58,709 bases of DNA from a virus: the IMG/VR virus record IMGVR_UViG_3300027759_000102, positions 1 through 58,709 of that record; one strand, 5' to 3'. Under the pieces are notes generated by a model. The model worked only from the letters and a program-made list of their open reading frames with translations. It was not told where the DNA came from and searched no databases. The stretch's first letter is position 1, and every line of letters starts with the position of its first letter. This document shows positions 1-58,709 of this stretch, piece after piece. The position numbers and the translations under genes were made by a program.

Positions 1-632
1 CAATTTACTGGCGTATTTGTTCCTAAATTACTCCACACCGTGCTAGGTTCGCCAGTGATATTCTGCCAGTTTGCATTGGTATTGTCAGGTATTGGTTTCC
101 AATAAACCGCAATTACATCCCCAACGCTTCCTGTTGCTGCATTTCCAGTAATTACTGAAAACACACTAACACCTACTGTCCCTACTAAACCTGTTGCCGC
201 GTTACCAGTTAAATCGGCAGTCTTGCTATGCGTTACCGTTCCTACAGCACCAGACCCTGCAACTCCCGTTAAAGCCAACGTCAATGTTGGCGCTACCGTT
301 CCTACTGCTCCTGTTGCTACATCGCCATCTTCTGCTTCTGAACTGCTAGGTATTACTGTTCCTAAAACTCCACTACTTACTACTCCGGTCAACGCTACAA
401 ATTTACTTTGAACTACAGTTCCTACCGCACCGCTTGCTGCTACACCTGTCAAAGCAACAGTTATAGTGACTGTCGCCGTTCCTACCGCTCCTGACCCCGC
501 AACTCCTGTAAGAGCTACGGTTCTACTTTGCGTTACACTACCTACAGCACCAGCCGCATTATTGCCGGTAAGGATGGTTTCGCCATAGCCCCAACTACCG
601 GAACTCCAAGCTCCTAGCCCCCATCCCGCCAT
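1..632 (-). CDS. Repeat-rich virion protein, 3' end cut by the window edge
   Basis: An ATG at 632 follows AAAGGGTGAATC and opens a frame that stays open to position 1 (about 210 residues). After a Gly/Trp-rich N terminus (MAGWGLGAWSSGSWGYG) the protein is made of imperfect repeats of roughly 20-25 residues with cores such as ALTGV-AGSGAVGTV, LTGNAATGLVGTV and VATGAVGTV. The visible end is Trp/Asn-rich (WQNITGEPS, WSNLGTNTPVN). Repeats of this kind suggest a beta-rich fibre or decoration protein, but I know no defined function. It starts 10 bases after the preceding gene's stop, at the end of the head/connector operon. If the window ends join, it finishes about six codons beyond the edge. Confidence 0.75.
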   Translation of the reverse strand, partial: MAGWGLGAWSSGSWGYGETILTGNNAAGAVGSVTQSRTVALTGVAGSGAVGTATVTITVALTGVAASGAVGTVVQSKFVALTGVVSSGVLGTVIPSSSEAEDGDVATGAVGTVAPTLTLALTGVAGSGAVGTVTHSKTADLTGNAATGLVGTVGVSVFSVITGNAATGSVGDVIAVYWKPIPDNTNANWQNITGEPSTVWSNLGTNTPVN

Positions 633-642
633 GATTCACCCT

Positions 643-1134
643 TTAGGTGGTTGACAAGCGCAACAATGCGGTCGTGGTGGTATTAGAAGGCATAGTTAAT
701 GTAAACGTACCTGCGGTTACAGTCTGTGAACCAAACGTGTGAACAGAGATCGCTTTGTTTGACTGAGTGCTGTTATAAAGCAAAACTGTATCAAACGCAG
801 TGGTCAAAGTTACTGTCGTGTAAGCAATAGAAGCCGATGGAGTCCAATAAGCTACGCCCGCAGTTGCAGAACTGTTGGTTGACGTAGGGGCTGTAGCGTT
901 TGTTACCGTTACCCCGCCCGCTGAATAATTAGTTCCCGAAACTTCACCAGTAACTGTATAAGCTGTAGTGGCTGCATTAATGGTAGCCGAAGCTAAATAT
1001 AGAGCCGCCTTAACCGTATCGGTTGTTGGAGCCGTTAAACTGCCTCTGGATACAATCGTAGACGTACCAAGCTGATGCTGACCTAGCATTAACTCAGACA
1101 TAAACGACGTACACATGCTTTGTGTGTTTGCCAT
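643..1134 (-). CDS. Structural protein, paralogue of the gene at 1347-1781
   Basis: This 163-residue Thr/Ala/Ser-rich protein has no Cys pairs or catalytic motif. Its middle (VKAALYLASATINAATTAY, TGEVSG, YSAGGVTV) and end (FGSQTVTAGTFTLTMP, ALLRL) line up with the 144-residue protein two genes upstream. Both look like members of a beta-rich family common in short-tailed environmental phages, probably head-surface or tail components. The N-terminal 30 residues are specific to this copy. It sits in a tight minus-strand string after a 63-residue gene. The virion role is inferred from position and composition. Confidence 0.75.
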   Translation of the reverse strand: MANTQSMCTSFMSELMLGQHQLGTSTIVSRGSLTAPTTDTVKAALYLASATINAATTAYTVTGEVSGTNYSAGGVTVTNATAPTSTNSSATAGVAYWTPSASIAYTTVTLTTAFDTVLLYNSTQSNKAISVHTFGSQTVTAGTFTLTMPSNTTTTALLRLSTT

Positions 1135-1145
1135 GATATTTCCTT

Positions 1146-1337
1146 TTACCCAATAGAAGCGAGTTCAGCACCCGCAAAAGATGGCACTTTTTTAAGAGTG
1201 ACATGTACCGAACGGTGAACTAACTCACCACATGACCAATATTCAACCCAAGTTGTAAGTTCATTATCATTATCAATAGACCCCTCGCGCTTCTCCAGCA
1301 AGGATTCATCCATATCACCTTTAGTTGTCGTAATCAA
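1146..1337 (-). CDS. Small conserved phage protein of unknown function
   Basis: This 63-residue acidic protein carries DESLLEKREGSIDNDNE, TTWVEYW and ELVHRSVHVTLKK. The preferred start is a TTG at 1337, six bases after a full AGGAG, directly behind the previous gene's stop. An internal ATG at 1313 with AAAGGTGAT in front is the alternative and would remove eight residues. I recall similar short proteins next to connector genes of uncultivated phages but know no function. It lies between the two paralogous structural genes. Confidence 0.65.
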   Translation of the reverse strand: MITTTKGDMDESLLEKREGSIDNDNELTTWVEYWSCGELVHRSVHVTLKKVPSFAGAELASIG

Positions 1338-1346
1338 TTTGAACTC

Positions 1347-1781
1347 CTATGCAAGTCTAATGATGGCTGATGTGTTAGTAGCAGCAGGAAACTGAACGGT
1401 AAATGTGTTTGTAGATGTCTTGTCAGAACCAAAGTCTAAAACACACACAGTTGGGTTAGTCCCACCGTATTTGTAGATTAACGCGCCTCTGGCTGTGGTA
1501 GCCATTGTCCAAGACACATTAGAAAACGAGATGTATGCAGTTGTTCCAGAAGCGCCAACCGTAGGCACTGGAGTAACCGTTAATATGCTACCCCCAGCAG
1601 TATACCCTGTTGCAGACACTTCGCCATCAGTTGTATACACCGCAGTAGATGCGTTTAGAGTGGCTAGGTTTGTGTATAGCGCGATCTTAAACACATCTGA
1701 TGTGCCGGTATTAAAGTTATAGGTTCCGCTTAACAGACCCGTTTTAAACACCGTGCAAGTGTAGTTCCCAGTGAATGCCAT
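1347..1781 (-). CDS. Structural protein, second member of the paralogous pair
   Basis: This 144-residue beta-rich protein has the family pattern FKIALYTNLATLNA, YTTDGEVSATGYTAGG, a short WTMATTARGALIY segment, VCVLDFGSDK and a C terminus ending TSAIIRLA. It is clearly related to the product of 643-1134, so the region holds a duplicated and diverged pair. It begins two bases from the end of the upstream connector-like gene and is probably co-translated with it. The likely role is a virion surface or neck protein; no enzymatic motif is visible. Confidence 0.75.
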   Translation of the reverse strand: MAFTGNYTCTVFKTGLLSGTYNFNTGTSDVFKIALYTNLATLNASTAVYTTDGEVSATGYTAGGSILTVTPVPTVGASGTTAYISFSNVSWTMATTARGALIYKYGGTNPTVCVLDFGSDKTSTNTFTVQFPAATNTSAIIRLA

Positions 1782-1782
1782 A

Positions 1783-2484
1783 TTAAGTCACCGGAACCCT
1801 TGCCTGACCACTACGGTAGGCATCTTGACGCTCAAGCCCATCACCCAAGCGTTTGGCTAACATTAAGGCATCCTGATACTTCTTGTCGTAAAAAGCAATA
1901 ACGTCAGGCTCACCTTTCATAAACGTGTAGCCTTCAACTAATGATCCATACAGTAACACTGAGTCAAAGTTATCCCCTAGCCAAGTTGTTGTAGCAGTGG
2001 TAATGCTCTCTGGGTAGAAGAAGTAGTGCAATTCTACCGTATAGGTTGCATCTGGTGTTGGACCAAGAATAAACGACAATTCTGTTGGATACGTGGAATT
2101 TGGCCCAAACAAAGCATAATGCTGTGGCAATCCGGTATCCGTAGGCGTTGGGTATGCTTCACGTATAAAGTTAACATCTTTGTTAAGTAAAAAACTATAT
2201 GCCCCAGTAGCATCCACAACAGCTAAAGAATATGAAGCTAGAAAATCGTTGGGGGCAGATAAATACTTATTATTAGCTGTGACTGTTCCGGTTACGTTTT
2301 TACGCAACGATGGGAATTGAACCGTGTTAAATATACGTTGCTCGGCTTGAGTGATAAAGGTGTTTATCTGCTCTGTGCTAGTAATTGTAGTCGTGCCTGT
2401 CCCTGCGCTATTCGTAAAAGAAGTCGCTGGAAAATCGTTTTCAAGGTAACCCTTGATGTCTTCAAACAACGTACTGTAGTTCAC
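1783..2484 (-). CDS. Head-tail connector-like protein
   Basis: This 233-residue protein starts MNYSTLFEDIKGYLEN and continues with a helical stretch (INTFITQAEQRIFNTVQFPSLRKN). A beta-rich middle contains APNDFLASYSLAV and TYTVELHYFFYPESI. The C-terminal helices (YGSLVEGYTFMKGEPDVIAFYDKKYQDALMLAKR) resemble the body of phage adaptor and completion proteins that bind below the portal. Together with the 240-residue gene at 3287-4009 it probably builds the neck. The assignment rests on pattern and position, not on a catalytic motif. Confidence 0.65.
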   Translation of the reverse strand: MNYSTLFEDIKGYLENDFPATSFTNSAGTGTTTITSTEQINTFITQAEQRIFNTVQFPSLRKNVTGTVTANNKYLSAPNDFLASYSLAVVDATGAYSFLLNKDVNFIREAYPTPTDTGLPQHYALFGPNSTYPTELSFILGPTPDATYTVELHYFFYPESITTATTTWLGDNFDSVLLYGSLVEGYTFMKGEPDVIAFYDKKYQDALMLAKRLGDGLERQDAYRSGQARVPVT

Positions 2485-2493
2485 AGTCTATCC

Positions 2494-2685
2494 TTAAGCC
2501 ATTGGGCCGTATGCTTTAGTGCCTTTGGTAGCCGCGCCATTACCACGAGTTTCAACGCCCGTAGTTTTAACATCGGTCTGTGGGTAACCGTTCTCACCCG
2601 TGCCTTCAGTATTAGGTTTTGGCTGCTTGTATTTGTTTAACGGAGCTTCACCCCAACCAAAGAACTCAAATTTGTCGTTAGACAT
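2494..2685 (-). CDS. Small hypothetical protein
   Basis: This 63-residue protein opens MSNDKFEFFGWGEAPLNKYKQPKPN and is Gly/Thr/Lys-rich and probably unstructured. Its ATG overlaps the stop of the 53-residue gene upstream (TAATG), and GAAGGGG precedes it, so translation is likely coupled. Nothing identifies a function. Its place among connector genes suggests a minor virion or assembly factor. Confidence 0.6.
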   Translation of the reverse strand: MSNDKFEFFGWGEAPLNKYKQPKPNTEGTGENGYPQTDVKTTGVETRGNGAATKGTKAYGPMA

Positions 2686-2846
2686 TATCGACCCCTTCCA
2701 GATTTCTGGTTCATAGCACGAGCTACGTTACGCCCATACTTTTTAGCGTCCATTGAAGTGATGCCGCCTTTTTTCATGCCGTGCAGTTTCTTCTCGTGAA
2801 CTTTAACTTCTTTATCAGCGATTTGTTTAACTTCTTTGCGATCCAT
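2685..2846 (-). CDS. Small basic Lys-rich protein with GG motif
   Basis: An ATG at 2846 follows TTAGGAGATATATA and encodes 53 residues: MDRKEVKQIADKEVK, then HEKKLHGMKKGGITS, then KKYGRNVARAMNQKSGRGR. About a third of the residues are Lys or Arg. The MKKGGITS segment belongs to the short Gly-Gly motif that recurs in other virion proteins here. Similar tiny basic proteins lie beside neck genes in aquatic phages. It may bind DNA or be carried in the particle; this is inference. TAATG couples it to the next gene. Confidence 0.7.
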   Translation of the reverse strand: MDRKEVKQIADKEVKVHEKKLHGMKKGGITSMDAKKYGRNVARAMNQKSGRGR

Positions 2847-2856
2847 TATATATCTC

Positions 2857-3282
2857 CTAAGTAACAGCTACTGTGACAGTTCCAATTGATATGCTTAAAG
2901 CTAAGACGTTTGGTGTTAAACCATCATCATTTGCCCTAGACCCACCAACGGGATTCCAACCCCATTCAAATATACGACTACCGCCTTCAGGCGTTCCATT
3001 TGCCAGAGGCCCTGTTCCAGTAGGATTAATTTGTAGCCCACTGTTACCAGATGTTACGTAACTCACATCCGGTCTTGGTTCTCTTACTGCTTGCGGATCA
3101 TCAACCGGATACATACCTAATTGTAACTGAGGATGATCTTGTTCCCAACATTCAGGACATACCTTAATCGGCACGTTCTTTGTCTTAATAACTAACGTCT
3201 TTAACTGTGTAAGTTTAAACCTAAATCCACACCGATCACACTCCGCAATTGCATTTTTTCCAGAAGAAAATCTATTTGGCAT
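2857..3282 (-). CDS. Zinc-ribbon protein of the connector region
   Basis: This 141-residue protein has an N-terminal zinc ribbon, CDRC at 15-18 and CPEC at 42-45, in the arrangement expected for one Zn ion. A Pro/Gly-rich tail containing FEWGWNPVGGS and a hydrophobic end follow. The ribbon suggests binding to nucleic acid or another virion protein. The gene sits between the adaptor gene at 3287-4009 and the basic 53-residue gene, with four bases separating it from the adaptor. I recognise it as a recurrent neighbour of P22-gp4-like genes but know no assigned function. Confidence 0.7.
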   Translation of the reverse strand: MPNRFSSGKNAIAECDRCGFRFKLTQLKTLVIKTKNVPIKVCPECWEQDHPQLQLGMYPVDDPQAVREPRPDVSYVTSGNSGLQINPTGTGPLANGTPEGGSRIFEWGWNPVGGSRANDDGLTPNVLALSISIGTVTVAVT

Positions 3283-3286
3283 AACA

Positions 3287-4009
3287 TCACCCTATAAATT
3301 GCTGTCTAGGCACAAAACGTATTGCGGCTTTTTCCCTATCTTCATCTGCTGCAAGCTGAAATTGTTGCTCGTAATCTGCCTTCAACATCATAATTCTATT
3401 GGGGTCAACATTAGGTAACTTCATGGATAAATGACTTGCTAACCCTGCAACCATACACGGCATAAACCTAAATGGTATATCTTGCCCGTTGATACCATTA
3501 CCGGCATCTTGGATGCGTCTTAAACGCCAGTAAACAAACGTGTAGGTCTGGCTGTTGTCAGGGGTAGGCCATACATGTATCTTAGGGTAAACAACCGTTC
3601 CTGTTGAATTTGTGGCCCCCGTCAAACGCTGAATCCATACTTGAATAGGTCTACCTTCAGCATTTTTGTTAGGGATAGTAGCGTACGTGGAAACGCTAAT
3701 ACGCGTGATGTTAATGTCAGTTTGGTTCTGCCCCGTGCCTGTACGTATCACGTGGTCAAGAAGATCAATAGTATCAACGGGTAAGTTATAGGCAATTTGT
3801 TGGTAGGTTAAAACTTGCTGGCCTTGCTCAATAGTCCACAGGTTAATACCACGATTAGCCCACTCCATAGTGAGTAGGTTCAACGAACGCCTTGCAGTCC
3901 GCATGTCATAGCCAGACCGCAGTTCCGCACCACAACGCTCGAACGCTTCCTCAACCAAGTTATTAAGGTCAAGGTTGAACGCTGTCGTATCTGTGGTCTT
4001 ATAAGCCAT
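3287..4009 (-). CDS. Head completion adaptor, P22 gp4-like
   Basis: This 240-residue protein has the pattern of P22 gp4-like packaged-DNA stabilisation or head-completion proteins. An N-terminal helical region reads VEEAFERCGAE, RTARRSLNLLTMEWANRGINLWTIE. A beta segment follows (VLTYQQIAYNLPVDTIDLLDHVIR), then YPKIHVWPTPDNSQTYTFVYWRLRRIQDAG. Such proteins form a ring under the portal and start neck assembly. The size is near that of related phage proteins. The start overlaps the upstream gene's stop by one base (4009). Confidence 0.75.
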   Translation of the reverse strand: MAYKTTDTTAFNLDLNNLVEEAFERCGAELRSGYDMRTARRSLNLLTMEWANRGINLWTIEQGQQVLTYQQIAYNLPVDTIDLLDHVIRTGTGQNQTDINITRISVSTYATIPNKNAEGRPIQVWIQRLTGATNSTGTVVYPKIHVWPTPDNSQTYTFVYWRLRRIQDAGNGINGQDIPFRFMPCMVAGLASHLSMKLPNVDPNRIMMLKADYEQQFQLAADEDREKAAIRFVPRQQFIG

Positions 4010-4242
4010 TATCTAAATCTCGCTGTCTTTGTTGCGATGCTTTTCGGTTGTGCTACAAACTGCTTACCTTTTGCTTTACCTGCTCTTTTTGCCTTGGTTG
4101 TTGCGGCGTACTCAGCGGGGCTAAGACTCTTAATTGCTGCTTCCGGAAGATACCGCTCTCCCGTTTTACTCGATGGCTTACCAGACTTGGTACGCCACTT
4201 TTGATCTCCCCAAGCCTTTAGGGACTGTTGCGGTGCTTTCAT
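4009..4242 (-). CDS. Small basic protein
   Basis: This 77-residue protein is rich in Lys, Arg and Ala, with QQSLKAWGDQKWRTKSG, then KTGERYLPEAAIKSLSPAE, then a strongly basic tail (KAKRAGKAKGKQFV). The KSGKPSSKTGERYLP core is one I recall from small phage and plasmid proteins of unknown function. The charge suggests DNA contact within the head, which is an inference. ATGA overlap with the 43-residue gene upstream points to coupled translation. Confidence 0.7.
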   Translation of the reverse strand: MKAPQQSLKAWGDQKWRTKSGKPSSKTGERYLPEAAIKSLSPAEYAATTKAKRAGKAKGKQFVAQPKSIATKTARFR

Positions 4243-4370
4243 TCAAAATCTTCAGCAGTTAAGCCAGATTCTTCAAAAATCAAATCTTCAATAACTTCTT
4301 CTGTACCGCAAGTGCATGGCCCACCTTCTTTAATGGCGCATTGGCACATATGTTTTATATATTCAATCAC
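4239..4370 (-). CDS. Tiny Cys-containing acidic protein
   Basis: A GTG at 4370, preceded by GGAGG eight bases upstream, encodes 43 residues. The sequence contains MCQCAIKEGG, PCTCG and a strongly acidic end (TEEVIEDLIFEESG, LTAEDFE). The two Cys-x-Cys pairs could hold a metal ion. The gene overlaps its neighbours at both ends (ATGA to the next gene), which supports it being real. No family is known to me. Confidence 0.6.
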   Translation of the reverse strand: MIEYIKHMCQCAIKEGGPCTCGTEEVIEDLIFEESGLTAEDFE

Positions 4371-4635
4371 GATAACCACCTCCGGCTTTTTTGTATTTCT
4401 TTGCTACTAATTGCGCTTTACGGGCTGACCACTGCCCCGCGCCTGTACCCTGTGTTGCTTCTGCTTTAACTTGTGAAACAATACGTTTGCGAAGACTAGG
4501 CTTAGTATAGTTCCCCGCGGCATTAACCCCGCCGCCTTCTTTATACAACCCAACGGGTTCATTCCCATCACGTTTTTTAGTCGTCTTGGGAATTTTAGAG
4601 GGGGCTATTGCCCCCATGCCGCGAGAGGGTTGCAT
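4363..4635 (-). CDS. Conserved small basic phage protein
   Basis: This 90-residue protein reads RGMGAIAPSKIPK, YKEGGGVNAAGNYTKPSLRKRIV, then GQWSARKAQLVAKKYKKAGGGYRD. The WSARKAQ..AKKYK..GGGY ending is one I recall from short proteins in phages of aquatic bacteria. It is highly basic and Gly-rich and probably travels in the virion or binds DNA, but no activity is established. It follows the DUF3008-type gene directly and overlaps the 43-residue gene by eight bases. Confidence 0.75.
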   Translation of the reverse strand: MQPSRGMGAIAPSKIPKTTKKRDGNEPVGLYKEGGGVNAAGNYTKPSLRKRIVSQVKAEATQGTGAGQWSARKAQLVAKKYKKAGGGYRD

Positions 4636-5889
4636 TTAGCACATCGTGCCGCGTGTTTTACCGCGAGACTCAATGCCGCCACCACGAGCAAACTTAACTA
4701 CACCGCCGGTTGCCATCTTAACCATAGCACCTTTGGTTTTGCCACGGGACTCAATACCACCGCCACGAGCGTAAGTAGCCATGTGACTCATGCTTTGCTG
4801 GTCTTTGGCAACATCTTTAGCAGAACGAGACATACCACCTTTTTTCATGCCTTTCATTTCTGCTTCTTCATGCTTTACCATTGAAGCAGGAGCGCCCTTC
4901 TTCTTAAAGAAGTTAACTTCTTTCTTTACCATTGCTTTGGATTCCATGACATTCCCACCTTTTTTAAAAGTTTTGGTGATTTTACCACCACGTTTATAGC
5001 CCATATTTCTGTCACCTACGGAACCGGGTTTACCGCGAACATAATCGTCAAACTCTTTGTTTTTTGCGGCGGTTTCTTTAGCTCGTTTAGCAGCTTTAAT
5101 TTTATTAGCGGCTTCTTTAGCTTCTTGCGCCCCACGCATAGCTCTAACTTCCGCAGTTGTTAGCGGCACTGATTTAACTGCTTCTTTAGCCATCAACCTA
5201 CCTAACCCAGCCCGAACAAACGGTGCTGCTGGGCCAGCAAGAGCAGCAGCAGCAGTCGTTGCACCCGTAATGCCAACATTCCTGGTAATTCTTTCTCGAT
5301 CTTCATCAGTTAACTCACGACCCGCACGAGTACTTGATTTTTTATTTAAGCCTGTAACCGCGCTAGTATCATCTTCTTTAGGCCTAGTCCTTAATTCGTT
5401 TCTATCATCAACTTCTTTAGCAACGGGTTCGTTGTTTACAGTGGGTGTAAAACTCCTAGTTTTTGCTGATGAACTGCCCCTACCACCCATTGATGAACTT
5501 TCTTCCACATCTGCTTGGGGTCGTCTTTGGTAGTCTAACAATTCACCATCCTCACCTTGCCCACGGCTACTATATACTTTTTGACTACTTGCGCGGGTGT
5601 CTTTATCATAGTCTACGTCGCTACCTTCATCACCGTTATAGCGTTTAACTTTACCGCCGTGTTTCATACCAGAAAATTTCTTTAAGTTTGCGTTTGGCAT
5701 ATCCATTGCTCCATGTTTAGTGTCAGGATTATTAATCTTTGCATTACCTCTAGGGGTAAACTTACGCCCTCTGTCAGCGGCAGTAAAATCCTGACCTACA
5801 GACTGAGGAACCCCTGCTTTTTTAGCAAACGATGGGTTGTTAGCAATCGCTGCCATAAAATTATGTTGCTTTTTAGATACGGAGGGCAT
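4636..5889 (-). CDS. DUF3008-type protein with Gly/Lys repeat tail
   Basis: The first 45 residues (MPSVSKKQHNFMAAIANNP, then KKAGVPQSVGQDF, then RGRKF) match the DUF3008 signature, which normally makes up a protein of well under 100 residues. Here it heads a 417-residue chain. A low-complexity charged middle and an Ala-rich helical part (about 205-300) follow. The basic tail has repeated Gly-Gly motifs: HGGKVKRY, YKRGGKITK, FKKGGNVMES, MKKGGMSRS, and twice ARGGGIESRGKT, separated by ATGGVVKF. The protein ends in Cys. Its position suggests a virion protein, perhaps DNA-associated. No function is known. Confidence 0.75.
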   Translation of the reverse strand: MPSVSKKQHNFMAAIANNPSFAKKAGVPQSVGQDFTAADRGRKFTPRGNAKINNPDTKHGAMDMPNANLKKFSGMKHGGKVKRYNGDEGSDVDYDKDTRASSQKVYSSRGQGEDGELLDYQRRPQADVEESSSMGGRGSSSAKTRSFTPTVNNEPVAKEVDDRNELRTRPKEDDTSAVTGLNKKSSTRAGRELTDEDRERITRNVGITGATTAAAALAGPAAPFVRAGLGRLMAKEAVKSVPLTTAEVRAMRGAQEAKEAANKIKAAKRAKETAAKNKEFDDYVRGKPGSVGDRNMGYKRGGKITKTFKKGGNVMESKAMVKKEVNFFKKKGAPASMVKHEEAEMKGMKKGGMSRSAKDVAKDQQSMSHMATYARGGGIESRGKTKGAMVKMATGGVVKFARGGGIESRGKTRGTMC

Positions 5890-6074
5890 TATCTTTTCTG
5901 CCGTTTAAATAAATTTCTAATAGTTTCGGTTTCCCAAAGTCTAACCGACATATAAATCAGTATCACAATGCTACTTGCAAGGGTTACAACCGGCGGTAAC
6001 CACTGCATAATGTTACCTATACCTATCGTTAAGGCAGCGCCATCAGCCATTACTTTAACGTCGTGAGTTTCCAT
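5889..6074 (-). CDS. Small membrane protein, holin candidate
   Basis: This 61-residue protein has a hydrophobic segment (about 26-45, WLPPVVTLASSIVILIYMSV) between a short N terminus and a basic C terminus (RNLFKRQKR). The pattern HDVKVMADGAA, WLPP, one transmembrane helix and a basic tail resembles short holin-like proteins seen in similar phages. A second, better holin candidate lies beside the endolysin at 57700-58110, so this one may be a pinholin, an antiholin or unrelated to lysis. Its start overlaps the end of the spacing to the DUF6321-like gene by none; genes are abutting. Confidence 0.65.
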   Translation of the reverse strand: METHDVKVMADGAALTIGIGNIMQWLPPVVTLASSIVILIYMSVRLWETETIRNLFKRQKR

Positions 6075-6329
6075 TTAGCATTTCCATTGACGCAAAGATT
6101 TGTTGATACGTGAATTAGGATCGTTTGCTGTTTTCGCACTCGTCAACTTCTTCTTCATACCGGTCATCCTCGCGCAAAACGAAGTCTTGCGGCTGCCACC
6201 TTCGGGTTGTGGGGCTTTTAATCCCGGCTTCCCCGGATTGGCTGCATTGTAGGAAGCGCGACCTTTGGCGTTTAAACCGCCTTTGGGGTTCTTGCCTTCT
6301 TTGCGAGTCCATGCTGGAGACTTAGCCAT
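6075..6329 (-). CDS. DUF6321-like small basic protein
   Basis: The chosen ATG at 6329 has AAGGTGG seven bases upstream and gives 84 residues. The start AKSPAWTRKEGKNPKGGLNAKGR, interrupted by a variable middle, is followed by TSFCARMTGMKKKL and KTANDPNSRINKSLRQWKC, which is the pattern I associate with DUF6321. The chain is highly basic with conserved Cys near both ends of the last half. The family occurs in many phages; function unknown. An upstream in-frame start would overlap the glycosyltransferase gene further and lacks a ribosome site. Confidence 0.75.
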   Translation of the reverse strand: MAKSPAWTRKEGKNPKGGLNAKGRASYNAANPGKPGLKAPQPEGGSRKTSFCARMTGMKKKLTSAKTANDPNSRINKSLRQWKC

Positions 6330-7056
6330 TTGCCACCTTAAGTTCTTGTGGTTTAAACATCGGATAAAGAACATCGTTACCAAAATCACCTTCGTATTCT
6401 TGAACGCCCATGTGACCTAGTTTGATCGTTGGGTCAATCCATACTTCGTAACCTTCTTCTCTTGCACGGTCGCAGAACAGGAAGTCTTCACCCATGTAAC
6501 CTTCTGGCGTTGACTTGAAATCAAAGAACGAAAACAACGTCTTACCTGCACGTTGATCTTTGTATTCCCACTCAGGATGCTTGTCACGTAGGGTTTCAAA
6601 CACCTCACGCTTAATCATCATAAATGCTGTTGCTACACGCTTTGCCCTAACCAATCCCATAGCGTTCATGGTTAGCGAACCACTATCTTCATCTAACGTG
6701 GCAATGTATGTTTTATCAGCTTTACGAACTGTTGGGACACCGGCAGCAATGCCTTTGTCCGTAGTCCAAGCCAACAACCTAAATACATCTTCTGCCGCAA
6801 AATTAATATCTGCATCTATAAACAACAAGTCTGTACACTTTGACTCAAGAAAATCCTGTGCTAATAAATTCCTAGCGCGAGATACTACTGAACACCCACA
6901 TATGCTACCAATCTGAATTTCTACACCATGCTGCAATGCTTGCTGACCAAAATGCACTAACGAAATAGCCATCTTTATTGATACTTTAAAGTCGTAAGCA
7001 GGTAGAGCTATAAATATTCTACGTCCATGCAGATCAAAGGCTTTTTCTTGATTCAT
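6322..7056 (-). CDS. Glycosyltransferase-like protein
   Basis: This 244-residue protein has a GT-A type pattern. FIALPAYDF opens the fold, CSVVSRARNLLAQDFL is the helix before the metal site, and LLFIDADINF carries the DAD metal/nucleotide-sugar motif (81-83). MGEDFLFCDRAREEG (188-202) resembles the ED acceptor-site motif, and LGHMG sits at 213-217. It should transfer a sugar from a nucleotide donor, perhaps to a virion protein. It lies inside the structural operon, unlike host-modifying glycosyltransferases. Substrate unknown. The Shine-Dalgarno is weak (GGATAACAC before ATG). Confidence 0.75.
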   Translation of the reverse strand: MNQEKAFDLHGRRIFIALPAYDFKVSIKMAISLVHFGQQALQHGVEIQIGSICGCSVVSRARNLLAQDFLESKCTDLLFIDADINFAAEDVFRLLAWTTDKGIAAGVPTVRKADKTYIATLDEDSGSLTMNAMGLVRAKRVATAFMMIKREVFETLRDKHPEWEYKDQRAGKTLFSFFDFKSTPEGYMGEDFLFCDRAREEGYEVWIDPTIKLGHMGVQEYEGDFGNDVLYPMFKPQELKVANG

Positions 7057-7059
7057 GTG

Positions 7060-7356
7060 TTATCCGTAAAAGACTGTGATTCCAGTGACAGAACCAACGC
7101 TAATTGTAAGATATAGCGAAGTTTTAAATACAATACCTTCACCGGGAATTGACACATAGTAAGGAACAGGGTTTGTTTGTGATGCAATATCTATTTGGCA
7201 TAAAACAGTACCACCTGACCCGCCATCACGAAATTCAAATGTAGCGGCAGTTGCAGCTACTGGGGCTATAGAAAACCCTTTTAACCTTGCTCTTCCAGCA
7301 AACAAAGAACCAGCGGCACTTAGATGCGCCGAACTAACGTCTGTTTGAGTAGACAT
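7060..7356 (-). CDS. Small decoration-like structural protein
   Basis: This 98-residue protein is predicted mostly beta: LSAAGSLFAGRARLKGF, ATFEFRDGGSGGTVLCQID, VSIPGEGIVFKTSLYLTIS and a C-terminal TGITVFYG. The pattern is typical of very small phage structural proteins found near decoration and fibre genes. AGGAG precedes the ATG at 7356. It is the first gene after the UUCG hairpin at 7380-7395. Head-surface function is inferred. Confidence 0.7.
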   Translation of the reverse strand: MSTQTDVSSAHLSAAGSLFAGRARLKGFSIAPVAATAATFEFRDGGSGGTVLCQIDIASQTNPVPYYVSIPGEGIVFKTSLYLTISVGSVTGITVFYG

Positions 7357-7379
7357 AATTAATCTCCTAAAGTGTTAAT

Positions 7380-7395
7380 GGGGGCCGAAGCCCCC
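7380..7395 (-). promoter_or_regulatory. GC stem-loop with UUCG tetraloop between two late genes
   Basis: GGGGGC-CGAA-GCCCCC reads on the minus strand as a six-pair GC stem capped by UUCG. It sits between the stop at 7404 and the next gene's Shine-Dalgarno. The minus-strand bases after it are ATTAAC, not a U-run, so it is more likely an mRNA-stabilising or processing hairpin, or a weak attenuator, than a full terminator. Confidence 0.6.
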
Positions 7396-7403
7396 TAGAT
7401 TAA

Positions 7404-7931
7404 TTAAGCTGATGCTGGGAACTGTGCGCCATCGGAATTAGCAACAACGTAACGGCAAGTAATTTGAACAGTACCAGCAGTGCTAGGTGCGCCAGTGGTA
7501 AATGTTGGAGTTGCGTATACGATTACGTCTGTTGAACCAATACCAATACCATTTGGTGATGCGGTTGATGCTGCGCCGCAATATGCAGCTAACTGGGTTG
7601 CGGTAAGCGTTGGGCTTTGGCGACCGGCAGTAAGAATGGTGGTTGAAGGGTAAAACAAGTTGGCAGTTGTGCCATCGCCAATAGTCATTACGGCAGCAGT
7701 TACAGTGCCTGATAATGTGACTACAGTATCAACAATAAAATCTATAATCTGTGCGCCAGCAGGTAAAGTAAAACACTGAATAGCGGCGGCAGATGTTTGT
7801 CCAACCATGTTGATTTTTTTGGTCTGGGCGCAAGTAGTTGCACCTAAATTTTCAATCGTTCCAACAGTAGTTCCGGTGGTATTTTTAATAGTACCCAATA
7901 GCCAAGGGCCAAGATGCGTAGCAAACGCCAT
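7404..7931 (-). CDS. Beta-rich structural protein, first gene after the 8.0 kb promoter
   Basis: The ATG at 7931 has AGGAG eight bases upstream and gives 175 residues starting MAFATHLGPWLLGTIKNTTG. The sequence is Thr/Ala/Gly-rich with IQCFTLPAGAQIIDFIVDT, VMTIGDGTTANLF and an ending TVQITCRYVVANSDGAQFPA, consistent with a head decoration or fibre protein. As the first gene of the transcription unit driven from 8023-8051, it may be needed in high copy. No enzymatic motif is seen. Confidence 0.7.
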   Translation of the reverse strand: MAFATHLGPWLLGTIKNTTGTTVGTIENLGATTCAQTKKINMVGQTSAAAIQCFTLPAGAQIIDFIVDTVVTLSGTVTAAVMTIGDGTTANLFYPSTTILTAGRQSPTLTATQLAAYCGAASTASPNGIGIGSTDVIVYATPTFTTGAPSTAGTVQITCRYVVANSDGAQFPASA

Positions 7932-8022
7932 GATAAAACTCCTTATGCACAAGTCCCCATATCATCGGTGCATCGTCCCTCTAGGTGGGCTGATATGAGT
8001 AGAAAGTCCTAGACCTGCTAGC

Positions 8023-8051
8023 TTTATATCAGCTATTTTTTATAGTGTCAA
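8023..8051 (-). promoter_or_regulatory. Strong sigma70-type promoter, minus strand
   Basis: On the minus strand, TTGACA (8051-8046) and TATAAA (8028-8023) are separated by exactly 17 bases. This is consensus at -35 and one base off at -10. It faces the gene starting at 7931, leaving a leader of roughly 85 bases. It lies downstream of the capsid terminator, so it restarts transcription of the second half of the late genes. Confidence 0.85.
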
Positions 8052-8073
8052 GCAAATAGGGTATTATCCAAAC

Positions 8074-8505
8074 ATGACAACTAAAGACCCCCAAACTAAA
8101 AAAGCGTACCATACTGCGTACTATCAAGCCAATGCAACAAGGCTTAAAAAAACAAATATAGATAGGAAACGAGCTGCAAAAGAAAAATGGACGTTATTTA
8201 AATCCACCTTAAAATGCGCAAATTGTGGTGAAAACCATCCGGCGACTCTAGACTTTCATCATGTAGAAAAACATCCTGATAACAGGCATGTCTATAATCT
8301 TACCAGCAATGGAGCGTATAAAAAAGCTATTAAAGAAATAGAAAAATGTATCGTATTATGTGCAAATTGCCATAGAAAAGTACACTATGAGGATCATAAA
8401 AAGAAAAAGGAGGCCGAAGCCTCCCTAGTTAAAACTTACTCTTCTTCCTCTTCCTCATCTAGTTCACTATCGTATAAAACCCAAGAATCTTCTTCTTCAT
8501 CGTAG
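8074..8505 (+). CDS. Free-standing HNH endonuclease
   Basis: This 143-residue protein carries a complete Zn-bound HNH core: CANC at 48-51, LDFHH at 59-63 (catalytic His and neighbour), then CANC-HRKVH at 96-104. The N-terminal half is basic and Tyr-rich. It is the only plus-strand gene in the first 17 kb and lies between two minus-strand transcription units, the usual setting of a homing-type nuclease gene. A good Shine-Dalgarno is lacking. The poly-Ser tail arises because the last 70 bases overlap an antisense Glu-rich gene. The real stop could matter little, since the HNH core ends near residue 105. Confidence 0.8.
   Translation: MTTKDPQTKKAYHTAYYQANATRLKKTNIDRKRAAKEKWTLFKSTLKCANCGENHPATLDFHHVEKHPDNRHVYNLTSNGAYKKAIKEIEKCIVLCANCHRKVHYEDHKKKKEAEASLVKTYSSSSSSSSSLSYKTQESSSSS
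8398..8424 (-). terminator. Intrinsic terminator of the acidic gene, minus strand
   Basis: GGAGGC-CGAA-GCCTCC (8409-8424) gives a six-pair stem with UUCG loop on the minus strand, followed by TTTTTCTT. It lies 12 bases after the stop of the acidic gene. It overlaps the plus-strand HNH coding sequence. Confidence 0.7.
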
Positions 8506-8660
8506 TAGTACCAAGCATCTTCTTCATCATCGTAAATCCACTGAGTACCGTTCTCATCTTCCTCAACTTCATAATCATCAATATCAAACTCTTCTATCTC
8601 TTCTATCTCTTCTATCTCTGGAAAGTTATAGATAATAACAAACTTTGTAAACACATTCAT
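8436..8660 (-). CDS. Highly acidic small protein
   Basis: This 74-residue protein, MNVFTKFVIIYNF followed by almost unbroken Glu/Asp with Tyr and Trp (PEIEEIEEIEEFD, QWIYDDEEDAWYYYDEEED), ends in a Glu run. ATG 8660 is preceded by TAGGAG. It has its own terminator. Such acidic proteins can act as DNA mimics or bind basic virion proteins; neither is shown. Its 3' 70 bases are antisense to the HNH gene, so Glu codons here are Ser codons on the other strand. Confidence 0.7.
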   Translation of the reverse strand: MNVFTKFVIIYNFPEIEEIEEIEEFDIDDYEVEEDENGTQWIYDDEEDAWYYYDEEEDSWVLYDSELDEEEEEE

Positions 8661-8743
8661 GGTGGTCTCCTAAGTGTATTGGGCTACAGCAATATTTGCT
8701 GCGTAGCCATGTTAACTTAAAACTAAGTAGGAGTTATTACAAA

Positions 8744-8770
8744 ATAAAAAGCCCCCGGTTAGGGGGGCTT
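8744..8770 (-). terminator. Intrinsic terminator after the major capsid gene, minus strand
   Basis: AAGCCCCC (8749-8756) pairs with GGGGGCTT (8763-8770) across a six-base loop. On the minus strand the stem is followed by TTTTATTTT. It lies 27 bases after the capsid gene stop and would end or thin transcription of the packaging-capsid block. Confidence 0.8.
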
Positions 8771-8797
8771 AGTGAAGCTAAGTGCTTGATTTTATTA

Positions 8798-9709
8798 CTA
8801 AGCACCAGAACTACCGAAGATGCCCAACGGGTCACTCCAACCGAAGCTGTAACGCTCGCGGCTCTTGTAACGTACGTTACCGGTATCAAAGTCTCCATCC
8901 ATGCTGTTAGACAGCGGGGTACGAACGAAGTGCTTCAAACCATTAGGAACATCAGTCATGAGGAACCAGCCGTTGGTGTCGGTCAAGAAGTGATTGACGC
9001 GATAACCTTCAGGAATGGAACCCATAGTCTTGATTGCGTTCACGTCATTGTCGGTCGTGCCAACGCGTAACTCTGTTTCGAGCAAGCGGGTAGCAACGAA
9101 CATCAAGTTTGGTGGAACAACCAATTTACGAGGTTTAGCAGCGATCAACAGACCACGTTCGTCAGTCCAACCTGCGATTTGAATTACAGCCGCCTCAAGG
9201 GAGGTTTCGTTCAAATCAGCTTGGGTGGTGAAAGTGTTGCTGTTGGTGCCACCAGAAACCAACGGATGTGCAGTCGAACATAAGACTACGCCATCACCGC
9301 CGGTATAGCCAGACGAAGCAAAAGCGTTGTTCAATACTGACGCAGCTTTAACTTGCTTGGTGTATGCCATAGCGCGGGCTAATGACTTGGTATAACGTGA
9401 TGACAAGGAGTCATACAAGTTATCTTCGATCGCTTCTTCAGTGACCGAGAAACCAAGAGCAATAGTTTCGTGGTTGTAACGAGCAGTCCAAGCTTCTTGT
9501 GCATTGTCGTAAGCGATGGCATTGCCCTCGTTCTTAACAGGTGCAGCAGAGAAGCCAGACAACTTCGTCTCTTCTTCAAATGAACGCTCAGAGGTTTCTG
9601 TTTCAAAAATCTCTTTGTGTTCTTCGCCGTAACGCTTGTACTCCATACCAAACAATGCGTTCAGTCCGGGTAAAAGCTCTTTAAGTAGCTGGGCGCGTGA
9701 GATAGCCAT
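8798..9709 (-). CDS. Major capsid protein
   Basis: This 303-residue protein begins AISRAQLLKELLPGLNALFGMEYKRY and continues with SERSFEEETKLSGFSAAPVKNEG. A helical stretch AWTARYNHETIALGFSVTEEAIEDN follows, then a domain with YTGGDGVVLCSTAHPLVSGG. The end reads RYSFGWSDPLGIFGSSGA. This matches HK97-fold capsid proteins of the Mu gpT-like style common in short-tailed environmental phages, at the usual size. The gene follows the scaffold and decoration-like genes, has GGAG before ATG, and is directly followed by a terminator, as expected of the most abundant virion protein. Confidence 0.85.
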   Translation of the reverse strand: MAISRAQLLKELLPGLNALFGMEYKRYGEEHKEIFETETSERSFEEETKLSGFSAAPVKNEGNAIAYDNAQEAWTARYNHETIALGFSVTEEAIEDNLYDSLSSRYTKSLARAMAYTKQVKAASVLNNAFASSGYTGGDGVVLCSTAHPLVSGGTNSNTFTTQADLNETSLEAAVIQIAGWTDERGLLIAAKPRKLVVPPNLMFVATRLLETELRVGTTDNDVNAIKTMGSIPEGYRVNHFLTDTNGWFLMTDVPNGLKHFVRTPLSNSMDGDFDTGNVRYKSRERYSFGWSDPLGIFGSSGA

Positions 9710-9721
9710 TATTCATTCTCC

Positions 9722-10318
9722 TTAGATGCCAGTTGGATTCAGGTACATGTGCATACCTTGATTCCACTTAACAATAACTTCGGTATAAGAACCCGAAGAG
9801 TTGGTTGTTTCCGCGACCACATCTACGATACGGATTGGGAAGGTTGAAGTCGTAGCATCCGGTGCAATAATCGCAACAGCGCTATCACCTGTAGTGGTGC
9901 TTCCGGTATTCTGAACTAGAACAGCGTTAGAACCAATAACAGCAATAGTTTTGCCGGTAATTGTAGTGGTGCCACTAACGATAGCCACTTTAAACAACGT
10001 GTCGGGATCATCAGCTACATAAGCGGTAGCATCAGCAGTCACGGTGCTTGCGGGCCAATATTGAGCAAAGATTTTTTGATTGGTGTTTGGACTTGTGTAA
10101 GAACAGCCCAAGAATACGCCAACCGGTGTAGCAGCATCAGTGCCCACGTCTTTACGGATCGTACCACCAGCTACTAGTTTAACGACATCGCCATAATAAA
10201 TGGAGGTGCCTTCGCCACTAGCAATAAACATCTGGCGGGTTGAGCCTGCAAAAACTTGACCACCGATCAGGTTTATGGGTTTAAGCCCATAAGGTGCACT
10301 GACAGTAGGGTAAGCCAT
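9722..10318 (-). CDS. Capsid-associated (decoration-like) protein
   Basis: This 198-residue beta-rich protein starts YPTVSAPYGLKPINLIGGQVFAGS and continues TRQMFIASGEGTSIYYGDVVKLV. Its Thr/Ser/Val-rich body suggests an Ig-like or beta-barrel fold. Genes of this type sit immediately upstream of the capsid gene in related phages and are annotated as head or decoration proteins. The ATG has TAGGAG upstream, and 12 bases separate it from the capsid gene. Role inferred. Confidence 0.7.
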   Translation of the reverse strand: MAYPTVSAPYGLKPINLIGGQVFAGSTRQMFIASGEGTSIYYGDVVKLVAGGTIRKDVGTDAATPVGVFLGCSYTSPNTNQKIFAQYWPASTVTADATAYVADDPDTLFKVAIVSGTTTITGKTIAVIGSNAVLVQNTGSTTTGDSAVAIIAPDATTSTFPIRIVDVVAETTNSSGSYTEVIVKWNQGMHMYLNPTGI

Positions 10319-10341
10319 TATTAATACTCCTAAAAATTAAA

Positions 10342-10794
10342 TTAAACAGCGCCACGACCAAATGTCGTTGTAGATTTTCGCTCATTAAATAGCGGCATCC
10401 GCGGATCATTGGTCTTCATAAAGCTATTGTCAACTGCTTCAATCTGCGATCGAGCAACATTACTATAATGCGCGTTACGTTGCGTTACCATTTTTGCAGA
10501 TGCTTTGCATAACAATAAACCACCGATCTCTACATTGTCTTTAAAACGACTATTCGGGTCTACATAAGTCATCATTTCGGGATGGTCAACGGCCTTCACA
10601 GGTACCCAACCTTCACGAAATTTTGATGCCGTATTAGTAGCATCAGCTTGTCCCATAAGAGCAGTACGGATATACCGAAAAGCATAGCCTTCCTGTGGGG
10701 CAGGAAAAGGTAATGTCTCAGGGGGTTTCCAAGACTCTTCCCGAGCTTCAATTTCCCGGGTTTGTAATTCACGAGCTAGTCTATTTTCAGCCAT
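10342..10794 (-). CDS. Hypothetical head-region protein
   Basis: The ATG at 10794, with GGAG eight bases upstream, gives 150 residues: AENRLARELQTREIEAREE, then PFPAPQEGYAFRYIRTALMG, KFREGWVPVKAVDHPEMM and LLLCKASAKMVTQRNAHY. The repeated RE/AE N terminus is likely helical. It overlaps the scaffold gene by eight bases, so the two are translationally coupled. It probably assists capsid assembly; similar genes recur between scaffold and capsid in aquatic phages. No fold is certain. Confidence 0.65.
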   Translation of the reverse strand: MAENRLARELQTREIEAREESWKPPETLPFPAPQEGYAFRYIRTALMGQADATNTASKFREGWVPVKAVDHPEMMTYVDPNSRFKDNVEIGGLLLCKASAKMVTQRNAHYSNVARSQIEAVDNSFMKTNDPRMPLFNERKSTTTFGRGAV

Positions 10795-11755
10795 TGTAGT
10801 TCTCCAATTTGCGTACTTCACGTGCGTAAGCCTCTGGGGTAATTCCCAGCCTACGAGCTATGGCAGCACCAGACCTCGTAATGGTTACGCTTCTCTTTGT
10901 CGCGGACGTTCGCGTTACCGGGGCCACAATTGTGGCTGGTTTTGCACGTTGTACAGGTTTACCCTGCTCACGCGGTGGTTCGACTTCCTCAGTGTACTCG
11001 TCAAAGTTCTCAGGAAACCGTTGCTTCATAGTAGCGTCGACACGTTCATAGTAGTCATCGCTACGCGGGTCGATACCCGAGCGAACTAATTTTTCATGCA
11101 ACCCTAAAGCGAGGCTAGTCATTTCCTCATCAACCCCAAACCACGTATTTCTTTCACGCCATTTTTCGGCCTTCGGATCAGCAGTTGTAGGTCTGGTTTG
11201 TTGCTGTTGTACACTATTTCTTTGTGGTTGTAAAGAAGGACGCATAGATTGAATTTCACGGAGTTTAAACTTGGCATCCGTTAGTTCTTCTTGTGCATCC
11301 GCAATCATGTCCGCATCCCCTGCCTCGTACGCGCGTTTCATGCGTTCTTTGGCGGCGGCGATCTCACCGTTAGCGCTCTTGGCAATCTCAGCGACAAATA
11401 CTTGCTCACCATGCCCTAACCGTTCCCGAAGAGATTGGACTTCTAATTCTTTGGCGCGGGCATAGTTAATAGCCTCTTCCCGTTCTCGGGTGGCAGATTC
11501 CTTTGCCCTGCGCTCGTCATGCCAGACTTTTTTCATCTGAACTAGACGTTCCTTAACTTTGTCAGAAAACTCCTCTAACCCATCGTCCTCTTCAAGTGCT
11601 TTGACTTTAGATGGAGGTAGCGGTCTGGCTTTACGACGACCCTGATCTTCTACTGGGGTATCGTCAACAATTTCAACTTCAAGGGAGTCTTCAGCTTCAA
11701 CTTCCTCATTTACTGGAACTTCTTCTACTTCATCAGGGAATTTAAACTCAGACAT
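10787..11755 (-). CDS. Scaffolding protein
   Basis: This 322-residue protein has an acidic N terminus (EEVPVNEEVEAEDSLEVEIVD), a long charged helical and coiled-coil middle (about 60-170, e.g. KVKERLVQMKKVWHDERR, INYARAKELEVQSLRERLG) and a basic C terminus (TSATKRSVTITRSGAAIARRL, GITPEAYAREVRKLENYNG). An acidic and helical body with a basic end that docks on the capsid is the classic scaffold design. It lies between the co-chaperonin and capsid genes. No protease domain is visible, so the scaffold probably leaves intact. Confidence 0.75.
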   Translation of the reverse strand: MSEFKFPDEVEEVPVNEEVEAEDSLEVEIVDDTPVEDQGRRKARPLPPSKVKALEEDDGLEEFSDKVKERLVQMKKVWHDERRAKESATREREEAINYARAKELEVQSLRERLGHGEQVFVAEIAKSANGEIAAAKERMKRAYEAGDADMIADAQEELTDAKFKLREIQSMRPSLQPQRNSVQQQQTRPTTADPKAEKWRERNTWFGVDEEMTSLALGLHEKLVRSGIDPRSDDYYERVDATMKQRFPENFDEYTEEVEPPREQGKPVQRAKPATIVAPVTRTSATKRSVTITRSGAAIARRLGITPEAYAREVRKLENYNG

Positions 11756-11764
11756 AAATCACTC

Positions 11765-12127
11765 CTATTTGCGTTTGATCCCGCGAGGGTCTTGCACAGT
11801 TGATTCAACTGAATCATCGTTAATAATGCGGAATTCTTTGCCGTGAATTGACAATTTAGTTCCGGTATGGGGCCTTACAATGATGAAATCACCTTCCTTA
11901 CACCAAGCTCCAGTGGGGAATTTCTTTTCGTCTTTGTAGCAATCGGGTCCCAATTTCACTACAAACAGCACGGTGGTTAGAATTTCTTCGTGTTCCAAAG
12001 TGATGTCGGCTTTGATAATCCCACTCTCATACTTCTCCTCTAACACCGGTATGGCGCAAAGGATTCGGTATCCAACGGGGTCAGGTAGTTGTCGCGCTTT
12101 CTCCTGTATATCTTCAGTCATCTTCAT
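11765..12127 (-). CDS. GroES-like co-chaperonin
   Basis: The 120-residue product reads LPDPVGYRILCAIPVLEEKYESGIIKA, TTVLFVVKLGPDCYK, CKEGDFIIVRPHTGTKLSI and HGKEFRIINDDSVES (quoted in pieces). The order matches the Cpn10 barrel: P.GYRIL.AIP, a mobile-loop-like Glu-Ser-Gly-Ile-Ile segment, V..G, GD..I, and KEFRIIND. It would cap host GroEL and help fold the capsid, as gp31 does in T4. Start is either 12127 (GGAG four bases upstream) or 12121. It sits next to the scaffold gene. Confidence 0.75.
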   Translation of the reverse strand: MKMTEDIQEKARQLPDPVGYRILCAIPVLEEKYESGIIKADITLEHEEILTTVLFVVKLGPDCYKDEKKFPTGAWCKEGDFIIVRPHTGTKLSIHGKEFRIINDDSVESTVQDPRGIKRK

Positions 12128-12314
12128 GAGTCTCCAAACGATGGGCAAGGTCTGAAATGATTTGCTTTGCGTAGTCCAGACCCTGAATAACTCCGCAAAG
12201 GTTTTGGTACTCGGGATAATCTTTTACAGTGCCTCTACCAATGTAACGCTCGGTATCAGCACGGCGTTCCTCTAACTTAGAGGAAACGTAATCTAGCGCG
12301 GTATCGTAATTCAC
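12114..12314 (-). CDS. Small helical protein
   Basis: A GTG at 12314, overlapping the portal stop as GTGA and preceded by AAAGGA, encodes 66 residues: NYDTALDYVSSKLEERRADTERYIG, then EYQNLCGVIQGLDYAKQII and an acidic end. It is mostly helical and resembles short unknown proteins found next to portal genes. It overlaps the co-chaperonin gene by 14 bases. Function unknown. Confidence 0.65.
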   Translation of the reverse strand: MNYDTALDYVSSKLEERRADTERYIGRGTVKDYPEYQNLCGVIQGLDYAKQIISDLAHRLETHEDD

Positions 12315-14806
12315 TCAGGTTGTCCTTTCGGGGCTGATTGTTGGGTTAACATGTCATGCTTTTGTCTAGCAAGGTCTATTCCCATTCTGGTGCCTTCAAT
12401 TTCACCTTGTTGCTCAAGATTGGCTTTAGACTTACTAATATCTATGCCAAGTCGGGTTCCATCTATTTCCTGACGACCGGTTATTTCTAGTTCACGCAGT
12501 TTCAACTCGTCGGCTTTTGACGCTGCATCCAACATGTCCTTCTGTTTCTTACGTTCCAATTCACCCTGTTGAATTTGGAAGTCCTGCTGTGCTTGCTGCA
12601 TTTTTAACTGTAGTTCTTGCTGTTGCATTTGAATTAATGGGTCTTGCTGTGCCTGTTGAATCTGTTGCTGTGCGGCTTCCCCTTGGTTCTTCTGCAATAG
12701 CTGTTGTGCGGCTTGGGCTACCAACGTAGATAACTGAGTCTCTACTTCTGGAGAAAGTTTTTCGTCTTCAGATGGTAGGCTTGCACCCAATTGTTGCTCA
12801 ATCTCAACCCTATACTGGAAAGCTACGTGTTCCATAATGTGAGCCATACCTGCGGCTTGCATAGCTTGTGCTTGTGGGTTTTGTGCCATCACTTGCATCA
12901 ACTTGGGGTCTTTCATTGCCGCCATATGTACACCCAAATGCGCCTGATGATCCTGATAACTAAAGGCTTTAACAGGTTTACCGGTCATAATGTTCATGTT
13001 CTCAGATACTGGATCGGTAGGCTTCTGGTCATCCTCAATAGGCACAAGTTTGTCAGCGTTTTTAATACCTAACGTCTCAATGATTTGACGATGCAAGAGG
13101 GGTAGGTTATAGAGCTGAGGTGCTCCAGCGGCAAGCTGCATTACTGCCTGATACTGAACAACTCGTTGCGCCATTGTGGAAGCATTAGGGTCAGACACGG
13201 GGATAACTGCAACCATGTCGTAATCACTTCGTTTAGCTTTTCTTTCACCTACTTCTGGCTCGTAATCGTATTCCTCGGGGGTATTGTCACGTATAATTGC
13301 TGACAGCAATCTAAACTCTTGTTTCATTGCGTAGTGAATCCGTGCTTGAACCGCACTCATCACTTTCAACATACGCTCTAAAATAGCCAAGGTAGTCCCA
13401 ACTGGGGACTGCGCAGACATGTCGCTAGTCTTTAAATCAGCAACCGCCGCAAACCGTCGACCATCTTCAACAATCTGATTAAGCAACATGACTAGCGTTT
13501 GGCTAGGTTCTTTGTAGGGCAACAACATAATGTTGTCTTTAATTACACCGCCGGGAATGTCCACGTCTCTAAACTCACCCGGAGCGATTGGGGTGTCATC
13601 ACCTTTAATACGAAGCCCGCGAGACTTTAAACCGCCCGGAATGTTGTTTAGCGTTCCTGCGTCTACAAGCTGGCGTAACAAAGAAGTGCTTGATGTTGCG
13701 TGACCACCAACCAAATGAATCAAACCAAACGCATAGAACCCAAAGCCGGGAATATAGGAGTAGTGCACAAAGTGCTGGCGTTTTTGCTTTAACTCGTCAT
13801 CTTCGTTCCAGTTACGACGAATGGCTAAGATAGTGCCCGTGCCCTGCTCAAGTGTAACCACATACGGCAACGCAATACCGGTAGGCTCATCACCCGCCTC
13901 GTCTTCAAACCCTTCAAGATCAAGGTCAACATGTATTTCTAATAGCGAATACCGATCATCGTCTTCCGCAGAAAACCCTTGTTCTTTAGCTTTTTGTTTC
14001 TCAATATCGTCTAAGACACGCGTGGGTTCACCAAGATCAACTTCTCGATAAAACCCAACATCCTGTAGTTTGGCAATCTCATTCTTGGTCTTACGCATCC
14101 GATGGGCTACCCGTTCGGCTGACTCAAGGTTTTTAGCACCGTAAGGGACAACTATATCTTCGGCTGATATAAACGCGGCTACCGGACGATCTATTGACGG
14201 GTCAAAGTAAATCTTCTTAAACGCATTACCCGCAAGACATAAGGAGAACAGCAACCGTTCATGTTCTGGGCGATACTCTATCATTCGTTCGGTAAGCTCG
14301 TAGTTCATATCGTCGGCTACACGAATAGAGGCATCCCGCTTCTCGTTGGTTTCTTTCCCAATAATGGTTGTCTTTACAGGACCCGAAGACGGGAACGTCT
14401 CCATAATAGTCTCAGACTGAAACTTAACCGCGCTCTCCATTAGCAATGGGTGGAACACACCGCAAGCCCCAGACCACGGCTCACTACGTTCTTCATACTT
14501 AACGCCCAAGAGTTTTAAGCCTTTGACGTAGGTCTCCATCCAATCTTTACGTGCCATGATGTCGGAATTGTGATCTCCTAATAACTCAGAACTTAGGCTT
14601 TGCAATTGCGACTCAGGGATAATCTCAGCAAGGTTTGCGTTGAAATCTTCGGAGTTTTCTTCCCCATCTTCAAAGTCTATCTCCATACCGCCAATGCCGA
14701 TATGCACGGACTCTGGGTCTTCAATCTCAATTTCTAGATCGGGTTCTTGGTCATCAAGAGATTCTAATCCTTGGGGGGCTGCGTAAAGTGCTTTACTTAT
14801 TGCCAT
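12311..14806 (-). CDS. Portal protein
   Basis: This 831-residue protein forms the DNA-passage ring at one head vertex. Typical portal stretches are seen: ARKDWMETYVKGLKLLGVKYEER, SEPWSGACGVFHPLLMESAVKF, PFKE-type middle FYAFGLIHLVGG and AAVADLKTSDMSAQSPVGTTLA. The C-terminal 130 residues are Gln-rich and helical (AAQQQIQQAQQDPLIQMQQQ). It is somewhat longer than the P22 portal (about 725), because of this tail. Position after TerL is canonical. AAGG precedes ATG weakly. Confidence 0.9.
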   Translation of the reverse strand: MAISKALYAAPQGLESLDDQEPDLEIEIEDPESVHIGIGGMEIDFEDGEENSEDFNANLAEIIPESQLQSLSSELLGDHNSDIMARKDWMETYVKGLKLLGVKYEERSEPWSGACGVFHPLLMESAVKFQSETIMETFPSSGPVKTTIIGKETNEKRDASIRVADDMNYELTERMIEYRPEHERLLFSLCLAGNAFKKIYFDPSIDRPVAAFISAEDIVVPYGAKNLESAERVAHRMRKTKNEIAKLQDVGFYREVDLGEPTRVLDDIEKQKAKEQGFSAEDDDRYSLLEIHVDLDLEGFEDEAGDEPTGIALPYVVTLEQGTGTILAIRRNWNEDDELKQKRQHFVHYSYIPGFGFYAFGLIHLVGGHATSSTSLLRQLVDAGTLNNIPGGLKSRGLRIKGDDTPIAPGEFRDVDIPGGVIKDNIMLLPYKEPSQTLVMLLNQIVEDGRRFAAVADLKTSDMSAQSPVGTTLAILERMLKVMSAVQARIHYAMKQEFRLLSAIIRDNTPEEYDYEPEVGERKAKRSDYDMVAVIPVSDPNASTMAQRVVQYQAVMQLAAGAPQLYNLPLLHRQIIETLGIKNADKLVPIEDDQKPTDPVSENMNIMTGKPVKAFSYQDHQAHLGVHMAAMKDPKLMQVMAQNPQAQAMQAAGMAHIMEHVAFQYRVEIEQQLGASLPSEDEKLSPEVETQLSTLVAQAAQQLLQKNQGEAAQQQIQQAQQDPLIQMQQQELQLKMQQAQQDFQIQQGELERKKQKDMLDAASKADELKLRELEITGRQEIDGTRLGIDISKSKANLEQQGEIEGTRMGIDLARQKHDMLTQQSAPKGQPE

Positions 14807-14811
14807 GATAT

Positions 14812-15105
14812 TTACCTTCTGCTTTTTAGCTTTGTGGTGTTAGTTGCGGGGTCATAAACAAACTGACCGGTGGATTTCTTTAGCCTTGTAGCCGTTCTAT
14901 CTATAGCGCGTTCTTCCGCGGTCATGCGGTTACGCGCGGCACCTTTAAAAGTAAATGTTTTTCCATCGGGTTTTAAAAACCCACGTTTTATTAGCACCGC
15001 TATTACTGCACCACGGGGATCAGAAGGCGGATTAACTTGCGTTCTCATCTGCTCGGTCAAGCGTTCAATCAATTGCCCGCGCCCCATAAACTTTTGTGTA
15101 GCCAT
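14812..15105 (-). CDS. Small basic protein between terminase and portal
   Basis: This 97-residue basic protein reads GRGQLIERLTEQMRTQVNPP, DPRGAVIAVLIKRGFLKPDGKT, then AARNRMTAEERAIDRTATRLKK. The middle looks like a small alpha/beta fold (RGAV..VLIKRGFLKPDG). Proteins of this size and charge recur between terL and portal in related phages. It could help the motor dock, but no evidence shows that. The gene spacing is one base from terL and five from the portal gene. Confidence 0.7.
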   Translation of the reverse strand: MATQKFMGRGQLIERLTEQMRTQVNPPSDPRGAVIAVLIKRGFLKPDGKTFTFKGAARNRMTAEERAIDRTATRLKKSTGQFVYDPATNTTKLKSRR

Positions 15106-15106
15106 A

Positions 15107-16675
15107 TTAGTAATAACCCGCGTAGCGTTTGGATTTAAAGAATTTAACTGGGTCTTTCTCGTCTGTATGTAGCCGTAAAAACCCGCCTTGTCTGAACCGC
15201 ATTAGTGCTAGGGTGGTTGAGTCTACCAAGTCATCATGCTCCCCTGCGGGAAATGACGCTACCTCATCCACTACTTCTTCAGCCCAACGTGTTTGGGGTG
15301 CCCATATAATACCTGATGAAAACATATCAGACACCGAGTTCAAACGGCTAATTTTATCGTTACCTTTGCTGGGGGTAAACTCCTGCACGATAATTCCCAT
15401 TGCCCGCAGTTCATAGATTAGCGGCGCGCCAGAGGCTTTCTTCTCTACAATAAACGCGTCGGGCTTCCACTCCATGTAGTGCTCGTAGGCAACTCTCTTG
15501 AGTTTGGGAAACTCCATCCGTTCTCTTATTGAGTTCAACAGGATAATATTTGCACCGCCTGTAGCGGGATCGTCGGGAGATTTCTCAGGCCACCATACTC
15601 CCCAAGTGGTGCAAGCACTAAAGTCAGCCCGATTGTTTTTTTCAAACGCCGTATCCCACGCTTGGATAATAAACTCACACTTTGGAGGTTCCTCTTCTTC
15701 CCAGACCCTCCACCAATTGCGCTTAACAATAGCGCCTTCTTCTGATGTAGGGTTCTGCTGATATTGCGCGTTCCACTGATACGATGGCATGGACGCTTTT
15801 GTTTTCATCAACGCTTCTAGCGACCATTGTTCTGGCCAGAGTGACCGCTGACTAATATGTAGGTCGCCGTTGCTGTCGGTTGTCTCTTTCTCTAACACAG
15901 CAGGAAACTCTACCACGTCATACTGATCTGCCCCGTCATTCATCACCATGTCTTTAACTACCCGACCGGTCAGATCATTTAACGCCCAACGAGTCTGCAC
16001 AATAGCTACTCTACCCCCCGGCATTAAACGTGTTCGCGCACCGGTAGTAAACCATTCATACGCTTTATCAAACACATCTAAGTTACCGTTGATAATATCT
16101 TGTTCATTATGTGGGTCATCAATCAATAGTAAGTCCGCGCCGCGACCTGCAATAGCACCGCCCACACCCACCGCAAAATACTCTCCACCGTGATTAGTGT
16201 GCCAACGCCCTGCGCTTTTTGAGTCTTGACTAAGCTGAACACCCGCTTTCCCACCAAAAACAGCCTGATAATCTTCACTTGCAATGAGGTTTCGCACCTT
16301 TCTACCAAAGTCAATAGCCAAATCAGCCGTGTGAGACACCATCATTACCTTTTGATTAGGGTGATTTCCTAGAAACCATGCGGGAAAATAGTAGGAAACT
16401 AGGTGAGATTTGCCAAATCTAGGTGCAATATTGACCGCAATCCGTTGTTTTGAGCCATTTGCTAGGTCTTCAAGCAAAGAAGCTAGCCTTTTATGGTGTG
16501 CACCTATCATATAGGTGGGTTCAATGAACTTTACAAAGTCTAAAAGGGTTATTTTGGCTGCTCGAATGGCTTTTCGGCGGCTCAACTCGTTAATTAACCG
16601 CAAAACTTCTTCTTTTTGTGCCGGAGGAAGCAGTTTTACCTTACTTTGAACACTATTTAAATCAATTGTCGTCAT
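15107..16675 (-). CDS. terL: Terminase large subunit
   Basis: The ATPase-nuclease motor pumps DNA through the portal. Visible motifs, counted from the ATG at 16675: adenine-binding LLDFVKFIEP, Walker A APRFGKS (about 84-90), Walker B LLLIDDPHN (about 182-190), coupling motif VAIVQTRW, and nuclease acidic residues in IIQAWDTAFE, IVEKKASGAPL and EHDDLVDSTTLAL. Total length 522 is normal. A TTG 12 bases further upstream is possible but the ATG is preferred; both overlap the TerS end by about 14-26 bases. The sequence type does not let me tell headful from cos packaging. Confidence 0.92.
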   Translation of the reverse strand: MTTIDLNSVQSKVKLLPPAQKEEVLRLINELSRRKAIRAAKITLLDFVKFIEPTYMIGAHHKRLASLLEDLANGSKQRIAVNIAPRFGKSHLVSYYFPAWFLGNHPNQKVMMVSHTADLAIDFGRKVRNLIASEDYQAVFGGKAGVQLSQDSKSAGRWHTNHGGEYFAVGVGGAIAGRGADLLLIDDPHNEQDIINGNLDVFDKAYEWFTTGARTRLMPGGRVAIVQTRWALNDLTGRVVKDMVMNDGADQYDVVEFPAVLEKETTDSNGDLHISQRSLWPEQWSLEALMKTKASMPSYQWNAQYQQNPTSEEGAIVKRNWWRVWEEEEPPKCEFIIQAWDTAFEKNNRADFSACTTWGVWWPEKSPDDPATGGANIILLNSIRERMEFPKLKRVAYEHYMEWKPDAFIVEKKASGAPLIYELRAMGIIVQEFTPSKGNDKISRLNSVSDMFSSGIIWAPQTRWAEEVVDEVASFPAGEHDDLVDSTTLALMRFRQGGFLRLHTDEKDPVKFFKSKRYAGYY

Positions 16676-17279
16676 TTTCGTCTTCAACTAGGGAGTCTAC
16701 GAACTTAACGAGGTCTTTTTCAGGGGGTGGCTCAACGGTTTCTTCCTGTATATCTTCTTCGGGTTCGTCCACAATCTCTGCAACACCCATATACAGTTCG
16801 AGCTTTTTAGTTAGCTCGGCTTCAAGCTCTGCGTCGGTCTTCATTTTATGGGTAACTTCAACGCGGTCAGTAAATAACCCCACGTCTTTCATCTTACCCA
16901 ACAACTCAAGGGCTTTAATCCGTATCTTCCCATCATCGTGCTCAGACTCTTTGAGCAACTTGTTCTTTACATACTCCCGAATACGCACCGCGCTATTTAC
17001 CAACTCGTGATCGTACTCCGATAGCATCTTATCCAGATGAGTGAGCGCGGCGGTTGGGTATTGGGCAGCTTCAAGCGGGCTAAACGCAGGTTTCTTAGGG
17101 TCGGTTACCTTTAAAAACATCTCTCGCGCAACGGTTTTATCTGCGGCGGTTGCGGGTTCTGCGTCTGGGAACATCATCTGCATCGTGTTACAAGCAAGTC
17201 TAGCCCGCTCAATGGCGGGCAACGATAACAGTGATACACCATCCGTAATATGGATGTGCGGTTCTGGGGTTACTTGCAT
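16662..17279 (-). CDS. terS: Terminase small subunit (probable)
   Basis: The ATG at 17279 has TTGGAG five bases upstream and gives 205 residues. The middle (about 90-160) contains YPTAALTHLDKMLSEYDHELV, AVRIREYVKNKLLKESEHDDG and IRIKALELLGKMKDVGLFTDR, the pattern seen in many small terminase proteins: helical oligomer core followed by KALELLGK...LF. The C terminus is strongly acidic (EPEEDIQEETVE, SLVEDENDDN). It is the first gene of the minus-strand late operon. DNA recognition is inferred from position and pattern. Confidence 0.75.
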   Translation of the reverse strand: MQVTPEPHIHITDGVSLLSLPAIERARLACNTMQMMFPDAEPATAADKTVAREMFLKVTDPKKPAFSPLEAAQYPTAALTHLDKMLSEYDHELVNSAVRIREYVKNKLLKESEHDDGKIRIKALELLGKMKDVGLFTDRVEVTHKMKTDAELEAELTKKLELYMGVAEIVDEPEEDIQEETVEPPPEKDLVKFVDSLVEDENDDN

Positions 17280-17303
17280 ATTAACTCCAAGATATTTATA
17301 CGA

Positions 17304-17332
17304 AACATACACGTATGGAACCAAAAAAGCAA
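17304..17332 (-). promoter_or_regulatory. Candidate late promoter, minus strand
   Basis: On the minus strand TTGCTT (17332-17327) and TATGTT (17309-17304) are 17 bases apart, leaving an 18-base leader including the TerS Shine-Dalgarno. A second pairing, TTGGTT (17324-17319) with TATAAA (17300-17295), spacing 18, is also possible but would start too close to the ribosome site. Confidence 0.5.
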
Positions 17333-17554
17333 GTGGGGGGTATTATTTTTTAGAATAATAGGGTGGGGGGGGCTATGTTCAAAATACTACATGGGGGGGT
17401 CTAAAGTTGAGAAATACGCATCGTTCACGTAAAACACAGCGTAAGCGCGAGGGCGGGACTCCTAAACCTATTCAGGGGGGATGGGGTGCGGTAGGGGTCA
17501 GGGGATAGCGTAGCGGACAGCTGTCCGCTGGCATTGGTTATCTTCAATCACCTA
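17333..17554. other. G-tract rich divergent intergenic region
   Basis: No gene fits here. The plus strand carries runs of six to eight G (17335-17340, 17364-17371 and 17393-17399, and six at 17475-17480), an AT dyad TATTATT/AATAATA (17341-17360), and the first copy of the CGGAC/GTCCG palindrome. It separates the minus-strand late promoter from the plus-strand promoter at 17555. G runs could form quadruplexes or slow polymerase; that is speculative. Confidence 0.6.
17513..17528. repeat. CGGAC palindrome, copy 1 (4-base centre)
   Basis: GCGGACAGCTGTCCGC is a perfect 16-base palindrome. It is the only copy with a four-base centre (AGCT between GCGGAC and GTCCGC). It lies between the divergent promoters. 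Confidence 0.8.
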
Positions 17555-17582
17555 TTGACTATTCATAGGATAAGCGTAGAAT
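17555..17582 (+). promoter_or_regulatory. Sigma70-type promoter for the isolated gene
   Basis: TTGACT (17555-17560), 16 bases, TAGAAT (17577-17582). It points at the 158-residue gene starting at 17648, giving a leader of about 60 bases. Confidence 0.7.
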
Positions 17583-17647
17583 TGGAACTGTCGATGAAGC
17601 AAATCGATACATGTAATTAACTTACTTACGGAGTTTTAAATAAGATT

Positions 17648-18124
17648 ATGACAACATTAAAATGTATGGCATCAAACATTGTAAAAAACGCTGATTCATT
17701 AACACAAAGCGAAATCAAACTATCTGAAGCCATTGCAGTATTCGTAGGCAAAGGTGGCAAGATAAACGATGTGCTAACTACAGTGCGGACAATTAACAAG
17801 GAAGTAATTAGCATCAAAGCATTGCGCGAAGGTAAAGCAGGTAACCCTAGTTACGCTCTCGCACTAACAAGGTATGAGCGTATCAGTAAAGCCAATCAAC
17901 GGCTTTTCCCCAAAGTAGCAAGTGCCACTACTAGCAAGCGTGGCACTAAGGGCACAGCAAAGAAAGGGAAACCGGTAGGCGTAATTGGGTCTGCTAGTGG
18001 CTTGGTTAAACTGAATCGGCAAATCATCGCAACCATTCAGAAAATAGAGAAGCCAGATTTTGATGCCGCTCGAGTGATTGCCGCTTATCAAGTATGCAAT
18101 GACCAATTGATACCAAAGAAATAG
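17648..18124 (+). CDS. Isolated basic protein of unknown function
   Basis: This 158-residue basic protein reads KCMASNIVKNADSLTQSEIKL, a helical middle, a Lys/Gly/Thr linker (TTSKRGTKGTAKKGKPVG) near 100-117, then LVKLNRQIIATIQKIEKPDFD and ends QLIPKK. It forms its own transcription unit, with a promoter at 17555 and a strong terminator at 18140. It is placed between the late and early blocks where phages often keep regulators. GGAG lies 14 bases before the ATG, longer than ideal. I recognise no domain; DNA or RNA binding is possible from the charge. Confidence 0.7.
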   Translation: MTTLKCMASNIVKNADSLTQSEIKLSEAIAVFVGKGGKINDVLTTVRTINKEVISIKALREGKAGNPSYALALTRYERISKANQRLFPKVASATTSKRGTKGTAKKGKPVGVIGSASGLVKLNRQIIATIQKIEKPDFDAARVIAAYQVCNDQLIPKK

Positions 18125-18139
18125 GTAGTGCAGGACAAG

Positions 18140-18169
18140 CCCTGAGCCGAAAGGTTCAGGGTTTTTTTT
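18140..18169 (+). terminator. Strong intrinsic terminator, plus strand
   Basis: CCCTGAGCC (18140-18148), GAAA tetraloop, GGTTCAGGG (18153-18161): nine pairs including one G-T, followed by eight T. It ends the isolated gene's transcript and insulates the candidate origin region from it. Confidence 0.9.
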
Positions 18170-18300
18170 CGCCTCGTGTCACCAGTTCTTCGGGGGTCTG
18201 AGGGTCGAAAGGGGGCGCGTGAGGGCGCGAGTGAGTTTGCCCATCGGTTGGCGAGTTGGCGAGTTGGCGGGTGGGCGTTGGTGGGTGAGTGGCGCGCGTT
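18170..18300. other. GC-rich region with short tandem repeats
   Basis: No gene is supported. The plus strand is G-rich (GGGGGTCTGAGGG, GGGGGCGCGTGAGGGCGCG). It contains a short tandem run TTGGCGAG-TTGGCGAG-TTGGCGGG near 18246-18270. Possible open frames are short and lack ribosome sites. Confidence 0.5.
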
Positions 18301-18306
18301 GGGCAA

Positions 18307-18319
18307 CGGACATTGTCCG
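18307..18319. repeat. CGGAC palindrome, copy 2
   Basis: CGGACATTGTCCG, preceded by A and followed by C, the only copy whose next outward pair is mismatched (A opposite C). It lies in the gene-free region. Confidence 0.8.
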
Positions 18320-18334
18320 CTGGAGATTAATCAG

Positions 18335-18351
18335 GTGGCGCGGCGCGCCAC
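18335..18351. repeat. GC-rich dyad containing GGCGCGCC
   Basis: GTGGCGCG-G-CGCGCCAC has eight-base perfect arms around one base. It ends four bases before a copy of the AAAAACTGGCGAT repeat. It has no U-run, so a protein-binding site or structural element is likelier than a terminator. Confidence 0.6.
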
Positions 18352-18354
18352 AGC

Positions 18355-18367
18355 AAAAACTGGCGAT
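18355..18367 (+). repeat. 13-mer AAAAACTGGCGAT, copy A (non-coding)
   Basis: First of four exact copies in 5.2 kb. It lies between the GC dyad at 18335 and palindrome copy 3. Confidence 0.75.
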
Positions 18368-18381
18368 ATAGGCGTTGGCAA

Positions 18382-18394
18382 CGGACAATGTCCG
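18382..18394. repeat. CGGAC palindrome, copy 3
   Basis: CGGACAATGTCCG inside AACGGACAATGTCCGTC; the next outward pair is A-T. Confidence 0.8.
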
Positions 18395-18423
18395 TCAGGA
18401 ATATTTAATAGGTGATTTAGTAT

Positions 18424-18853
18424 GTGTCAAATATTGCACAGACCTTGTTCCAATGTTCCGGAAAAAAAGGGCGTTGGAACACGTTTTGGAACAAGCTTTT
18501 CAGGGGCATCAATTTTTATAAGTCATTGATATATATATATAATATAATAATAGTAATAGTAATAGTAATGTCAATGTTCCAATGTTCCGTTTTTTTTATT
18601 AAAATATGGCTGACCTGAAAAATACGTGTCAAATATTGAACATGTATAGAATTGAACACAAGTTCGGAGCGACCTCGGCTGCCGTGTATTTGCGTTTCAC
18701 CACGGAACATTGGAACATCGCCACCTAACGTGTTGATTGCATTACCCTTTTTCATACCCGCGTCACACTTTACATTAGGAACATTTGGAACACCCTTGAT
18801 TCCATTACATTTCCCGCCCTTCTATCCTAGTGTTCAAAACTTGACATAGGAAC
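18424..18853. other. Candidate replication origin: AT-rich tract with GGAAC repeats
   Basis: No gene fits. The stretch holds an AT tract (18528-18570: ATATATAT then repeated AATAGT) surrounded by repeated GGAAC half-sites. GTTCCAATGTTCC occurs at 18447-18459 and 18576-18588, its complement GGAACATTGGAAC at 18704-18716, GGAACATTTGGAAC at 18778-18791, two GGAAC spaced 12 at 18476-18492, and one at 18849-18853. A 13-base direct repeat GTGTCAAATATTG is at 18424-18436 and 18626-18638. Iterons beside an AT-rich tract are the usual layout of an initiator-dependent origin. That function is inferred. Confidence 0.5.
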
Positions 18854-18869
18854 ATATCTATGGTATACT
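18841..18869 (+). promoter_or_regulatory. Strong early promoter, plus strand
   Basis: TTGACA (18841-18846), 17 bases, TATACT (18864-18869). The -35 is consensus. A GGAAC half-site (18849-18853) lies in the spacer, so a protein binding those repeats would touch RNA polymerase. It should drive the whole early block through a leader of about 670 bases. Confidence 0.8.
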
Positions 18870-18917
18870 CGTATTGTAAGTGAAAAGTTTGACAAAGTTA
18901 GGTAGCGGCTGCGGTAG

Positions 18918-18930
18918 CGGACATTGTCCG
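18918..18930. repeat. CGGAC palindrome, copy 4
   Basis: CGGACATTGTCCG within AGCGGACATTGTCCGTT; the next outward pair is G opposite T, which can pair only as RNA. It lies about 45 bases into the early leader. Confidence 0.8.
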
Positions 18931-18969
18931 TTGAGGTCACCGAGGTTATGCGCCAGACACTATCACTCC

Positions 18970-18981
18970 CGTTCTTTAACA
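18970..18981 (+). promoter_or_regulatory. boxA-like antitermination site
   Basis: CGTTCTTTAACA differs at one base from the boxA form CGCTCTTTAACA used in nut and rrn antitermination. It lies in the early leader, 26 bases before palindrome copy 5, the order boxA then hairpin as in nut sites. Confidence 0.5.
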
Positions 18982-19007
18982 GTTTAGAGTAAGACCACAG
19001 AGCCTAG

Positions 19008-19020
19008 CGGACATTGTCCG
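19008..19020. repeat. CGGAC palindrome, copy 5
   Basis: CGGACATTGTCCG within AGCGGACATTGTCCGTT (next pair G opposite T). It follows the boxA-like element. Confidence 0.8.
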
Positions 19021-19195
19021 TTGGGGCGTATTCGTTTAGCCGTGTGCTACGTAGTGTATGTCGTGGTGCTTGAACCCGTTGAGTCTACCTTGTCAGTTGC
19101 GCAGGTCGCGTAGTTTGCCCTTGCTGTCAGCAAAGCAAGTAGATGTAGGATTCATCGGACAACCCAGATCGACAACATCGTAGCACGCTAACATA

Positions 19196-19208
19196 AAAAA
19201 CTGGCGAT
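19196..19208 (+). repeat. 13-mer AAAAACTGGCGAT, copy B (leader)
   Basis: Exact copy in the early leader. With one more A before and GC after, it shares 16 bases (AAAAAACTGGCGATGC) with copy C. Confidence 0.75.
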
Positions 19209-19412
19209 GCACTCTGTGCTAGGGGCAATACTTAATGTGTGTAGAACCGATAGACAGCGGGGCTACTCAAGCGGCTAGGTGTAAGACTATACAACACGTG
19301 GAAGATTCTATACGTGTAGCCTAGATCGCTCGTATTGCCGATGGTGAGCCTAACACCCAGTGCGGACTGCGACAAGAACATGCAGACGCTCACAACTAAT
19401 ACTGAAAGCCAG

Positions 19413-19425
19413 CGGACAATGTCCG
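19413..19425. repeat. CGGAC palindrome, copy 6
   Basis: CGGACAATGTCCG within AGCGGACAATGTCCGCT, a 17-base dyad with outer G-C and A-T pairs. It is 118 bases before the first early start codon. Confidence 0.8.
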
Positions 19426-19542
19426 CTGCGACCAACCAACCGCGCCTTGGTAGACCAACATCAGGGCGCACCCCATAGCGCATTGCACCCAGTAGTGCGT
19501 TATGCGGTGTAAACGCACCATAACTAATCACGGAGAGATAAC

Positions 19543-19719
19543 ATGAAAGCAACACAAGCAATAAACCGTAGCACCCCGATGGACTTGCTCATGATGCAAC
19601 AACCGTTTAACCCTGATAGAAAGCATGAGCAAATGTATTCACGAGAACAGATCGAGGCGTGGCTTGTCTCGATTGGTAAAACCCGCAACGGACAACGTCC
19701 GTCAACCATTAACAAGTAA
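19543..19719 (+). CDS. Small early protein, first gene of the early block
   Basis: An ATG at 19543 with GGAGAG seven bases upstream encodes 58 residues: KATQAINRSTPMDLLMMQQPF, NPDRKHEQMYSREQIEAWLV, SIGKTRNGQRPSTINK. The YSREQIEAWLVSIG part looks helical. The last residues NGQRPS are encoded by palindrome copy 7. It ends 14 bases before the next start. No family is known to me; being first behind a strong promoter, it may act on the host or on regulation. Confidence 0.65.
   Translation: MKATQAINRSTPMDLLMMQQPFNPDRKHEQMYSREQIEAWLVSIGKTRNGQRPSTINK
19689..19701. repeat. CGGAC palindrome, copy 7 (inside a gene)
   Basis: CGGACAACGTCCG, centre AAC, outer pair A-T. It lies within the coding end of the 58-residue gene, so the arms are kept although they are translated. 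Confidence 0.8.
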
Positions 19720-19733
19720 ACAGGAGAGATACC

Positions 19734-21431
19734 ATGCCAGCATCTACGTTCCCATTATCTTCATACTCCAAAGAGCGTTACAACCTGATACGTCAAAAGC
19801 GTATAGTCGTGGGCTACAATTTCCACAACAACCACCCATCAGTTGATCGCCCTGATATATATCAGCGGCTTGCCCCTAAACCTCGGTCATGCTCATTCCT
19901 GCGACATGACCTAATTGGTTTGTATAACGATGGTTGTAGCCAATCTAAAGCCTTTCGCATTCGAGCCTTCCTGAAGAAGTTTGGTCAGCGGCTTGCCAAG
20001 AGTGGGGTCATGCGTAACAAGCCAATCGTTCCTGCCGCTGTAGTAGATTGGATACTTGCCAATCGCACCTTCATTGAAGACAGCCCAATATTTTTGACGA
20101 GTAACATGGTGGCATCTACTTTGTTGGGGCGGGATGTGACCGCACTATGGGATAGGGACAGTGAGAAGCTAGGTGATGGGCGTTGGAGACCTGTGCCGTG
20201 GCATCACTATGGGTTCTTCAAGGATTCAAGGTATTACCTATTGCACAGTCTACACATGAGCACAACCAAAGGTGAAGAAGGGCTACTCGCATTCGCAGAG
20301 TCACTAGACAAGATGAGGATCGAGCGTTACACCATCATCAAGCCCGGTCGCTACCTTGCTAGGTTCTTCCCAGAGTTGGGCGAGAGTGAGATTCGCACGT
20401 GGACAGAGCGGGTCGCGGCATCAATACGCCCTGCCGAGTTGAAGTTCATCGAGTCTGATGACAAGGATGGTTGGGTCAGTGTGTATCAGGATGGTCCTGA
20501 TAGTTGCATGTCTGGCAGTGATGCGGAGTGTGTGCATGTATACGCCCACAAGAAATCCGTGTTACGCCTAGCCTACTTGGTGCAAGGTGAAGACATCAAA
20601 GGCAGGGCTATCGTGCGTGAGGATAAGAAAGAATATATACGTTGTTACCCTAACACGTCTAGCACTGATTCCACTGCGTGGCACAACACCATGCGTGAGG
20701 CTATCGAGGCGGCAGGTTATACGCATGGTAACTTGGAGGGCGTGTTGCTTGACATGCACAAGGCAGATGACGGGGAATACACCATGCCCTACCTTGACTC
20801 GGGCAGTGGCGGTCCACAGAGCGTTGACATGGACGGTGAGTATTTCCGTGTGACCAAGCATGGTGAGCATGATGCAACCAATACAAACGGTCGGCTTTCC
20901 TTGCGGGACATGATGTGTTGTGACTCCTGTGGTGATGACTTTGACGCAGAAGATATGAACTACATCGACCACCATGAGCATCATGTCTGTAACTATTGCT
21001 ACAGTGAGCATTACCGCGAGGCGATTGGTAGACGTGGTCGGACCGTCATGACTTTAGCTGATGACTGCGTCTACTGTTCATCGGATGATAACCACTACGT
21101 CACGGAATACGCATCGGACAATGAGGTCTATGAGTGTGCCGAGTCAGGGGATTACTTCAAGTTGGATGATATGGTCGCCACGCCTGATGGATGGGTTGCG
21201 GATGCTCACGCTACCAAGTTGACTATCAAGACCGAGCGACACGGTGAAGAGTTTGAGTATGCAGGGAATAGTGATGTAGTCACCACGCATTCGGGTGATG
21301 TTGTGTATGACAAGGATGTAATAACGTATGTGGTAGATGATATTAACTATATATGTCATGAGGATGTAGATGAGATGGAGTTTCGGGCACAACTGTTATG
21401 TGAATCCTCACTTAACGAACAAGCAGCTTAA
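19734..21431 (+). CDS. Large early Zn-finger protein of unknown function
   Basis: This 565-residue protein has GGAGAG before its ATG. The N-terminal 250 residues are basic and contain no family I can name. A segment near 255-310 reads YQDGPDSCMSGSDAECVHVYA, SVLRLAYLVQGEDIKGRAIV and KEYIRCYPN. Near 395-425 lies a Cys/His zinc knuckle (CCDSCGDDF, then HVCNYCYSEHY), followed by CVYCSS near 446. The tail is acidic. It looks multi-domain: a possible substrate-binding part plus RING/zinc-ribbon-like fingers. I recall similar proteins beside AAA+/VWA gene sets in phages. Palindrome copy 8 starts at its stop codon. Confidence 0.7.
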   Translation: MPASTFPLSSYSKERYNLIRQKRIVVGYNFHNNHPSVDRPDIYQRLAPKPRSCSFLRHDLIGLYNDGCSQSKAFRIRAFLKKFGQRLAKSGVMRNKPIVPAAVVDWILANRTFIEDSPIFLTSNMVASTLLGRDVTALWDRDSEKLGDGRWRPVPWHHYGFFKDSRYYLLHSLHMSTTKGEEGLLAFAESLDKMRIERYTIIKPGRYLARFFPELGESEIRTWTERVAASIRPAELKFIESDDKDGWVSVYQDGPDSCMSGSDAECVHVYAHKKSVLRLAYLVQGEDIKGRAIVREDKKEYIRCYPNTSSTDSTAWHNTMREAIEAAGYTHGNLEGVLLDMHKADDGEYTMPYLDSGSGGPQSVDMDGEYFRVTKHGEHDATNTNGRLSLRDMMCCDSCGDDFDAEDMNYIDHHEHHVCNYCYSEHYREAIGRRGRTVMTLADDCVYCSSDDNHYVTEYASDNEVYECAESGDYFKLDDMVATPDGWVADAHATKLTIKTERHGEEFEYAGNSDVVTTHSGDVVYDKDVITYVVDDINYICHEDVDEMEFRAQLLCESSLNEQAA

Positions 21432-21444
21432 CGGACAATGTCCG
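21432..21444. repeat. CGGAC palindrome, copy 8
   Basis: CGGACAATGTCCG within AACGGACAATGTCCGTT, a perfect 17-base dyad. It overlaps the stop of the 565-residue gene and ends just before the ribosome site of the peptidase gene. Confidence 0.8.
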
Positions 21445-21458
21445 TTGAAAGGATAAGT

Positions 21459-22517
21459 ATGGAACGATTATTAGAGATGTTGAGTTACACAAGGGCGCAT
21501 CAATCCGAGGGTGAACGATTGTTTGTTGATAAGTTTATCAACCCGTATAACCCCAAGGTATACAAGACAGGCAATGAAGTATTAGCCTATGTGGTAACGG
21601 TAGGTGGTAAGAAACGCCCGCCTGTGCTGTGGAGTAGCCACGTGGATACTGTGCATGGTAAGGACGACCCTGTCATGCAGACCGTTGTATATGATGAGAG
21701 TGGTGGGTTTGCTTACAAGGATGACGGTCGACCGCTAGGTGCTGATGATGGCGCGGGTGTATGGCTTATGCTCGAGATGATAGACGCTAAGGTAGCGGGC
21801 ACGTATATCTTTCATCGTGGTGAAGAGCGTGGGGGTATTGGCTCAAGCGGTATGGCGTTACACCACAAGGCGTGGCTATCTCAATTCAAGTGGGCTATTG
21901 CGTTCGACCGTAGGGGGGACAGTGACATTATTACCGAGCAGTCACCCGGTGTGTGCGCGTCAGATGACTTTGCCAAAAAACTGGCGATGCTTATCAATGA
22001 GGGCACAGGCTTGACCTACGCGGGTAGTCCAAACGGCATATTCACAGACACGGCAAACTATCGTAGACTAATCCCTGAATGCACTAACCTATCGGTGGGC
22101 TATGACAATGAGCATACGGGAAGTGAGACGTTGGACACGTGGCATCTGATGAATCTACGCAATGCAATGATACGGTTCACAGCGGATATGACTAACTCGC
22201 TACCTGCAACGCGTGACCATACTGCCCCAGACCCAGTGCCTTTGTATGGCAAGTATGGCGCGTGGGATACGTGGAACTACGGGATGCCAGCAACCAAGAA
22301 GAAGAAAGCAGCGCGCGCAGTGAATGTTGCAGACAACATAATGGATTGGTCAGCCGATGACGTTGCGCAGATGCGGTTCAATGACTTAGTGAAGTTAGTG
22401 CGGGAGGCACACCCAGAAGATGTAGCAGGGCTAATCGTAAGACTAGCCGAGGATGTGCAGTATGTAAGTGAGCAATACTATGAAGCGACAGGCGAGGAGT
22501 CTAGTAGTTATACCTAG
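21459..22517 (+). CDS. M20/M28-type zinc metallopeptidase
   Basis: This 352-residue protein has the metal-ligand pattern of co-catalytic zinc exopeptidases. SHVDTVHG (H61, D63) opens the site, GADDGAG (D96/D97) bridges, RGEERGGIGS gives the catalytic Glu pair (E122/E123), FDRRGDSD follows (D150), and DNEHTGSE supplies the last His (H219). M20/M28/M42 enzymes remove amino acids from peptides or hydrolyse amide bonds. The ATG at 21459 (AAAGGA seven bases before) is preferred over the ATG at 21438, which lies inside palindrome copy 8. The C-terminal 80 residues (KKKKAARAV, then an acidic helical end) are extra. The target is unknown. Confidence 0.82.
   Translation: MERLLEMLSYTRAHQSEGERLFVDKFINPYNPKVYKTGNEVLAYVVTVGGKKRPPVLWSSHVDTVHGKDDPVMQTVVYDESGGFAYKDDGRPLGADDGAGVWLMLEMIDAKVAGTYIFHRGEERGGIGSSGMALHHKAWLSQFKWAIAFDRRGDSDIITEQSPGVCASDDFAKKLAMLINEGTGLTYAGSPNGIFTDTANYRRLIPECTNLSVGYDNEHTGSETLDTWHLMNLRNAMIRFTADMTNSLPATRDHTAPDPVPLYGKYGAWDTWNYGMPATKKKKAARAVNVADNIMDWSADDVAQMRFNDLVKLVREAHPEDVAGLIVRLAEDVQYVSEQYYEATGEESSSYT
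21976..21988 (+). repeat. 13-mer AAAAACTGGCGAT, copy C (inside peptidase gene)
   Basis: Here the bases encode KKLAM in the peptidase, a different frame from copy D. Confidence 0.75.
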
Positions 22518-22530
22518 CGGACATTGTCCG
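22518..22530. repeat. CGGAC palindrome, copy 9
   Basis: CGGACATTGTCCG within AGCGGACATTGTCCGTT. It directly follows the peptidase stop (TAG) and precedes the next gene's AGGAG. It is the last copy I see. Confidence 0.8.
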
Positions 22531-22549
22531 TTGACCAACAGGAGATAAG

Positions 22550-22714
22550 ATGAGAGACCATATAAAAAATCGTAAGGCATTAATTGCAGTAATCATGAAC
22601 GAAGGGAGGTATAAATTTTATAGAAACGTAGAGATGGTGTTTTTCTGTGCGGTAGTGATACCTGCTACCTATTTGTTTTTAATATTATGCTTATCAATAG
22701 GAGATATAAAATGA
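22550..22714 (+). CDS. Small membrane protein
   Basis: An ATG at 22550 with CAGGAGATAAG in front encodes 54 residues. A basic N terminus (RDHIKNRKALIAVIMNEG) is followed by one hydrophobic helix (about 29-50, MVFFCAVVIPATYLFLILCL). It overlaps the next gene as ATGA. A single-pass inner-membrane protein is likely; function unknown. Confidence 0.6.
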   Translation: MRDHIKNRKALIAVIMNEGRYKFYRNVEMVFFCAVVIPATYLFLILCLSIGDIK

Positions 22715-22899
22715 TAGACGGAATGACGTTCGTATTAGTAGTAGCGGCAGTGGGTTTCGTAGCATTCACAAGTGGATGGTATTTGGGGCGGCAGAACGCA
22801 GCTTTGTTGTTTGCATCCTTTATGAATGACCTAGACACTGAATTCAACGGCAAGATTTTTGAATGGGTTATGCGTAGACGTGAGGAGATGAAGAAATGA
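22711..22899 (+). CDS. Small membrane-anchored protein
   Basis: The ATG at 22711 has TAGGAG eight bases upstream and gives 62 residues: one N-terminal hydrophobic helix (about 5-25, MTFVLVVAAVGFVAFTSGWYL) and a charged tail ending RRREEMKK. An upstream in-frame ATG would overlap the previous gene and lacks a ribosome site. ATGA overlaps on both sides suggest coupled translation with its neighbours. Unknown function. Confidence 0.6.
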   Translation: MIDGMTFVLVVAAVGFVAFTSGWYLGRQNAALLFASFMNDLDTEFNGKIFEWVMRRREEMKK

Positions 22900-23300
22900 A
22901 AAAGATGATACGACTGATGGATTTGGTTGAGAGCCAATTAAGGCACAAGAAGAATTTTAAGGACATGCTGAATGTTTTGGGATACGATCTTGGGAATCTA
23001 TTTGCAAGCGTTAAGGACGACCAACCTTTCGAGGTCTTGTTGCATACCTTTATTAGCAGTGTTTACAAAGGCAAGCAGGCGTGGGAGGAGTACGAAGTTA
23101 AGGAGACAAAGTCTGTGATTGACGAGTGGTATGACAAGTGTAGCCCTGCTAGGGAAGACCTACCTATGGATGCGCTAACGCATATAGCTGAAGCTAATGA
23201 CTTGGTGCTGTCAGACAACCTTATAGGGTTTACCCAAGCATTGATAGCCGAGATGAACATGAACAAGGAGATACAGAATGAAAGAGATGCTCTATATTAA
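22896..23300 (+). CDS. Hypothetical early protein
   Basis: This 134-residue helical protein reads IRLMDLVESQLRHKKNFKDML, VLLHTFISSVYKGKQAWEEYE, then EANDLVLSDNLIGFTQALIAE. It starts in an ATGA overlap. No signal peptide or metal motif. It overlaps the following gene by 23 bases. I recognise no family. Confidence 0.6.
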   Translation: MKKMIRLMDLVESQLRHKKNFKDMLNVLGYDLGNLFASVKDDQPFEVLLHTFISSVYKGKQAWEEYEVKETKSVIDEWYDKCSPAREDLPMDALTHIAEANDLVLSDNLIGFTQALIAEMNMNKEIQNERDALY

Positions 23301-23703
23301 TAAGGTAAGTGCCGAGCAGGTGGGTGGGGGTAACGAGGTTGACTTCGTGCATCTACCCAACGGGCAAGTGCTTGGCATTAACGATGAGTGTGTGGGCTTG
23401 TATACGTCTATGCAGGCTTTTTGGGATAATGAAACGCCCTTATGGAGTCAGTGGTTAAAAAGAAAGGAGATTAAAGGAATGAAAAACTGGCGATTACAAA
23501 GCACAGACGCGCCAACATGGGAAGATGCAATGGATGCGCTTGCAGATGAGCGGGTGTGGTTGCGGGAAACTTTATACAACCTCATCGGGTTGTGGGAAAT
23601 GGAAGCACCCATGACAGACATAGAAAATTCTATACATAAAGCAAAGCTCATGCTAGAGTATACATCCACTAAAGAGGAGAGCGATGAATTTAAGAGAGGA
23701 TGA
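23278..23703 (+). CDS. Hypothetical early protein, possibly two fused parts
   Basis: This 141-residue protein starts after AAGGAG. The first 67 residues (YINKVSAEQVGGGNEVDFVHL, NGQVLGINDECVGLY) look beta-rich. The rest is helical and begins at an internal AAAGGAATG that could be a second start (MKNWRLQSTDAPTWEDAMDA), which contains 13-mer copy D. It could therefore yield two products. Unknown function; overlaps the next gene by 20 bases. Confidence 0.6.
   Translation: MKEMLYINKVSAEQVGGGNEVDFVHLPNGQVLGINDECVGLYTSMQAFWDNETPLWSQWLKRKEIKGMKNWRLQSTDAPTWEDAMDALADERVWLRETLYNLIGLWEMEAPMTDIENSIHKAKLMLEYTSTKEESDEFKRG
23482..23494 (+). repeat. 13-mer AAAAACTGGCGAT, copy D (inside a gene)
   Basis: Encodes KNWR right after an internal ATG. 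The reading frame differs from copy C, so the bases, not the protein, are shared. Confidence 0.75.
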
Positions 23704-24049
23704 GATACGCGCCGTATTGCGGTTTATGAGCGCGGAGTTAGAAGTTATTGAGAACTACGATTTATTAAAAGCAGGGGGGCAGAGATTCATTGCCATCATC
23801 AGCCACATTGACGGCACGAAAGTCTCATACCCCAGTGACAATCGTATTGATGCGGTTACAGACGCATGGGATGTATTCAAAAGCTACATGAAGACAGATG
23901 ACAAAGGAGACCCAGAATGGCTTAACAAAACATTGCTTGCAGATTTAGAAGTGCAGTTAAAACGAAATCAAATCACGGAGAACAGAGATGTCAAAAAACT
24001 TAAGCGAAGTAAATCTAACACCGCAGGTATCCCTCGCAGAAGCTGCTGA
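23684..24049 (+). CDS. Hypothetical early protein
   Basis: This 121-residue protein reads REDEIRAVLRFMSAELEVIENY, then QRFIAIISHIDGTKVSYP, then WDVFKSYMKTDDKGDPEWLN. Its last 62 bases overlap the start of the AAA+ gene in another frame, so the basic tail (KKLKRSKSN) may be an overlap by-product. The ATG has GAGAG near it. No family is recognised. Confidence 0.6.
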   Translation: MNLREDEIRAVLRFMSAELEVIENYDLLKAGGQRFIAIISHIDGTKVSYPSDNRIDAVTDAWDVFKSYMKTDDKGDPEWLNKTLLADLEVQLKRNQITENRDVKKLKRSKSNTAGIPRRSC

Positions 24050-25070
24050 TCTTGTGCAGCATGTTGGGAATGATGTTACGTTTGTGTTTGAGGGTGAGGT
24101 AGGTATTGGCAAGTCCTATATGCTGTATGAGTTGGGCAAGCGAATGCCTGAATATCAATGCGTGTATGCAGAGATGCCAACCTTTGACGTAGGTGATATG
24201 AATGGTGTGCCGTTCACTGAAACAATCAACGGTATCAAGGTAACCCGCTTTGCACCTAATTCTATGTTGCAGATTTATCAAGATCGCCCTGTGCTATTCA
24301 TGGCAGACGAGGTTGGTAAGACATCGCGCCAAGTGCAGAATACCTTATTGCGTTTGTTTCACGAGAAGAAGATTGGTGAGTATGCGCTACCCCCGAACAG
24401 CATAGTCTTTGGCACTACCAATCTGGTGGGTGAGGGGCTAGGCGATTACCTGCAAGCACATGCGTATAACCGCGTATCGGTAGTGCCCATAGCCAAGCCC
24501 GATGCAAACGAAGTCTATGCGTTTGGTTCAAAGGATGGGTGGCATCCGATTATCTTGGCGTGGATGAAACGATTCCCGCATTGCCTTGCGTCATACCGTG
24601 AAGGTGAGGGCAACCCGTATATCCATTATCCACACAAGACTGACAAGGCGTTCGTCACAGGTCGTAGCTTGAACAAGGCGAGTCATATCATGTGGAAGCG
24701 GCATCTCATCAGCCCACGTGCATTAGAAGTAGCACTCATTGGTTGTGTAGGTGCGGCAGCAGCATCGGGCATCTTATCGTTCACACAGGTTGATTCTACG
24801 CTGGCAACGTGGGACTCTATCGTGCAGACACCCAATACCGCTACTGTCCCAGACGCATCGAACTTCGCGGCTAACTATATCACGGTGTTCAGTGCTATCC
24901 ATCTTGTGAAGCGCGATACATTCTCAGCATGGATGACGTATCTCAAGCGACTCCCCAAGGAGTATCAGGGTGTGTTTGCTAGGAATGTTCAGGAGGCACC
25001 CGCAGGGGTTATTGCTGTGGAGAACCGAGCGTTCATCGCATGGGCTACTGAAAATCACTGGATGGCTTAA
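23988..25070 (+). CDS. MoxR-type AAA+ ATPase
   Basis: This 360-residue ATPase has Walker A GEVGIGKS (36-43), Walker B VLFMADEVGK (102-111), sensor 1 VFGTTN (140-145) and an Arg in AYNRVSVV (162) as likely finger. Between Walker A and B lie PTFDVGDMNGVPF and FAPNSML, typical of MoxR/CobS-like ATPases that work with VWA proteins. Such pairs remodel proteins or insert metals. GGAG precedes the ATG. The VWA gene starts two bases after its stop and the DUF3150-like gene follows, a conserved set. The client is unknown. Confidence 0.85.
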   Translation: MSKNLSEVNLTPQVSLAEAADLVQHVGNDVTFVFEGEVGIGKSYMLYELGKRMPEYQCVYAEMPTFDVGDMNGVPFTETINGIKVTRFAPNSMLQIYQDRPVLFMADEVGKTSRQVQNTLLRLFHEKKIGEYALPPNSIVFGTTNLVGEGLGDYLQAHAYNRVSVVPIAKPDANEVYAFGSKDGWHPIILAWMKRFPHCLASYREGEGNPYIHYPHKTDKAFVTGRSLNKASHIMWKRHLISPRALEVALIGCVGAAAASGILSFTQVDSTLATWDSIVQTPNTATVPDASNFAANYITVFSAIHLVKRDTFSAWMTYLKRLPKEYQGVFARNVQEAPAGVIAVENRAFIAWATENHWMA

Positions 25071-25072
25071 TC

Positions 25073-26245
25073 ATGTATGCCAATTCGTTAACTCCCGAAC
25101 AGTGGGTGGGTAAGAACACGCTCGATGTAATTATGCACCCGCAGTATCGTTCACTTGGCGCGGTAGTCCTGATGGGCAAGACCTCTATCGGGGATTGCCC
25201 TACCGCATACACCGATGGGCTTAACGTAGTGTATGGCGAGAACTTTATCTCTAAGCTGCTTGACACGGAGATGCGGTTCTTAATTCTACACGAGAACATG
25301 CACAAGGCATTACGCCACATGGTGACTTGGCTATGGATGTTTAAGGAAGATGCAGAGTTAGCCAACCTTGCCTGTGACCTAGTGATTAACCTGATGTTGG
25401 TTACATCTGACCCTAACCAAACCTTTATACAGATGCCGAAGGGCGGTGCGCTTGATGCTAAGTATGAGGGGTTAGATGCGGGTGAGGTGTATCGGTTGCT
25501 GAAGCAGGATAAAGAGTCAGGTTCAGGCAGTGCTAAGTATGCTGGGTTTGATTCGCATGAGTGGGGGTCAGCAGTGGCTCGTAGTGATGCGGAGGTTGCA
25601 GAGATCAGTAAGTCTATCGAAGATGCACTGCAAAGCACATCCATGCTAGCAGGTAGTATGAGTGCATTGATGAGCAGGGCTATCACTGAGTCTGTCCTAC
25701 CAACCGTTCGTTGGGAAGATCAACTGCGGGACTTCGTTACTTCTATATGTAGCGGGCGACAACTATCCACATGGCGCAGACCCAACCGTAGGTATATAGA
25801 CAGCGGTATCTACATGCCATCTTCGTATAGCGAAACAGTCGGGCGTATGTGTATTGCTGTTGATACGTCAGGTTCTATCTCAGGTGCACCGCTTAACCTG
25901 ATGCTAGCAGAGGTCAGTAGTCTTGCTATAGTTCTTCAACCAGAAGTAGTTGATTTGTTGTATTGGGATAGCCGAGTCGCCGCACATGAGCAGTATGGTG
26001 TGGGGCAGTATGAGCGTTTGATTGACTCGACTAAACCCAAAGGGGGTGGGGGGACTACACCCTCGTGTGTAACAGCATACTTAGCAGACAACAACATCAA
26101 GCCTGAGTGTGTGATTATGTTGACTGATGGGTATGTAGGAAGTGATTGGGGTGGGATGTGGACCTGCCCTGTCTTGTGGTGCATCGTGAATAACAAACGC
26201 GCGTCTGCCCCCACAGGTAAAACCATCCACATTAAAACTTACTAG
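25073..26245 (+). CDS. VWA protein with metallopeptidase-like N-terminal domain (DUF2201-type)
   Basis: This 390-residue protein has two parts. The N-terminal part has HENMH (73-77), an HExxH zinc site, followed by ANLACDLVIN (about 98-107), the D..IN pattern that supplies the third ligand in DUF2201_N proteins. The C-terminal VWA part has a complete MIDAS: DTSGS (264-268), GGGTTP (326-331) and TDGY (351-354). It is the natural partner of the preceding MoxR ATPase. The intact HExxH suggests real peptidase activity, though the family is mostly uncharacterised. Two bases separate it from the ATPase gene. Confidence 0.85.
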   Translation: MYANSLTPEQWVGKNTLDVIMHPQYRSLGAVVLMGKTSIGDCPTAYTDGLNVVYGENFISKLLDTEMRFLILHENMHKALRHMVTWLWMFKEDAELANLACDLVINLMLVTSDPNQTFIQMPKGGALDAKYEGLDAGEVYRLLKQDKESGSGSAKYAGFDSHEWGSAVARSDAEVAEISKSIEDALQSTSMLAGSMSALMSRAITESVLPTVRWEDQLRDFVTSICSGRQLSTWRRPNRRYIDSGIYMPSSYSETVGRMCIAVDTSGSISGAPLNLMLAEVSSLAIVLQPEVVDLLYWDSRVAAHEQYGVGQYERLIDSTKPKGGGGTTPSCVTAYLADNNIKPECVIMLTDGYVGSDWGGMWTCPVLWCIVNNKRASAPTGKTIHIKTY

Positions 26246-26255
26246 GAGATTCAAA

Positions 26256-27107
26256 ATGAGTATAGCTGATAAAGGTCTATTGGTTAACATCACGTTGTCT
26301 GTATGGTCTGGTCGTAAGCTAGACAAGCAGGTGTCCGAAGAAGTAGACGTAGCCAAGAGCACCCGTGCGCGGGCGGGTAATTACAACAAGAACTTATTTG
26401 CAGGTGTAGATGAGTTAGATGCAGTGCGCCGCATCTCGGGTGAGATAAGAAACTGGCACCACACGCAAACGCTACCGTGGTCAGATGGTGGTGATCGCTT
26501 GTTGACCATGCGTAACTTCAAGGACTATAAAGATGGGTTGCTACAACGTCAACAAGATTTTGCTGCGGCAGTTGCCGCGTTCTGTGATCGCTACCCACAC
26601 TTGATCTCGGCTCAAGCGTTTACGATGGGGCGGTTGTTTAACCGTGATGAATACCCCGATGCGAAAGATATTGCAGCGAAGTTTGATATGCAATATACTT
26701 TTTCACCGGTGGCTGATGTTGCTGATTGGCGGGTAACTGCTGATGACGACATCCGGAATGAATTAGATAGTCAATACAGGAAGGTCTACGACGATAGGCT
26801 AACAAGTGTAACCAAAGAATTGTGGGATAGGTTGCATACCTGCTTGCAACATATGAACGAACGGTTAACCGTTCCACAAGGCGGAGAGAAGAAGATATTC
26901 AGGGATAGCTTGCTCGACAACGCGGTTGAGTTATGTGGGCTATTAACCAAACTGAATATCACCAACGATCCGAAGTTAGAAGAAGCACGTAAAGCATTAG
27001 AGTCTACTGTATGCAACGTGGATATCAAGGACTTACGGAAAGATGTTGGTGCGCGTATTGAAATCACCACGCAAGTCAATGACATCCTTAGTCGATTTGA
27101 ATTTTAA
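26256..27107 (+). CDS. DUF3150-like third component of the AAA+/VWA set
   Basis: This 283-residue protein reads LVNITLSVWSGRKLDKQVSEE, KNLFAGVDELDAVRRISGEIR, WSDGGDRLLTMRNFKDYKDG and a long helical C-terminal half ending TQVNDILSRFEF. This is the pattern of the DUF3150 family, which I know from phages and plasmids next to MoxR and VWA genes. No catalytic motif is seen; it is likely an adaptor or substrate for the ATPase. AGGAG precedes the ATG 11 bases after the VWA stop. Confidence 0.75.
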   Translation: MSIADKGLLVNITLSVWSGRKLDKQVSEEVDVAKSTRARAGNYNKNLFAGVDELDAVRRISGEIRNWHHTQTLPWSDGGDRLLTMRNFKDYKDGLLQRQQDFAAAVAAFCDRYPHLISAQAFTMGRLFNRDEYPDAKDIAAKFDMQYTFSPVADVADWRVTADDDIRNELDSQYRKVYDDRLTSVTKELWDRLHTCLQHMNERLTVPQGGEKKIFRDSLLDNAVELCGLLTKLNITNDPKLEEARKALESTVCNVDIKDLRKDVGARIEITTQVNDILSRFEF

Positions 27108-27116
27108 GGAGATGTA

Positions 27117-27413
27117 ATGACACCAGAAGGTAAGGTAAAGAAACAAGTCACTGACCTACTAAAGAAAGTTAACGCCTATTACTTCTTCCCCGCAACAGGG
27201 GGGTATGGGCGTTCTGGTGTTCCCGATATAGTTGCATGTTACCGCGGTCGCTTTATTGCTATTGAATGTAAGGCGGGTAAGGGTGAACCCACTGCGCTAC
27301 AAACCCGAGAGTTGTTTAGGGTGCGAGGTGAAGGGGGGTTTGCTTTGGTCATCCGTGAGAGCACCGTCTTTAAAGTTCAAGAACTATTAGAGTCTATTAG
27401 GGAGTCGCACTAA
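27117..27413 (+). CDS. VRR-NUC domain nuclease
   Basis: This 98-residue protein is a stand-alone VRR-NUC domain of the PD-(D/E)xK fold. GVPDIVA (34-40) gives the active Asp, FIAIECKAG (46-54) gives E50 and K52, and TALQ (59-62) completes the site. Such nucleases act on branched or flap DNA. It follows the DUF3150-like gene after AAGGAG and overlaps the next start as TAATG. Probable role: resolving replication intermediates or degrading host DNA. Confidence 0.82.
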   Translation: MTPEGKVKKQVTDLLKKVNAYYFFPATGGYGRSGVPDIVACYRGRFIAIECKAGKGEPTALQTRELFRVRGEGGFALVIRESTVFKVQELLESIRESH

Positions 27414-27871
27414 TGTCGGACAATACTTTTCTTTATACGCAAGCAAGTAAGAAGTTGTTTGCCGCGATCATCCACCGCGCCGTGATGGATACTTGTATGA
27501 ACGCCGGAGTTAAACGGAGAGGAAGGAAGGCTAAGAACTTAATTACGGGGGAAGATGTAGAAGAAGAGAATGACGTATCGAAGACCGTGCAAGAGGCGTT
27601 TGAATTTTTGTTTGATGACAAGTGCCCTTACGCAATAATCTACCTGTCGTTCTTAGATATAGACATTGCGTATTTTCGTGATAGGTTATTGAAGACTATG
27701 TATGCAAGTAGCAAACAACCTGTGGCAGTGCTACGCCCCAATTCAATAACGAGTTCACAGAAACGGCGGTTCCTATTTAATTACAACAACTACCTTAAAG
27801 AATTTGAACGCAAGGAGTTTGAAAGACAGCGTAAAGAATTTGATAAACAACGAAAGGAGTGGCGAACATGA
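27413..27871 (+). CDS. Hypothetical protein with charged C-terminal helix
   Basis: This 152-residue protein has a body with AAIIHRAVMDTCMNAGVKR, TVQEAFEFLFDDKCPYAIIYL and LRPNSITSSQKRRFLFNY. A C-terminal helix shows a repeated EFERKEFERQRKEFDKQRKE pattern, probably a short coiled coil. TAATG overlap links it to the nuclease gene. No family recognised. Confidence 0.65.
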   Translation: MSDNTFLYTQASKKLFAAIIHRAVMDTCMNAGVKRRGRKAKNLITGEDVEEENDVSKTVQEAFEFLFDDKCPYAIIYLSFLDIDIAYFRDRLLKTMYASSKQPVAVLRPNSITSSQKRRFLFNYNNYLKEFERKEFERQRKEFDKQRKEWRT

Positions 27872-27987
27872 CGGAGATGGAGATAGTTTGGTTTGGTATG
27901 GGGTGTGCAGTAGGCGCACTATTATATATGCTGTATACGGACTTAATGCGTGGCACACCCCACGATGACAAGTATGGCAAATATTAA
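27868..27987 (+). CDS. Tiny membrane protein
   Basis: An ATG at 27868 with AAGGAG 11 bases upstream encodes 39 residues with one hydrophobic stretch (IVWFGMGCAVGALLYMLY) and a polar tail. It overlaps genes on both sides. Real but unassigned; single-pass membrane protein likely. Confidence 0.5.
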   Translation: MTEMEIVWFGMGCAVGALLYMLYTDLMRGTPHDDKYGKY

Positions 27988-28333
27988 ACCTAAGATGTCT
28001 AAACGTGCCGCTGAGTTTTTAGTCGAGGGTGCGCGTCTAGATTTAGCAATGAATAGATTGCCGGATGATGTTTTAGCTGAGTTAGTTAAACGCTTTGGAT
28101 ACCTTCCATACGGTAAAAGGATTCAAGTTATTGTAGGGGCGAGAAACAAAAAAGCGGCTGAAGCATTTTGGGATAAGAAATATGATGTTGCAGTTTATTG
28201 GTTACGGGCTTCAGGATTTCCCGATGACGCACGAATGAAGATGCCCGGGCGTGATGCAACTGTTGGAATTTTATCTCCACGAATGTTTGGCAGACTAGGG
28301 CAACCTCAACATGATTGGAAGTATGTTAAATAA
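27965..28333 (+). CDS. Hypothetical basic protein
   Basis: About 122 residues: KPKMSKRAAEFLVEGARLDLA, LPDDVLAELVKRFGYLPYGKR, IQVIVGARNKKAAEAFWDKKY, then MPGRDATVGILSPRMFGRL. It is basic with alpha/beta character. The start is uncertain: ATG 27965, ATG 27974 and GTG 27950 are all in frame and none has a clear ribosome site. No family recognised. Confidence 0.6.
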   Translation: MTSMANIKPKMSKRAAEFLVEGARLDLAMNRLPDDVLAELVKRFGYLPYGKRIQVIVGARNKKAAEAFWDKKYDVAVYWLRASGFPDDARMKMPGRDATVGILSPRMFGRLGQPQHDWKYVK

Positions 28334-28343
28334 AAGGATAGAT

Positions 28344-28520
28344 ATGGAGAACGATGAAGAGTTAAGAGATTTCTTCGCGGCGTTTGCTATGAATGGAATT
28401 ATTGCCAGAGGTGGATTACATCCTAACCTTATGCCTGAAAACGCAATGGCTAGAAGGGCTTATGAATTGGCAGACGCAATGTTAGCCGAACGTACACAAG
28501 GGAGAGAACAAGATGACTAG
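28344..28520 (+). CDS. Small conserved phage protein
   Basis: The ATG at 28344 with AAAGGAT upstream gives 58 residues: ENDEELRDFFAAFAMNGIIA, then MARRAYELADAMLAERTQ. The LRD.FAA.AM..(20)..A..AYELADAMLAER pattern occurs in very many small phage and prophage proteins with no known function. A start 33 bases upstream lacks a ribosome site. Confidence 0.65.
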   Translation: MENDEELRDFFAAFAMNGIIARGGLHPNLMPENAMARRAYELADAMLAERTQGREQDD

Positions 28521-28686
28521 AGACGAGGCATGGCAGAAGTTTTGCGAAGAGAAGATGCCACAGCGCCGTGGTTATATATTCCCGCAAGAAGGCGCATTTT
28601 GGGATTGTTGGGTAATGGCGTGGCGAGCAGGTTATCTTGAGGGATTGAAGTCAATAACAAGGGACAAGGAGTATCTCAATGACTAA
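28513..28686 (+). CDS. Tiny early protein
   Basis: An ATG at 28513, in a short overlap with the previous gene and after GGGAGAG, encodes 57 residues: TRDEAWQKFCEEKMPQRRGYI, FWDCWVMAWRAGYLEGLKS. The Trp-rich A.W.AWRAGY pattern resembles small phage proteins of unknown role. It overlaps the next gene by eight bases. Confidence 0.55.
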   Translation: MTRDEAWQKFCEEKMPQRRGYIFPQEGAFWDCWVMAWRAGYLEGLKSITRDKEYLND

Positions 28687-28849
28687 AGAACCGACAGGTT
28701 GGATAATAAAAAAAGGTGAAGATCAGGCAGAGGAAATAATGATCGACTACCTGCTTCTTAAAGTTCAACAGAAAGACTGGCATGGTGTGTCAGATGCAGC
28801 TAATGACTTGCGAGAGATGAGCGCACGAAAGGAGAAGAACAATGACTAA
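28679..28849 (+). CDS. Tiny early protein
   Basis: An ATG at 28679 after AAGGAG encodes 56 residues: TKEPTGWIIKKGEDQAEEIM, IDYLLLKVQQKDWHGVSDAA, then a basic acidic helical end. It overlaps the next start by eight bases. Likely helical; no family. Confidence 0.55.
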   Translation: MTKEPTGWIIKKGEDQAEEIMIDYLLLKVQQKDWHGVSDAANDLREMSARKEKNND

Positions 28850-29231
28850 ACGTGAATGGCAGATTGAGATGGCAAACAGGTTTGCTAAACGTGACAATGT
28901 AAAAGAATTAGAAGCAAAGTTAGAGTGCTATGAAAGGTTAGTAGATTCTATCAATATGGCATCAAACCCTGTAAGCGAAAAAAGTAGAGTAGCGCTAAGA
29001 GAAGTACGAGAAATGAAAACAATCATGACTAAAGAAGAAGAAGAAATACGCAAAGCAGTAGAAGCAGAGCGTGAGGCGTGTGCAAAGATTTGCGACTTAG
29101 CAATGTTGCAAAACAAAGAGGCGATAAATGAACTTGAAAATGACGAACACATTGCAAAGTGTTTTATTCAGGGTGCAATGAATCAGTTAGTAAAAACAGC
29201 TAAAGCAATAAGAGCAAGAGGACAAGCATGA
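28842..29231 (+). CDS. Helical early protein
   Basis: This 129-residue protein begins after AAGGAG. Most of it is heptad-like helix: KRDNVKELEAKLECYERLV, KTIMTKEEEEIRKAVEAER, EACAKICDLAMLQNKEAIN. The EREACAK core is common in small phage proteins with a coiled-coil. Two Cys lie in CAKIC. Function unknown; it overlaps the Zn-finger gene by four bases. Confidence 0.6.
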   Translation: MTKREWQIEMANRFAKRDNVKELEAKLECYERLVDSINMASNPVSEKSRVALREVREMKTIMTKEEEEIRKAVEAEREACAKICDLAMLQNKEAINELENDEHIAKCFIQGAMNQLVKTAKAIRARGQA

Positions 29232-29428
29232 GTGAACCACAAGACTATAGCTTAAATGGGACAAGATTCTGTAGTAGTTGCATAATGACTAAACATGTTA
29301 TAGGAGGTATGTATGTGTTGGTAAGGAACGGTAAGGCGAGAAGATGGAAGTGTGCTGAATGCAGGCAACGTGCAAAGGAAAGAAATGACAGGATTTCAAT
29401 CGAAAAGGAAAATGAGAATGGACGATAA
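29228..29428 (+). CDS. Small zinc-finger protein
   Basis: This 66-residue protein has two Cys pairs, CSSC (15-18) and CAEC (42-45), a four-Cys zinc ribbon, followed by a charged helix (RQRAKERNDRISIEKENE). It could bind nucleic acid or act as an adaptor. The ATGA overlap with its upstream neighbour supports it. The family is not recognised. Confidence 0.65.
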   Translation: MSEPQDYSLNGTRFCSSCIMTKHVIGGMYVLVRNGKARRWKCAECRQRAKERNDRISIEKENENGR

Positions 29429-29600
29429 TGAAATAAAGATTGCTAAAGCAATCGTATATCTACGTGGTCGAGGTAAGTATATAGTAGATAGGACATGCTT
29501 GTTTAGACCCACAGACAGCGCTGCTACAAATGTAGCCCAGACCATAGCTAACTACCGGCGAGATGTTATGAAGCAACCATTAAAAGCGATACGAAAATGA
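29418..29600 (+). CDS. Small basic early protein
   Basis: The ATG at 29418, nine bases after AAGG, gives 60 residues: DDNEIKIAKAIVYLRGRGKYIV, RTCLFRPTDSAATNVAQTIAN, RRDVMKQPLKAIRK. The order helix, RGRGKY, helix could be a small winged-helix-like DNA binder; that is weak. It overlaps genes on both sides. Confidence 0.55.
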   Translation: MDDNEIKIAKAIVYLRGRGKYIVDRTCLFRPTDSAATNVAQTIANYRRDVMKQPLKAIRK

Positions 29601-29788
29601 CAGTCCACCTCGACCTAGATACTAAGAAGTATTTAATACACACCTTCAAGCGGAAGGATGTTAGTACGTTCTTCATTAGTCAGTTACCCGCGAACCGAGT
29701 ACCCCAACGGGGGGCTTGCCTGCTGCAAGACTATTGGCATAGTGCGGCACAACCGTTTGATAGAACAACACTAGAGAGTGAGCGATGA
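29597..29788 (+). CDS. Small hypothetical protein before the polymerase
   Basis: 63 residues: TVHLDLDTKKYLIHTFKRKDVS, TFFISQLPANRVPQRGACLLQ, DYWHSAAQPFDRTTLESER. It overlaps the previous gene (ATGA) and the polymerase start (ATGA), so it is probably translated as part of the replication operon. No family recognised. Confidence 0.55.
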   Translation: MTVHLDLDTKKYLIHTFKRKDVSTFFISQLPANRVPQRGACLLQDYWHSAAQPFDRTTLESER

Positions 29789-31626
29789 TAATTGTATGTG
29801 ACTTTGAAACCTACTATAGCAAAACATACTCGCTATCCAAACTAACCACAGAAGAGTATATACGGGGTGATGAGTACGAAACTATCGGTGTCTCGGTTAA
29901 AGTAGACGATGCACCTGCTCAGTGGTTCTCGGGTAGCCACCAAGAAACAAAAAACTGGTTATGGCAATTTGAGTGGAGCAAAGCTATGGTGGTAGCGCAC
30001 AACGCGATGTTTGACGCGGCTATCTTGAATTGGCGGTACGACATACGCCCTTACATCATTGCGGATACCTTGAGCATGGCGCGGGCTATTCATGGCATAG
30101 AAGTTGGGGGCAGCCTAGCCAAGCTAGCAGAACGGTATGAGATCGGGGTCAAGGGTAACGAGGTGATACACGCCCTAGACAAACACCGCGCGGATTTTAC
30201 TGAGCAAGAGTTAGCTAAGTATGGTGAGTATTGTGTGAACGATACGGAGTTAACCTATAAGCTATTTAACATCCTAGTAGAAGGCTACCCCAAGAAGGAA
30301 CTAAAGTTGATTGACTTAACCATACGCATGTTCAGTGAGCCTGTGTTGGAGTTGGACGAGATGCTACTACAGAACCACATGGTCAATATCAAAGCACGTA
30401 AGGAAGAGTTGCTGAGTAAGATAGCAGGTGACCCTGAGACTGCTAAGAAGAACATCATGAGTAACGTGAAGTTTGCTGAGTTGCTTAGGGAGTATGGTGT
30501 AGATGCCCCTATGAAGATAAGCCCTACTACCGGCAAGCAAGCCTACGCGTTTGCTAAGACCGATGAGGAACTTAAAGCGTTGCTTGAGCACCCAGACCCT
30601 AACGTGCAAGCATTGGTGTCAGCTAGGTTGGGAGTTAAGAGCACACTAGAGGAGACTAGGACTCAACGGTTTTTAGCGATTGCACAGCGAGGTAGCCTAC
30701 CCATACCATTGAAGTATTATGCAGCACACACAGGACGGTGGGGCGGTGCAGACAAGATCAACCTACAGAACTTGCCAAGCCGTGGTGCGGATGCAGGACA
30801 GCTAAAGAAGGCAATCAAAGCCCCCAAGGGTTACGTCATCATTGATGCAGATTCCGCACAGATTGAAGCTCGTGTGCTGGCTTGGATGGCAGGGGTTGCC
30901 CCATTAGTCGAAGCGTTCAGGAAGGGTGAGGATGTATACAAACTCATGGCCGCCGCGATATACGCCAAAGACCCCGTGGACATTACACCCGCAAAGCGTT
31001 TCATAGGTAAGGCAGCCCTGCTTGGATGTGGGTATGGTATGGGGTATAAAAAGTTTCATAAGACTCTGTTAGCGTCGGGGACTTCTATAAGCGAAAGTGC
31101 TGCTAGAACCATCGTGAATACTTATCGCGCGGTTAACTCTGGTGTGGTTGAGTTGTGGGCGCAGGGGGATAGATGTTTAGCGGCAATGCTAGACAGGCAG
31201 AGCACAGACTACGGGAAAGAGGGGGTTGTTCTGGTGGGGCAGTGGTGGTGGAAAGGGTTTGTCACCCCAAATAAGATTCCGTTTCGATACTATGAGTTGC
31301 GTAGGGTACCGGGCAAGAACGTAGGCGAGATGGGGTTTGCGTATACATCACGCACTGGCGCTGTAAGTATATGGGGTGGGAAGTTAACCGAGAATATCAT
31401 TCAACACTTAGCTAGGTGTATCATTGGGGAACAGATGTTGAGGATAGCTAAGAAGTATAGAGTGGTGTTGACTGTGCATGATGCGATTGCGTGTATAGCA
31501 CTTGAGGCTGAAGCGGATGAGGCGCGGGCGTATGTAGAGGAGTGTATGCGGTGGACACCCGCATGGGCTGATGGGTTACCTCTGAACTGCGAGTCGGGCG
31601 TGGGTAAAACTTACGGAGAATGCTAA
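29785..31626 (+). CDS. Family A DNA polymerase with 3'-5' exonuclease
   Basis: This 613-residue replicative polymerase carries both domains of the T7-like type. Exonuclease motifs: CDFETYY (D6, E8), AHNAMFD (71-77) and YCVNDTELT (about 147-156). Polymerase motifs: A, IIDADSAQIEARVLAW (about 350); B, RFIGKAALLGCGYGMGY (about 405); C, LTVHDAIA (about 560). HTGRWGG lies before motif A. All catalytic Asp residues are present. It is followed by nuclease, helicase and SSB-like genes, the rest of the replisome. Thioredoxin-binding insertions are not evident. Confidence 0.92.
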   Translation: MIIVCDFETYYSKTYSLSKLTTEEYIRGDEYETIGVSVKVDDAPAQWFSGSHQETKNWLWQFEWSKAMVVAHNAMFDAAILNWRYDIRPYIIADTLSMARAIHGIEVGGSLAKLAERYEIGVKGNEVIHALDKHRADFTEQELAKYGEYCVNDTELTYKLFNILVEGYPKKELKLIDLTIRMFSEPVLELDEMLLQNHMVNIKARKEELLSKIAGDPETAKKNIMSNVKFAELLREYGVDAPMKISPTTGKQAYAFAKTDEELKALLEHPDPNVQALVSARLGVKSTLEETRTQRFLAIAQRGSLPIPLKYYAAHTGRWGGADKINLQNLPSRGADAGQLKKAIKAPKGYVIIDADSAQIEARVLAWMAGVAPLVEAFRKGEDVYKLMAAAIYAKDPVDITPAKRFIGKAALLGCGYGMGYKKFHKTLLASGTSISESAARTIVNTYRAVNSGVVELWAQGDRCLAAMLDRQSTDYGKEGVVLVGQWWWKGFVTPNKIPFRYYELRRVPGKNVGEMGFAYTSRTGAVSIWGGKLTENIIQHLARCIIGEQMLRIAKKYRVVLTVHDAIACIALEAEADEARAYVEECMRWTPAWADGLPLNCESGVGKTYGEC

Positions 31627-32282
31627 TGGTTAAATGGTCATATAGTAGTATGTCGCTGTTTCAACAATGCCCTAAGAAGTTCTACCATATAAAGGTAGCT
31701 AAGACTATTGTTGAGCCAACCTCGTGGCAAATGATCTACGGGTTAGAAGCACATAAAGTTGCTGAGGATTACGTACGGGATGACGTACCAATACCCGAGA
31801 AGTTTGCGTTTATGAAGGGCGCTTTGGATACGGTGAAAAAGTATAAGGGAGTCATCTACTGCGAACACAAGATGGGTGTAACGGACACCCAAGAAGCCTG
31901 TGACTTCAACGCAGACAATGTGTGGTGGCGTGGTATTGCTGACCTATTAGTTGTTCAAGGCGACCGAGCCAAGATCATAGACTACAAGACAGGACAGAAT
32001 AAGTATGCGGATACAAAGCAGCTTGAGTTGTTAGCATTAGCCGCGTTTAAACATTTCCCCGAACTTAAAGTTATCAACGCGGGGTTGTTGTTTGTAGTGC
32101 ACCCTGCATTCATTAAGCAACGCTACGAACGAGACGAGATAGAACACCGATGGGGTAAGTGGAAAGAGAAAGCGGAAGAGTTGGGAACCGCGTATACTAC
32201 AAACGTATGGAACCCCAAACAAAATTTCACTTGCCGTAGTTGGTGCCCTGTAGTAAATTGTGCGCACAACGGAAAACGATAG
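31626..32282 (+). CDS. Cas4/RecB-like PD-(D/E)xK nuclease with likely Fe-S cluster
   Basis: The ATG at 31626 overlaps the polymerase stop (TAATG) and gives 218 residues. Motifs: C15 in FQQCPKKF, GLEAHKVAE (H43), GIADLLV (D106), IIDYKTG (D119, K121), QLELLAL (Q132) and a C-terminal CRSWCPVVNC (C203, C207, C212). This is the RecB-family set with four Cys placed as in AddB/Cas4 4Fe-4S nucleases. It likely processes DNA ends in replication or recombination. No cas genes are near, so it is not a CRISPR component. Confidence 0.82.
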   Translation: MVKWSYSSMSLFQQCPKKFYHIKVAKTIVEPTSWQMIYGLEAHKVAEDYVRDDVPIPEKFAFMKGALDTVKKYKGVIYCEHKMGVTDTQEACDFNADNVWWRGIADLLVVQGDRAKIIDYKTGQNKYADTKQLELLALAAFKHFPELKVINAGLLFVVHPAFIKQRYERDEIEHRWGKWKEKAEELGTAYTTNVWNPKQNFTCRSWCPVVNCAHNGKR

Positions 32283-32292
32283 GAGTACATAG

Positions 32293-32568
32293 ATGTATAC
32301 CAAATCCCCACGTCCTTACGAGCATGAGTATCAAATGCAGAAGAAGCGTAATGAAAACCCTGCACGGGCTAAGAGAGCAAGTGCGCGGAGAGCAATGGAC
32401 GCTAAAGGAGTTGACCGGACAGGCATGGACATAGACCACACTGTGCCGTTATCAAAGGGCGGTACTAACGCCGCAGGTAACCTACGATTAAAGAAACCTA
32501 GTGCAAATAGATCGTTCAGCAGAAACAGTGACCATACTGTGAAAATAAATAAACCCAAAAAGAAGTAG
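32293..32568 (+). CDS. HNH-like small nuclease
   Basis: This 91-residue basic protein contains MDIDHTVPLSKGGTNAAGNLR followed by PSANRSF (quoted in pieces of the HNH-like loop: DIDH, then N, then N). The order D.DH..PLS.GG.N...NLR....NR is that of HNH/McrA-type small nucleases, though no Cys pairs are present. It sits between the Cas4-like nuclease and the helicase promoter. GGAG precedes the ATG. Confidence 0.7.
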   Translation: MYTKSPRPYEHEYQMQKKRNENPARAKRASARRAMDAKGVDRTGMDIDHTVPLSKGGTNAAGNLRLKKPSANRSFSRNSDHTVKINKPKKK

Positions 32569-32597
32569 TTGACACGCGGGTTAAATACGTAGATTAT
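32569..32597 (+). promoter_or_regulatory. Candidate promoter for the helicase unit
   Basis: TTGACA (32569-32574), 17 bases, GATTAT (32592-32597). The -35 is consensus, the -10 is weak. It starts at the stop of the HNH-like gene, 85 bases before the helicase ATG. Confidence 0.5.
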
Positions 32598-32628
32598 AGC
32601 GGTATAGTAAAGAATTAAACATAGGCAT

Positions 32629-32655
32629 GAGCAAGGTGAAAACATCACCCTGCTC
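32629..32655 (+). promoter_or_regulatory. Leader stem-loop before the helicase gene
   Basis: GAGCAAGGTGA and TCACCCTGCTC form an 11-pair stem with one A-C mismatch and an AAACA loop. No U-run follows. It sits in the 5' leader 27 bases before the helicase ATG and may affect translation or mRNA stability. Confidence 0.55.
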
Positions 32656-32682
32656 TGTAAGCCATTTACCATAGAGAGATGT

Positions 32683-34338
32683 ATGCAAATAATTGAGAAT
32701 AAAGCCCTGCAATTACGGGTGCGCGACCCTAGTCAAATTACGCGTATCATCCCGTGCAGTGAGCAGATTGGCGCACATGATGTGTTGGTCAAGTGGGGAC
32801 TAGAGGAAGCACAAGTCCTTAAGAATCTAAAGATTAAGAATGTACCCTCACCCATACGCAAGTCGTATGCGTGGCCCGGTATACACCGCCCGTTCACCCA
32901 CCAGATTACAACCTCGGAGTTTTTAACCCTGCATCGTAGAGCGTTTTGCTTTAATGCGCAGGGCACGGGCAAGACAGCTAGTGTGATATGGGCGGCTGAT
33001 TACCTAATGACTACGAAGCGAGTATCACGGGTATTAATCATTTGCCCTGTATCTATCATGGGGTCAGCGTGGCGTGGGGATTTGTTTCGGTTTGTGATGC
33101 ACCGCACATTTGATATTGCACATAATCCACGGCAGGAAAAGCGTAGGCAAGTTATCGAAGGCAACGCTGAGTTTGTAATCATTAACTACGATGGGGTTGA
33201 GATCGTTCGGGACTCTATCATAGCCGGTGGTTTTGACCTGATTGTTATAGACGAAGCAAACGCATATAAGAACGTACAGACGCGGCGGTGGAAGACACTT
33301 GCCAAGATCATAACCCCACAGACATGGGTATGGATGCTGACAGGAACACCTGCGTCTCAGTCACCAAGCGATGCGTATGGGCTTGCTAAGATCGTCAATC
33401 CTGAAGGTGTGCCTAAGTTCTTTGGTAGTTTCAGAGACAGGGTGATGGTGAACCTCAACCGATTCCAATGGGTGCCTAGACCTAACGCAACGGAGATCGT
33501 GTATTCCGCGTTACAACCCGCTATTCGATTCTCTAAAGAAGAATGCCTTGATCTACCTGATGTATTGCACGTGACCCGAGATGTCCCGCTGACCAAGCAA
33601 CAACGTAAGTATTACAACGAGATGAAGCAACAGCAGTTGTTTGTAGCAGCAGGGGAAGAGATAAGCGCACCTAATGCGGCAGCTAACCTAAGCAAGCTAC
33701 TGCAAATCTCAGGGGGCGCTGTATATTCAGATGGGAAGGAAGTTATTGAGTTTGATTGCAGTAACCGACTACAAGCGTTGAAGGAAGTTGTAGATGAAGC
33801 ATCCCATAAAGTTCTGGTGTTTGTCCCCTATACGCATAGCTTGACGATGGTAGCAGGTTGGTTGCGGAAGCAAGGGCACACTGTAGAAATCATTAATGGG
33901 CAAGTAACCCCGAACAAGCGCACCGAGATATTTAATCGGTTCCAGACTACGCCTGACCCGCGGATACTTGTAATACAACCACAGGCGGCATCGCACGGAG
34001 TGACACTTCACGCAGCTAACGTGGTGGTGTATTGGTCGCCCGTAATGAGTGTAGAGACGTATCTTCAGGCAAATGCCCGTGTGCACAGGGCAGGGCAGGT
34101 AAACAAAGTAACCATAGTGCACTTACAAGGTAGCGGAGTAGAAAGCAAGATGTATAAGATGTTGCAGGGGAAAGTAGATGTTCACCAAAAACTAATTGAT
34201 TTATACAAAGTAACTCTAGCGCACTTACAAGATAGCGAAGTAGAAAGCGAGATGTATAAGATGTTGCAGGAAAAAGTAGACGTTCGCCAAAAACTAGTTG
34301 ATTTATACAAAGAAGAATTGGGAGAAACAGATGAGTGA
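32683..34338 (+). CDS. SNF2-type DEAD-like helicase with duplicated C-terminal segment
   Basis: This 551-residue SF2 helicase has Walker A NAQGTGKT (91-98), DEAN box VIDEANAY (about 188-195), motif III LTGTPASQSP, motif V region SHGVTLHAANVVVYWSP and motif VI QANARVHRAGQ. The order and spacing fit SNF2-like helicases of phages, which unwind or translocate during replication. The end is unusual: a 34-residue block after motif VI occurs twice in tandem (34108-34311), differing at about nine residues. GAGAGATGT precedes the ATG. Confidence 0.87.
   Translation: MQIIENKALQLRVRDPSQITRIIPCSEQIGAHDVLVKWGLEEAQVLKNLKIKNVPSPIRKSYAWPGIHRPFTHQITTSEFLTLHRRAFCFNAQGTGKTASVIWAADYLMTTKRVSRVLIICPVSIMGSAWRGDLFRFVMHRTFDIAHNPRQEKRRQVIEGNAEFVIINYDGVEIVRDSIIAGGFDLIVIDEANAYKNVQTRRWKTLAKIITPQTWVWMLTGTPASQSPSDAYGLAKIVNPEGVPKFFGSFRDRVMVNLNRFQWVPRPNATEIVYSALQPAIRFSKEECLDLPDVLHVTRDVPLTKQQRKYYNEMKQQQLFVAAGEEISAPNAAANLSKLLQISGGAVYSDGKEVIEFDCSNRLQALKEVVDEASHKVLVFVPYTHSLTMVAGWLRKQGHTVEIINGQVTPNKRTEIFNRFQTTPDPRILVIQPQAASHGVTLHAANVVVYWSPVMSVETYLQANARVHRAGQVNKVTIVHLQGSGVESKMYKMLQGKVDVHQKLIDLYKVTLAHLQDSEVESEMYKMLQEKVDVRQKLVDLYKEELGETDE
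34108..34311 (+). repeat. 102-base tandem duplication inside the helicase gene
   Basis: Unit 1 is 34108-34209 and unit 2 is 34210-34311, in frame, each encoding 34 residues from VT-(I/L)-HLQ to KL-(I/V)-DLYK. The units share most bases with scattered changes, so the duplication is not very recent. Confidence 0.9.
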
Positions 34339-34735
34339 TAAACCGGTAGTGCCTGCTAATAAACTAGCAGGGATTTATATCAAGATTAGAAATAAACGCG
34401 CTGACTTACGCAAGGCGTATGAAGCAGATGATGCACACCTAGATGGGCAGTTACAAGCGGTTGTAGCAGAGATGCTTTCTACTTGTGAGGCTGTGGGTGC
34501 AAACAGTATACGCACTGACGCGGGGACTATCATCCGCACAGTTAAGACCCGTTACTGGAGTTCTGATTGGGAAGCAATGCACAATTTTATTCAAACGAAT
34601 GCGGCTTTTGATTTACTAGAAAGGAGAATACACCAAACAAATATGAAGTCGTATTTAGAAGGTAACCCAGATAAGCTACCGCCCGGGCTTAACTCGGATA
34701 GTTTTTATGATATATCGGTGCGTCGTTCTACATAA
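34331..34735 (+). CDS. Conserved phage replication-region protein of unknown function
   Basis: The ATG at 34331 has GGGAG six bases upstream and gives 134 residues: KLAGIYIKIRNKRADLRKAYE, GANSIRTDAGTIIRTVKTRYW, LLERRIHQTNMKSYLEGNPD, LPPGLNSDSFYDISVRR. I recall this pattern from many short-tailed and siphophage replication regions next to SSB-like genes, with no proven function. An N-terminal helix followed by a beta-rich domain is likely. It overlaps the helicase end by eight bases. Confidence 0.75.
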   Translation: MSDKPVVPANKLAGIYIKIRNKRADLRKAYEADDAHLDGQLQAVVAEMLSTCEAVGANSIRTDAGTIIRTVKTRYWSSDWEAMHNFIQTNAAFDLLERRIHQTNMKSYLEGNPDKLPPGLNSDSFYDISVRRST

Positions 34736-34749
34736 ACTAGGAGAAACAA

Positions 34750-35622
34750 ATGGCTACAGAAATTGAGTTGTTCAAATCAGGTATACCCGCCCACTTAAAG
34801 ACCCGCCCACGTAATGACATAACCAAGTCGTTGCTTGGCAGTGGTGGTTCAAGCAGTAAGCGTATTTCCTTACGGGGGTCAGTATTCCGTATGGTTGTTA
34901 ATGGTGAAGAGCTAGTTGCATCCGATGAACGGGCTATGAAGGTAGTCATCGTTAACATCGCACCTAAAGTATCTCGTTCGTTCTATTCTGATGACTACGA
35001 TTCAACAGTCAAAGCCGCACCTGTTTGTTGGTCAGCATTAGGTGACCGCCCTGATCCTTCATCGTCTAACCCACAACATTCAGCTTGTGTTGGTTGCCCT
35101 AAGAACATCAAGGGTTCAGGTAGCAAGAATACAGTCGCCTGTAAGTTCCAGCGTAAGATTGCCGTTGTGTTAGAAAATGATTTAGAGGGTGATGTGTTTG
35201 AGTTGCAGTTACCTTCCAAGTCTATATTCCCTAAAGCGGAGGATGGCAAGTTGTCTTTGAATGCCTACGCAAGTTTCTTAGATGGCTTTGGCGTGAACAT
35301 CACGGACGTAGTAACTGAGATGCGTTTTGACAAAGACAGTTCTACACCAAAGTTGATATTTAAAGGTGTGCGCCCGTTGAGCGTTGAAGAGATCGAGACT
35401 TGTTCAGCAAAAGGTCAGTCACCCGCGGCTATCGCGGCTATCACTACATCGTATAGTGCATCAAAAGGTGCGGTTGCCCCTGCCGCCCCTGCTAAATTGG
35501 TTGACCTTACGGAAGATGAAGCGCCTGTAGAGCCAAAGCGCCGTGAGTCTAAGAAGGATGAGCAACCTCCTGTTAAGAAAGAATTGGCTGATGTATTAGC
35601 CGCATGGGATGACGAAGAGTAA
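34750..35622 (+). CDS. Probable single-stranded DNA-binding protein
   Basis: This 290-residue protein has a core with ISLRGSVFRMVVNGEEL, VVIVNIAPKVSRSFYSDDYD, then four Cys (CWSAL, CVGC, ACKFQRK) that may bind Zn. A beta-rich part follows (VFELQLPSKSIFPKA, ITDVVTEMRFDKDSSTPKLIF). The C terminus has a Pro/Ala/Lys linker and a short acidic end LAAWDDEE, the layout of SSB tails that recruit replication proteins. Neighbours are helicase and primase genes. AGGAG precedes the ATG. Assignment as SSB is by context and tail. Confidence 0.7.
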   Translation: MATEIELFKSGIPAHLKTRPRNDITKSLLGSGGSSSKRISLRGSVFRMVVNGEELVASDERAMKVVIVNIAPKVSRSFYSDDYDSTVKAAPVCWSALGDRPDPSSSNPQHSACVGCPKNIKGSGSKNTVACKFQRKIAVVLENDLEGDVFELQLPSKSIFPKAEDGKLSLNAYASFLDGFGVNITDVVTEMRFDKDSSTPKLIFKGVRPLSVEEIETCSAKGQSPAAIAAITTSYSASKGAVAPAAPAKLVDLTEDEAPVEPKRRESKKDEQPPVKKELADVLAAWDDEE

Positions 35623-35632
35623 ATAAGCAACG

Positions 35633-35654
35633 GGGGTATGGGCAACCATACCCC
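35633..35654 (+). promoter_or_regulatory. Stem-loop with GCAA tetraloop after the SSB-like gene
   Basis: GGGGTATGG and CCATACCCC form a nine-pair perfect stem with a GNRA loop, ten bases after the stop. No U-run follows, so it is likely an mRNA 3'-end protector or attenuator rather than a terminator. Confidence 0.6.
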
Positions 35655-35671
35655 TAACCGGAGAGATGACG

Positions 35672-35959
35672 ATGAAACAAAAACGTGGATATTCCGATCA
35701 GGTAAGACAATCGGTGCAAAAGAATTCTGCTAACCCCCTCGATGATAACTGTGGGGTAGAGCTAGGTAGGCTATGTATTTTGCATGGCTATTCAGTAGTT
35801 GAAGTTGCTGAAGTGTTTAAGGTGAGCCGCACCACTGTTTATAATTGGTTTCATGCGCTTAGTAGACCCACTAAACATCTTGAGCCAAAAGTATTAGCAT
35901 TGGTAACAAGGTTACAAGAAAAACCCATTCCGCAAAAATACATACACGAAGATGAATAA
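35672..35959 (+). CDS. Helix-turn-helix DNA-binding protein
   Basis: The ATG at 35672, eight bases after GGAG, gives 95 residues. An HTH stands at about 50-70: YSVVEVAEVFKVSRTTVYNWF, with the turn in FKVS and recognition helix RTTVYNWFHAL. This is the shape used in resolvase, transposase and Cro-like regulators. It lies between SSB-like and primase genes and is the clearest regulator candidate in the window. Possible targets include the CGGAC palindromes; untested. Confidence 0.72.
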   Translation: MKQKRGYSDQVRQSVQKNSANPLDDNCGVELGRLCILHGYSVVEVAEVFKVSRTTVYNWFHALSRPTKHLEPKVLALVTRLQEKPIPQKYIHEDE

Positions 35960-35961
35960 AT

Positions 35962-38799
35962 ATGATTACCAGACAAGAGTTTTTAGGGGTAGTGCTTCCC
36001 CCTAAAGGTTTTTACTGCGTAGTCGGAATCAAAGGAAAAATAATTCACAGCCAAACATTCCATAGTTCTTTAGCAGAAGTGGATGATGCGGTTGAAAAAT
36101 TAGAAGGTCAAAAACTTAATTCATTTGTGGCGTTGGCTAGTTTTGAAACAGATGGGAATCGGACAGCAGTTAATGCTTCTGAGCTTAAGTCATTTTTTCT
36201 TGATCTTGATTGCGGGGTTGATGACCTTGATAAAAAGTATCCGGACAAAAACAGTGCGGTTGCTGACCTAAAGCAGTTTGTTAAGGAAATGAAGTTACCT
36301 CGCCCGATGGTGGTTGACTCGGGTAACGGGGTTCACGCCTATTGGCCGTTGACTGCGCCAGTAAAGCGGGATGAGTGGAAGGTAGTTGCGGAACGGTTTA
36401 AAGCAATATGTGCAATGAAGGGGCTTAAGATTGACTTCAATGTACCTGCTGATGCCGCCCGTGTGTTGCGCGCTGTTGATTCACATAACTTTAAGGACAT
36501 TGAAAACCCAAGGAAGGTATCCATATTAACTGTTACCGAGCCAATGGAGTTTGCCGCATTCAAGAACCTGATGGGGATTTCTGATACGGCTACATTAGCC
36601 CCGCGTAAACCGTTAGATGAAGCAACCAAATCATTACTAGAGAAGCAGATACCACCGGCTAGCTTTAAGTTAATTCTTAAGAAGAGTTTGAGTGGGTCAG
36701 GATGTAAGCAGATTGCAGACTACGTAGTTAACCAAGCTACCGCACCGTATGACATGTGGAGAGCCGCGTTGTCTGTTGCTCAGGTGTGCAACGATAGGGA
36801 TAAAGCGATTCATCTTATCTCACGAGATCACCCAGAGTATTCACACGCTGAGACTGAGAAGAAGGCGAACGATACACATGGGGCGTATAGCTGTGCCACG
36901 TTCCAAGGACTAAACCCTAGTGGGTGCGATGGCTGTAAGTTTAAGGGCAAGATTACTAACCCGTTGAAGTTAGGTAGAGGTGAGATTGAAGCGGCTACCC
37001 CCGAGGACAATAAGGTAGTAGACGCTGTAGAACCAGAGAGAATTTATACGATACCCGATTACCCATTCCCGTATATACGGGGGAAGCGCGGAGGTATATT
37101 TGTTAAGACAAAAGATGAGGATGACAATCCCAAGGATGTAATGATTTATGAAAACGATTTCTATTTAGTAAACACGGTAGATGATCCGCTAGTCGGGATG
37201 GCAGGTTTGTTTCGATTGCACCTACCGAAAGATGGAGTAAAAGAATTTCTTATCCCTATGATGGACATGATTGCTAAGGATAAGTTTGGGGCGCACCTTG
37301 CAAAACAGGGTGTGAGTGCAACTGGAAAAGGTCAAATGGAGTCTATTATGAATTACACTGGAGCCGCAATAAAGTCGTATCAGCAAACACGCCGCGCAGA
37401 GAAGTCACGCCTACAGTTTGGGTGGACAGACAATCATACCGCGTTCATTATTGGGGATAGGCAAGTCACCGCCACCGAAGTTTCGTACAGCCCCCCATCC
37501 TCACAAACACTAGGGATGGTTAAGAAGTTTAGAAGGGTAGGCGCTCTATCCGAGTGGAAGAAGATTGCAGCATTCTACAACCGTCCCGGAATGGAACTAC
37601 ACATGTTTATGATGTTCTCTGGGTTTAGTTCTGCGCTAGTGCCGTTCTCTAACCAGAAGGGTGGCATTATAAGTTTACATAGCACAGACGCTGGCACGGG
37701 TAAAACCACCATGCTGAGAATGATTAATAGTATCTTTGGCCACCCAGACGATTTGATGTTAATCAGGGACGATACACCCAATGCAAGGGCACAGATCGTT
37801 GGCACGTTGCAGAACTATACGGTGACACTGGACGAGATTACAAACGATACACCTGAAGCATTATCTCAGTTCTTGTATAACCACCTGCATGGTCGCGGCA
37901 AAGAGCGTCAAAGCGCGTCAGCTAATTCAATACGGCTGAACACAGTCTCATGGCTATGTAACCTTGTAACAACGGGTAACTCAACGCTAGAAGACAAGCT
38001 GCTATCCAAGAAGCGTAACCCAGATGGGGAACTTGCACGGTTCCTTGAGTTTCAATACTTGCCCGGAAGTGATGTTGATAAAGCCGAGTCCGATACAGTT
38101 TTTGATACCCTGAAGACAAACTACGGTGTGGCGGGTGAACAGTATGTGCAATACTTAATCCGTGAGATGGATGCTTCGATAAAGACTTTAAGCAGTATGC
38201 AGAAGTCAATTGACAAGGCGGCGAAGCTTACACAGCGTGAACGGTATTGGTCTACGATTGCTGCAACTACCTTAACGGGTGGGTTATTGGCGCGGGCTTC
38301 GGGCGTGTTGGATTTCAGCGATGACGACTTTGAGCGGGTATTTAAGTGGATTATTGCGGTGTTGAAAACTAAACGCCAAGCGGTTACTTCTGCCCCGTCC
38401 GAACCATCGTTGATGCTTGGTGCGTTCCTATCGGAGCATATCAATGACGCATTGATTATTAATGGTGGGGTAGATCGTAAGGCAAACATGGCGCAAGAAG
38501 CACCTATACGTGAACCTAGGGGCAAGCTATACATTCGCTATGAGCCTGACACTAAACATCTGTATATCAACAAGCGTAAGTTCCGTGAGTATTGCACCCA
38601 AGGTCAGATTTCTTACGCAAGTGTTATTGCGGCTATGACTAGCCTAGGTTGTTTTGTAGCGGACAAGAAGGCGCGGATGGGTAAGGGCACACCGTTCTCT
38701 CAACCCGAGGCAGTCCTTATATTCTCAAACGCAGGTGAGAAGTTATTTGAAGATGGGGAAGTAGTAAATGCAAAGCCACGGGTTGTCAATACGGATTAA
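35962..38799 (+). CDS. Primase-helicase
   Basis: This 945-residue protein joins two functions. The N-terminal part (1-210) is an AEP/RepB-type primase: FFLDLDCG (D81, D83) and VDSGNGVHAYWPL (H125) give the active acids and His. A Cys/His region CATFQGLNPSGCDGCKFKG lies near 310-330. The C-terminal part has Walker A DAGTGKTT (about 575) and Walker B VTLDEITN (about 620), matching SF3/DUF927-like helicases. It would lay primers and unwind DNA for the polymerase. It follows the HTH gene with two bases between and overlaps the small 65-residue gene. Confidence 0.85.
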   Translation: MITRQEFLGVVLPPKGFYCVVGIKGKIIHSQTFHSSLAEVDDAVEKLEGQKLNSFVALASFETDGNRTAVNASELKSFFLDLDCGVDDLDKKYPDKNSAVADLKQFVKEMKLPRPMVVDSGNGVHAYWPLTAPVKRDEWKVVAERFKAICAMKGLKIDFNVPADAARVLRAVDSHNFKDIENPRKVSILTVTEPMEFAAFKNLMGISDTATLAPRKPLDEATKSLLEKQIPPASFKLILKKSLSGSGCKQIADYVVNQATAPYDMWRAALSVAQVCNDRDKAIHLISRDHPEYSHAETEKKANDTHGAYSCATFQGLNPSGCDGCKFKGKITNPLKLGRGEIEAATPEDNKVVDAVEPERIYTIPDYPFPYIRGKRGGIFVKTKDEDDNPKDVMIYENDFYLVNTVDDPLVGMAGLFRLHLPKDGVKEFLIPMMDMIAKDKFGAHLAKQGVSATGKGQMESIMNYTGAAIKSYQQTRRAEKSRLQFGWTDNHTAFIIGDRQVTATEVSYSPPSSQTLGMVKKFRRVGALSEWKKIAAFYNRPGMELHMFMMFSGFSSALVPFSNQKGGIISLHSTDAGTGKTTMLRMINSIFGHPDDLMLIRDDTPNARAQIVGTLQNYTVTLDEITNDTPEALSQFLYNHLHGRGKERQSASANSIRLNTVSWLCNLVTTGNSTLEDKLLSKKRNPDGELARFLEFQYLPGSDVDKAESDTVFDTLKTNYGVAGEQYVQYLIREMDASIKTLSSMQKSIDKAAKLTQRERYWSTIAATTLTGGLLARASGVLDFSDDDFERVFKWIIAVLKTKRQAVTSAPSEPSLMLGAFLSEHINDALIINGGVDRKANMAQEAPIREPRGKLYIRYEPDTKHLYINKRKFREYCTQGQISYASVIAAMTSLGCFVADKKARMGKGTPFSQPEAVLIFSNAGEKLFEDGEVVNAKPRVVNTD

Positions 38800-38965
38800 G
38801 TGGGATTTGTTCAAGATTGGAACCTCGGTGTTCATTCCGGGACTCGATCAACCTGACCTTAAGAGGCAAGCAGTAGCTGAATTTGGCAGGTTGAACATTC
38901 CGGTTGTTGTGCGCCCCGTAATTGAAAATGATATAGTTGGAATAAGAGTTTGGCGGGTTCCATAA
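38768..38965 (+). CDS. Small conserved replication-region protein
   Basis: This 65-residue protein has GGGGAAG before its ATG and reads IRIKWDLFKIGTSVFIPGLD, LKRQAVAEFGRLNIPVVVRP, VIENDIVGIRVWRVP. The pattern WDLFKIGTSVF(I/V)P....G...W(R) is common at the 3' end of phage replication blocks; function unknown. It overlaps the primase end by 32 bases and is the last gene before the terminator. Confidence 0.72.
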   Translation: MQSHGLSIRIKWDLFKIGTSVFIPGLDQPDLKRQAVAEFGRLNIPVVVRPVIENDIVGIRVWRVP

Positions 38966-39012
38966 TACCTGCTAGAATCAAGCCTGTTTCTCCCTCTCTC
39001 CGTGGTAAGTTT

Positions 39013-39040
39013 CCCCCAACGTGTGTTGGGGGTTTTTTTT
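39013..39040 (+). terminator. Strong intrinsic terminator closing the early block
   Basis: CCCCCAAC (39013-39020), GTGT loop, GTTGGGGG (39025-39032), then eight T (39033-39040). The minus strand has no comparable U-run, so it acts on plus-strand transcripts. It abuts the end of the convergent 2259-residue gene. Confidence 0.92.
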
Positions 39041-42000
39041 ACCTATACATCCGAGTAAGGTTAGTATCAAACGTAGGTGTCAGTTCCGCAAAGGCGCGTA
39101 ACGTAGGCAAGCGCAAACTCTTTAGGTATTTAGTCTGTTCATCTTCAAGCTTGTCTAACTTCTCCCGCATTTGTTCCGCGGTTAACGTGGTGTCAGACAA
39201 TATGCGTTTGCGTATTCCTCTATATACCCCAAGGTCTGCATCAACCCGCGTCTGTAACTGCCGCAACGCAAAAGCCTTTTTATTCTGCGGGTCGTTGATA
39301 TACTCCAACGCATCTTGGTTTCTACCAGCCGAAATCAAATCACGGTAAGCTCGTGCAGTTGTATCTATGCGGTCACGTAACTCATAGTAGTCTTCCAAAG
39401 ATGCTTTGTCCTTAGAGCTATACGTAAAGGTTTTGAGACCGGGGTAGTCCTCTACGCGCATACTTGGAGTTACTTTACCATCAGCGGCATGGAACAACCC
39501 GTTGGTCATTGAGATAACAAACCCCCCTAGCTGTCCTGTTAACCCACGTAGAAGGTAGTCAACCTTCATAGGAGATGCACCCATTGCAGCGCCTAGCTGT
39601 ATAGCAACCTCAGAAGTATTTTCACCAACTTGTTGGTTCAGCGGTAAGTATTCTTTGCTCTTTCCGACGATAGGGTTGCTACTATAGAATGAACGATTCA
39701 ATACAAGTTCTACACCAACCTTAGCACCTACACCGCCGGGGATAAAGTTCTCAAGGCTACCTAAGTCAGTAAACCCTTTCCACATAGCTCGACCCGCACG
39801 AGCACCTGCATCTTCAGACTCTAACCCCTCTGCAAGCATGTAGCGCGTAATCTGTTCAGGCACTACCTTGAATAAGAACCCAATGCCGTCGCCCGGAACA
39901 GGGATGCGAATGTTTGTCTCTGGGATAATCAGGCTGCGGTTACGGGTGCTGTCATCAAGTTTTTTGTAGTCATCATCATCACCTACCATCATGGTGTAAA
40001 GCGAAGTGAGTATGGCTAACTGCATACCACGATAGATAATAGCTAACCGTGTTTGGTTACGAGTGCCTTCACTGAGCCGTGCAGAACCAAGCACCAACCC
40101 TTTGTAAAGGTTGTTGAGGTCATTCATATACACGCCCATAAACGGCACGGTCTGACGCAGGAAGCTAGCGTATTCACTAGACCCTTGAGTATCGAAGTTA
40201 ATGATCTCACGAGCGCGGCGTATAGCTAATACCTCATTGCCTGTCTCTTTCATGGTGAGTTCGTATAGCGCAGTCCTAGTTGCGGCATCAGAAGCGTTTT
40301 GTATAGCCTCAAACGTATCCCACAGCTTTCCAAACATCCCACGCTTCTCAAGACCAAGCCTACGTTGCGCAGTTCGTCCTGCCTCACCGGGGATAACATC
40401 TCCACCACGACCTACTACACCAAATTGTTTAAGCCGTTCACCTGTTGTTGTGGTGCTAAATAGTTCTTTCATAAAGTTAGTCAATACGCGGGGTATTACT
40501 GCGTAAGGGTTGCGTAGCCCACCTGCAACAAAGGCGCGCATAGCGTCTTGGGGTAGCTGCCCTAACGCAAAGATTGGGAACGACGTTACACCTCTACGCA
40601 CCAAGTTAGCAGGGGCGGCAAAGAACTCAGTCATTGCACCGTGCGCGGTTTTAAACCCTCTGAACGCAGGGACAAACGCGGGGTCAGTAAACTCGTAGTA
40701 GTGTGGTATGCCATTGCGCATAACCTGCACAGTATTAGCCCGATTAACCCCTGCCGCATCTGGTGCACCCACACGCTTGGCTATGGGTCTACCGGCAATA
40801 CCAAACCGCTGTGCGTAGTCAACCATATACGCTGAGGTGTCGTTGCTAACTGACTTGGCTACCATCCAGTTACTTAAGTGCGCCATGTTGTCTAAGATGT
40901 TATTGATCTGCTTTGATTCAACACTGCCGCCCTTTAGGTCTTTGAGCATACTCTTGTTCATCAAACCTTTGGCAAACGCCCGAGGAGAGGGGATGTTGAT
41001 GCTTCCATCGTCATTCTCTGACCACCGATTCCACGGCACGTAGTCTGAGTATTCTTTCCACTCCGCGGCTTGCTCGGATGTGATTACCCCTGCGGCAACC
41101 AAACCATCTACGCCGTGATTCTTAAACTTGGTATATAGCTGCGCGGCAGCGGCAATCTCAGGAATGTCATTATAGACTTCTAACCCAAATTTTATTTGAT
41201 CGGCCGTTAAGGTAGGTTTAACTTCACCCTTAGCAATTGCAGATGCCAACCCTTGTTCCCGTTTAGCACTAACCGCCATATTAAAAAAGTAATTAGCGGC
41301 ATTAAAGTCTTTAATTTTTTTGTATTTTCCAACTGTGCTTTGTAGTTTTTTAATAATGTCTACATAGTTGGCATCCGTTTTGTATGCTTCCCACATACCA
41401 CGAGAGTTCTTACGAAACCCGCCTAGTTCTAAGGTAGCAAGCGCAATACCGTGTGTTTTTGAAGCGGCTTGCATACGGTCAATACCACTAGCCGCACCCG
41501 CCGCATCGAGCGAGTTGTTACCACCTAGCGTATCAACAAACAATTCTTCCCACGGTGCGTTTTTATCTGCCATCTGTTTACGCACAGACTCTACTACCCC
41601 CGCGGTACGGGCAAAACGGTCGGGGCGTGTTACGGTGTCGATAGCACCTTGTATGATGCCTTTGGCTGGTGGTGGCCCACTAAATACTCTACTAGCTTCA
41701 GCATCAGCCGCATCAAGCGCAGGGCTAGCTAAACTAAACCGCATCACGGCTTCTTTAGAAATCTCACGTACTGCTCCCGGTTTGTTTTTAGATGACGCAC
41801 CAGTTTCTCTAACATAACTAAACTTGTTAATCTTATCAAAGATTCCTTGGTTGATTGCCATTTCTCGAACAGACCTAAACGCTGTACGTACGATTTGGTC
41901 ACCCACCAGACCACGTTTAAACTTAAAGTATCCGTTCTCTTGGAAGATTACGTCTTTGTATTTCTTTATTACCTCTGGACTAATAACCCCAGAAGTGCCT

Positions 42001-45000
42001 AGGTATACACTGTTCCAAGTTGACCCATCCATAGCTAAGTAGAACGTATCCACCACAGCAGGCGCAACATACTTAGCTGACCGCTTAGGAGGAACAACGT
42101 CTAGGTCTACGATCTGTGCTTCTATAGAGTGTGGGGTAGACGTGAATATAACCCCCGCATTAGCTACAGGACCAAACGCACCAATAGGTCTAGCATCAGA
42201 GAGTTTAATATCATCCGTGCCAAGCTCAAGGATTTTGTATTTGGTTAGCTTTGCCCAATCGGTTTTCTTAGTATTAGTTTCCCTAATCTCATCATTGAAC
42301 TCAACTACAGGCGTTTTGATTGCGATGTGCGCAGCACCAAAGGCGGCGTTGACAAGGTCTTGTTCGGTTAAATCTTTACGGAAACCAATCTTACTTAATG
42401 CCGATTTTAGTGCGGCGTAAATTCTACGTAGCCAAGTATTCTCTGGGCGGTAACTTTGCGGTGTAACACCTCGATTGACTAACTCCTCAACCATATAGGC
42501 AATGATTTCATCATCTACGCTACCACCCTTGGCTAGCGCAGTTTGTGCGGCTTTACCTTTTAGATCACTTCCTTTAGCCCATTTACGGACTGTGTTAGCA
42601 AGGTATTCACGTTCGCCTGATTTCAACGCAAGGTCAAACCCAACATGCGCACCCAACTCGTGCAGTAGCACACCAAGTTCGTTACCAAATTTAATGTTGT
42701 TTGCAACTAAGTAAACCCGCCCTTTGTAAGCAACACCCTTAGCGGTTGGGCGCGCTGTGAACGGTAGGTCAGATACATCCTGCACAATAGTTACTAGACG
42801 GTTAAAACCTTCATCAAACCTAAACCATTTCTTAGTTGCCTTCCGCACATTATCAACGGTATTGCCTGTGCCCTTGCCGGCTGTCTCGGTTTGCGAATAA
42901 CGGCGTGAACCAACATACTCATCTATTGCGTCGTCTACAGCGTTATCAAATTCTTCTTCAAGTTCTTTTACTAGTTTCTTTTGCGCTTCAGTTGAAATAT
43001 CCGCAAACTCTTCTTCCGTGCTTTTAATTTTTCCTTTTACTACTTTCTTCTCTTTCTTTTCTTCTTTTGCTAATAAAGCTTGCTCTTCTTCTAACTCGGC
43101 TTGAAGTTCGGCTTGAAGTTTTGCGTCATTTATTTCTTCAGCAGTTTTAGTTTCTGCAACAGCTTCTTCAGGTTTGGTAACCGTAGTTTGCAGCGCGGCC
43201 TTATTGATTGCGCGCCTTGCTTTTCTGTTTTCTTTAACAACAGCTTTTTCTTTAGTCTTAGCTTCTTCTAAGGCTTCAGCTTTACGCCGTTCAGCTTCGC
43301 TTCCTTTTTTGTATCGCTCAAAGCGCCGTGTCTCACGTTCGTAGTGTTTTTTCTCTTGGGGTGTAGCATTAGTTTTTGCGTAGTCAGCAAAAGCCCGTGC
43401 GTGTACACCGCCTTGACCTTCATACTCCCTGCCACTACCCTGCTCTTCAATTGCACCTGTAGATTTAATTACTTTGAACCCACCAGCAGGTACGTTCTCT
43501 ACAGTGTCATAAGCTAACGCACTAAGGGCAGTGCGCATGTCCCCATAGTGGCTTACATAACGGCGGGTAGCATCAACCTGTGCGCGTTCTTCTGGAGTAG
43601 CGTTAGGCTTATACGGTATCTTATCGAGTTCCGCTTTAGTGTTAGCAAGTTTGTTAGGTTGAACTTGTTGCGTTACTGAGGTGGCGGGTTCTTCTTCTGT
43701 TGACGTTTTAGGCGGCTCGGTTTGGGTGGTTTTAGGGGCATTAGTTTTTCCTTTATTAACAAGGTCATCAACCTTAGTCTGCATTTCGTTTTGTAGGCTT
43801 TGTTGCTCATCGGTTAGTGCACTTGACTTCTTTTCTTCTCCTCCATCAAGTTCAACAATAGGTTCCCCAGTAGTTCCCACTCCGGCTCCCTCAGTAGAAG
43901 TAGGGGTGGATTGATCGGTGGTGTCTGATGATAAAGGCACGACAGCGCCGCTTGCAGGTCCTGTTGATTTAGCCTTTGCAATAGTTCTAGGTTTGGCATT
44001 TTTGCCCCCCACTTGGTTTACTTCGGTTATTTTATTCCCAAAATGTATACCTTCACCAGCATCGTTTAACGGACTTTGCTCATTAAAAATTTCTACAGGA
44101 TGCAATCCTTTTTTGGGTTCAGTTGTATACGGAACCTTAGCTAACACCTGCCCTTGCTTAAACCCATAATGATTTTGAGAAGCTATAAGACTGGCTGTCC
44201 CATTACCATCGGGTACTAACGCTGTAGGAAGTTCAGGGTTTTGAAATACGCCTGCAACGGAATTAACACTGTCGGTATCCATAAAGATTGTTTTACGCGA
44301 CTTCGGTTGTAATCCTTTGGTAGTGTCTTTATGGTTTTCCCCACTGCGATTACGTTGTGTTGAGTTGTCGTCATACAGACCATAGGTAGACCCACGCCCA
44401 GTGCGAAAGGTTGCTACTACGTCATTACGATTTTCAAACGGGGTGTATGTTGGCAATCCTTCAGACGCGGGTTTAGGGGGTTCTATCTTTGCAATCTTAC
44501 GTTTTGGTTGGCTAAGTAATTCTTCCGGGGTTATTGCTGTAGCAACCGATGCTTCATCACGACCTTCTAACTTGGCCTTTGCAATTTTACGTTTTGGTTC
44601 GGGTGTAGTTGTAAGGTTACTATCGTTGTAAGCATCTACTTGCGCTTGCGTAGTTGCAACTGACCCATCAGGTAAGGTAACAGGCGTAAACGGTTCTTGC
44701 TTGGTTAATTGCTTTGGTTCAACAGATGCGTTGTATTCATCTAATTGTTCTTGTGTGGTTGCAACTGACCCATCAGGTAAGGTAACAGGCGTAAACGGTT
44801 CTTGGTTAGTTAACTGTAGTGGTGCTGTGGGTGGGGTTGTAGGTTCAGTTGGGGGTATTGCTTCGTATTTACCAGAGGGCTGTGCGTTCTCAGATTGGGG
44901 ATTTCCACGCATTGCACCAGCAAGTGCACCCGCAGTACCACCTACCGCTGCCGCCCCAAAGAAAGACTCAAAGTATTCGTTTTTAGCATCTTTATCGTCT

Positions 45001-45818
45001 AGGGGTAACCCTGCTTGCCACCGTTCAGCAGCTGTTTCTAAAACTTCGGTAGGAGCTTCGGCAATAATACCGGCGGTTGAACCTGTTAATACTCGTCCAG
45101 CTAAACCCGTCCCTTTACGTTTTGCAAGTTCAGCACCTATTTCAGTTCCAGCTTTTTTACCTAAAGAACCTATCCCTACAGTAAATTTATCCGCAATATA
45201 CCCAAATGGGGCGGTACCCGTTGCGGTTAAAGCAGCTTTAGCAACTTCTAGTTCTTTTGGATCATTTTTTTCTTGCGCTTGCCGTACTAAGAAATTTCCA
45301 AATTGTTGTACTCCGTAAGTAGCAATACCAACTGCAGTTCCACCTAGCGGAGTTAGGAACGGGCTAGTCGCAGCCGCCGCAGCTAAAGGCACCGCCATTC
45401 CGGGTGCAGATTGGAGAAACTGCTCAGAAACAAATTGAGGAACTTGCCTAGCCGCGGCAGCTAATCCTTTTTCTTTGTATATATCTTGTATACGGCCCGC
45501 GGTTAAACCTTGTTGTTTTGCGGCATCTATTTCGTTTTGTTCTTTTATTGCCTCCATTTTTTGGCGGGTTTCTTCGTCTGTACCCGTAATAGACGACGCG
45601 GCTAACCCTAGCCCTGAGCCAATTTCTTTAAACGCACCAACCCCACGTTTAAGTGCACCCCTTGCGCTTTCCATAAAACCAAGGTCTTCAGGCGCTTTAT
45701 TACTTGCGGCCTGTTTCTCTAGTGTTATACGCCTAGCTGTTTTTTCGATAACTGATTTGTCTGTATCATCGGGAAACTCTAGGGGTGTGCCATCGTAAAG
45801 TTCAACTTGTATCGCCAT
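39039..45818 (-). CDS. Giant polyvalent virion protein
   Basis: This 2259-residue protein is the largest here. The N-terminal part has hydrophobic Gly/Ala helices (about 130-330) like ejection proteins. Around 335-400 a 35-residue unit with EPFTPVTLPDGSVATTQ occurs twice. A zincin-like LLHELGAHVGF stands near 1050; it is HExxxH rather than the usual HExxH. Near 1700-2000 are ANLVRRGVTSFPIFALGQLP and LRQTVPFMGVYMNDLNNLYKG, the style of the LPD38 large polyvalent domain. Such proteins are stored in the head and enter the cell with DNA, sometimes carrying several activities. It is the last gene of the late block. Confidence 0.75.
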   Translation of the reverse strand: MAIQVELYDGTPLEFPDDTDKSVIEKTARRITLEKQAASNKAPEDLGFMESARGALKRGVGAFKEIGSGLGLAASSITGTDEETRQKMEAIKEQNEIDAAKQQGLTAGRIQDIYKEKGLAAAARQVPQFVSEQFLQSAPGMAVPLAAAAATSPFLTPLGGTAVGIATYGVQQFGNFLVRQAQEKNDPKELEVAKAALTATGTAPFGYIADKFTVGIGSLGKKAGTEIGAELAKRKGTGLAGRVLTGSTAGIIAEAPTEVLETAAERWQAGLPLDDKDAKNEYFESFFGAAAVGGTAGALAGAMRGNPQSENAQPSGKYEAIPPTEPTTPPTAPLQLTNQEPFTPVTLPDGSVATTQEQLDEYNASVEPKQLTKQEPFTPVTLPDGSVATTQAQVDAYNDSNLTTTPEPKRKIAKAKLEGRDEASVATAITPEELLSQPKRKIAKIEPPKPASEGLPTYTPFENRNDVVATFRTGRGSTYGLYDDNSTQRNRSGENHKDTTKGLQPKSRKTIFMDTDSVNSVAGVFQNPELPTALVPDGNGTASLIASQNHYGFKQGQVLAKVPYTTEPKKGLHPVEIFNEQSPLNDAGEGIHFGNKITEVNQVGGKNAKPRTIAKAKSTGPASGAVVPLSSDTTDQSTPTSTEGAGVGTTGEPIVELDGGEEKKSSALTDEQQSLQNEMQTKVDDLVNKGKTNAPKTTQTEPPKTSTEEEPATSVTQQVQPNKLANTKAELDKIPYKPNATPEERAQVDATRRYVSHYGDMRTALSALAYDTVENVPAGGFKVIKSTGAIEEQGSGREYEGQGGVHARAFADYAKTNATPQEKKHYERETRRFERYKKGSEAERRKAEALEEAKTKEKAVVKENRKARRAINKAALQTTVTKPEEAVAETKTAEEINDAKLQAELQAELEEEQALLAKEEKKEKKVVKGKIKSTEEEFADISTEAQKKLVKELEEEFDNAVDDAIDEYVGSRRYSQTETAGKGTGNTVDNVRKATKKWFRFDEGFNRLVTIVQDVSDLPFTARPTAKGVAYKGRVYLVANNIKFGNELGVLLHELGAHVGFDLALKSGEREYLANTVRKWAKGSDLKGKAAQTALAKGGSVDDEIIAYMVEELVNRGVTPQSYRPENTWLRRIYAALKSALSKIGFRKDLTEQDLVNAAFGAAHIAIKTPVVEFNDEIRETNTKKTDWAKLTKYKILELGTDDIKLSDARPIGAFGPVANAGVIFTSTPHSIEAQIVDLDVVPPKRSAKYVAPAVVDTFYLAMDGSTWNSVYLGTSGVISPEVIKKYKDVIFQENGYFKFKRGLVGDQIVRTAFRSVREMAINQGIFDKINKFSYVRETGASSKNKPGAVREISKEAVMRFSLASPALDAADAEASRVFSGPPPAKGIIQGAIDTVTRPDRFARTAGVVESVRKQMADKNAPWEELFVDTLGGNNSLDAAGAASGIDRMQAASKTHGIALATLELGGFRKNSRGMWEAYKTDANYVDIIKKLQSTVGKYKKIKDFNAANYFFNMAVSAKREQGLASAIAKGEVKPTLTADQIKFGLEVYNDIPEIAAAAQLYTKFKNHGVDGLVAAGVITSEQAAEWKEYSDYVPWNRWSENDDGSINIPSPRAFAKGLMNKSMLKDLKGGSVESKQINNILDNMAHLSNWMVAKSVSNDTSAYMVDYAQRFGIAGRPIAKRVGAPDAAGVNRANTVQVMRNGIPHYYEFTDPAFVPAFRGFKTAHGAMTEFFAAPANLVRRGVTSFPIFALGQLPQDAMRAFVAGGLRNPYAVIPRVLTNFMKELFSTTTTGERLKQFGVVGRGGDVIPGEAGRTAQRRLGLEKRGMFGKLWDTFEAIQNASDAATRTALYELTMKETGNEVLAIRRAREIINFDTQGSSEYASFLRQTVPFMGVYMNDLNNLYKGLVLGSARLSEGTRNQTRLAIIYRGMQLAILTSLYTMMVGDDDDYKKLDDSTRNRSLIIPETNIRIPVPGDGIGFLFKVVPEQITRYMLAEGLESEDAGARAGRAMWKGFTDLGSLENFIPGGVGAKVGVELVLNRSFYSSNPIVGKSKEYLPLNQQVGENTSEVAIQLGAAMGASPMKVDYLLRGLTGQLGGFVISMTNGLFHAADGKVTPSMRVEDYPGLKTFTYSSKDKASLEDYYELRDRIDTTARAYRDLISAGRNQDALEYINDPQNKKAFALRQLQTRVDADLGVYRGIRKRILSDTTLTAEQMREKLDKLEDEQTKYLKSLRLPTLRAFAELTPTFDTNLTRMYR
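44653..44804 (-). repeat. Exact 47-base direct repeat in the giant gene
   Basis: The same 47 bases occur at 44653-44699 and 44758-44804, 105 bases apart, encoding the EPFTPVTLPDGSVATTQ unit in frame. Flanks differ (YNASVEPKQLTK versus the preceding linker). Confidence 0.9.
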
Positions 45819-48532
45819 TACGCTTTTCCAGTAATAAGTTTACCGTTCTTATCAAACTTCATTGTTGTTGCTGCACCGGAACCGAGCTGTTGGGCTACCC
45901 ACTCTGGAGACATCCCTAACAACTGTCTATCGGCGGGTGAAGTATTTTGTATTAGTTGTCGGTAACTTTGATTAGTAGCATCAGCATCACTAAGGTCAGG
46001 AAGTCGACGTTTTAAATCGGCGGCTAACATTTTTTGAGCAGTATCAAAACGCCTTTGTGCCGCGGTTTCCCGATGTGCCCTAGCAGTTTCAGCGTTAGTA
46101 GCTTGCTTAAGTTTACGATCTTCTTCTCGGCCAATACCCGCAGTAAAGGATTCAACGCCTTTCTCTAAGCCTTCACCTGCCGCACCGAGAAGCGTACGAG
46201 CTTTGCTCTTCATCATACCTGCACCCGTACCCATAAGGGCTAGACCCAAGTTACGATAGAACGCTCTTTCCTCTTCAGTTGGTGCATTAGCGGCTTTAGT
46301 CTTAGCAACTTCAACTAACTGAGCGTCACTTGGTTTTACTGCCGCAGGAGCAACTGCGTCTGTTTTAGGCGCGGGTTTATTTTTTCCTAAATCCGCAATT
46401 CGCGCGGCTTGCATAGCTTCTGGCGTAGGTTTTGCAGGTGTAGTGTTTGCTGCTGGCGGAAGCCCCACGGCTACTCGCGCGGTGTCAATAGGACCCCTAG
46501 CTAAATCTGCAATACCCCCACCTATTTCTTGTGCTTTCTTTGCAATGTCTTTTCCACGGTCACGCAATGATGATGACCCCAACGCCCTAGCCATTTCTGA
46601 CCTTACACGGTTTTCTAATCCGGCGTAATGTTGTTTAGCATTAGGGAAATTTTTAGGTATGTTTTCTATGTCGTACGCACCCATGTTAGCAATGAAAGTT
46701 TTTTCGTTAACTTTTCCATCAGAACCAGTTGCGTCTTTTATTGCTTTTTGAATAGCTTTAGTGCCGGTTTCACCAAATGCGTTACCAGCGCCAAGTTGGT
46801 GCGAACGACTTGCAAAATATCTAATTATATTAGGGTTGTTAGCAATTTCTGCAGGGATACCCAATTCAGGTTTTAAAAGAGTGCGATGCGTAGTGGCTAC
46901 AGTTTTTGCAACTATCGCTTGTTGCATACTTAAAAATTTCTGTGGGTCTTTTTTGTTTGCCGCTGCTACTTGTTTAATAAACTCAGCGTATTGTTTTGGG
47001 TCGTTAGGATCAGCAGTTATCTTATCCCCTTCATTTGCTTGGGCGTTATAATTTTTAATAAAAGTAGTTCCCGCACCATTAGCGGTATTAAGTTGCCACG
47101 GTCCAATATTAACCCCCTTGTTAGAGTCAAGGTTTACGTTTCCTGAATACGCCTGTCGGGTTTCTGGCGTATTAGTTTGGGTTTCAAACCTAGTTAGACT
47201 ATTAGCAACATCATTAGCAAATTCATCATGCGTTTGTGGAGGTTTTGTTGCAACTGCCGCGGCATTAGTTATAGCTGCAGGACGTTTTCCAAGCTTTGTA
47301 TTTGCGGTTACCGCGCCTAATCCGTCTACTGTGCCCGCTGTAACCGGAGGTGCATCGCTTGATACAGGAGCATCTGCAACTTGAACAGGCCTTGGTGCAT
47401 AAGGGTTTAGTCCCCGAGATTGTGTTGGTTCAATAGGTGCGTTTGCAACCATAGTAGGTTTTTGTTTTTCTACAAACAAAGACTTAGCGTCAAGCGGTTT
47501 TCCATCCGCGCTTTTATAGGCAACATGTACGTGAGGCGCAGTAGTCCTACCTGTTTTCCCCATACCACCAAGTGGTACACCAGCTTCTATAGCGTCCCCC
47601 TTCTTTACATTTATATGGTTAAGGTGCGAATAACTAGTAACTGTTCCATCAGCGTTTAATACTTCAACATGGTTGCCAGCGGTTCCTTTTTCACCGGCGT
47701 AGGTAACTGTTCCCGCGGTCAAACTACTAACGGGTGTACCTATTTTGTTGCCTGCTGCCCCTACATCTAAAGCAAAATGATCTTCCTCTTTGCCGGTTAT
47801 AGGGCTTTTGCGTTTTCCATAGCCGCTTGTAAGCTGACCACCCGGGATTAGCAAACCGTAATTGTATTTAACTTCAGGAGCTTCGCCCGCATCAGTCCTA
47901 GTTGCAGAAGGTGCTTTAGCAAACATATCCCCTGCAGGTTTAGCGGGTTCAAACGGCGCGTTGGCTCGGTCTAACACTGCTTTGTCTTCTTCACTAAGCG
48001 GAACTTCTGCGGGGTTAGCAGATGGCATTAAAGAAGCAAGACCTTGTGCATTTACTGGGGCTTGCGTTTCTACTGGGGCTTGCGTTTCTACTGAGGGAAC
48101 TAAACTTTCTTCTTCGCCATTAAACGCGAGTAACCCACCACTTGCCGCTTGGATAGGGTTTTCTTCAGGCATGTTGCCAATACCACCTTTGTCGTAGACT
48201 TCTGGAGAATACATATCTGACCGGATAGGTAATGCACTAATACCTTCTTGACTCTGCATTTTGTCTAATACAGTAGGCTCGTTAGGGTTGTAGTTTTTAA
48301 TAGCACTATCATTTTGTGAAGACTTTTGCTCATCTTTTAAGATGCCATCCGCAATAAACGCAGCTAATCGAGCTTGCTTAAGCCCTTCTGGAGGATTTGT
48401 TTTATAGCGGTTGAGAATCTCACCCGGCTTACCGCCACTTTTTACGTGTTTCATCTCCATAGCCGCAATCTGCTCGGCTAACTTACCTAGGTATGTGTTA
48501 TCTGCAATCCCACTGCTTTGATTAAGTGCCAT
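45818..48532 (-). CDS. Virion peptidoglycan hydrolase (M23 plus lysozyme-like domain)
   Basis: This 904-residue protein has an unstructured start with the motif SGGLLAFNGEEES. The M23 endopeptidase domain (about 225-350) has HFALDVG (H and D ligands, near 250) and APHVHVAY (HxH, near 334). A second globular part (about 440-650) reads LTRFETQTNTPETRQ, NIGPWQLNTANG and FASRSHQLGAGNAFGE; it resembles lysozyme-like or chitosanase-like hydrolases. The C-terminal 200 residues are helical. It likely opens the cell wall during DNA entry. It directly precedes the giant gene (one base shared). Confidence 0.82.
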   Translation of the reverse strand: MALNQSSGIADNTYLGKLAEQIAAMEMKHVKSGGKPGEILNRYKTNPPEGLKQARLAAFIADGILKDEQKSSQNDSAIKNYNPNEPTVLDKMQSQEGISALPIRSDMYSPEVYDKGGIGNMPEENPIQAASGGLLAFNGEEESLVPSVETQAPVETQAPVNAQGLASLMPSANPAEVPLSEEDKAVLDRANAPFEPAKPAGDMFAKAPSATRTDAGEAPEVKYNYGLLIPGGQLTSGYGKRKSPITGKEEDHFALDVGAAGNKIGTPVSSLTAGTVTYAGEKGTAGNHVEVLNADGTVTSYSHLNHINVKKGDAIEAGVPLGGMGKTGRTTAPHVHVAYKSADGKPLDAKSLFVEKQKPTMVANAPIEPTQSRGLNPYAPRPVQVADAPVSSDAPPVTAGTVDGLGAVTANTKLGKRPAAITNAAAVATKPPQTHDEFANDVANSLTRFETQTNTPETRQAYSGNVNLDSNKGVNIGPWQLNTANGAGTTFIKNYNAQANEGDKITADPNDPKQYAEFIKQVAAANKKDPQKFLSMQQAIVAKTVATTHRTLLKPELGIPAEIANNPNIIRYFASRSHQLGAGNAFGETGTKAIQKAIKDATGSDGKVNEKTFIANMGAYDIENIPKNFPNAKQHYAGLENRVRSEMARALGSSSLRDRGKDIAKKAQEIGGGIADLARGPIDTARVAVGLPPAANTTPAKPTPEAMQAARIADLGKNKPAPKTDAVAPAAVKPSDAQLVEVAKTKAANAPTEEERAFYRNLGLALMGTGAGMMKSKARTLLGAAGEGLEKGVESFTAGIGREEDRKLKQATNAETARAHRETAAQRRFDTAQKMLAADLKRRLPDLSDADATNQSYRQLIQNTSPADRQLLGMSPEWVAQQLGSGAATTMKFDKNGKLITGKA

Positions 48533-48543
48533 GTTCTATTCCT

Positions 48544-50745
48544 CTATTTAGCCATCTGAGCGCCGTAGCCATAGGACAGCCCACCTAACCCTGCTGTAGC
48601 CAGACCTGCAAGTTGATTTGATAACGGGGGTTGTGCTTGATACATTGTCTGGGTTGACCCCGTAGATGGTGTGCCGCGTAGTATGTCAGACATAAAACCA
48701 AGCTGTTGGTATGGGTAACGCTGTTGATTTAAGAAGTCATTATAACGCTGAGTTAGCTGTTGCTGCTGTAACGCTTGCTGTTGTGCACCGGCTTGTTGCT
48801 GTGCAGCATTAATACCCATGTTTTGAGCGTAATCCATCTGCCCAAGGTTACCTAGCTGATTGCCCGCCGCTAGCTGTTGTTGCAGCCCTTGAAGCCCTAG
48901 GTTAGACCCAAACTGCCGAGACTGTTCACCCGCTTGTTGTCCTGCCAACCCATACTGCGCGGCAAGTTGTGCGTTCTGCATGTTTTGTGCATTGCCTGCC
49001 AAGTTCTGTTGTAAACCTTGCCCTTGAGCTTGAAGAGCCGCTTGTTGATTGGCTTGCTGTGCTTGGAGGCTTTGACCAGCGCCTAATTGTTGAACACCAA
49101 GCATTGCCTGTAAGTTTTGTTGACCCGTAGTTAACCCTGCCTGTTGGTTGGCTAATTGAGCTTGTTGGCGCATTTGCGCGTTTTGAAGATTGGCGGCTTG
49201 GTTAAACTGACCCTGCTGTAAACCATACTGCCCTTGTTGTGCTTGATTGGCCATTAAAGACTGTTGGTTAGCTTGTTGATTGGCTAGGTTTGCAGCTTGG
49301 TTAAACTGGCCCTGCTGCAACCCATACTGACCCTGAAGGGCTTGGTTAGCCATCCCAGCTTGCTGACCAAACTGAGCATTCTGTAGCCCAGTGTTGTATT
49401 GCATCTGTTGATTGGCAAGACCTGCTTGTAGCCCAGTTTGTTGGTTAGCCAGTAATGCTTGTAACCCTGTTTGTTGGTTAGCTTGTTGCGCTTGCATACC
49501 TGTTTGAGCTGCAAGACCCTGCGTTTGAAGACCCGCACTTAAGTTTTGAAGATTAGCTTGTTGTTGATTAGCTTGATTAGCCAAAGCTGATTGTTGCCCC
49601 AATTGCGCACCAAGACCTTGAGTCTGTAGGTTTGCACCAAGGTTTTGTTGCCCCACTGTTAATCCAGCCTGTTGATTGGCTTGTTGAGCTTGCAGTTGTC
49701 TTGCTTGATCTTGCTGAAACGCCTGTTGTGCTTGACCATATGCTGCGTTAAGACCTTGGGCTTGAATGTCACCTTTTTGAGTAGCTAAGTTACGCGCAGC
49801 TTCCGCATCCATAATAGCTTGACGTGAACCGCCAAAAGCACCCGCGCCTACAGCTTGGGCGTTACGACCTGTCTTAGCAACATCAGCGGCTCTCTGTGCT
49901 TCGCGTTGTTGAACATCCACCACGTTTTGGGTGTATGGGTTCATGTATTGTGACGCGGTATTAGGATCGGTAAAGTCTTTAGATGCTACGTTACTTGCTG
50001 GCCCCATCTGGTAGTTCTGGAGATTTGGGCCACCTACGTCACCTGCTGCTTGCATAGATAGGTTCTGCAAGTTTGGCGCGTTTACACGTTCTGCTTGTGC
50101 TTGCATAGCTGATACATTTTGCGGCCCTTGGAAGTTCATTCCAGAAAAGCTAGGTGCGGCGTTTAGTTGTGCCGCTTGAGTTCCTGCATATCCTGCTTCT
50201 GGAGCTGCATTCAGTTGCGCACTTCTTGCTCTCGCGCCATACACATCACCGGGCTGTTGCATTTGAAAGTTTTGCAAATTAGGGTTTTGGACATTTCCGT
50301 AGCTTTGAATACCCATAGGGTTAAACTGCGCACCCTGAAACTGATTGCCAAAGTTCTGTGGTTGATACTGCCCGTATTGCTGTGCTTGGTTAGCGACGTT
50401 AGCTGAGATGTCCATACCCGCGCCAGTGGCAGGAGAAGCAGTCATTTGTTGGACATTGCCAAACGCTTGTTGTTGCATTGGGTTAAAGCCCGCAATCTGC
50501 TGCCCACCGTAAGTTTGAAATGGGTTTTGGCTAATATCGGTTAGCGCGGAAGCTTGCCCCATAGCTTTTTGCGCGTAGGGTTTTGCCCAATCCGGGATAG
50601 TTGAAGTTGTAGTTGTAGTTTTGTCTGGGGTTGCCGGCGCTGAATCGCCGCCGCCACAAATGTAGCCGCCGCCAAGTTTTTGTCGGGTAGCAGATTCACC
50701 AAACGGTTCGCCCAGTGCTTCTAATTGTCTACGTGAGATACTCAT
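48544..50745 (-). CDS. Gln/Ala-rich internal virion protein
   Basis: This 733-residue protein has a unique N terminus (SISRRQLEALGEPFGESAT, then PDWAKPYAQKAMGQASAL) and a C terminus with QQRYPYQQLGFMSDILRGTP. The middle (about 300-640) is low-complexity QQANQQAGLTxGQQNLxA repeats, including GQYGLQQGQFNQAANL twice. Such Gln/Ala repeats are probably helical and could span the periplasm or act as a ruler. It overlaps the GNAT gene by four bases. I infer an ejection or tail-tip role; Gln-rich chains are not catalytic. Confidence 0.7.
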   Translation of the reverse strand: MSISRRQLEALGEPFGESATRQKLGGGYICGGGDSAPATPDKTTTTTSTIPDWAKPYAQKAMGQASALTDISQNPFQTYGGQQIAGFNPMQQQAFGNVQQMTASPATGAGMDISANVANQAQQYGQYQPQNFGNQFQGAQFNPMGIQSYGNVQNPNLQNFQMQQPGDVYGARARSAQLNAAPEAGYAGTQAAQLNAAPSFSGMNFQGPQNVSAMQAQAERVNAPNLQNLSMQAAGDVGGPNLQNYQMGPASNVASKDFTDPNTASQYMNPYTQNVVDVQQREAQRAADVAKTGRNAQAVGAGAFGGSRQAIMDAEAARNLATQKGDIQAQGLNAAYGQAQQAFQQDQARQLQAQQANQQAGLTVGQQNLGANLQTQGLGAQLGQQSALANQANQQQANLQNLSAGLQTQGLAAQTGMQAQQANQQTGLQALLANQQTGLQAGLANQQMQYNTGLQNAQFGQQAGMANQALQGQYGLQQGQFNQAANLANQQANQQSLMANQAQQGQYGLQQGQFNQAANLQNAQMRQQAQLANQQAGLTTGQQNLQAMLGVQQLGAGQSLQAQQANQQAALQAQGQGLQQNLAGNAQNMQNAQLAAQYGLAGQQAGEQSRQFGSNLGLQGLQQQLAAGNQLGNLGQMDYAQNMGINAAQQQAGAQQQALQQQQLTQRYNDFLNQQRYPYQQLGFMSDILRGTPSTGSTQTMYQAQPPLSNQLAGLATAGLGGLSYGYGAQMAK

Positions 50746-51146
50746 AATTTAACCTCTATAGTTCGGTATTTTTCTACAAACCCGTATTTCTTTAACATAC
50801 GTGCGACTGATTCTCTAGCCGCGCTTTCTAATTTAGTAGCCCCATTAGCCCTAGCAAACTGCTGCAACTGCTCAAAGGTTTCCTGATTTGTAATCAACCT
50901 TCCACCAATTGTTGTAACAAGCGCAACTCTATCTAATGGGCGGTTAAAAAAACTAACCGTTGCGGCCCCACAAATTTCATTATCTTCAACGGCAACCAGC
51001 AATTTCCAATCACCATTGGTTACTTTTGCCCTTACTTGGTCTAACGTAAAATCTCCTTTGGAATGAAGTATAGTAGCTTCAATAAAATCAGAGACTTTAT
51101 CCCACGTGTAATTAACCCATTCTAAAGGTACGTATTCTATTTTCAT
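50742..51146 (-). CDS. GNAT-type acetyltransferase
   Basis: This 134-residue protein has WKLLVAVEDNEICGAATVSFF (strands before the CoA loop), ALVTTIGGRLITNQETFEQL and QFARANGATKLESAARESVA, then ARMLKKYGFVEKYRTIEVKL. This is the GNAT end pattern (a shifted LKKYGFVE). The pyrophosphate loop is weaker than in standard GNATs. It is embedded with four-base overlaps between two virion genes, suggesting it modifies a virion or host protein. The substrate is unknown. Confidence 0.72.
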   Translation of the reverse strand: MKIEYVPLEWVNYTWDKVSDFIEATILHSKGDFTLDQVRAKVTNGDWKLLVAVEDNEICGAATVSFFNRPLDRVALVTTIGGRLITNQETFEQLQQFARANGATKLESAARESVARMLKKYGFVEKYRTIEVKL

Positions 51147-54100
51147 GCGGGCATAAATTTACTTGGGTTAATTTGCTTACCTTGTTTCTTATTACCTACC
51201 CGTGCCATACGTACTTTATCCATCATCTGGTATAGACGTTTAGCACCTGCTTTGGTAGAACCGTTACCTAAGTGCGACACCACATCTGCCGGTATTACAA
51301 ACTCACCATCGGCAAGCGCAGCGCGTTGTGGTCTTGGCCCATTAATTACAGCAGGGATAGAGTCAGACATCCCATCGCCATCACCATTAAGCAGTTTACC
51401 ACCGGCAGCGTAAGTTTGTAGTGTGGCAATCCCACCCATAGCGTATTTCTTGGCTTTGATAGGGCCGCCAGCTCTGTCAGAAGGATGCTCATCCGGAACG
51501 CGCCGCTCCCTTCCATCTTCATCATGATAAACCTGCCAACCATCTTCATTGGTAAAAATTGGAGAACCGCCATATGTTGGCACTTCTGGCGTAGGTGGTG
51601 GAGGCGGTGGGGGTGGAGTTTGAGGTTGGGGAATTGGCGGTTGCACCATTCCAGCCAAGCCGCCGCCCGTATCACCATCCCCATGATTCATGCCAAGCCA
51701 CCCACCGTCAATTGGCTGACCTATCATTGCAACCGCAGTTGGGTCTCTATATTCGTGCGTCATAAAATTGCTAGTATCTATAGTTGGCGCAGGAGGTGGC
51801 GGCATATCCGGCGGCATATCATTGCCAATTTTTGGTTGATTGCTAGGCTCATCTCCGTAAACATAATCTCTGAACACCGGTTGAGTTGGTGGTGGTGGCG
51901 GCGGCATATCATAATCTCTGAACACCGGTTCAGTTGGTGGTGGTGGCGGCGGCATATCATAATCTCTGAACACCGGTTCAGTTGGTGGTGGCGTGTAATC
52001 TATAGGCGTGTATTGATAGTCCCTATCGTCACCAGACTGTCCTACTAGTTCACGATTAAACTTCTGACCAGCTTCGTCTTGAAAATAACTATCGTCTTCA
52101 TTTACGTGAATTTGTTGTATTTCACCTTTTGGCGCAGGCGGAGGTGGGGGTGGGGGTGGAGTTTGAGGCTGGGGAATTGGCGGCTGCACCATCCCACGCA
52201 GATCACCGCCCATAGGTGTTGAATCAGGAGGTATCAGCGAAGCTATGCCGCCCGCATCTGAGTCAGTTGAACGTGGCATTACATCAGCAGTTGGCGGTGG
52301 CGGTGGTGCAGGAGGCGGTGGTGGCGCAGGTTCATAATAGGTATTACCCCACTGATCCGTAACCATGCCTCCATCTGAAGGCTGTGATGTTGATTGTGTT
52401 GGCGGCGTATATGTTGGCGGCGTGTATGTTGGCGGCGTGTATGTTGGTTGCTGTGCCGGTTGATTAGCCATTCTTTCATCTATAAGTTTTTGATACGCTT
52501 GCTCTGGTGGCGTGTAATCTATAGGCGTGTACTCATAGTCCCTATCGTCACCAGACTGTCCTGTTAGTTTGCGATTAAACTTTTGACCTTCCTCGTCTTG
52601 AAAATAAGAAATATCTTCACCGTCTCTTATCGCGCTTATTTCACCTTTTGGTGGAGGTGGTGGCGGTGTATAGGTAGACTTAAACTCATTAAATCCGGGG
52701 AAATAGCTGGGATTTGCTGGTTGAGTTGGTGGTGGTGGTGGTGGTGGTGGCGCTGGTTGTGGCGCTGGTTGTGGCGCTGGTTGCCCAATAGAAGGAAGCC
52801 CCGGACTAGGCTGTGCTACAGGCTGGGTTGCGGGCTGCGCTACAGGGGCTACCGGCGCAATAGGCCTTGATGGATTAAACGCGAATGCCGGAACATCAGG
52901 AAAAGGGGTTCCGTTGCTGCTTGTTCCATCCCCCGGAAGAACTCCTTGGCTTGTAAAGCTTGGTGCAGAGTATTGTTGCGCAGGGGCGCCTTGTAATGAC
53001 TTATTTAAGTTAGTCATATACCGAGCATTTTCTGTAGGGTCTGGTCGGTTTTGTTGAATGGCAAACGGGCTTTGGTAAGCAGGTTGTGTTGAGCCTTGAC
53101 CTTGAGCCGCAAATGGGTTTTGGCGAGGTTGTTGATCTTCAGGCTTTACATTGCCACCTTCTTCGTAACCAATAGACCCACCTGATGCGGCTTTGTAGTA
53201 ATCCTCTGGGTCTGATTCGTAGATACCTGATCCTGAACCTCGACTAGCTAAATCTTTACTAGCCGCCGCACCACGTAAAATTGGGTTTTTTGATTTTTTG
53301 GCAAGCGCAGCAATTTGTTTATCCGATAATTTATCAAGGGCTTTATCTAATGATGGCGCAGTTGCGTATCCTTCAAAATCAGGAGTTTCTCTATCAAACA
53401 CGGGGATAACAGGTTTATCGCTATCATCTTCCCCACTATACATACCCTTTAAAGTGCGCGCGGCAGTAGCAGATTCTGGAACATAACTTCCCGACTTACC
53501 ACTAAACGCAAGTAATCCACCACCAGCGATGTTAGCAATTTTGCTAATGACCCCCGGGGTATACCCTTGGTTAATGTAGTATGGTTCACCGGCTTCTCCA
53601 AAACGTGGATTACGTTCACCGGGTGAATAAGTGGTGTTGTAGTAATCAGGTGGCGGCTCTTTGGGAATAGGTTTTGGTTTGTTTGTTTCCGCAAGAATAG
53701 GTAAGGTTGCCGCCGTACCGGACTTTAATAGCCCCATACCACCACCAACCCCTGTAGACGCCGAACCCGCAGTAGTTGTTGTTATGCCATTAGTAGTGGT
53801 TGAGGTAGCCGGTACTGCTGCCTGCCCATAAAACGCGCTACGCCCACTTTCAGTACCTAAAGATTTAAGCCCTTGTCCCAGTTGTTTCAACGGCGTTTGC
53901 GCAGGTGAAGCGGTAACAGCAGATGGAGCGGGGGCAGGAGGAGAAAATACGGGTTGTTGGGTAAGCCCCGGACCAACAAGGCCGGGGGCGGGGGTTGCAT
54001 TGATAGCGCCTACAGTTGAATTTGTAGCAGTAGACAACGGCTGTCCAAGACTGGGTGCAATGTTTTGTGCTTGAGTAGCCATTTGAGCTGGAGACATTCC

Positions 54101-54685
54101 AGCTTGTAAACCTTGACTTGCTATGCCTTGCCCTGAATAATTTTGCAACCCAGAACCCAACATCTGTGAACCCGTGTTTGCAGCAGTACCAGCACCAGCA
54201 CCAGCACCAGCACCAGCAGCGGGCGTAACAAGACTTGGATTGATTGCGGTAGAAACCGTACCTGCACCTGCGGCGGGAGCCGCACCTGCACCTGCGGCGG
54301 GAATAGTACTAGCCCCAGCAGCGGCAAGACCTTCGCCAATTCCGTAGCCACCAAACGCGCCCATACCTGCCATCAAGCCTTTTTTAACGCTACCTGTAGC
54401 TACCCCAGTAGCACCGCCAACCATCAGTGCGGCTACAGGCGCGCCTACCCCAGTAGCAGTAAGCAACGCACCCGCTACCATAGGTAAAATCGCACTTAAA
54501 AACCCAGCTTCTGGTAGCCCAGTTTGCGGGTTAATGGTTAATGAGCCGCCGTGCGCCATTGCTAGTTGTTGTAGACCCGCTACTTCTTTTGGGGTCATGT
54601 GAACAAGCATGGTGTCTTTGCCGCGCCCCAAAGAGGCAATACCTTGGGCTATCGGACGTTGTTGGGCTGGGGGGTAGGCGTTCAT
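51143..54685 (-). CDS. Proline-rich virion protein
   Basis: The ATG at 54685 has TTGGAG seven bases upstream and gives 1180 residues; a TTG 12 codons earlier lacks a ribosome site. The N-terminal 110 residues hold a hydrophobic, Gly/Ala-rich segment (FLSAILPMVAGALLTATGVG). The middle is disordered with Pro runs, FRDYDMPPPPPPTEPV repeats, TYTPPTYTPP and a 45-residue GEDISYFQDEEGQKFNR module found twice. The conserved C terminus reads MSDSIPAVINGPRPQRA, ALADGEFVIPADVVSHLGNG and STKAGAKRLYQMMDK. That ending is common in phage virion proteins; role unknown. Confidence 0.72.
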   Translation of the reverse strand: MNAYPPAQQRPIAQGIASLGRGKDTMLVHMTPKEVAGLQQLAMAHGGSLTINPQTGLPEAGFLSAILPMVAGALLTATGVGAPVAALMVGGATGVATGSVKKGLMAGMGAFGGYGIGEGLAAAGASTIPAAGAGAAPAAGAGTVSTAINPSLVTPAAGAGAGAGAGTAANTGSQMLGSGLQNYSGQGIASQGLQAGMSPAQMATQAQNIAPSLGQPLSTATNSTVGAINATPAPGLVGPGLTQQPVFSPPAPAPSAVTASPAQTPLKQLGQGLKSLGTESGRSAFYGQAAVPATSTTTNGITTTTAGSASTGVGGGMGLLKSGTAATLPILAETNKPKPIPKEPPPDYYNTTYSPGERNPRFGEAGEPYYINQGYTPGVISKIANIAGGGLLAFSGKSGSYVPESATAARTLKGMYSGEDDSDKPVIPVFDRETPDFEGYATAPSLDKALDKLSDKQIAALAKKSKNPILRGAAASKDLASRGSGSGIYESDPEDYYKAASGGSIGYEEGGNVKPEDQQPRQNPFAAQGQGSTQPAYQSPFAIQQNRPDPTENARYMTNLNKSLQGAPAQQYSAPSFTSQGVLPGDGTSSNGTPFPDVPAFAFNPSRPIAPVAPVAQPATQPVAQPSPGLPSIGQPAPQPAPQPAPPPPPPPPTQPANPSYFPGFNEFKSTYTPPPPPPKGEISAIRDGEDISYFQDEEGQKFNRKLTGQSGDDRDYEYTPIDYTPPEQAYQKLIDERMANQPAQQPTYTPPTYTPPTYTPPTQSTSQPSDGGMVTDQWGNTYYEPAPPPPPAPPPPPTADVMPRSTDSDAGGIASLIPPDSTPMGGDLRGMVQPPIPQPQTPPPPPPPPAPKGEIQQIHVNEDDSYFQDEAGQKFNRELVGQSGDDRDYQYTPIDYTPPPTEPVFRDYDMPPPPPPTEPVFRDYDMPPPPPPTQPVFRDYVYGDEPSNQPKIGNDMPPDMPPPPAPTIDTSNFMTHEYRDPTAVAMIGQPIDGGWLGMNHGDGDTGGGLAGMVQPPIPQPQTPPPPPPPPTPEVPTYGGSPIFTNEDGWQVYHDEDGRERRVPDEHPSDRAGGPIKAKKYAMGGIATLQTYAAGGKLLNGDGDGMSDSIPAVINGPRPQRAALADGEFVIPADVVSHLGNGSTKAGAKRLYQMMDKVRMARVGNKKQGKQINPSKFMPA
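51863..52006 (-). repeat. 48-base tandem repeat, almost three copies
   Basis: Units start at 51863, 51911 and 51959 and encode FRDYDMPPPPPPTEPV. The first two are nearly identical; the third ends in a different Pro context. Confidence 0.85.
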
Positions 54686-54713
54686 AGTAGACTCCAAATT
54701 TTCTTCAATGTTA

Positions 54714-55058
54714 TCATACAACAGTGCCTACTCTACCAGAAGCGGATGTACTTGTTAATGCTGCGGAAATTTGAGTTGTTCCATCAGCATCTTTCCAGAA
54801 AGTTCCGTTCCACCAAATAGGTTTATTTAAAGATGTATCGTAGTAAAACTGCCCTACTTGTAAATTTGCAATAGGGCGAGATGCTGAGTTCCCAGAGCTT
54901 GGAATAACTAAACTCTGTGTAAAACTGTCTAGCTGGTTAAAGTAAATACGTAAAGCATTGTTAAACTGATCTTGATACAGTGCAGCATAAGCCGTTGGCG
55001 CAATCTGTAGATTGGGGGCCTTTGGCGAAACTAACGCGCCGGTTTTTGCCGGAGTCAC
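54714..55058 (-). CDS. Small tail-associated protein
   Basis: A GTG at 55058 sits six bases after AGGAGG, giving 114 residues. It reads YAALYQDQFNNALRIYFNQLDS, then QFYYDTSLNKPIWWNGTFWK and DADGTTQIS. The YYDT..NKPIWWNG.FW segment recurs in tail-fibre-like phage proteins, where it may contact a fibre or receptor. The gene abuts the gp10-like gene. Function inferred from neighbours. Confidence 0.7.
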   Translation of the reverse strand: MTPAKTGALVSPKAPNLQIAPTAYAALYQDQFNNALRIYFNQLDSFTQSLVIPSSGNSASRPIANLQVGQFYYDTSLNKPIWWNGTFWKDADGTTQISAALTSTSASGRVGTVV

Positions 55059-55061
55059 TAT

Positions 55062-57164
55062 TTACCTCCTCCCGTCAGGACGAACATCTATACGGGTAGC
55101 ACCTAACTGCCAAGTTACGCCAACGGTATCGGACTCAATCTTAAACGCCATTTGTCTGCCGCGAATCCTTGTGTACACCTGTTCTGTGTATTGTTCTACT
55201 GGGTAGGCTACGGTATTGATAACAGCGTTAGGGTCAGGAGCGCCGTAAGCTGCACCAGAAGCTTGTCTTGGCTTAACAACAATCATTAGCTGAGGTGATG
55301 TAGCGGTAGACCCTGAGAACGTAACGTCAGGAATCATACGCCATACAAACCCAAAGTTATGCCCGTCGCCAATGTCAAAGTCCGAAGATTGTATATACGC
55401 ATCAATAGCAACCGGCGTAGCGCCTGAGTTGTCGTCAATCCCGTCTTCGTGATACATCACTTGGTTATACGGCTTGTAGAGAACCGATGAATACTGAACG
55501 TGGGTAGCCGCCGTTGTGCTATTAACACCTCTAATACATCCAGTTAAAGCGTTATTGGATACCCCAGTATAGGTAATGTCCTCAGAATCAATAGTTACCG
55601 TTCCAGCAGAGGGATATGAAGTGCCATCTATAAGGTTAATCTGTGTTGCCGCAGCCGTTAGAGCTACACCAAGATACGAGTTTTGAACGCTAAACGACCC
55701 CATTGGGAAACTACGTAACGGGCTATCTAGCCAAGCCGTGCGGTTCATTGTGCCGTAATACCACGTATCTTCTAAGTAGTTGTAGATTACGTAGCTATCA
55801 TTGACGTTGCTTCCAAGAGATGGGTAGAACCACCATACTTCGTTCCATGCTTCGTTTGCACCGCACACAACTTGATACGCTTGGTCTTGGTTTAAGTTAT
55901 TAAATACAAACTGCCGCAACGTGCAGGATAGTGTTTGCACCCGACCAGAATACATATAGAACTTATCTACACCCATCCAATAAGCAACTGTATTAACCAC
56001 AATCATGGAGTTAGGCGATATAACAGATATGTTATCCATTAATAAATTAAAGCCCCAAACATACGGTGGCCCTAGATACTGCATTGAATACAGCGAAGCA
56101 TCTGTCCAGATTAAAATCTCTTGACGACCGTTACGAGCCGCTACAATGGTTGACCCGCCCGTCAGCGCGTATTCACCAGACTGATTGGTAACCGCCGGAA
56201 TCCATTGGTAAGGATTCTCTTGATCTGACCAACGAACTAACATTGGGTTAAACACTGTTTCAGAATTAGTTGGGTCGTACGGATTAGAACCCATCACAAT
56301 TGTAAATCGTTGTGCATCAGAGGCAACAATCTGTAGCACCGTGTTAGGCACAAACGTGCCATCATAGCCATTTGTTGTTGCTACAGAGGCAAGCTCTAAA
56401 GCGCGTAACCATGTAGTTGTATCTGCTTCCCAATAGTATAAAGCGCCACCACGAGGGGCAAACAGCAAGTCTTCCCCAAAGTTGTCCATAGACCACAGCC
56501 GTAACTGAGAACCAACAGTTACTGTAGCCGCTGAACCCCACCCGCCTCTACCCCATGTTCCAGCACCCCAACCTGTGCCGGTTGTGTACACAGAGTTACC
56601 TGCATTGATCTGATAGTTAGCAACCACAGAAGACCCACCACCTGTAGCCGTTGAAGATGCCGCAGTTGAGTGAACAATGGTGAAAGAGTTACCGTCTGGA
56701 ATGGTAACGATCTCGTATTCGCCGCTAATTGTTATACCGCCTACAGCAGTAGCACCTGAGAATGTTACCCATGTGCCTTCATTCGTGTTGTGGGCTGTTG
56801 CCGTTATAGTGACTAACAAAGAACCGGAGGTAGTAGCGATTGGGTTTGCACCAAGCGTTACAGGAGATGCTGCTGTTAGCGGAGTAATGTCATGGTAAAA
56901 CCCGCCATTTTCAACGTAGAACTTTTGGTTAGTTCCTAGCGCCATTAGGTTCTGGAAAGCCAGAGTTACCCACACCCACATGTTACGAGCTACACCTTTA
57001 AAGGTATACGTTCTAGGGTCAGATATGCTTGTCCATCCACCGATCTTTTGCGGGAATCCTGAACGAAAGCGCACCTTCTCAGACTCCCACCAACCGCCTT
57101 CATTAGCGTAATTGGTAGATTCTCTGTTGACCCCTGCTTTAAACTGTAGCTTCTGTAATGGCAT
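55062..57164 (-). CDS. Tail hub or DNA stabilisation protein, gp10-like
   Basis: This 700-residue protein begins PLQKLQFKAGVNRESTNYANEGG, WWESEKVRFRSGFPQKIGGW. That opening and the beta-propeller-like body (MWVWVTLAFQNLMALGTNQKFYV, LRLWSMDNFGEDLLFAPRGG, LYYWEADTTTWLRALEL) are typical of large neck or stabilisation proteins of short-tailed phages, compared with P22 gp10. It also has an inserted Ig-like stretch (TTSGSLLVTITATAHNTNEG). AGATGG-type ribosome site is weak. It likely closes the head and supports the tail. Confidence 0.75.
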   Translation of the reverse strand: MPLQKLQFKAGVNRESTNYANEGGWWESEKVRFRSGFPQKIGGWTSISDPRTYTFKGVARNMWVWVTLAFQNLMALGTNQKFYVENGGFYHDITPLTAASPVTLGANPIATTSGSLLVTITATAHNTNEGTWVTFSGATAVGGITISGEYEIVTIPDGNSFTIVHSTAASSTATGGGSSVVANYQINAGNSVYTTGTGWGAGTWGRGGWGSAATVTVGSQLRLWSMDNFGEDLLFAPRGGALYYWEADTTTWLRALELASVATTNGYDGTFVPNTVLQIVASDAQRFTIVMGSNPYDPTNSETVFNPMLVRWSDQENPYQWIPAVTNQSGEYALTGGSTIVAARNGRQEILIWTDASLYSMQYLGPPYVWGFNLLMDNISVISPNSMIVVNTVAYWMGVDKFYMYSGRVQTLSCTLRQFVFNNLNQDQAYQVVCGANEAWNEVWWFYPSLGSNVNDSYVIYNYLEDTWYYGTMNRTAWLDSPLRSFPMGSFSVQNSYLGVALTAAATQINLIDGTSYPSAGTVTIDSEDITYTGVSNNALTGCIRGVNSTTAATHVQYSSVLYKPYNQVMYHEDGIDDNSGATPVAIDAYIQSSDFDIGDGHNFGFVWRMIPDVTFSGSTATSPQLMIVVKPRQASGAAYGAPDPNAVINTVAYPVEQYTEQVYTRIRGRQMAFKIESDTVGVTWQLGATRIDVRPDGRR

Positions 57165-57166
57165 GA

Positions 57167-57703
57167 TTAGGCAACCATAGTAACTGCTTTAGCTTCAACA
57201 TCTGCAACGCGCTTTAACCAACCCTTACCATACGTAACAAACGTAGATAACGATCTATAGAAGTCTTCCTTAGCTTTACTAAACTTAGGCAGTAACTCTA
57301 TCGGTGGCACGGAGTTAATTGCTCTCATCGTAGCTGGCCCCATAGCACCATCGGCTACTGCACCTACAGCCTTTTGGAGTAACTTTACAGATGCTCGTGG
57401 CCCAGCATTGATAGCAAAGTCAAATGCAGCGTAGTCAGTTCCCGCAGGTAGTTGATCCCCACACACTGCATCCCAATAGTTCTTCTTATACAAAGGCTTA
57501 ACATCTTCTTTCTTTAGAGCCTTCATGTCATCCTGCGTAACTTTCTTGCCAATATGTGCTTCCCAGTTAGCCTGAGTGCAGCCCCACATCGTGCAGCCTT
57601 TACGCCCATCGGGTAACTTATTGCCCGGATCACGCTCGTCATTAGTAAACCCACCCTCGTGAGCAATCACTAACTCAAATGCTTTATCCCAGTTTTCTTT
57701 CAT
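57167..57703 (-). CDS. Endolysin, GH108-type lysozyme
   Basis: This 178-residue protein has FELVIAHEGGFTNDERDPG, with the catalytic Glu (E16) in the EGG motif of GH108 N-acetylmuramidases. It continues with TMWGCTQANWEAHIGKKV, YKKNYWDAVCGDQLP and a C-terminal peptidoglycan-binding-like part (LLQKAVGAVADGAMGPATMR). No signal peptide is present, so export needs a holin, encoded right upstream with an ATGA overlap. It degrades the cell wall at lysis. Confidence 0.87.
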   Translation of the reverse strand: MKENWDKAFELVIAHEGGFTNDERDPGNKLPDGRKGCTMWGCTQANWEAHIGKKVTQDDMKALKKEDVKPLYKKNYWDAVCGDQLPAGTDYAAFDFAINAGPRASVKLLQKAVGAVADGAMGPATMRAINSVPPIELLPKFSKAKEDFYRSLSTFVTYGKGWLKRVADVEAKAVTMVA

Positions 57704-58110
57704 TGCTTGCCCTTCATATCAATGATTTTTTCTAGTGTGCGCCCACCGAAGTAGAACGACATAATGAGCATACCCCACTGCCCTAGAAGCTCTACGTAGC
57801 GTTCATTGGTATCTAGATCAAACGCACTCATCATAGCGAATATAAAATACCCTGTAATGATGGCTATCAACGTCATCGGGCGTATGTTTTTACTCAGCCA
57901 AGAGTCTGAACCCATGTCAGCCTTGAGGCGGTCTGTGAGGTTCGTCTGCTCAAGTTCATATAGCTTGGTGTCGTTAGCCATCTTCTGCAAGTCACCATTC
58001 TGCGCCATCTGAGCAAGTTCTAGCTGTGCCTTAGCCTTAGCTTCTGGATCGGGTATCAACTTGTCGATCAGTTTGCCGCCAATGCCTAGTAATGCGTCTA
58101 ATCCAAACAT
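57700..58110 (-). CDS. Holin, 3TM GTA-type
   Basis: This 136-residue protein has an amphipathic N terminus (FGLDALLGIGGKLIDKLIPDP), a charged helix and two clear hydrophobic helices (IRPMTLIAIITGYFIFAMMS, WGMLIMSFYFGGRTL). This matches the three-TM holin family of gene transfer agents and many phages. It lies immediately before the endolysin, the normal order. A second holin candidate is at 5889-6074. Confidence 0.82.
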   Translation of the reverse strand: MFGLDALLGIGGKLIDKLIPDPEAKAKAQLELAQMAQNGDLQKMANDTKLYELEQTNLTDRLKADMGSDSWLSKNIRPMTLIAIITGYFIFAMMSAFDLDTNERYVELLGQWGMLIMSFYFGGRTLEKIIDMKGKQ

Positions 58111-58111
58111 A

Positions 58112-58387
58112 TCATTTACCCTCTAAAAATTCATCCAGTAAAGCCCGAAACTCTAAACTATCCGCAGTGCCTAAAACCGCCGCTTCATTTTCTTTAATCA
58201 ACATTAACTGAGACTTGTTACATCCCGCACCGTTCTTTTTAAGCCAATCTAAAGTAAGTCTATATCTTTGCTCTGGGTTATGTGTAGCTAATGCTATGTA
58301 TTTAAAGGTCGCAAGACTGCATTTATTGTCTGCCCACGCTATGAACAAACAACAAGTTGTTATGGGTATGATTAAAAGCCATTTCAT
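58112..58387 (-). CDS. Small secreted protein near the lysis genes
   Basis: This 91-residue protein has a hydrophobic N terminus (KWLLIIPITTCCLFIAWA) that looks like a signal peptide or anchor, followed by a helical part with two Cys (NKCSLATFKYIALATHN, GAGCNKSQLMLIKENEAAV). The context beside holin and endolysin suggests a spanin-like or lysis-timing role; no lipobox is convincing. Its start overlaps the previous stop (ATGA). Confidence 0.65.
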   Translation of the reverse strand: MKWLLIIPITTCCLFIAWADNKCSLATFKYIALATHNPEQRYRLTLDWLKKNGAGCNKSQLMLIKENEAAVLGTADSLEFRALLDEFLEGK

Positions 58388-58701
58388 TTAGCCAGTTCTG
58401 TCGATGCTAGATTAATCCGTGTTTTGACTGCCGTTAAATCTTGCGGTTCTTTCTTGAACCCTACTGCTATATACCCTGCAAACTCACCCACTGGAGGCGG
58501 TATTGAACCGCGACAGACAAAGGTAACGCCTTGCTTAGACTCCCACTCGCTAGACTTGCCCGTTACAACTAAAGGGTTACATGCAACTTCACCTGCAAGC
58601 ATTTGAATTACAGCACTATTACGAGAAGGGTCAGCGCCAAATAAACTAGAAACCATCCCATCTAAACTCCTATCAATACCTTTTTCAGACAACGCAAACA
58701 T
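58384..58701 (-). CDS. Hypothetical protein at the window edge
   Basis: This 105-residue protein starts at ATG 58701 and reads SLDGMVSSLFGADPSRNSA, VACNPLVVTGKSSEWESKQG, VTFVCRGSIPPPVGEFAGYI. There is no signal peptide. The frame upstream is open to the window end, so the start could be further out, but if the window ends join, GGGG lies before this ATG. It leads into the lysis genes. Two Cys could pair. No family. Confidence 0.6.
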   Translation of the reverse strand: MFALSEKGIDRSLDGMVSSLFGADPSRNSAVIQMLAGEVACNPLVVTGKSSEWESKQGVTFVCRGSIPPPVGEFAGYIAVGFKKEPQDLTAVKTRINLASTELAK

Positions 58702-58709
58702 CGTTACCC

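Follow-up and report, generated by a model that had tools for sequence, protein, structure and literature searches.

A conserved ATPase-VWA-DUF3150 gene trio of phages and conjugative elements and its possible role in DNA recombination or replication

What would a virus do with an AAA+ ATPase, a VWA protein that carries a metallopeptidase motif and a DUF3150-like protein encoded next to its replication genes, and do the two genes upstream of them belong to the same system? The question is raised by a single virus record of 58,709 bases, analyzed here in full and referred to as the window. A sequence-only reading had combined five of its genes into one proteolytic or remodelling machine, expressed early and possibly directed against host complexes or defences. 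All five open reading frames were confirmed on the plus strand; they encode a Zn-finger protein with two CxxC pairs (19734-21431; PHROG 6980), a zinc exopeptidase (21438-22517; PHROG 4191), a 360-aa MoxR-type AAA+ ATPase (23988-25070; PHROG 1297), a VWA protein with an N-terminal putative metallopeptidase domain (25073-26245; PHROG 1314) and a 283-aa helical DUF3150-like protein (26256-27107), the last three of which are referred to below as the trio. The ORF check bore out these positions as given earlier for the trio genes, together with the gaps of 2 bases between the ATPase and VWA genes and 10 bases between the VWA and DUF3150-like genes. The early-operon setting also held, in that the studied genes sit inside a strand block of replication genes. 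This plus-strand block (19.7-38.8 kb) continues with a VRR/Hjc-like nuclease directly after the trio (27117-27413), a family-A DNA polymerase (29785-31626), an exonuclease of PHROG 69 (31620-32282), a helicase and a primase-like protein. The terminase, portal, capsid and virion protein genes flank the block on either side and are encoded on the minus strand. The window terminase is closest (45-49%) to those of phage 023Pt_psg01, Pelagibacter phages HTVC027P and HTVC023P, and phage DSL-LC04, and searches of those records found neither the VWA gene nor DUF3150.

The assignment of the ATPase to the MoxR type rests on its match to PHROG 1297 (1e-34), on midasin as the best solved-structure match of its profile (E 2e-11) and on the partner gene, because the Pfam AAA_5 match (15.4 bits) falls under the curated cut-off of 22. 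An adjoining VWA-domain gene, which is a criterion for MoxR-type ATPases, is present in the window as well as in the viral loci described below. The Walker A residues (G36, G39, G41, K42 and S43), the Walker B pair D107-E108, N145 and the arginines R162 and R226 are the same in all or nearly all of 26 homologues, so that the ATPase residues are intact, as had been claimed.

In the VWA protein, Pfam recognized the putative metallopeptidase domain DUF2201_N (3e-23) and the VWA-like domain DUF2201 (2e-13), with PF13203 and PF09967 both over the cut-off at 83 and 51 bits. This contradicts the label “HNH endonuclease” that PHROG 1314 attaches to the family. The HENMH motif, a candidate zinc site of the HExxH type (residues 73-77, positions 25289-25303 on the plus strand), retains H73, E74 and H77 in all 27 homologues and in 10 wider ones, including those of N4-like phages. 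The MIDAS residues D264, S266, S268, T328 and D352 are invariant in the same 27 and 10 proteins. The earlier claim that the protein keeps both its peptidase-site and its MIDAS residues thus stands. Judged by sequence alone, N98, D102 and N106, candidates for a third zinc ligand, are likewise invariant in the 27 homologues. The predicted structure (pLDDT 81) matches VWA folds, including the MDN1-MIDAS domain and, weakly, the NorQD complex. The HExxH domain might carry out active proteolysis, with the balance leaning somewhat against it.

For the third protein, the window sequence itself had no match in Pfam, PF11348 (DUF3150) included. Nevertheless, 4 of the 7 members of its alignment match PF11348, with a best value of 3e-6, and one homologue exceeds the curated cut-off of that family. 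In hhalign comparisons, the match of the phage family to canonical DUF3150 covers the 145 N-terminal residues (probability 91.5, E 9e-7), and its match to the plasmid relatives covers the full length (probability 100). The structure predicted for the window protein (pLDDT 82) consists mainly of long helices; its good structural matches are confined to predicted viral proteins, the top one of which is named DUF3150, and a comparison with solved structures found no relative. On the basis of the profile matches, the homologue matches and the predicted-structure matches, the window protein appears to be a relative of DUF3150 at the superfamily level. Genes of this kind, in the viral loci and in the canonical plasmid loci alike, are found beside those for a MoxR-type ATPase and a VWA protein.

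The extent of this association was evaluated by scanning the viral contigs of IMG/VR. Scans with the VWA protein alone returned nothing and those with the ATPase alone only two loci, whereas the alignment of the DUF3150-like protein detected more than 570 relatives, from which 80 loci were kept. Co-conservation in other phages had been named earlier as the point on which the grouping could fail; the trio proved to be co-conserved across many phages, with both the ATPase and the VWA genes present on the same strand in all 37 DUF3150-like loci that have enough flanking sequence (5 kb or more before the DUF3150-like gene and 2 kb or more after it). This co-occurrence is far above chance. All 68 complete loci carry the trio on one strand, 65 in the order ATPase-VWA-DUF3150 and 3 in the order ATPase-DUF3150-VWA, and the spacing between the VWA and DUF3150 genes reaches about 2.3 kb in some loci. 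In the 12 loci that lack a partner, the DUF3150 gene lies within about 2.8 kb of the upstream end of the contig. The conservation does not reflect a single clone, because the 83 DUF3150-like proteins make up 32 clusters at 90% identity. The neighborhood is conserved, too: a family-A DNA polymerase is encoded on the same strand, 3' of the trio, in each of the 58 loci where one was found, and the VRR/Hjc-like nuclease accompanies the trio in 75 of 80. A mirror-tree test without a control was set aside because shared phage ancestry supplies most of its signal. In 17 genomes, the distances between the trio proteins after removal of the PolA signal showed partial correlations, calculated with no significance test, of 0.68, 0.58 and 0.84; the matching correlations with the neighboring nuclease were weaker (0.29 and 0.26).

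The two upstream genes show a different distribution. The peptidase had been described as “M20-like”; it is indeed a zinc exopeptidase, but Pfam places it in family M28 (PF04389, 9.9e-6; 25.8 bits against a cut-off of 21.3), and the metal-ligand positions of that family (HxD, GAD, EE and H) are invariant in 7 homologues. The Zn-finger protein matched 257 phage records and the peptidase 364, mainly from phages of Klebsiella, with the two genes adjacent wherever the loci were read; the pair is common in Klebsiella phages of the genus Drulisvirus. The peptidase was found in only 4 of the 29 trio loci that have 8.5 kb of upstream sequence, and the VWA gene is absent across the whole records of one Drulisvirus phage and of Pasto, both of which carry the Zn-finger/peptidase pair. 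These counts argue against placing the Zn-finger protein and the peptidase in the same machine as the trio. The candidate five-gene machine was accordingly rejected, the pair being separable from the trio; the Zn-finger and M28 genes are a separate pair, and the five genes make up two modules.

The region around this pair also contains palindromes. Eight copies with the core CGGACA-N-TGTCCG, one of them a variant, are located at 18,307-22,530, six of them in the 1.6-kb gap that precedes the Zn-finger gene; over the whole window, 16 both-strand matches were counted versus 0.5 expected. The copy CGGACAATGTCCG (21432-21444) lies immediately 3' of the Zn-finger stop codon and overlaps the M28 start codon, and the copy CGGACATTGTCCG (22518-22530) lies immediately 3' of the M28 stop codon. 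In some 20 related loci, the early region has different palindrome families of its own, and 57 of 140 sites lie near an ORF stop versus 14% of random positions. The central base is not oriented consistently, which does not favor a role as strand-specific hairpin promoters. Comparable 17-bp dyad repeats, whose function is unknown, have been described in Cluster O mycobacteriophages (PMC4351075).

The ATPase-VWA-DUF3150 unit is not phage-specific. A relative from a metagenome-assembled contig matched 42 plasmid records, and all 7 of the plasmids inspected, from Burkholderiales and alphaproteobacteria, encode the trio on a single strand in the order ATPase, DUF3150-like protein, VWA protein; one has a few kilobases between the ATPase and DUF3150 genes, and one has the ATPase gene split over two frames. 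VirB-type secretion genes come after the trio in 4 of the 7. Canonical DUF3150 was detected in 1168 plasmid records, 978 of them predicted to be conjugative, and in all six distinct loci that were read its gene neighbors encode an AAA+ protein of the CbbQ type, a VWA protein of the CobT type or both. Genes for RecT and YqaJ lie upstream of it in two of these loci (L135 and L139). The IncC plasmid pNDM10505 has the gene order AAA+, unknown, ssb, bet, exo, DUF3150, VWA, and the Proteus plasmid pTAFA has the order RecT, exo, unknown, IS1 transposase, MoxR, DUF3150, VWA, traF. A MoxR/VWA gene set was found in the pCAR1 study to be conserved among IncH and IncT plasmids and SXT/R391 elements (PMC2642839). 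A result that speaks against the reading preferred below comes from SXT, where removing bet, exo, s067, s068 or s070 reduced transfer by no more than 10-fold (PMC2791158); some of these genes may be orthologous to trio genes.

Two further functions were considered. A chaperone for virion assembly or proteolytic processing has been proposed in print for a related gene pair of jumbo phages, by analogy with p618/p892 of the Acidianus two-tailed virus (PMC7824862). For the present trio such a role seems highly improbable: plasmids carry the trio and make no virions, the gene order places it upstream of PolA and on the strand opposite the structural genes, and phages with the closest terminase genes are missing the VWA gene. 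Metal insertion or cofactor maturation, performed on a metalloenzyme of the host or of the element in the manner of CobS-CobT or NorQ-NorD, would fit the CbbQ-type and CobT-type neighbors of canonical DUF3150 and the weak structural match between the VWA model and the NorQD complex. However, no obvious metalloenzyme client adjoins the trio in the phages and plasmids that were read, and this analogy is very unlikely to hold.

The gene neighborhoods in phages and conjugative elements instead favor a client in recombination or replication: the trio is found next to polymerase, exonuclease and nuclease genes, and canonical DUF3150 next to RecT/Bet-exonuclease genes. Judging from their co-conservation, the three trio proteins would very probably form a physical complex. 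Our preferred reading, to which we assign close to an even chance, is that this complex is a three-part AAA+ remodelling machine that serves the DNA recombination or replication of the element itself. In such a machine, a ring of the MoxR-type ATPase would power conformational work, and the VWA protein, with its MIDAS and HExxH domain, would act as an adaptor that recruits the substrate, as in midasin, NorQ-NorD and RavA-ViaA. The helical DUF3150-like protein would serve as the third subunit, coupling the ATPase-VWA pair or directing it to its target. The likeliest substrate would be a protein-DNA complex of the element's recombination/replication apparatus, or a host factor acting on it, which the machine would disassemble or mature early after entry. 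That the substrate is a component of DNA transactions falls somewhat short of even, and the neighborhood is weak evidence for it, because early phage operons place replication and takeover genes side by side. The same position in the early/replication strand block would also suit the function suggested earlier, in which the trio, soon after entry, dismantles or cleaves a defence or a complex of the host. Phages and conjugative plasmids, which share the trio, meet the same defences, and the HExxH residues are invariant. Nonetheless, this appears unlikely: several loci lie inside recombination operons, the pair is among the core genes of N4-like phages and is not variable cargo (PMC7650795), and PADLOC, a library of defence rather than anti-defence systems, had no match in the window. 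The window received no informative annotation from PADLOC, NCBIfam or Rfam. On the whole, the neighborhoods, those on plasmids included, make a role in DNA recombination, replication and transfer likelier than action on host complexes or defences. If remodelling of this kind does take place, phages and conjugative elements would share an unrecognised protein-remodelling step; linking the genes as one machine makes cultured models available in N4, the cyanophages and laboratory ICE derivatives.

The ATPase-VWA pair itself is already known, from N4 gp24/gp25 and from jumbo phages; no description of DUF3150 as its recurrent third partner was found, and a literature search, with subscription papers mostly outside its scope, found no paper containing “DUF3150.” The MoxR-vWA ternary conflict systems resemble the trio in combining a MoxR ATPase and a vWA partner with a third conserved component, and peptidases occur there as well (PMC7159879). 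A system of that type on mobile elements could sense competing elements and act against them. This is quite improbable for the trio, which in phages sits among replication genes; a Pfam scan of the window genes found no VMAP, iSTAND, FtsH or beta-propeller component, the third components that distinguish the conflict systems, which are mainly found in multicellular bacteria and are not core genes of mobile elements (PMC7159879). We tentatively suggest that DUF3150 marks a distinct ternary MoxR-VWA class of mobile elements (lytic phages, conjugative plasmids and ICEs), which would remodel recombination/replication complexes of incoming DNA; the form kept by N4-like phages would lack DUF3150, and the VWA partner used by phages and some plasmids would include a protease domain.

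Among conjugative elements, the IncC, IncP-7, IncH and IncT plasmids and the SXT/R391 ICEs carry genes for AAA+ and VWA proteins next to bet/exo or RecT, accompanied by DUF3150 in the loci that were read. In the plasmid/ICE loci scanned, the VWA protein is of the CobT type, without the DUF2201 metallopeptidase domain of the window protein, and the likeness of canonical DUF3150 to the phage type is limited to the N-terminal part. The Planktothrix/Synechococcus phages Pag-Yong1, Pra-JY27 and MinM2 encode MoxR, DUF3150 and VWA inside 4.5 kb (as read in MinM2) and differ from the window in the order ATPase-DUF3150-VWA, at 20-30% identity. Jumbo phages of group 2.2 have the same domain pair as the window, with the metallopeptidase fused N-terminal to the vWA domain; the accessible part of that description does not mention DUF3150 and proposes the virion-assembly role discussed above (PMC7824862). 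In Schitoviridae, N4 gp24 (AAA+ ATPase) and gp25 (vWFA) are homologous to the window pair, at about 20-30% identity, and share its gene order and its position ahead of the DNA polymerase gene, with no DUF3150 found in N4, XC38, PG11 or 1.026.O. The DUF3150 profile, which matches its own loci and was run with no positive control, detected none in these four phages or in CRP-7; CRP-7 gp16 and the genes neighboring the N4-like pair were thereby dropped as DUF3150 candidates. Because the N4-like phages and CRP-7 retain the ATPase and VWA genes with no detectable DUF3150, the third part appears not always to be needed. As an ATPase/metallopeptidase-VWA pair, gp24/gp25 belong to the core genes throughout the phage family and have no known function (PMC7650795, PMC2784036), and linking them with DUF3150 yields a function that can be tested.

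The start of the early operon is the sole location in the window of the palindrome CGGACA-N-TGTCCG, which is represented by 8 nearly identical copies (18307-18319, 18382-18394, 18918-18930, 19008-19020, 19413-19425, 19689-19701, 21432-21444, and 22518-22530). These copies correspond to 16 matches on both strands, versus ∼0.5 expected by chance across the window. The 1.6-kb stretch without clear genes that precedes the Zn-finger protein gene (18125-19733) also contains a hairpin resembling a terminator at 18137 and an 11/12 promoter match at 18841-18869, with the overall promoter counts being at chance level.

Related phages carry their own palindrome families, distinct from that of the window, at early gene junctions (viral loci L007, L009, L010, L022, L030, L054, L059, L062, L063, L070, L080, L081, L087, L089, L091, L094, L096, L100, and L105). 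These palindromes consist of invariable arms with a 1- to 4-base spacer and are frequently found immediately 3′ of stop codons.

The HExxH-VWA family of the trio is referred to as “HNH endonuclease” in PHROG 1314 and in many phage records, while Pfam assigns it to the DUF2201 metallopeptidase-VWA proteins. In the Paraburkholderia acidisoli plasmid (locus L134), the trio ATPase gene (5592-6841) is unannotated and spread over two overlapping frames, probably owing to a frameshift.

The 2,259-residue protein of the window's virion region (39039-45818) matched a single family, PHROG 18222, whose function is unknown; a search of this protein for the RNA polymerase D.DG motif found none.

The Zn-finger protein (19734-21431, plus strand) contains an invariant SCM motif (S257-C258-M259), located in a conserved core that is shared with proteins of Drulisvirus and might represent a PcfJ-like core.
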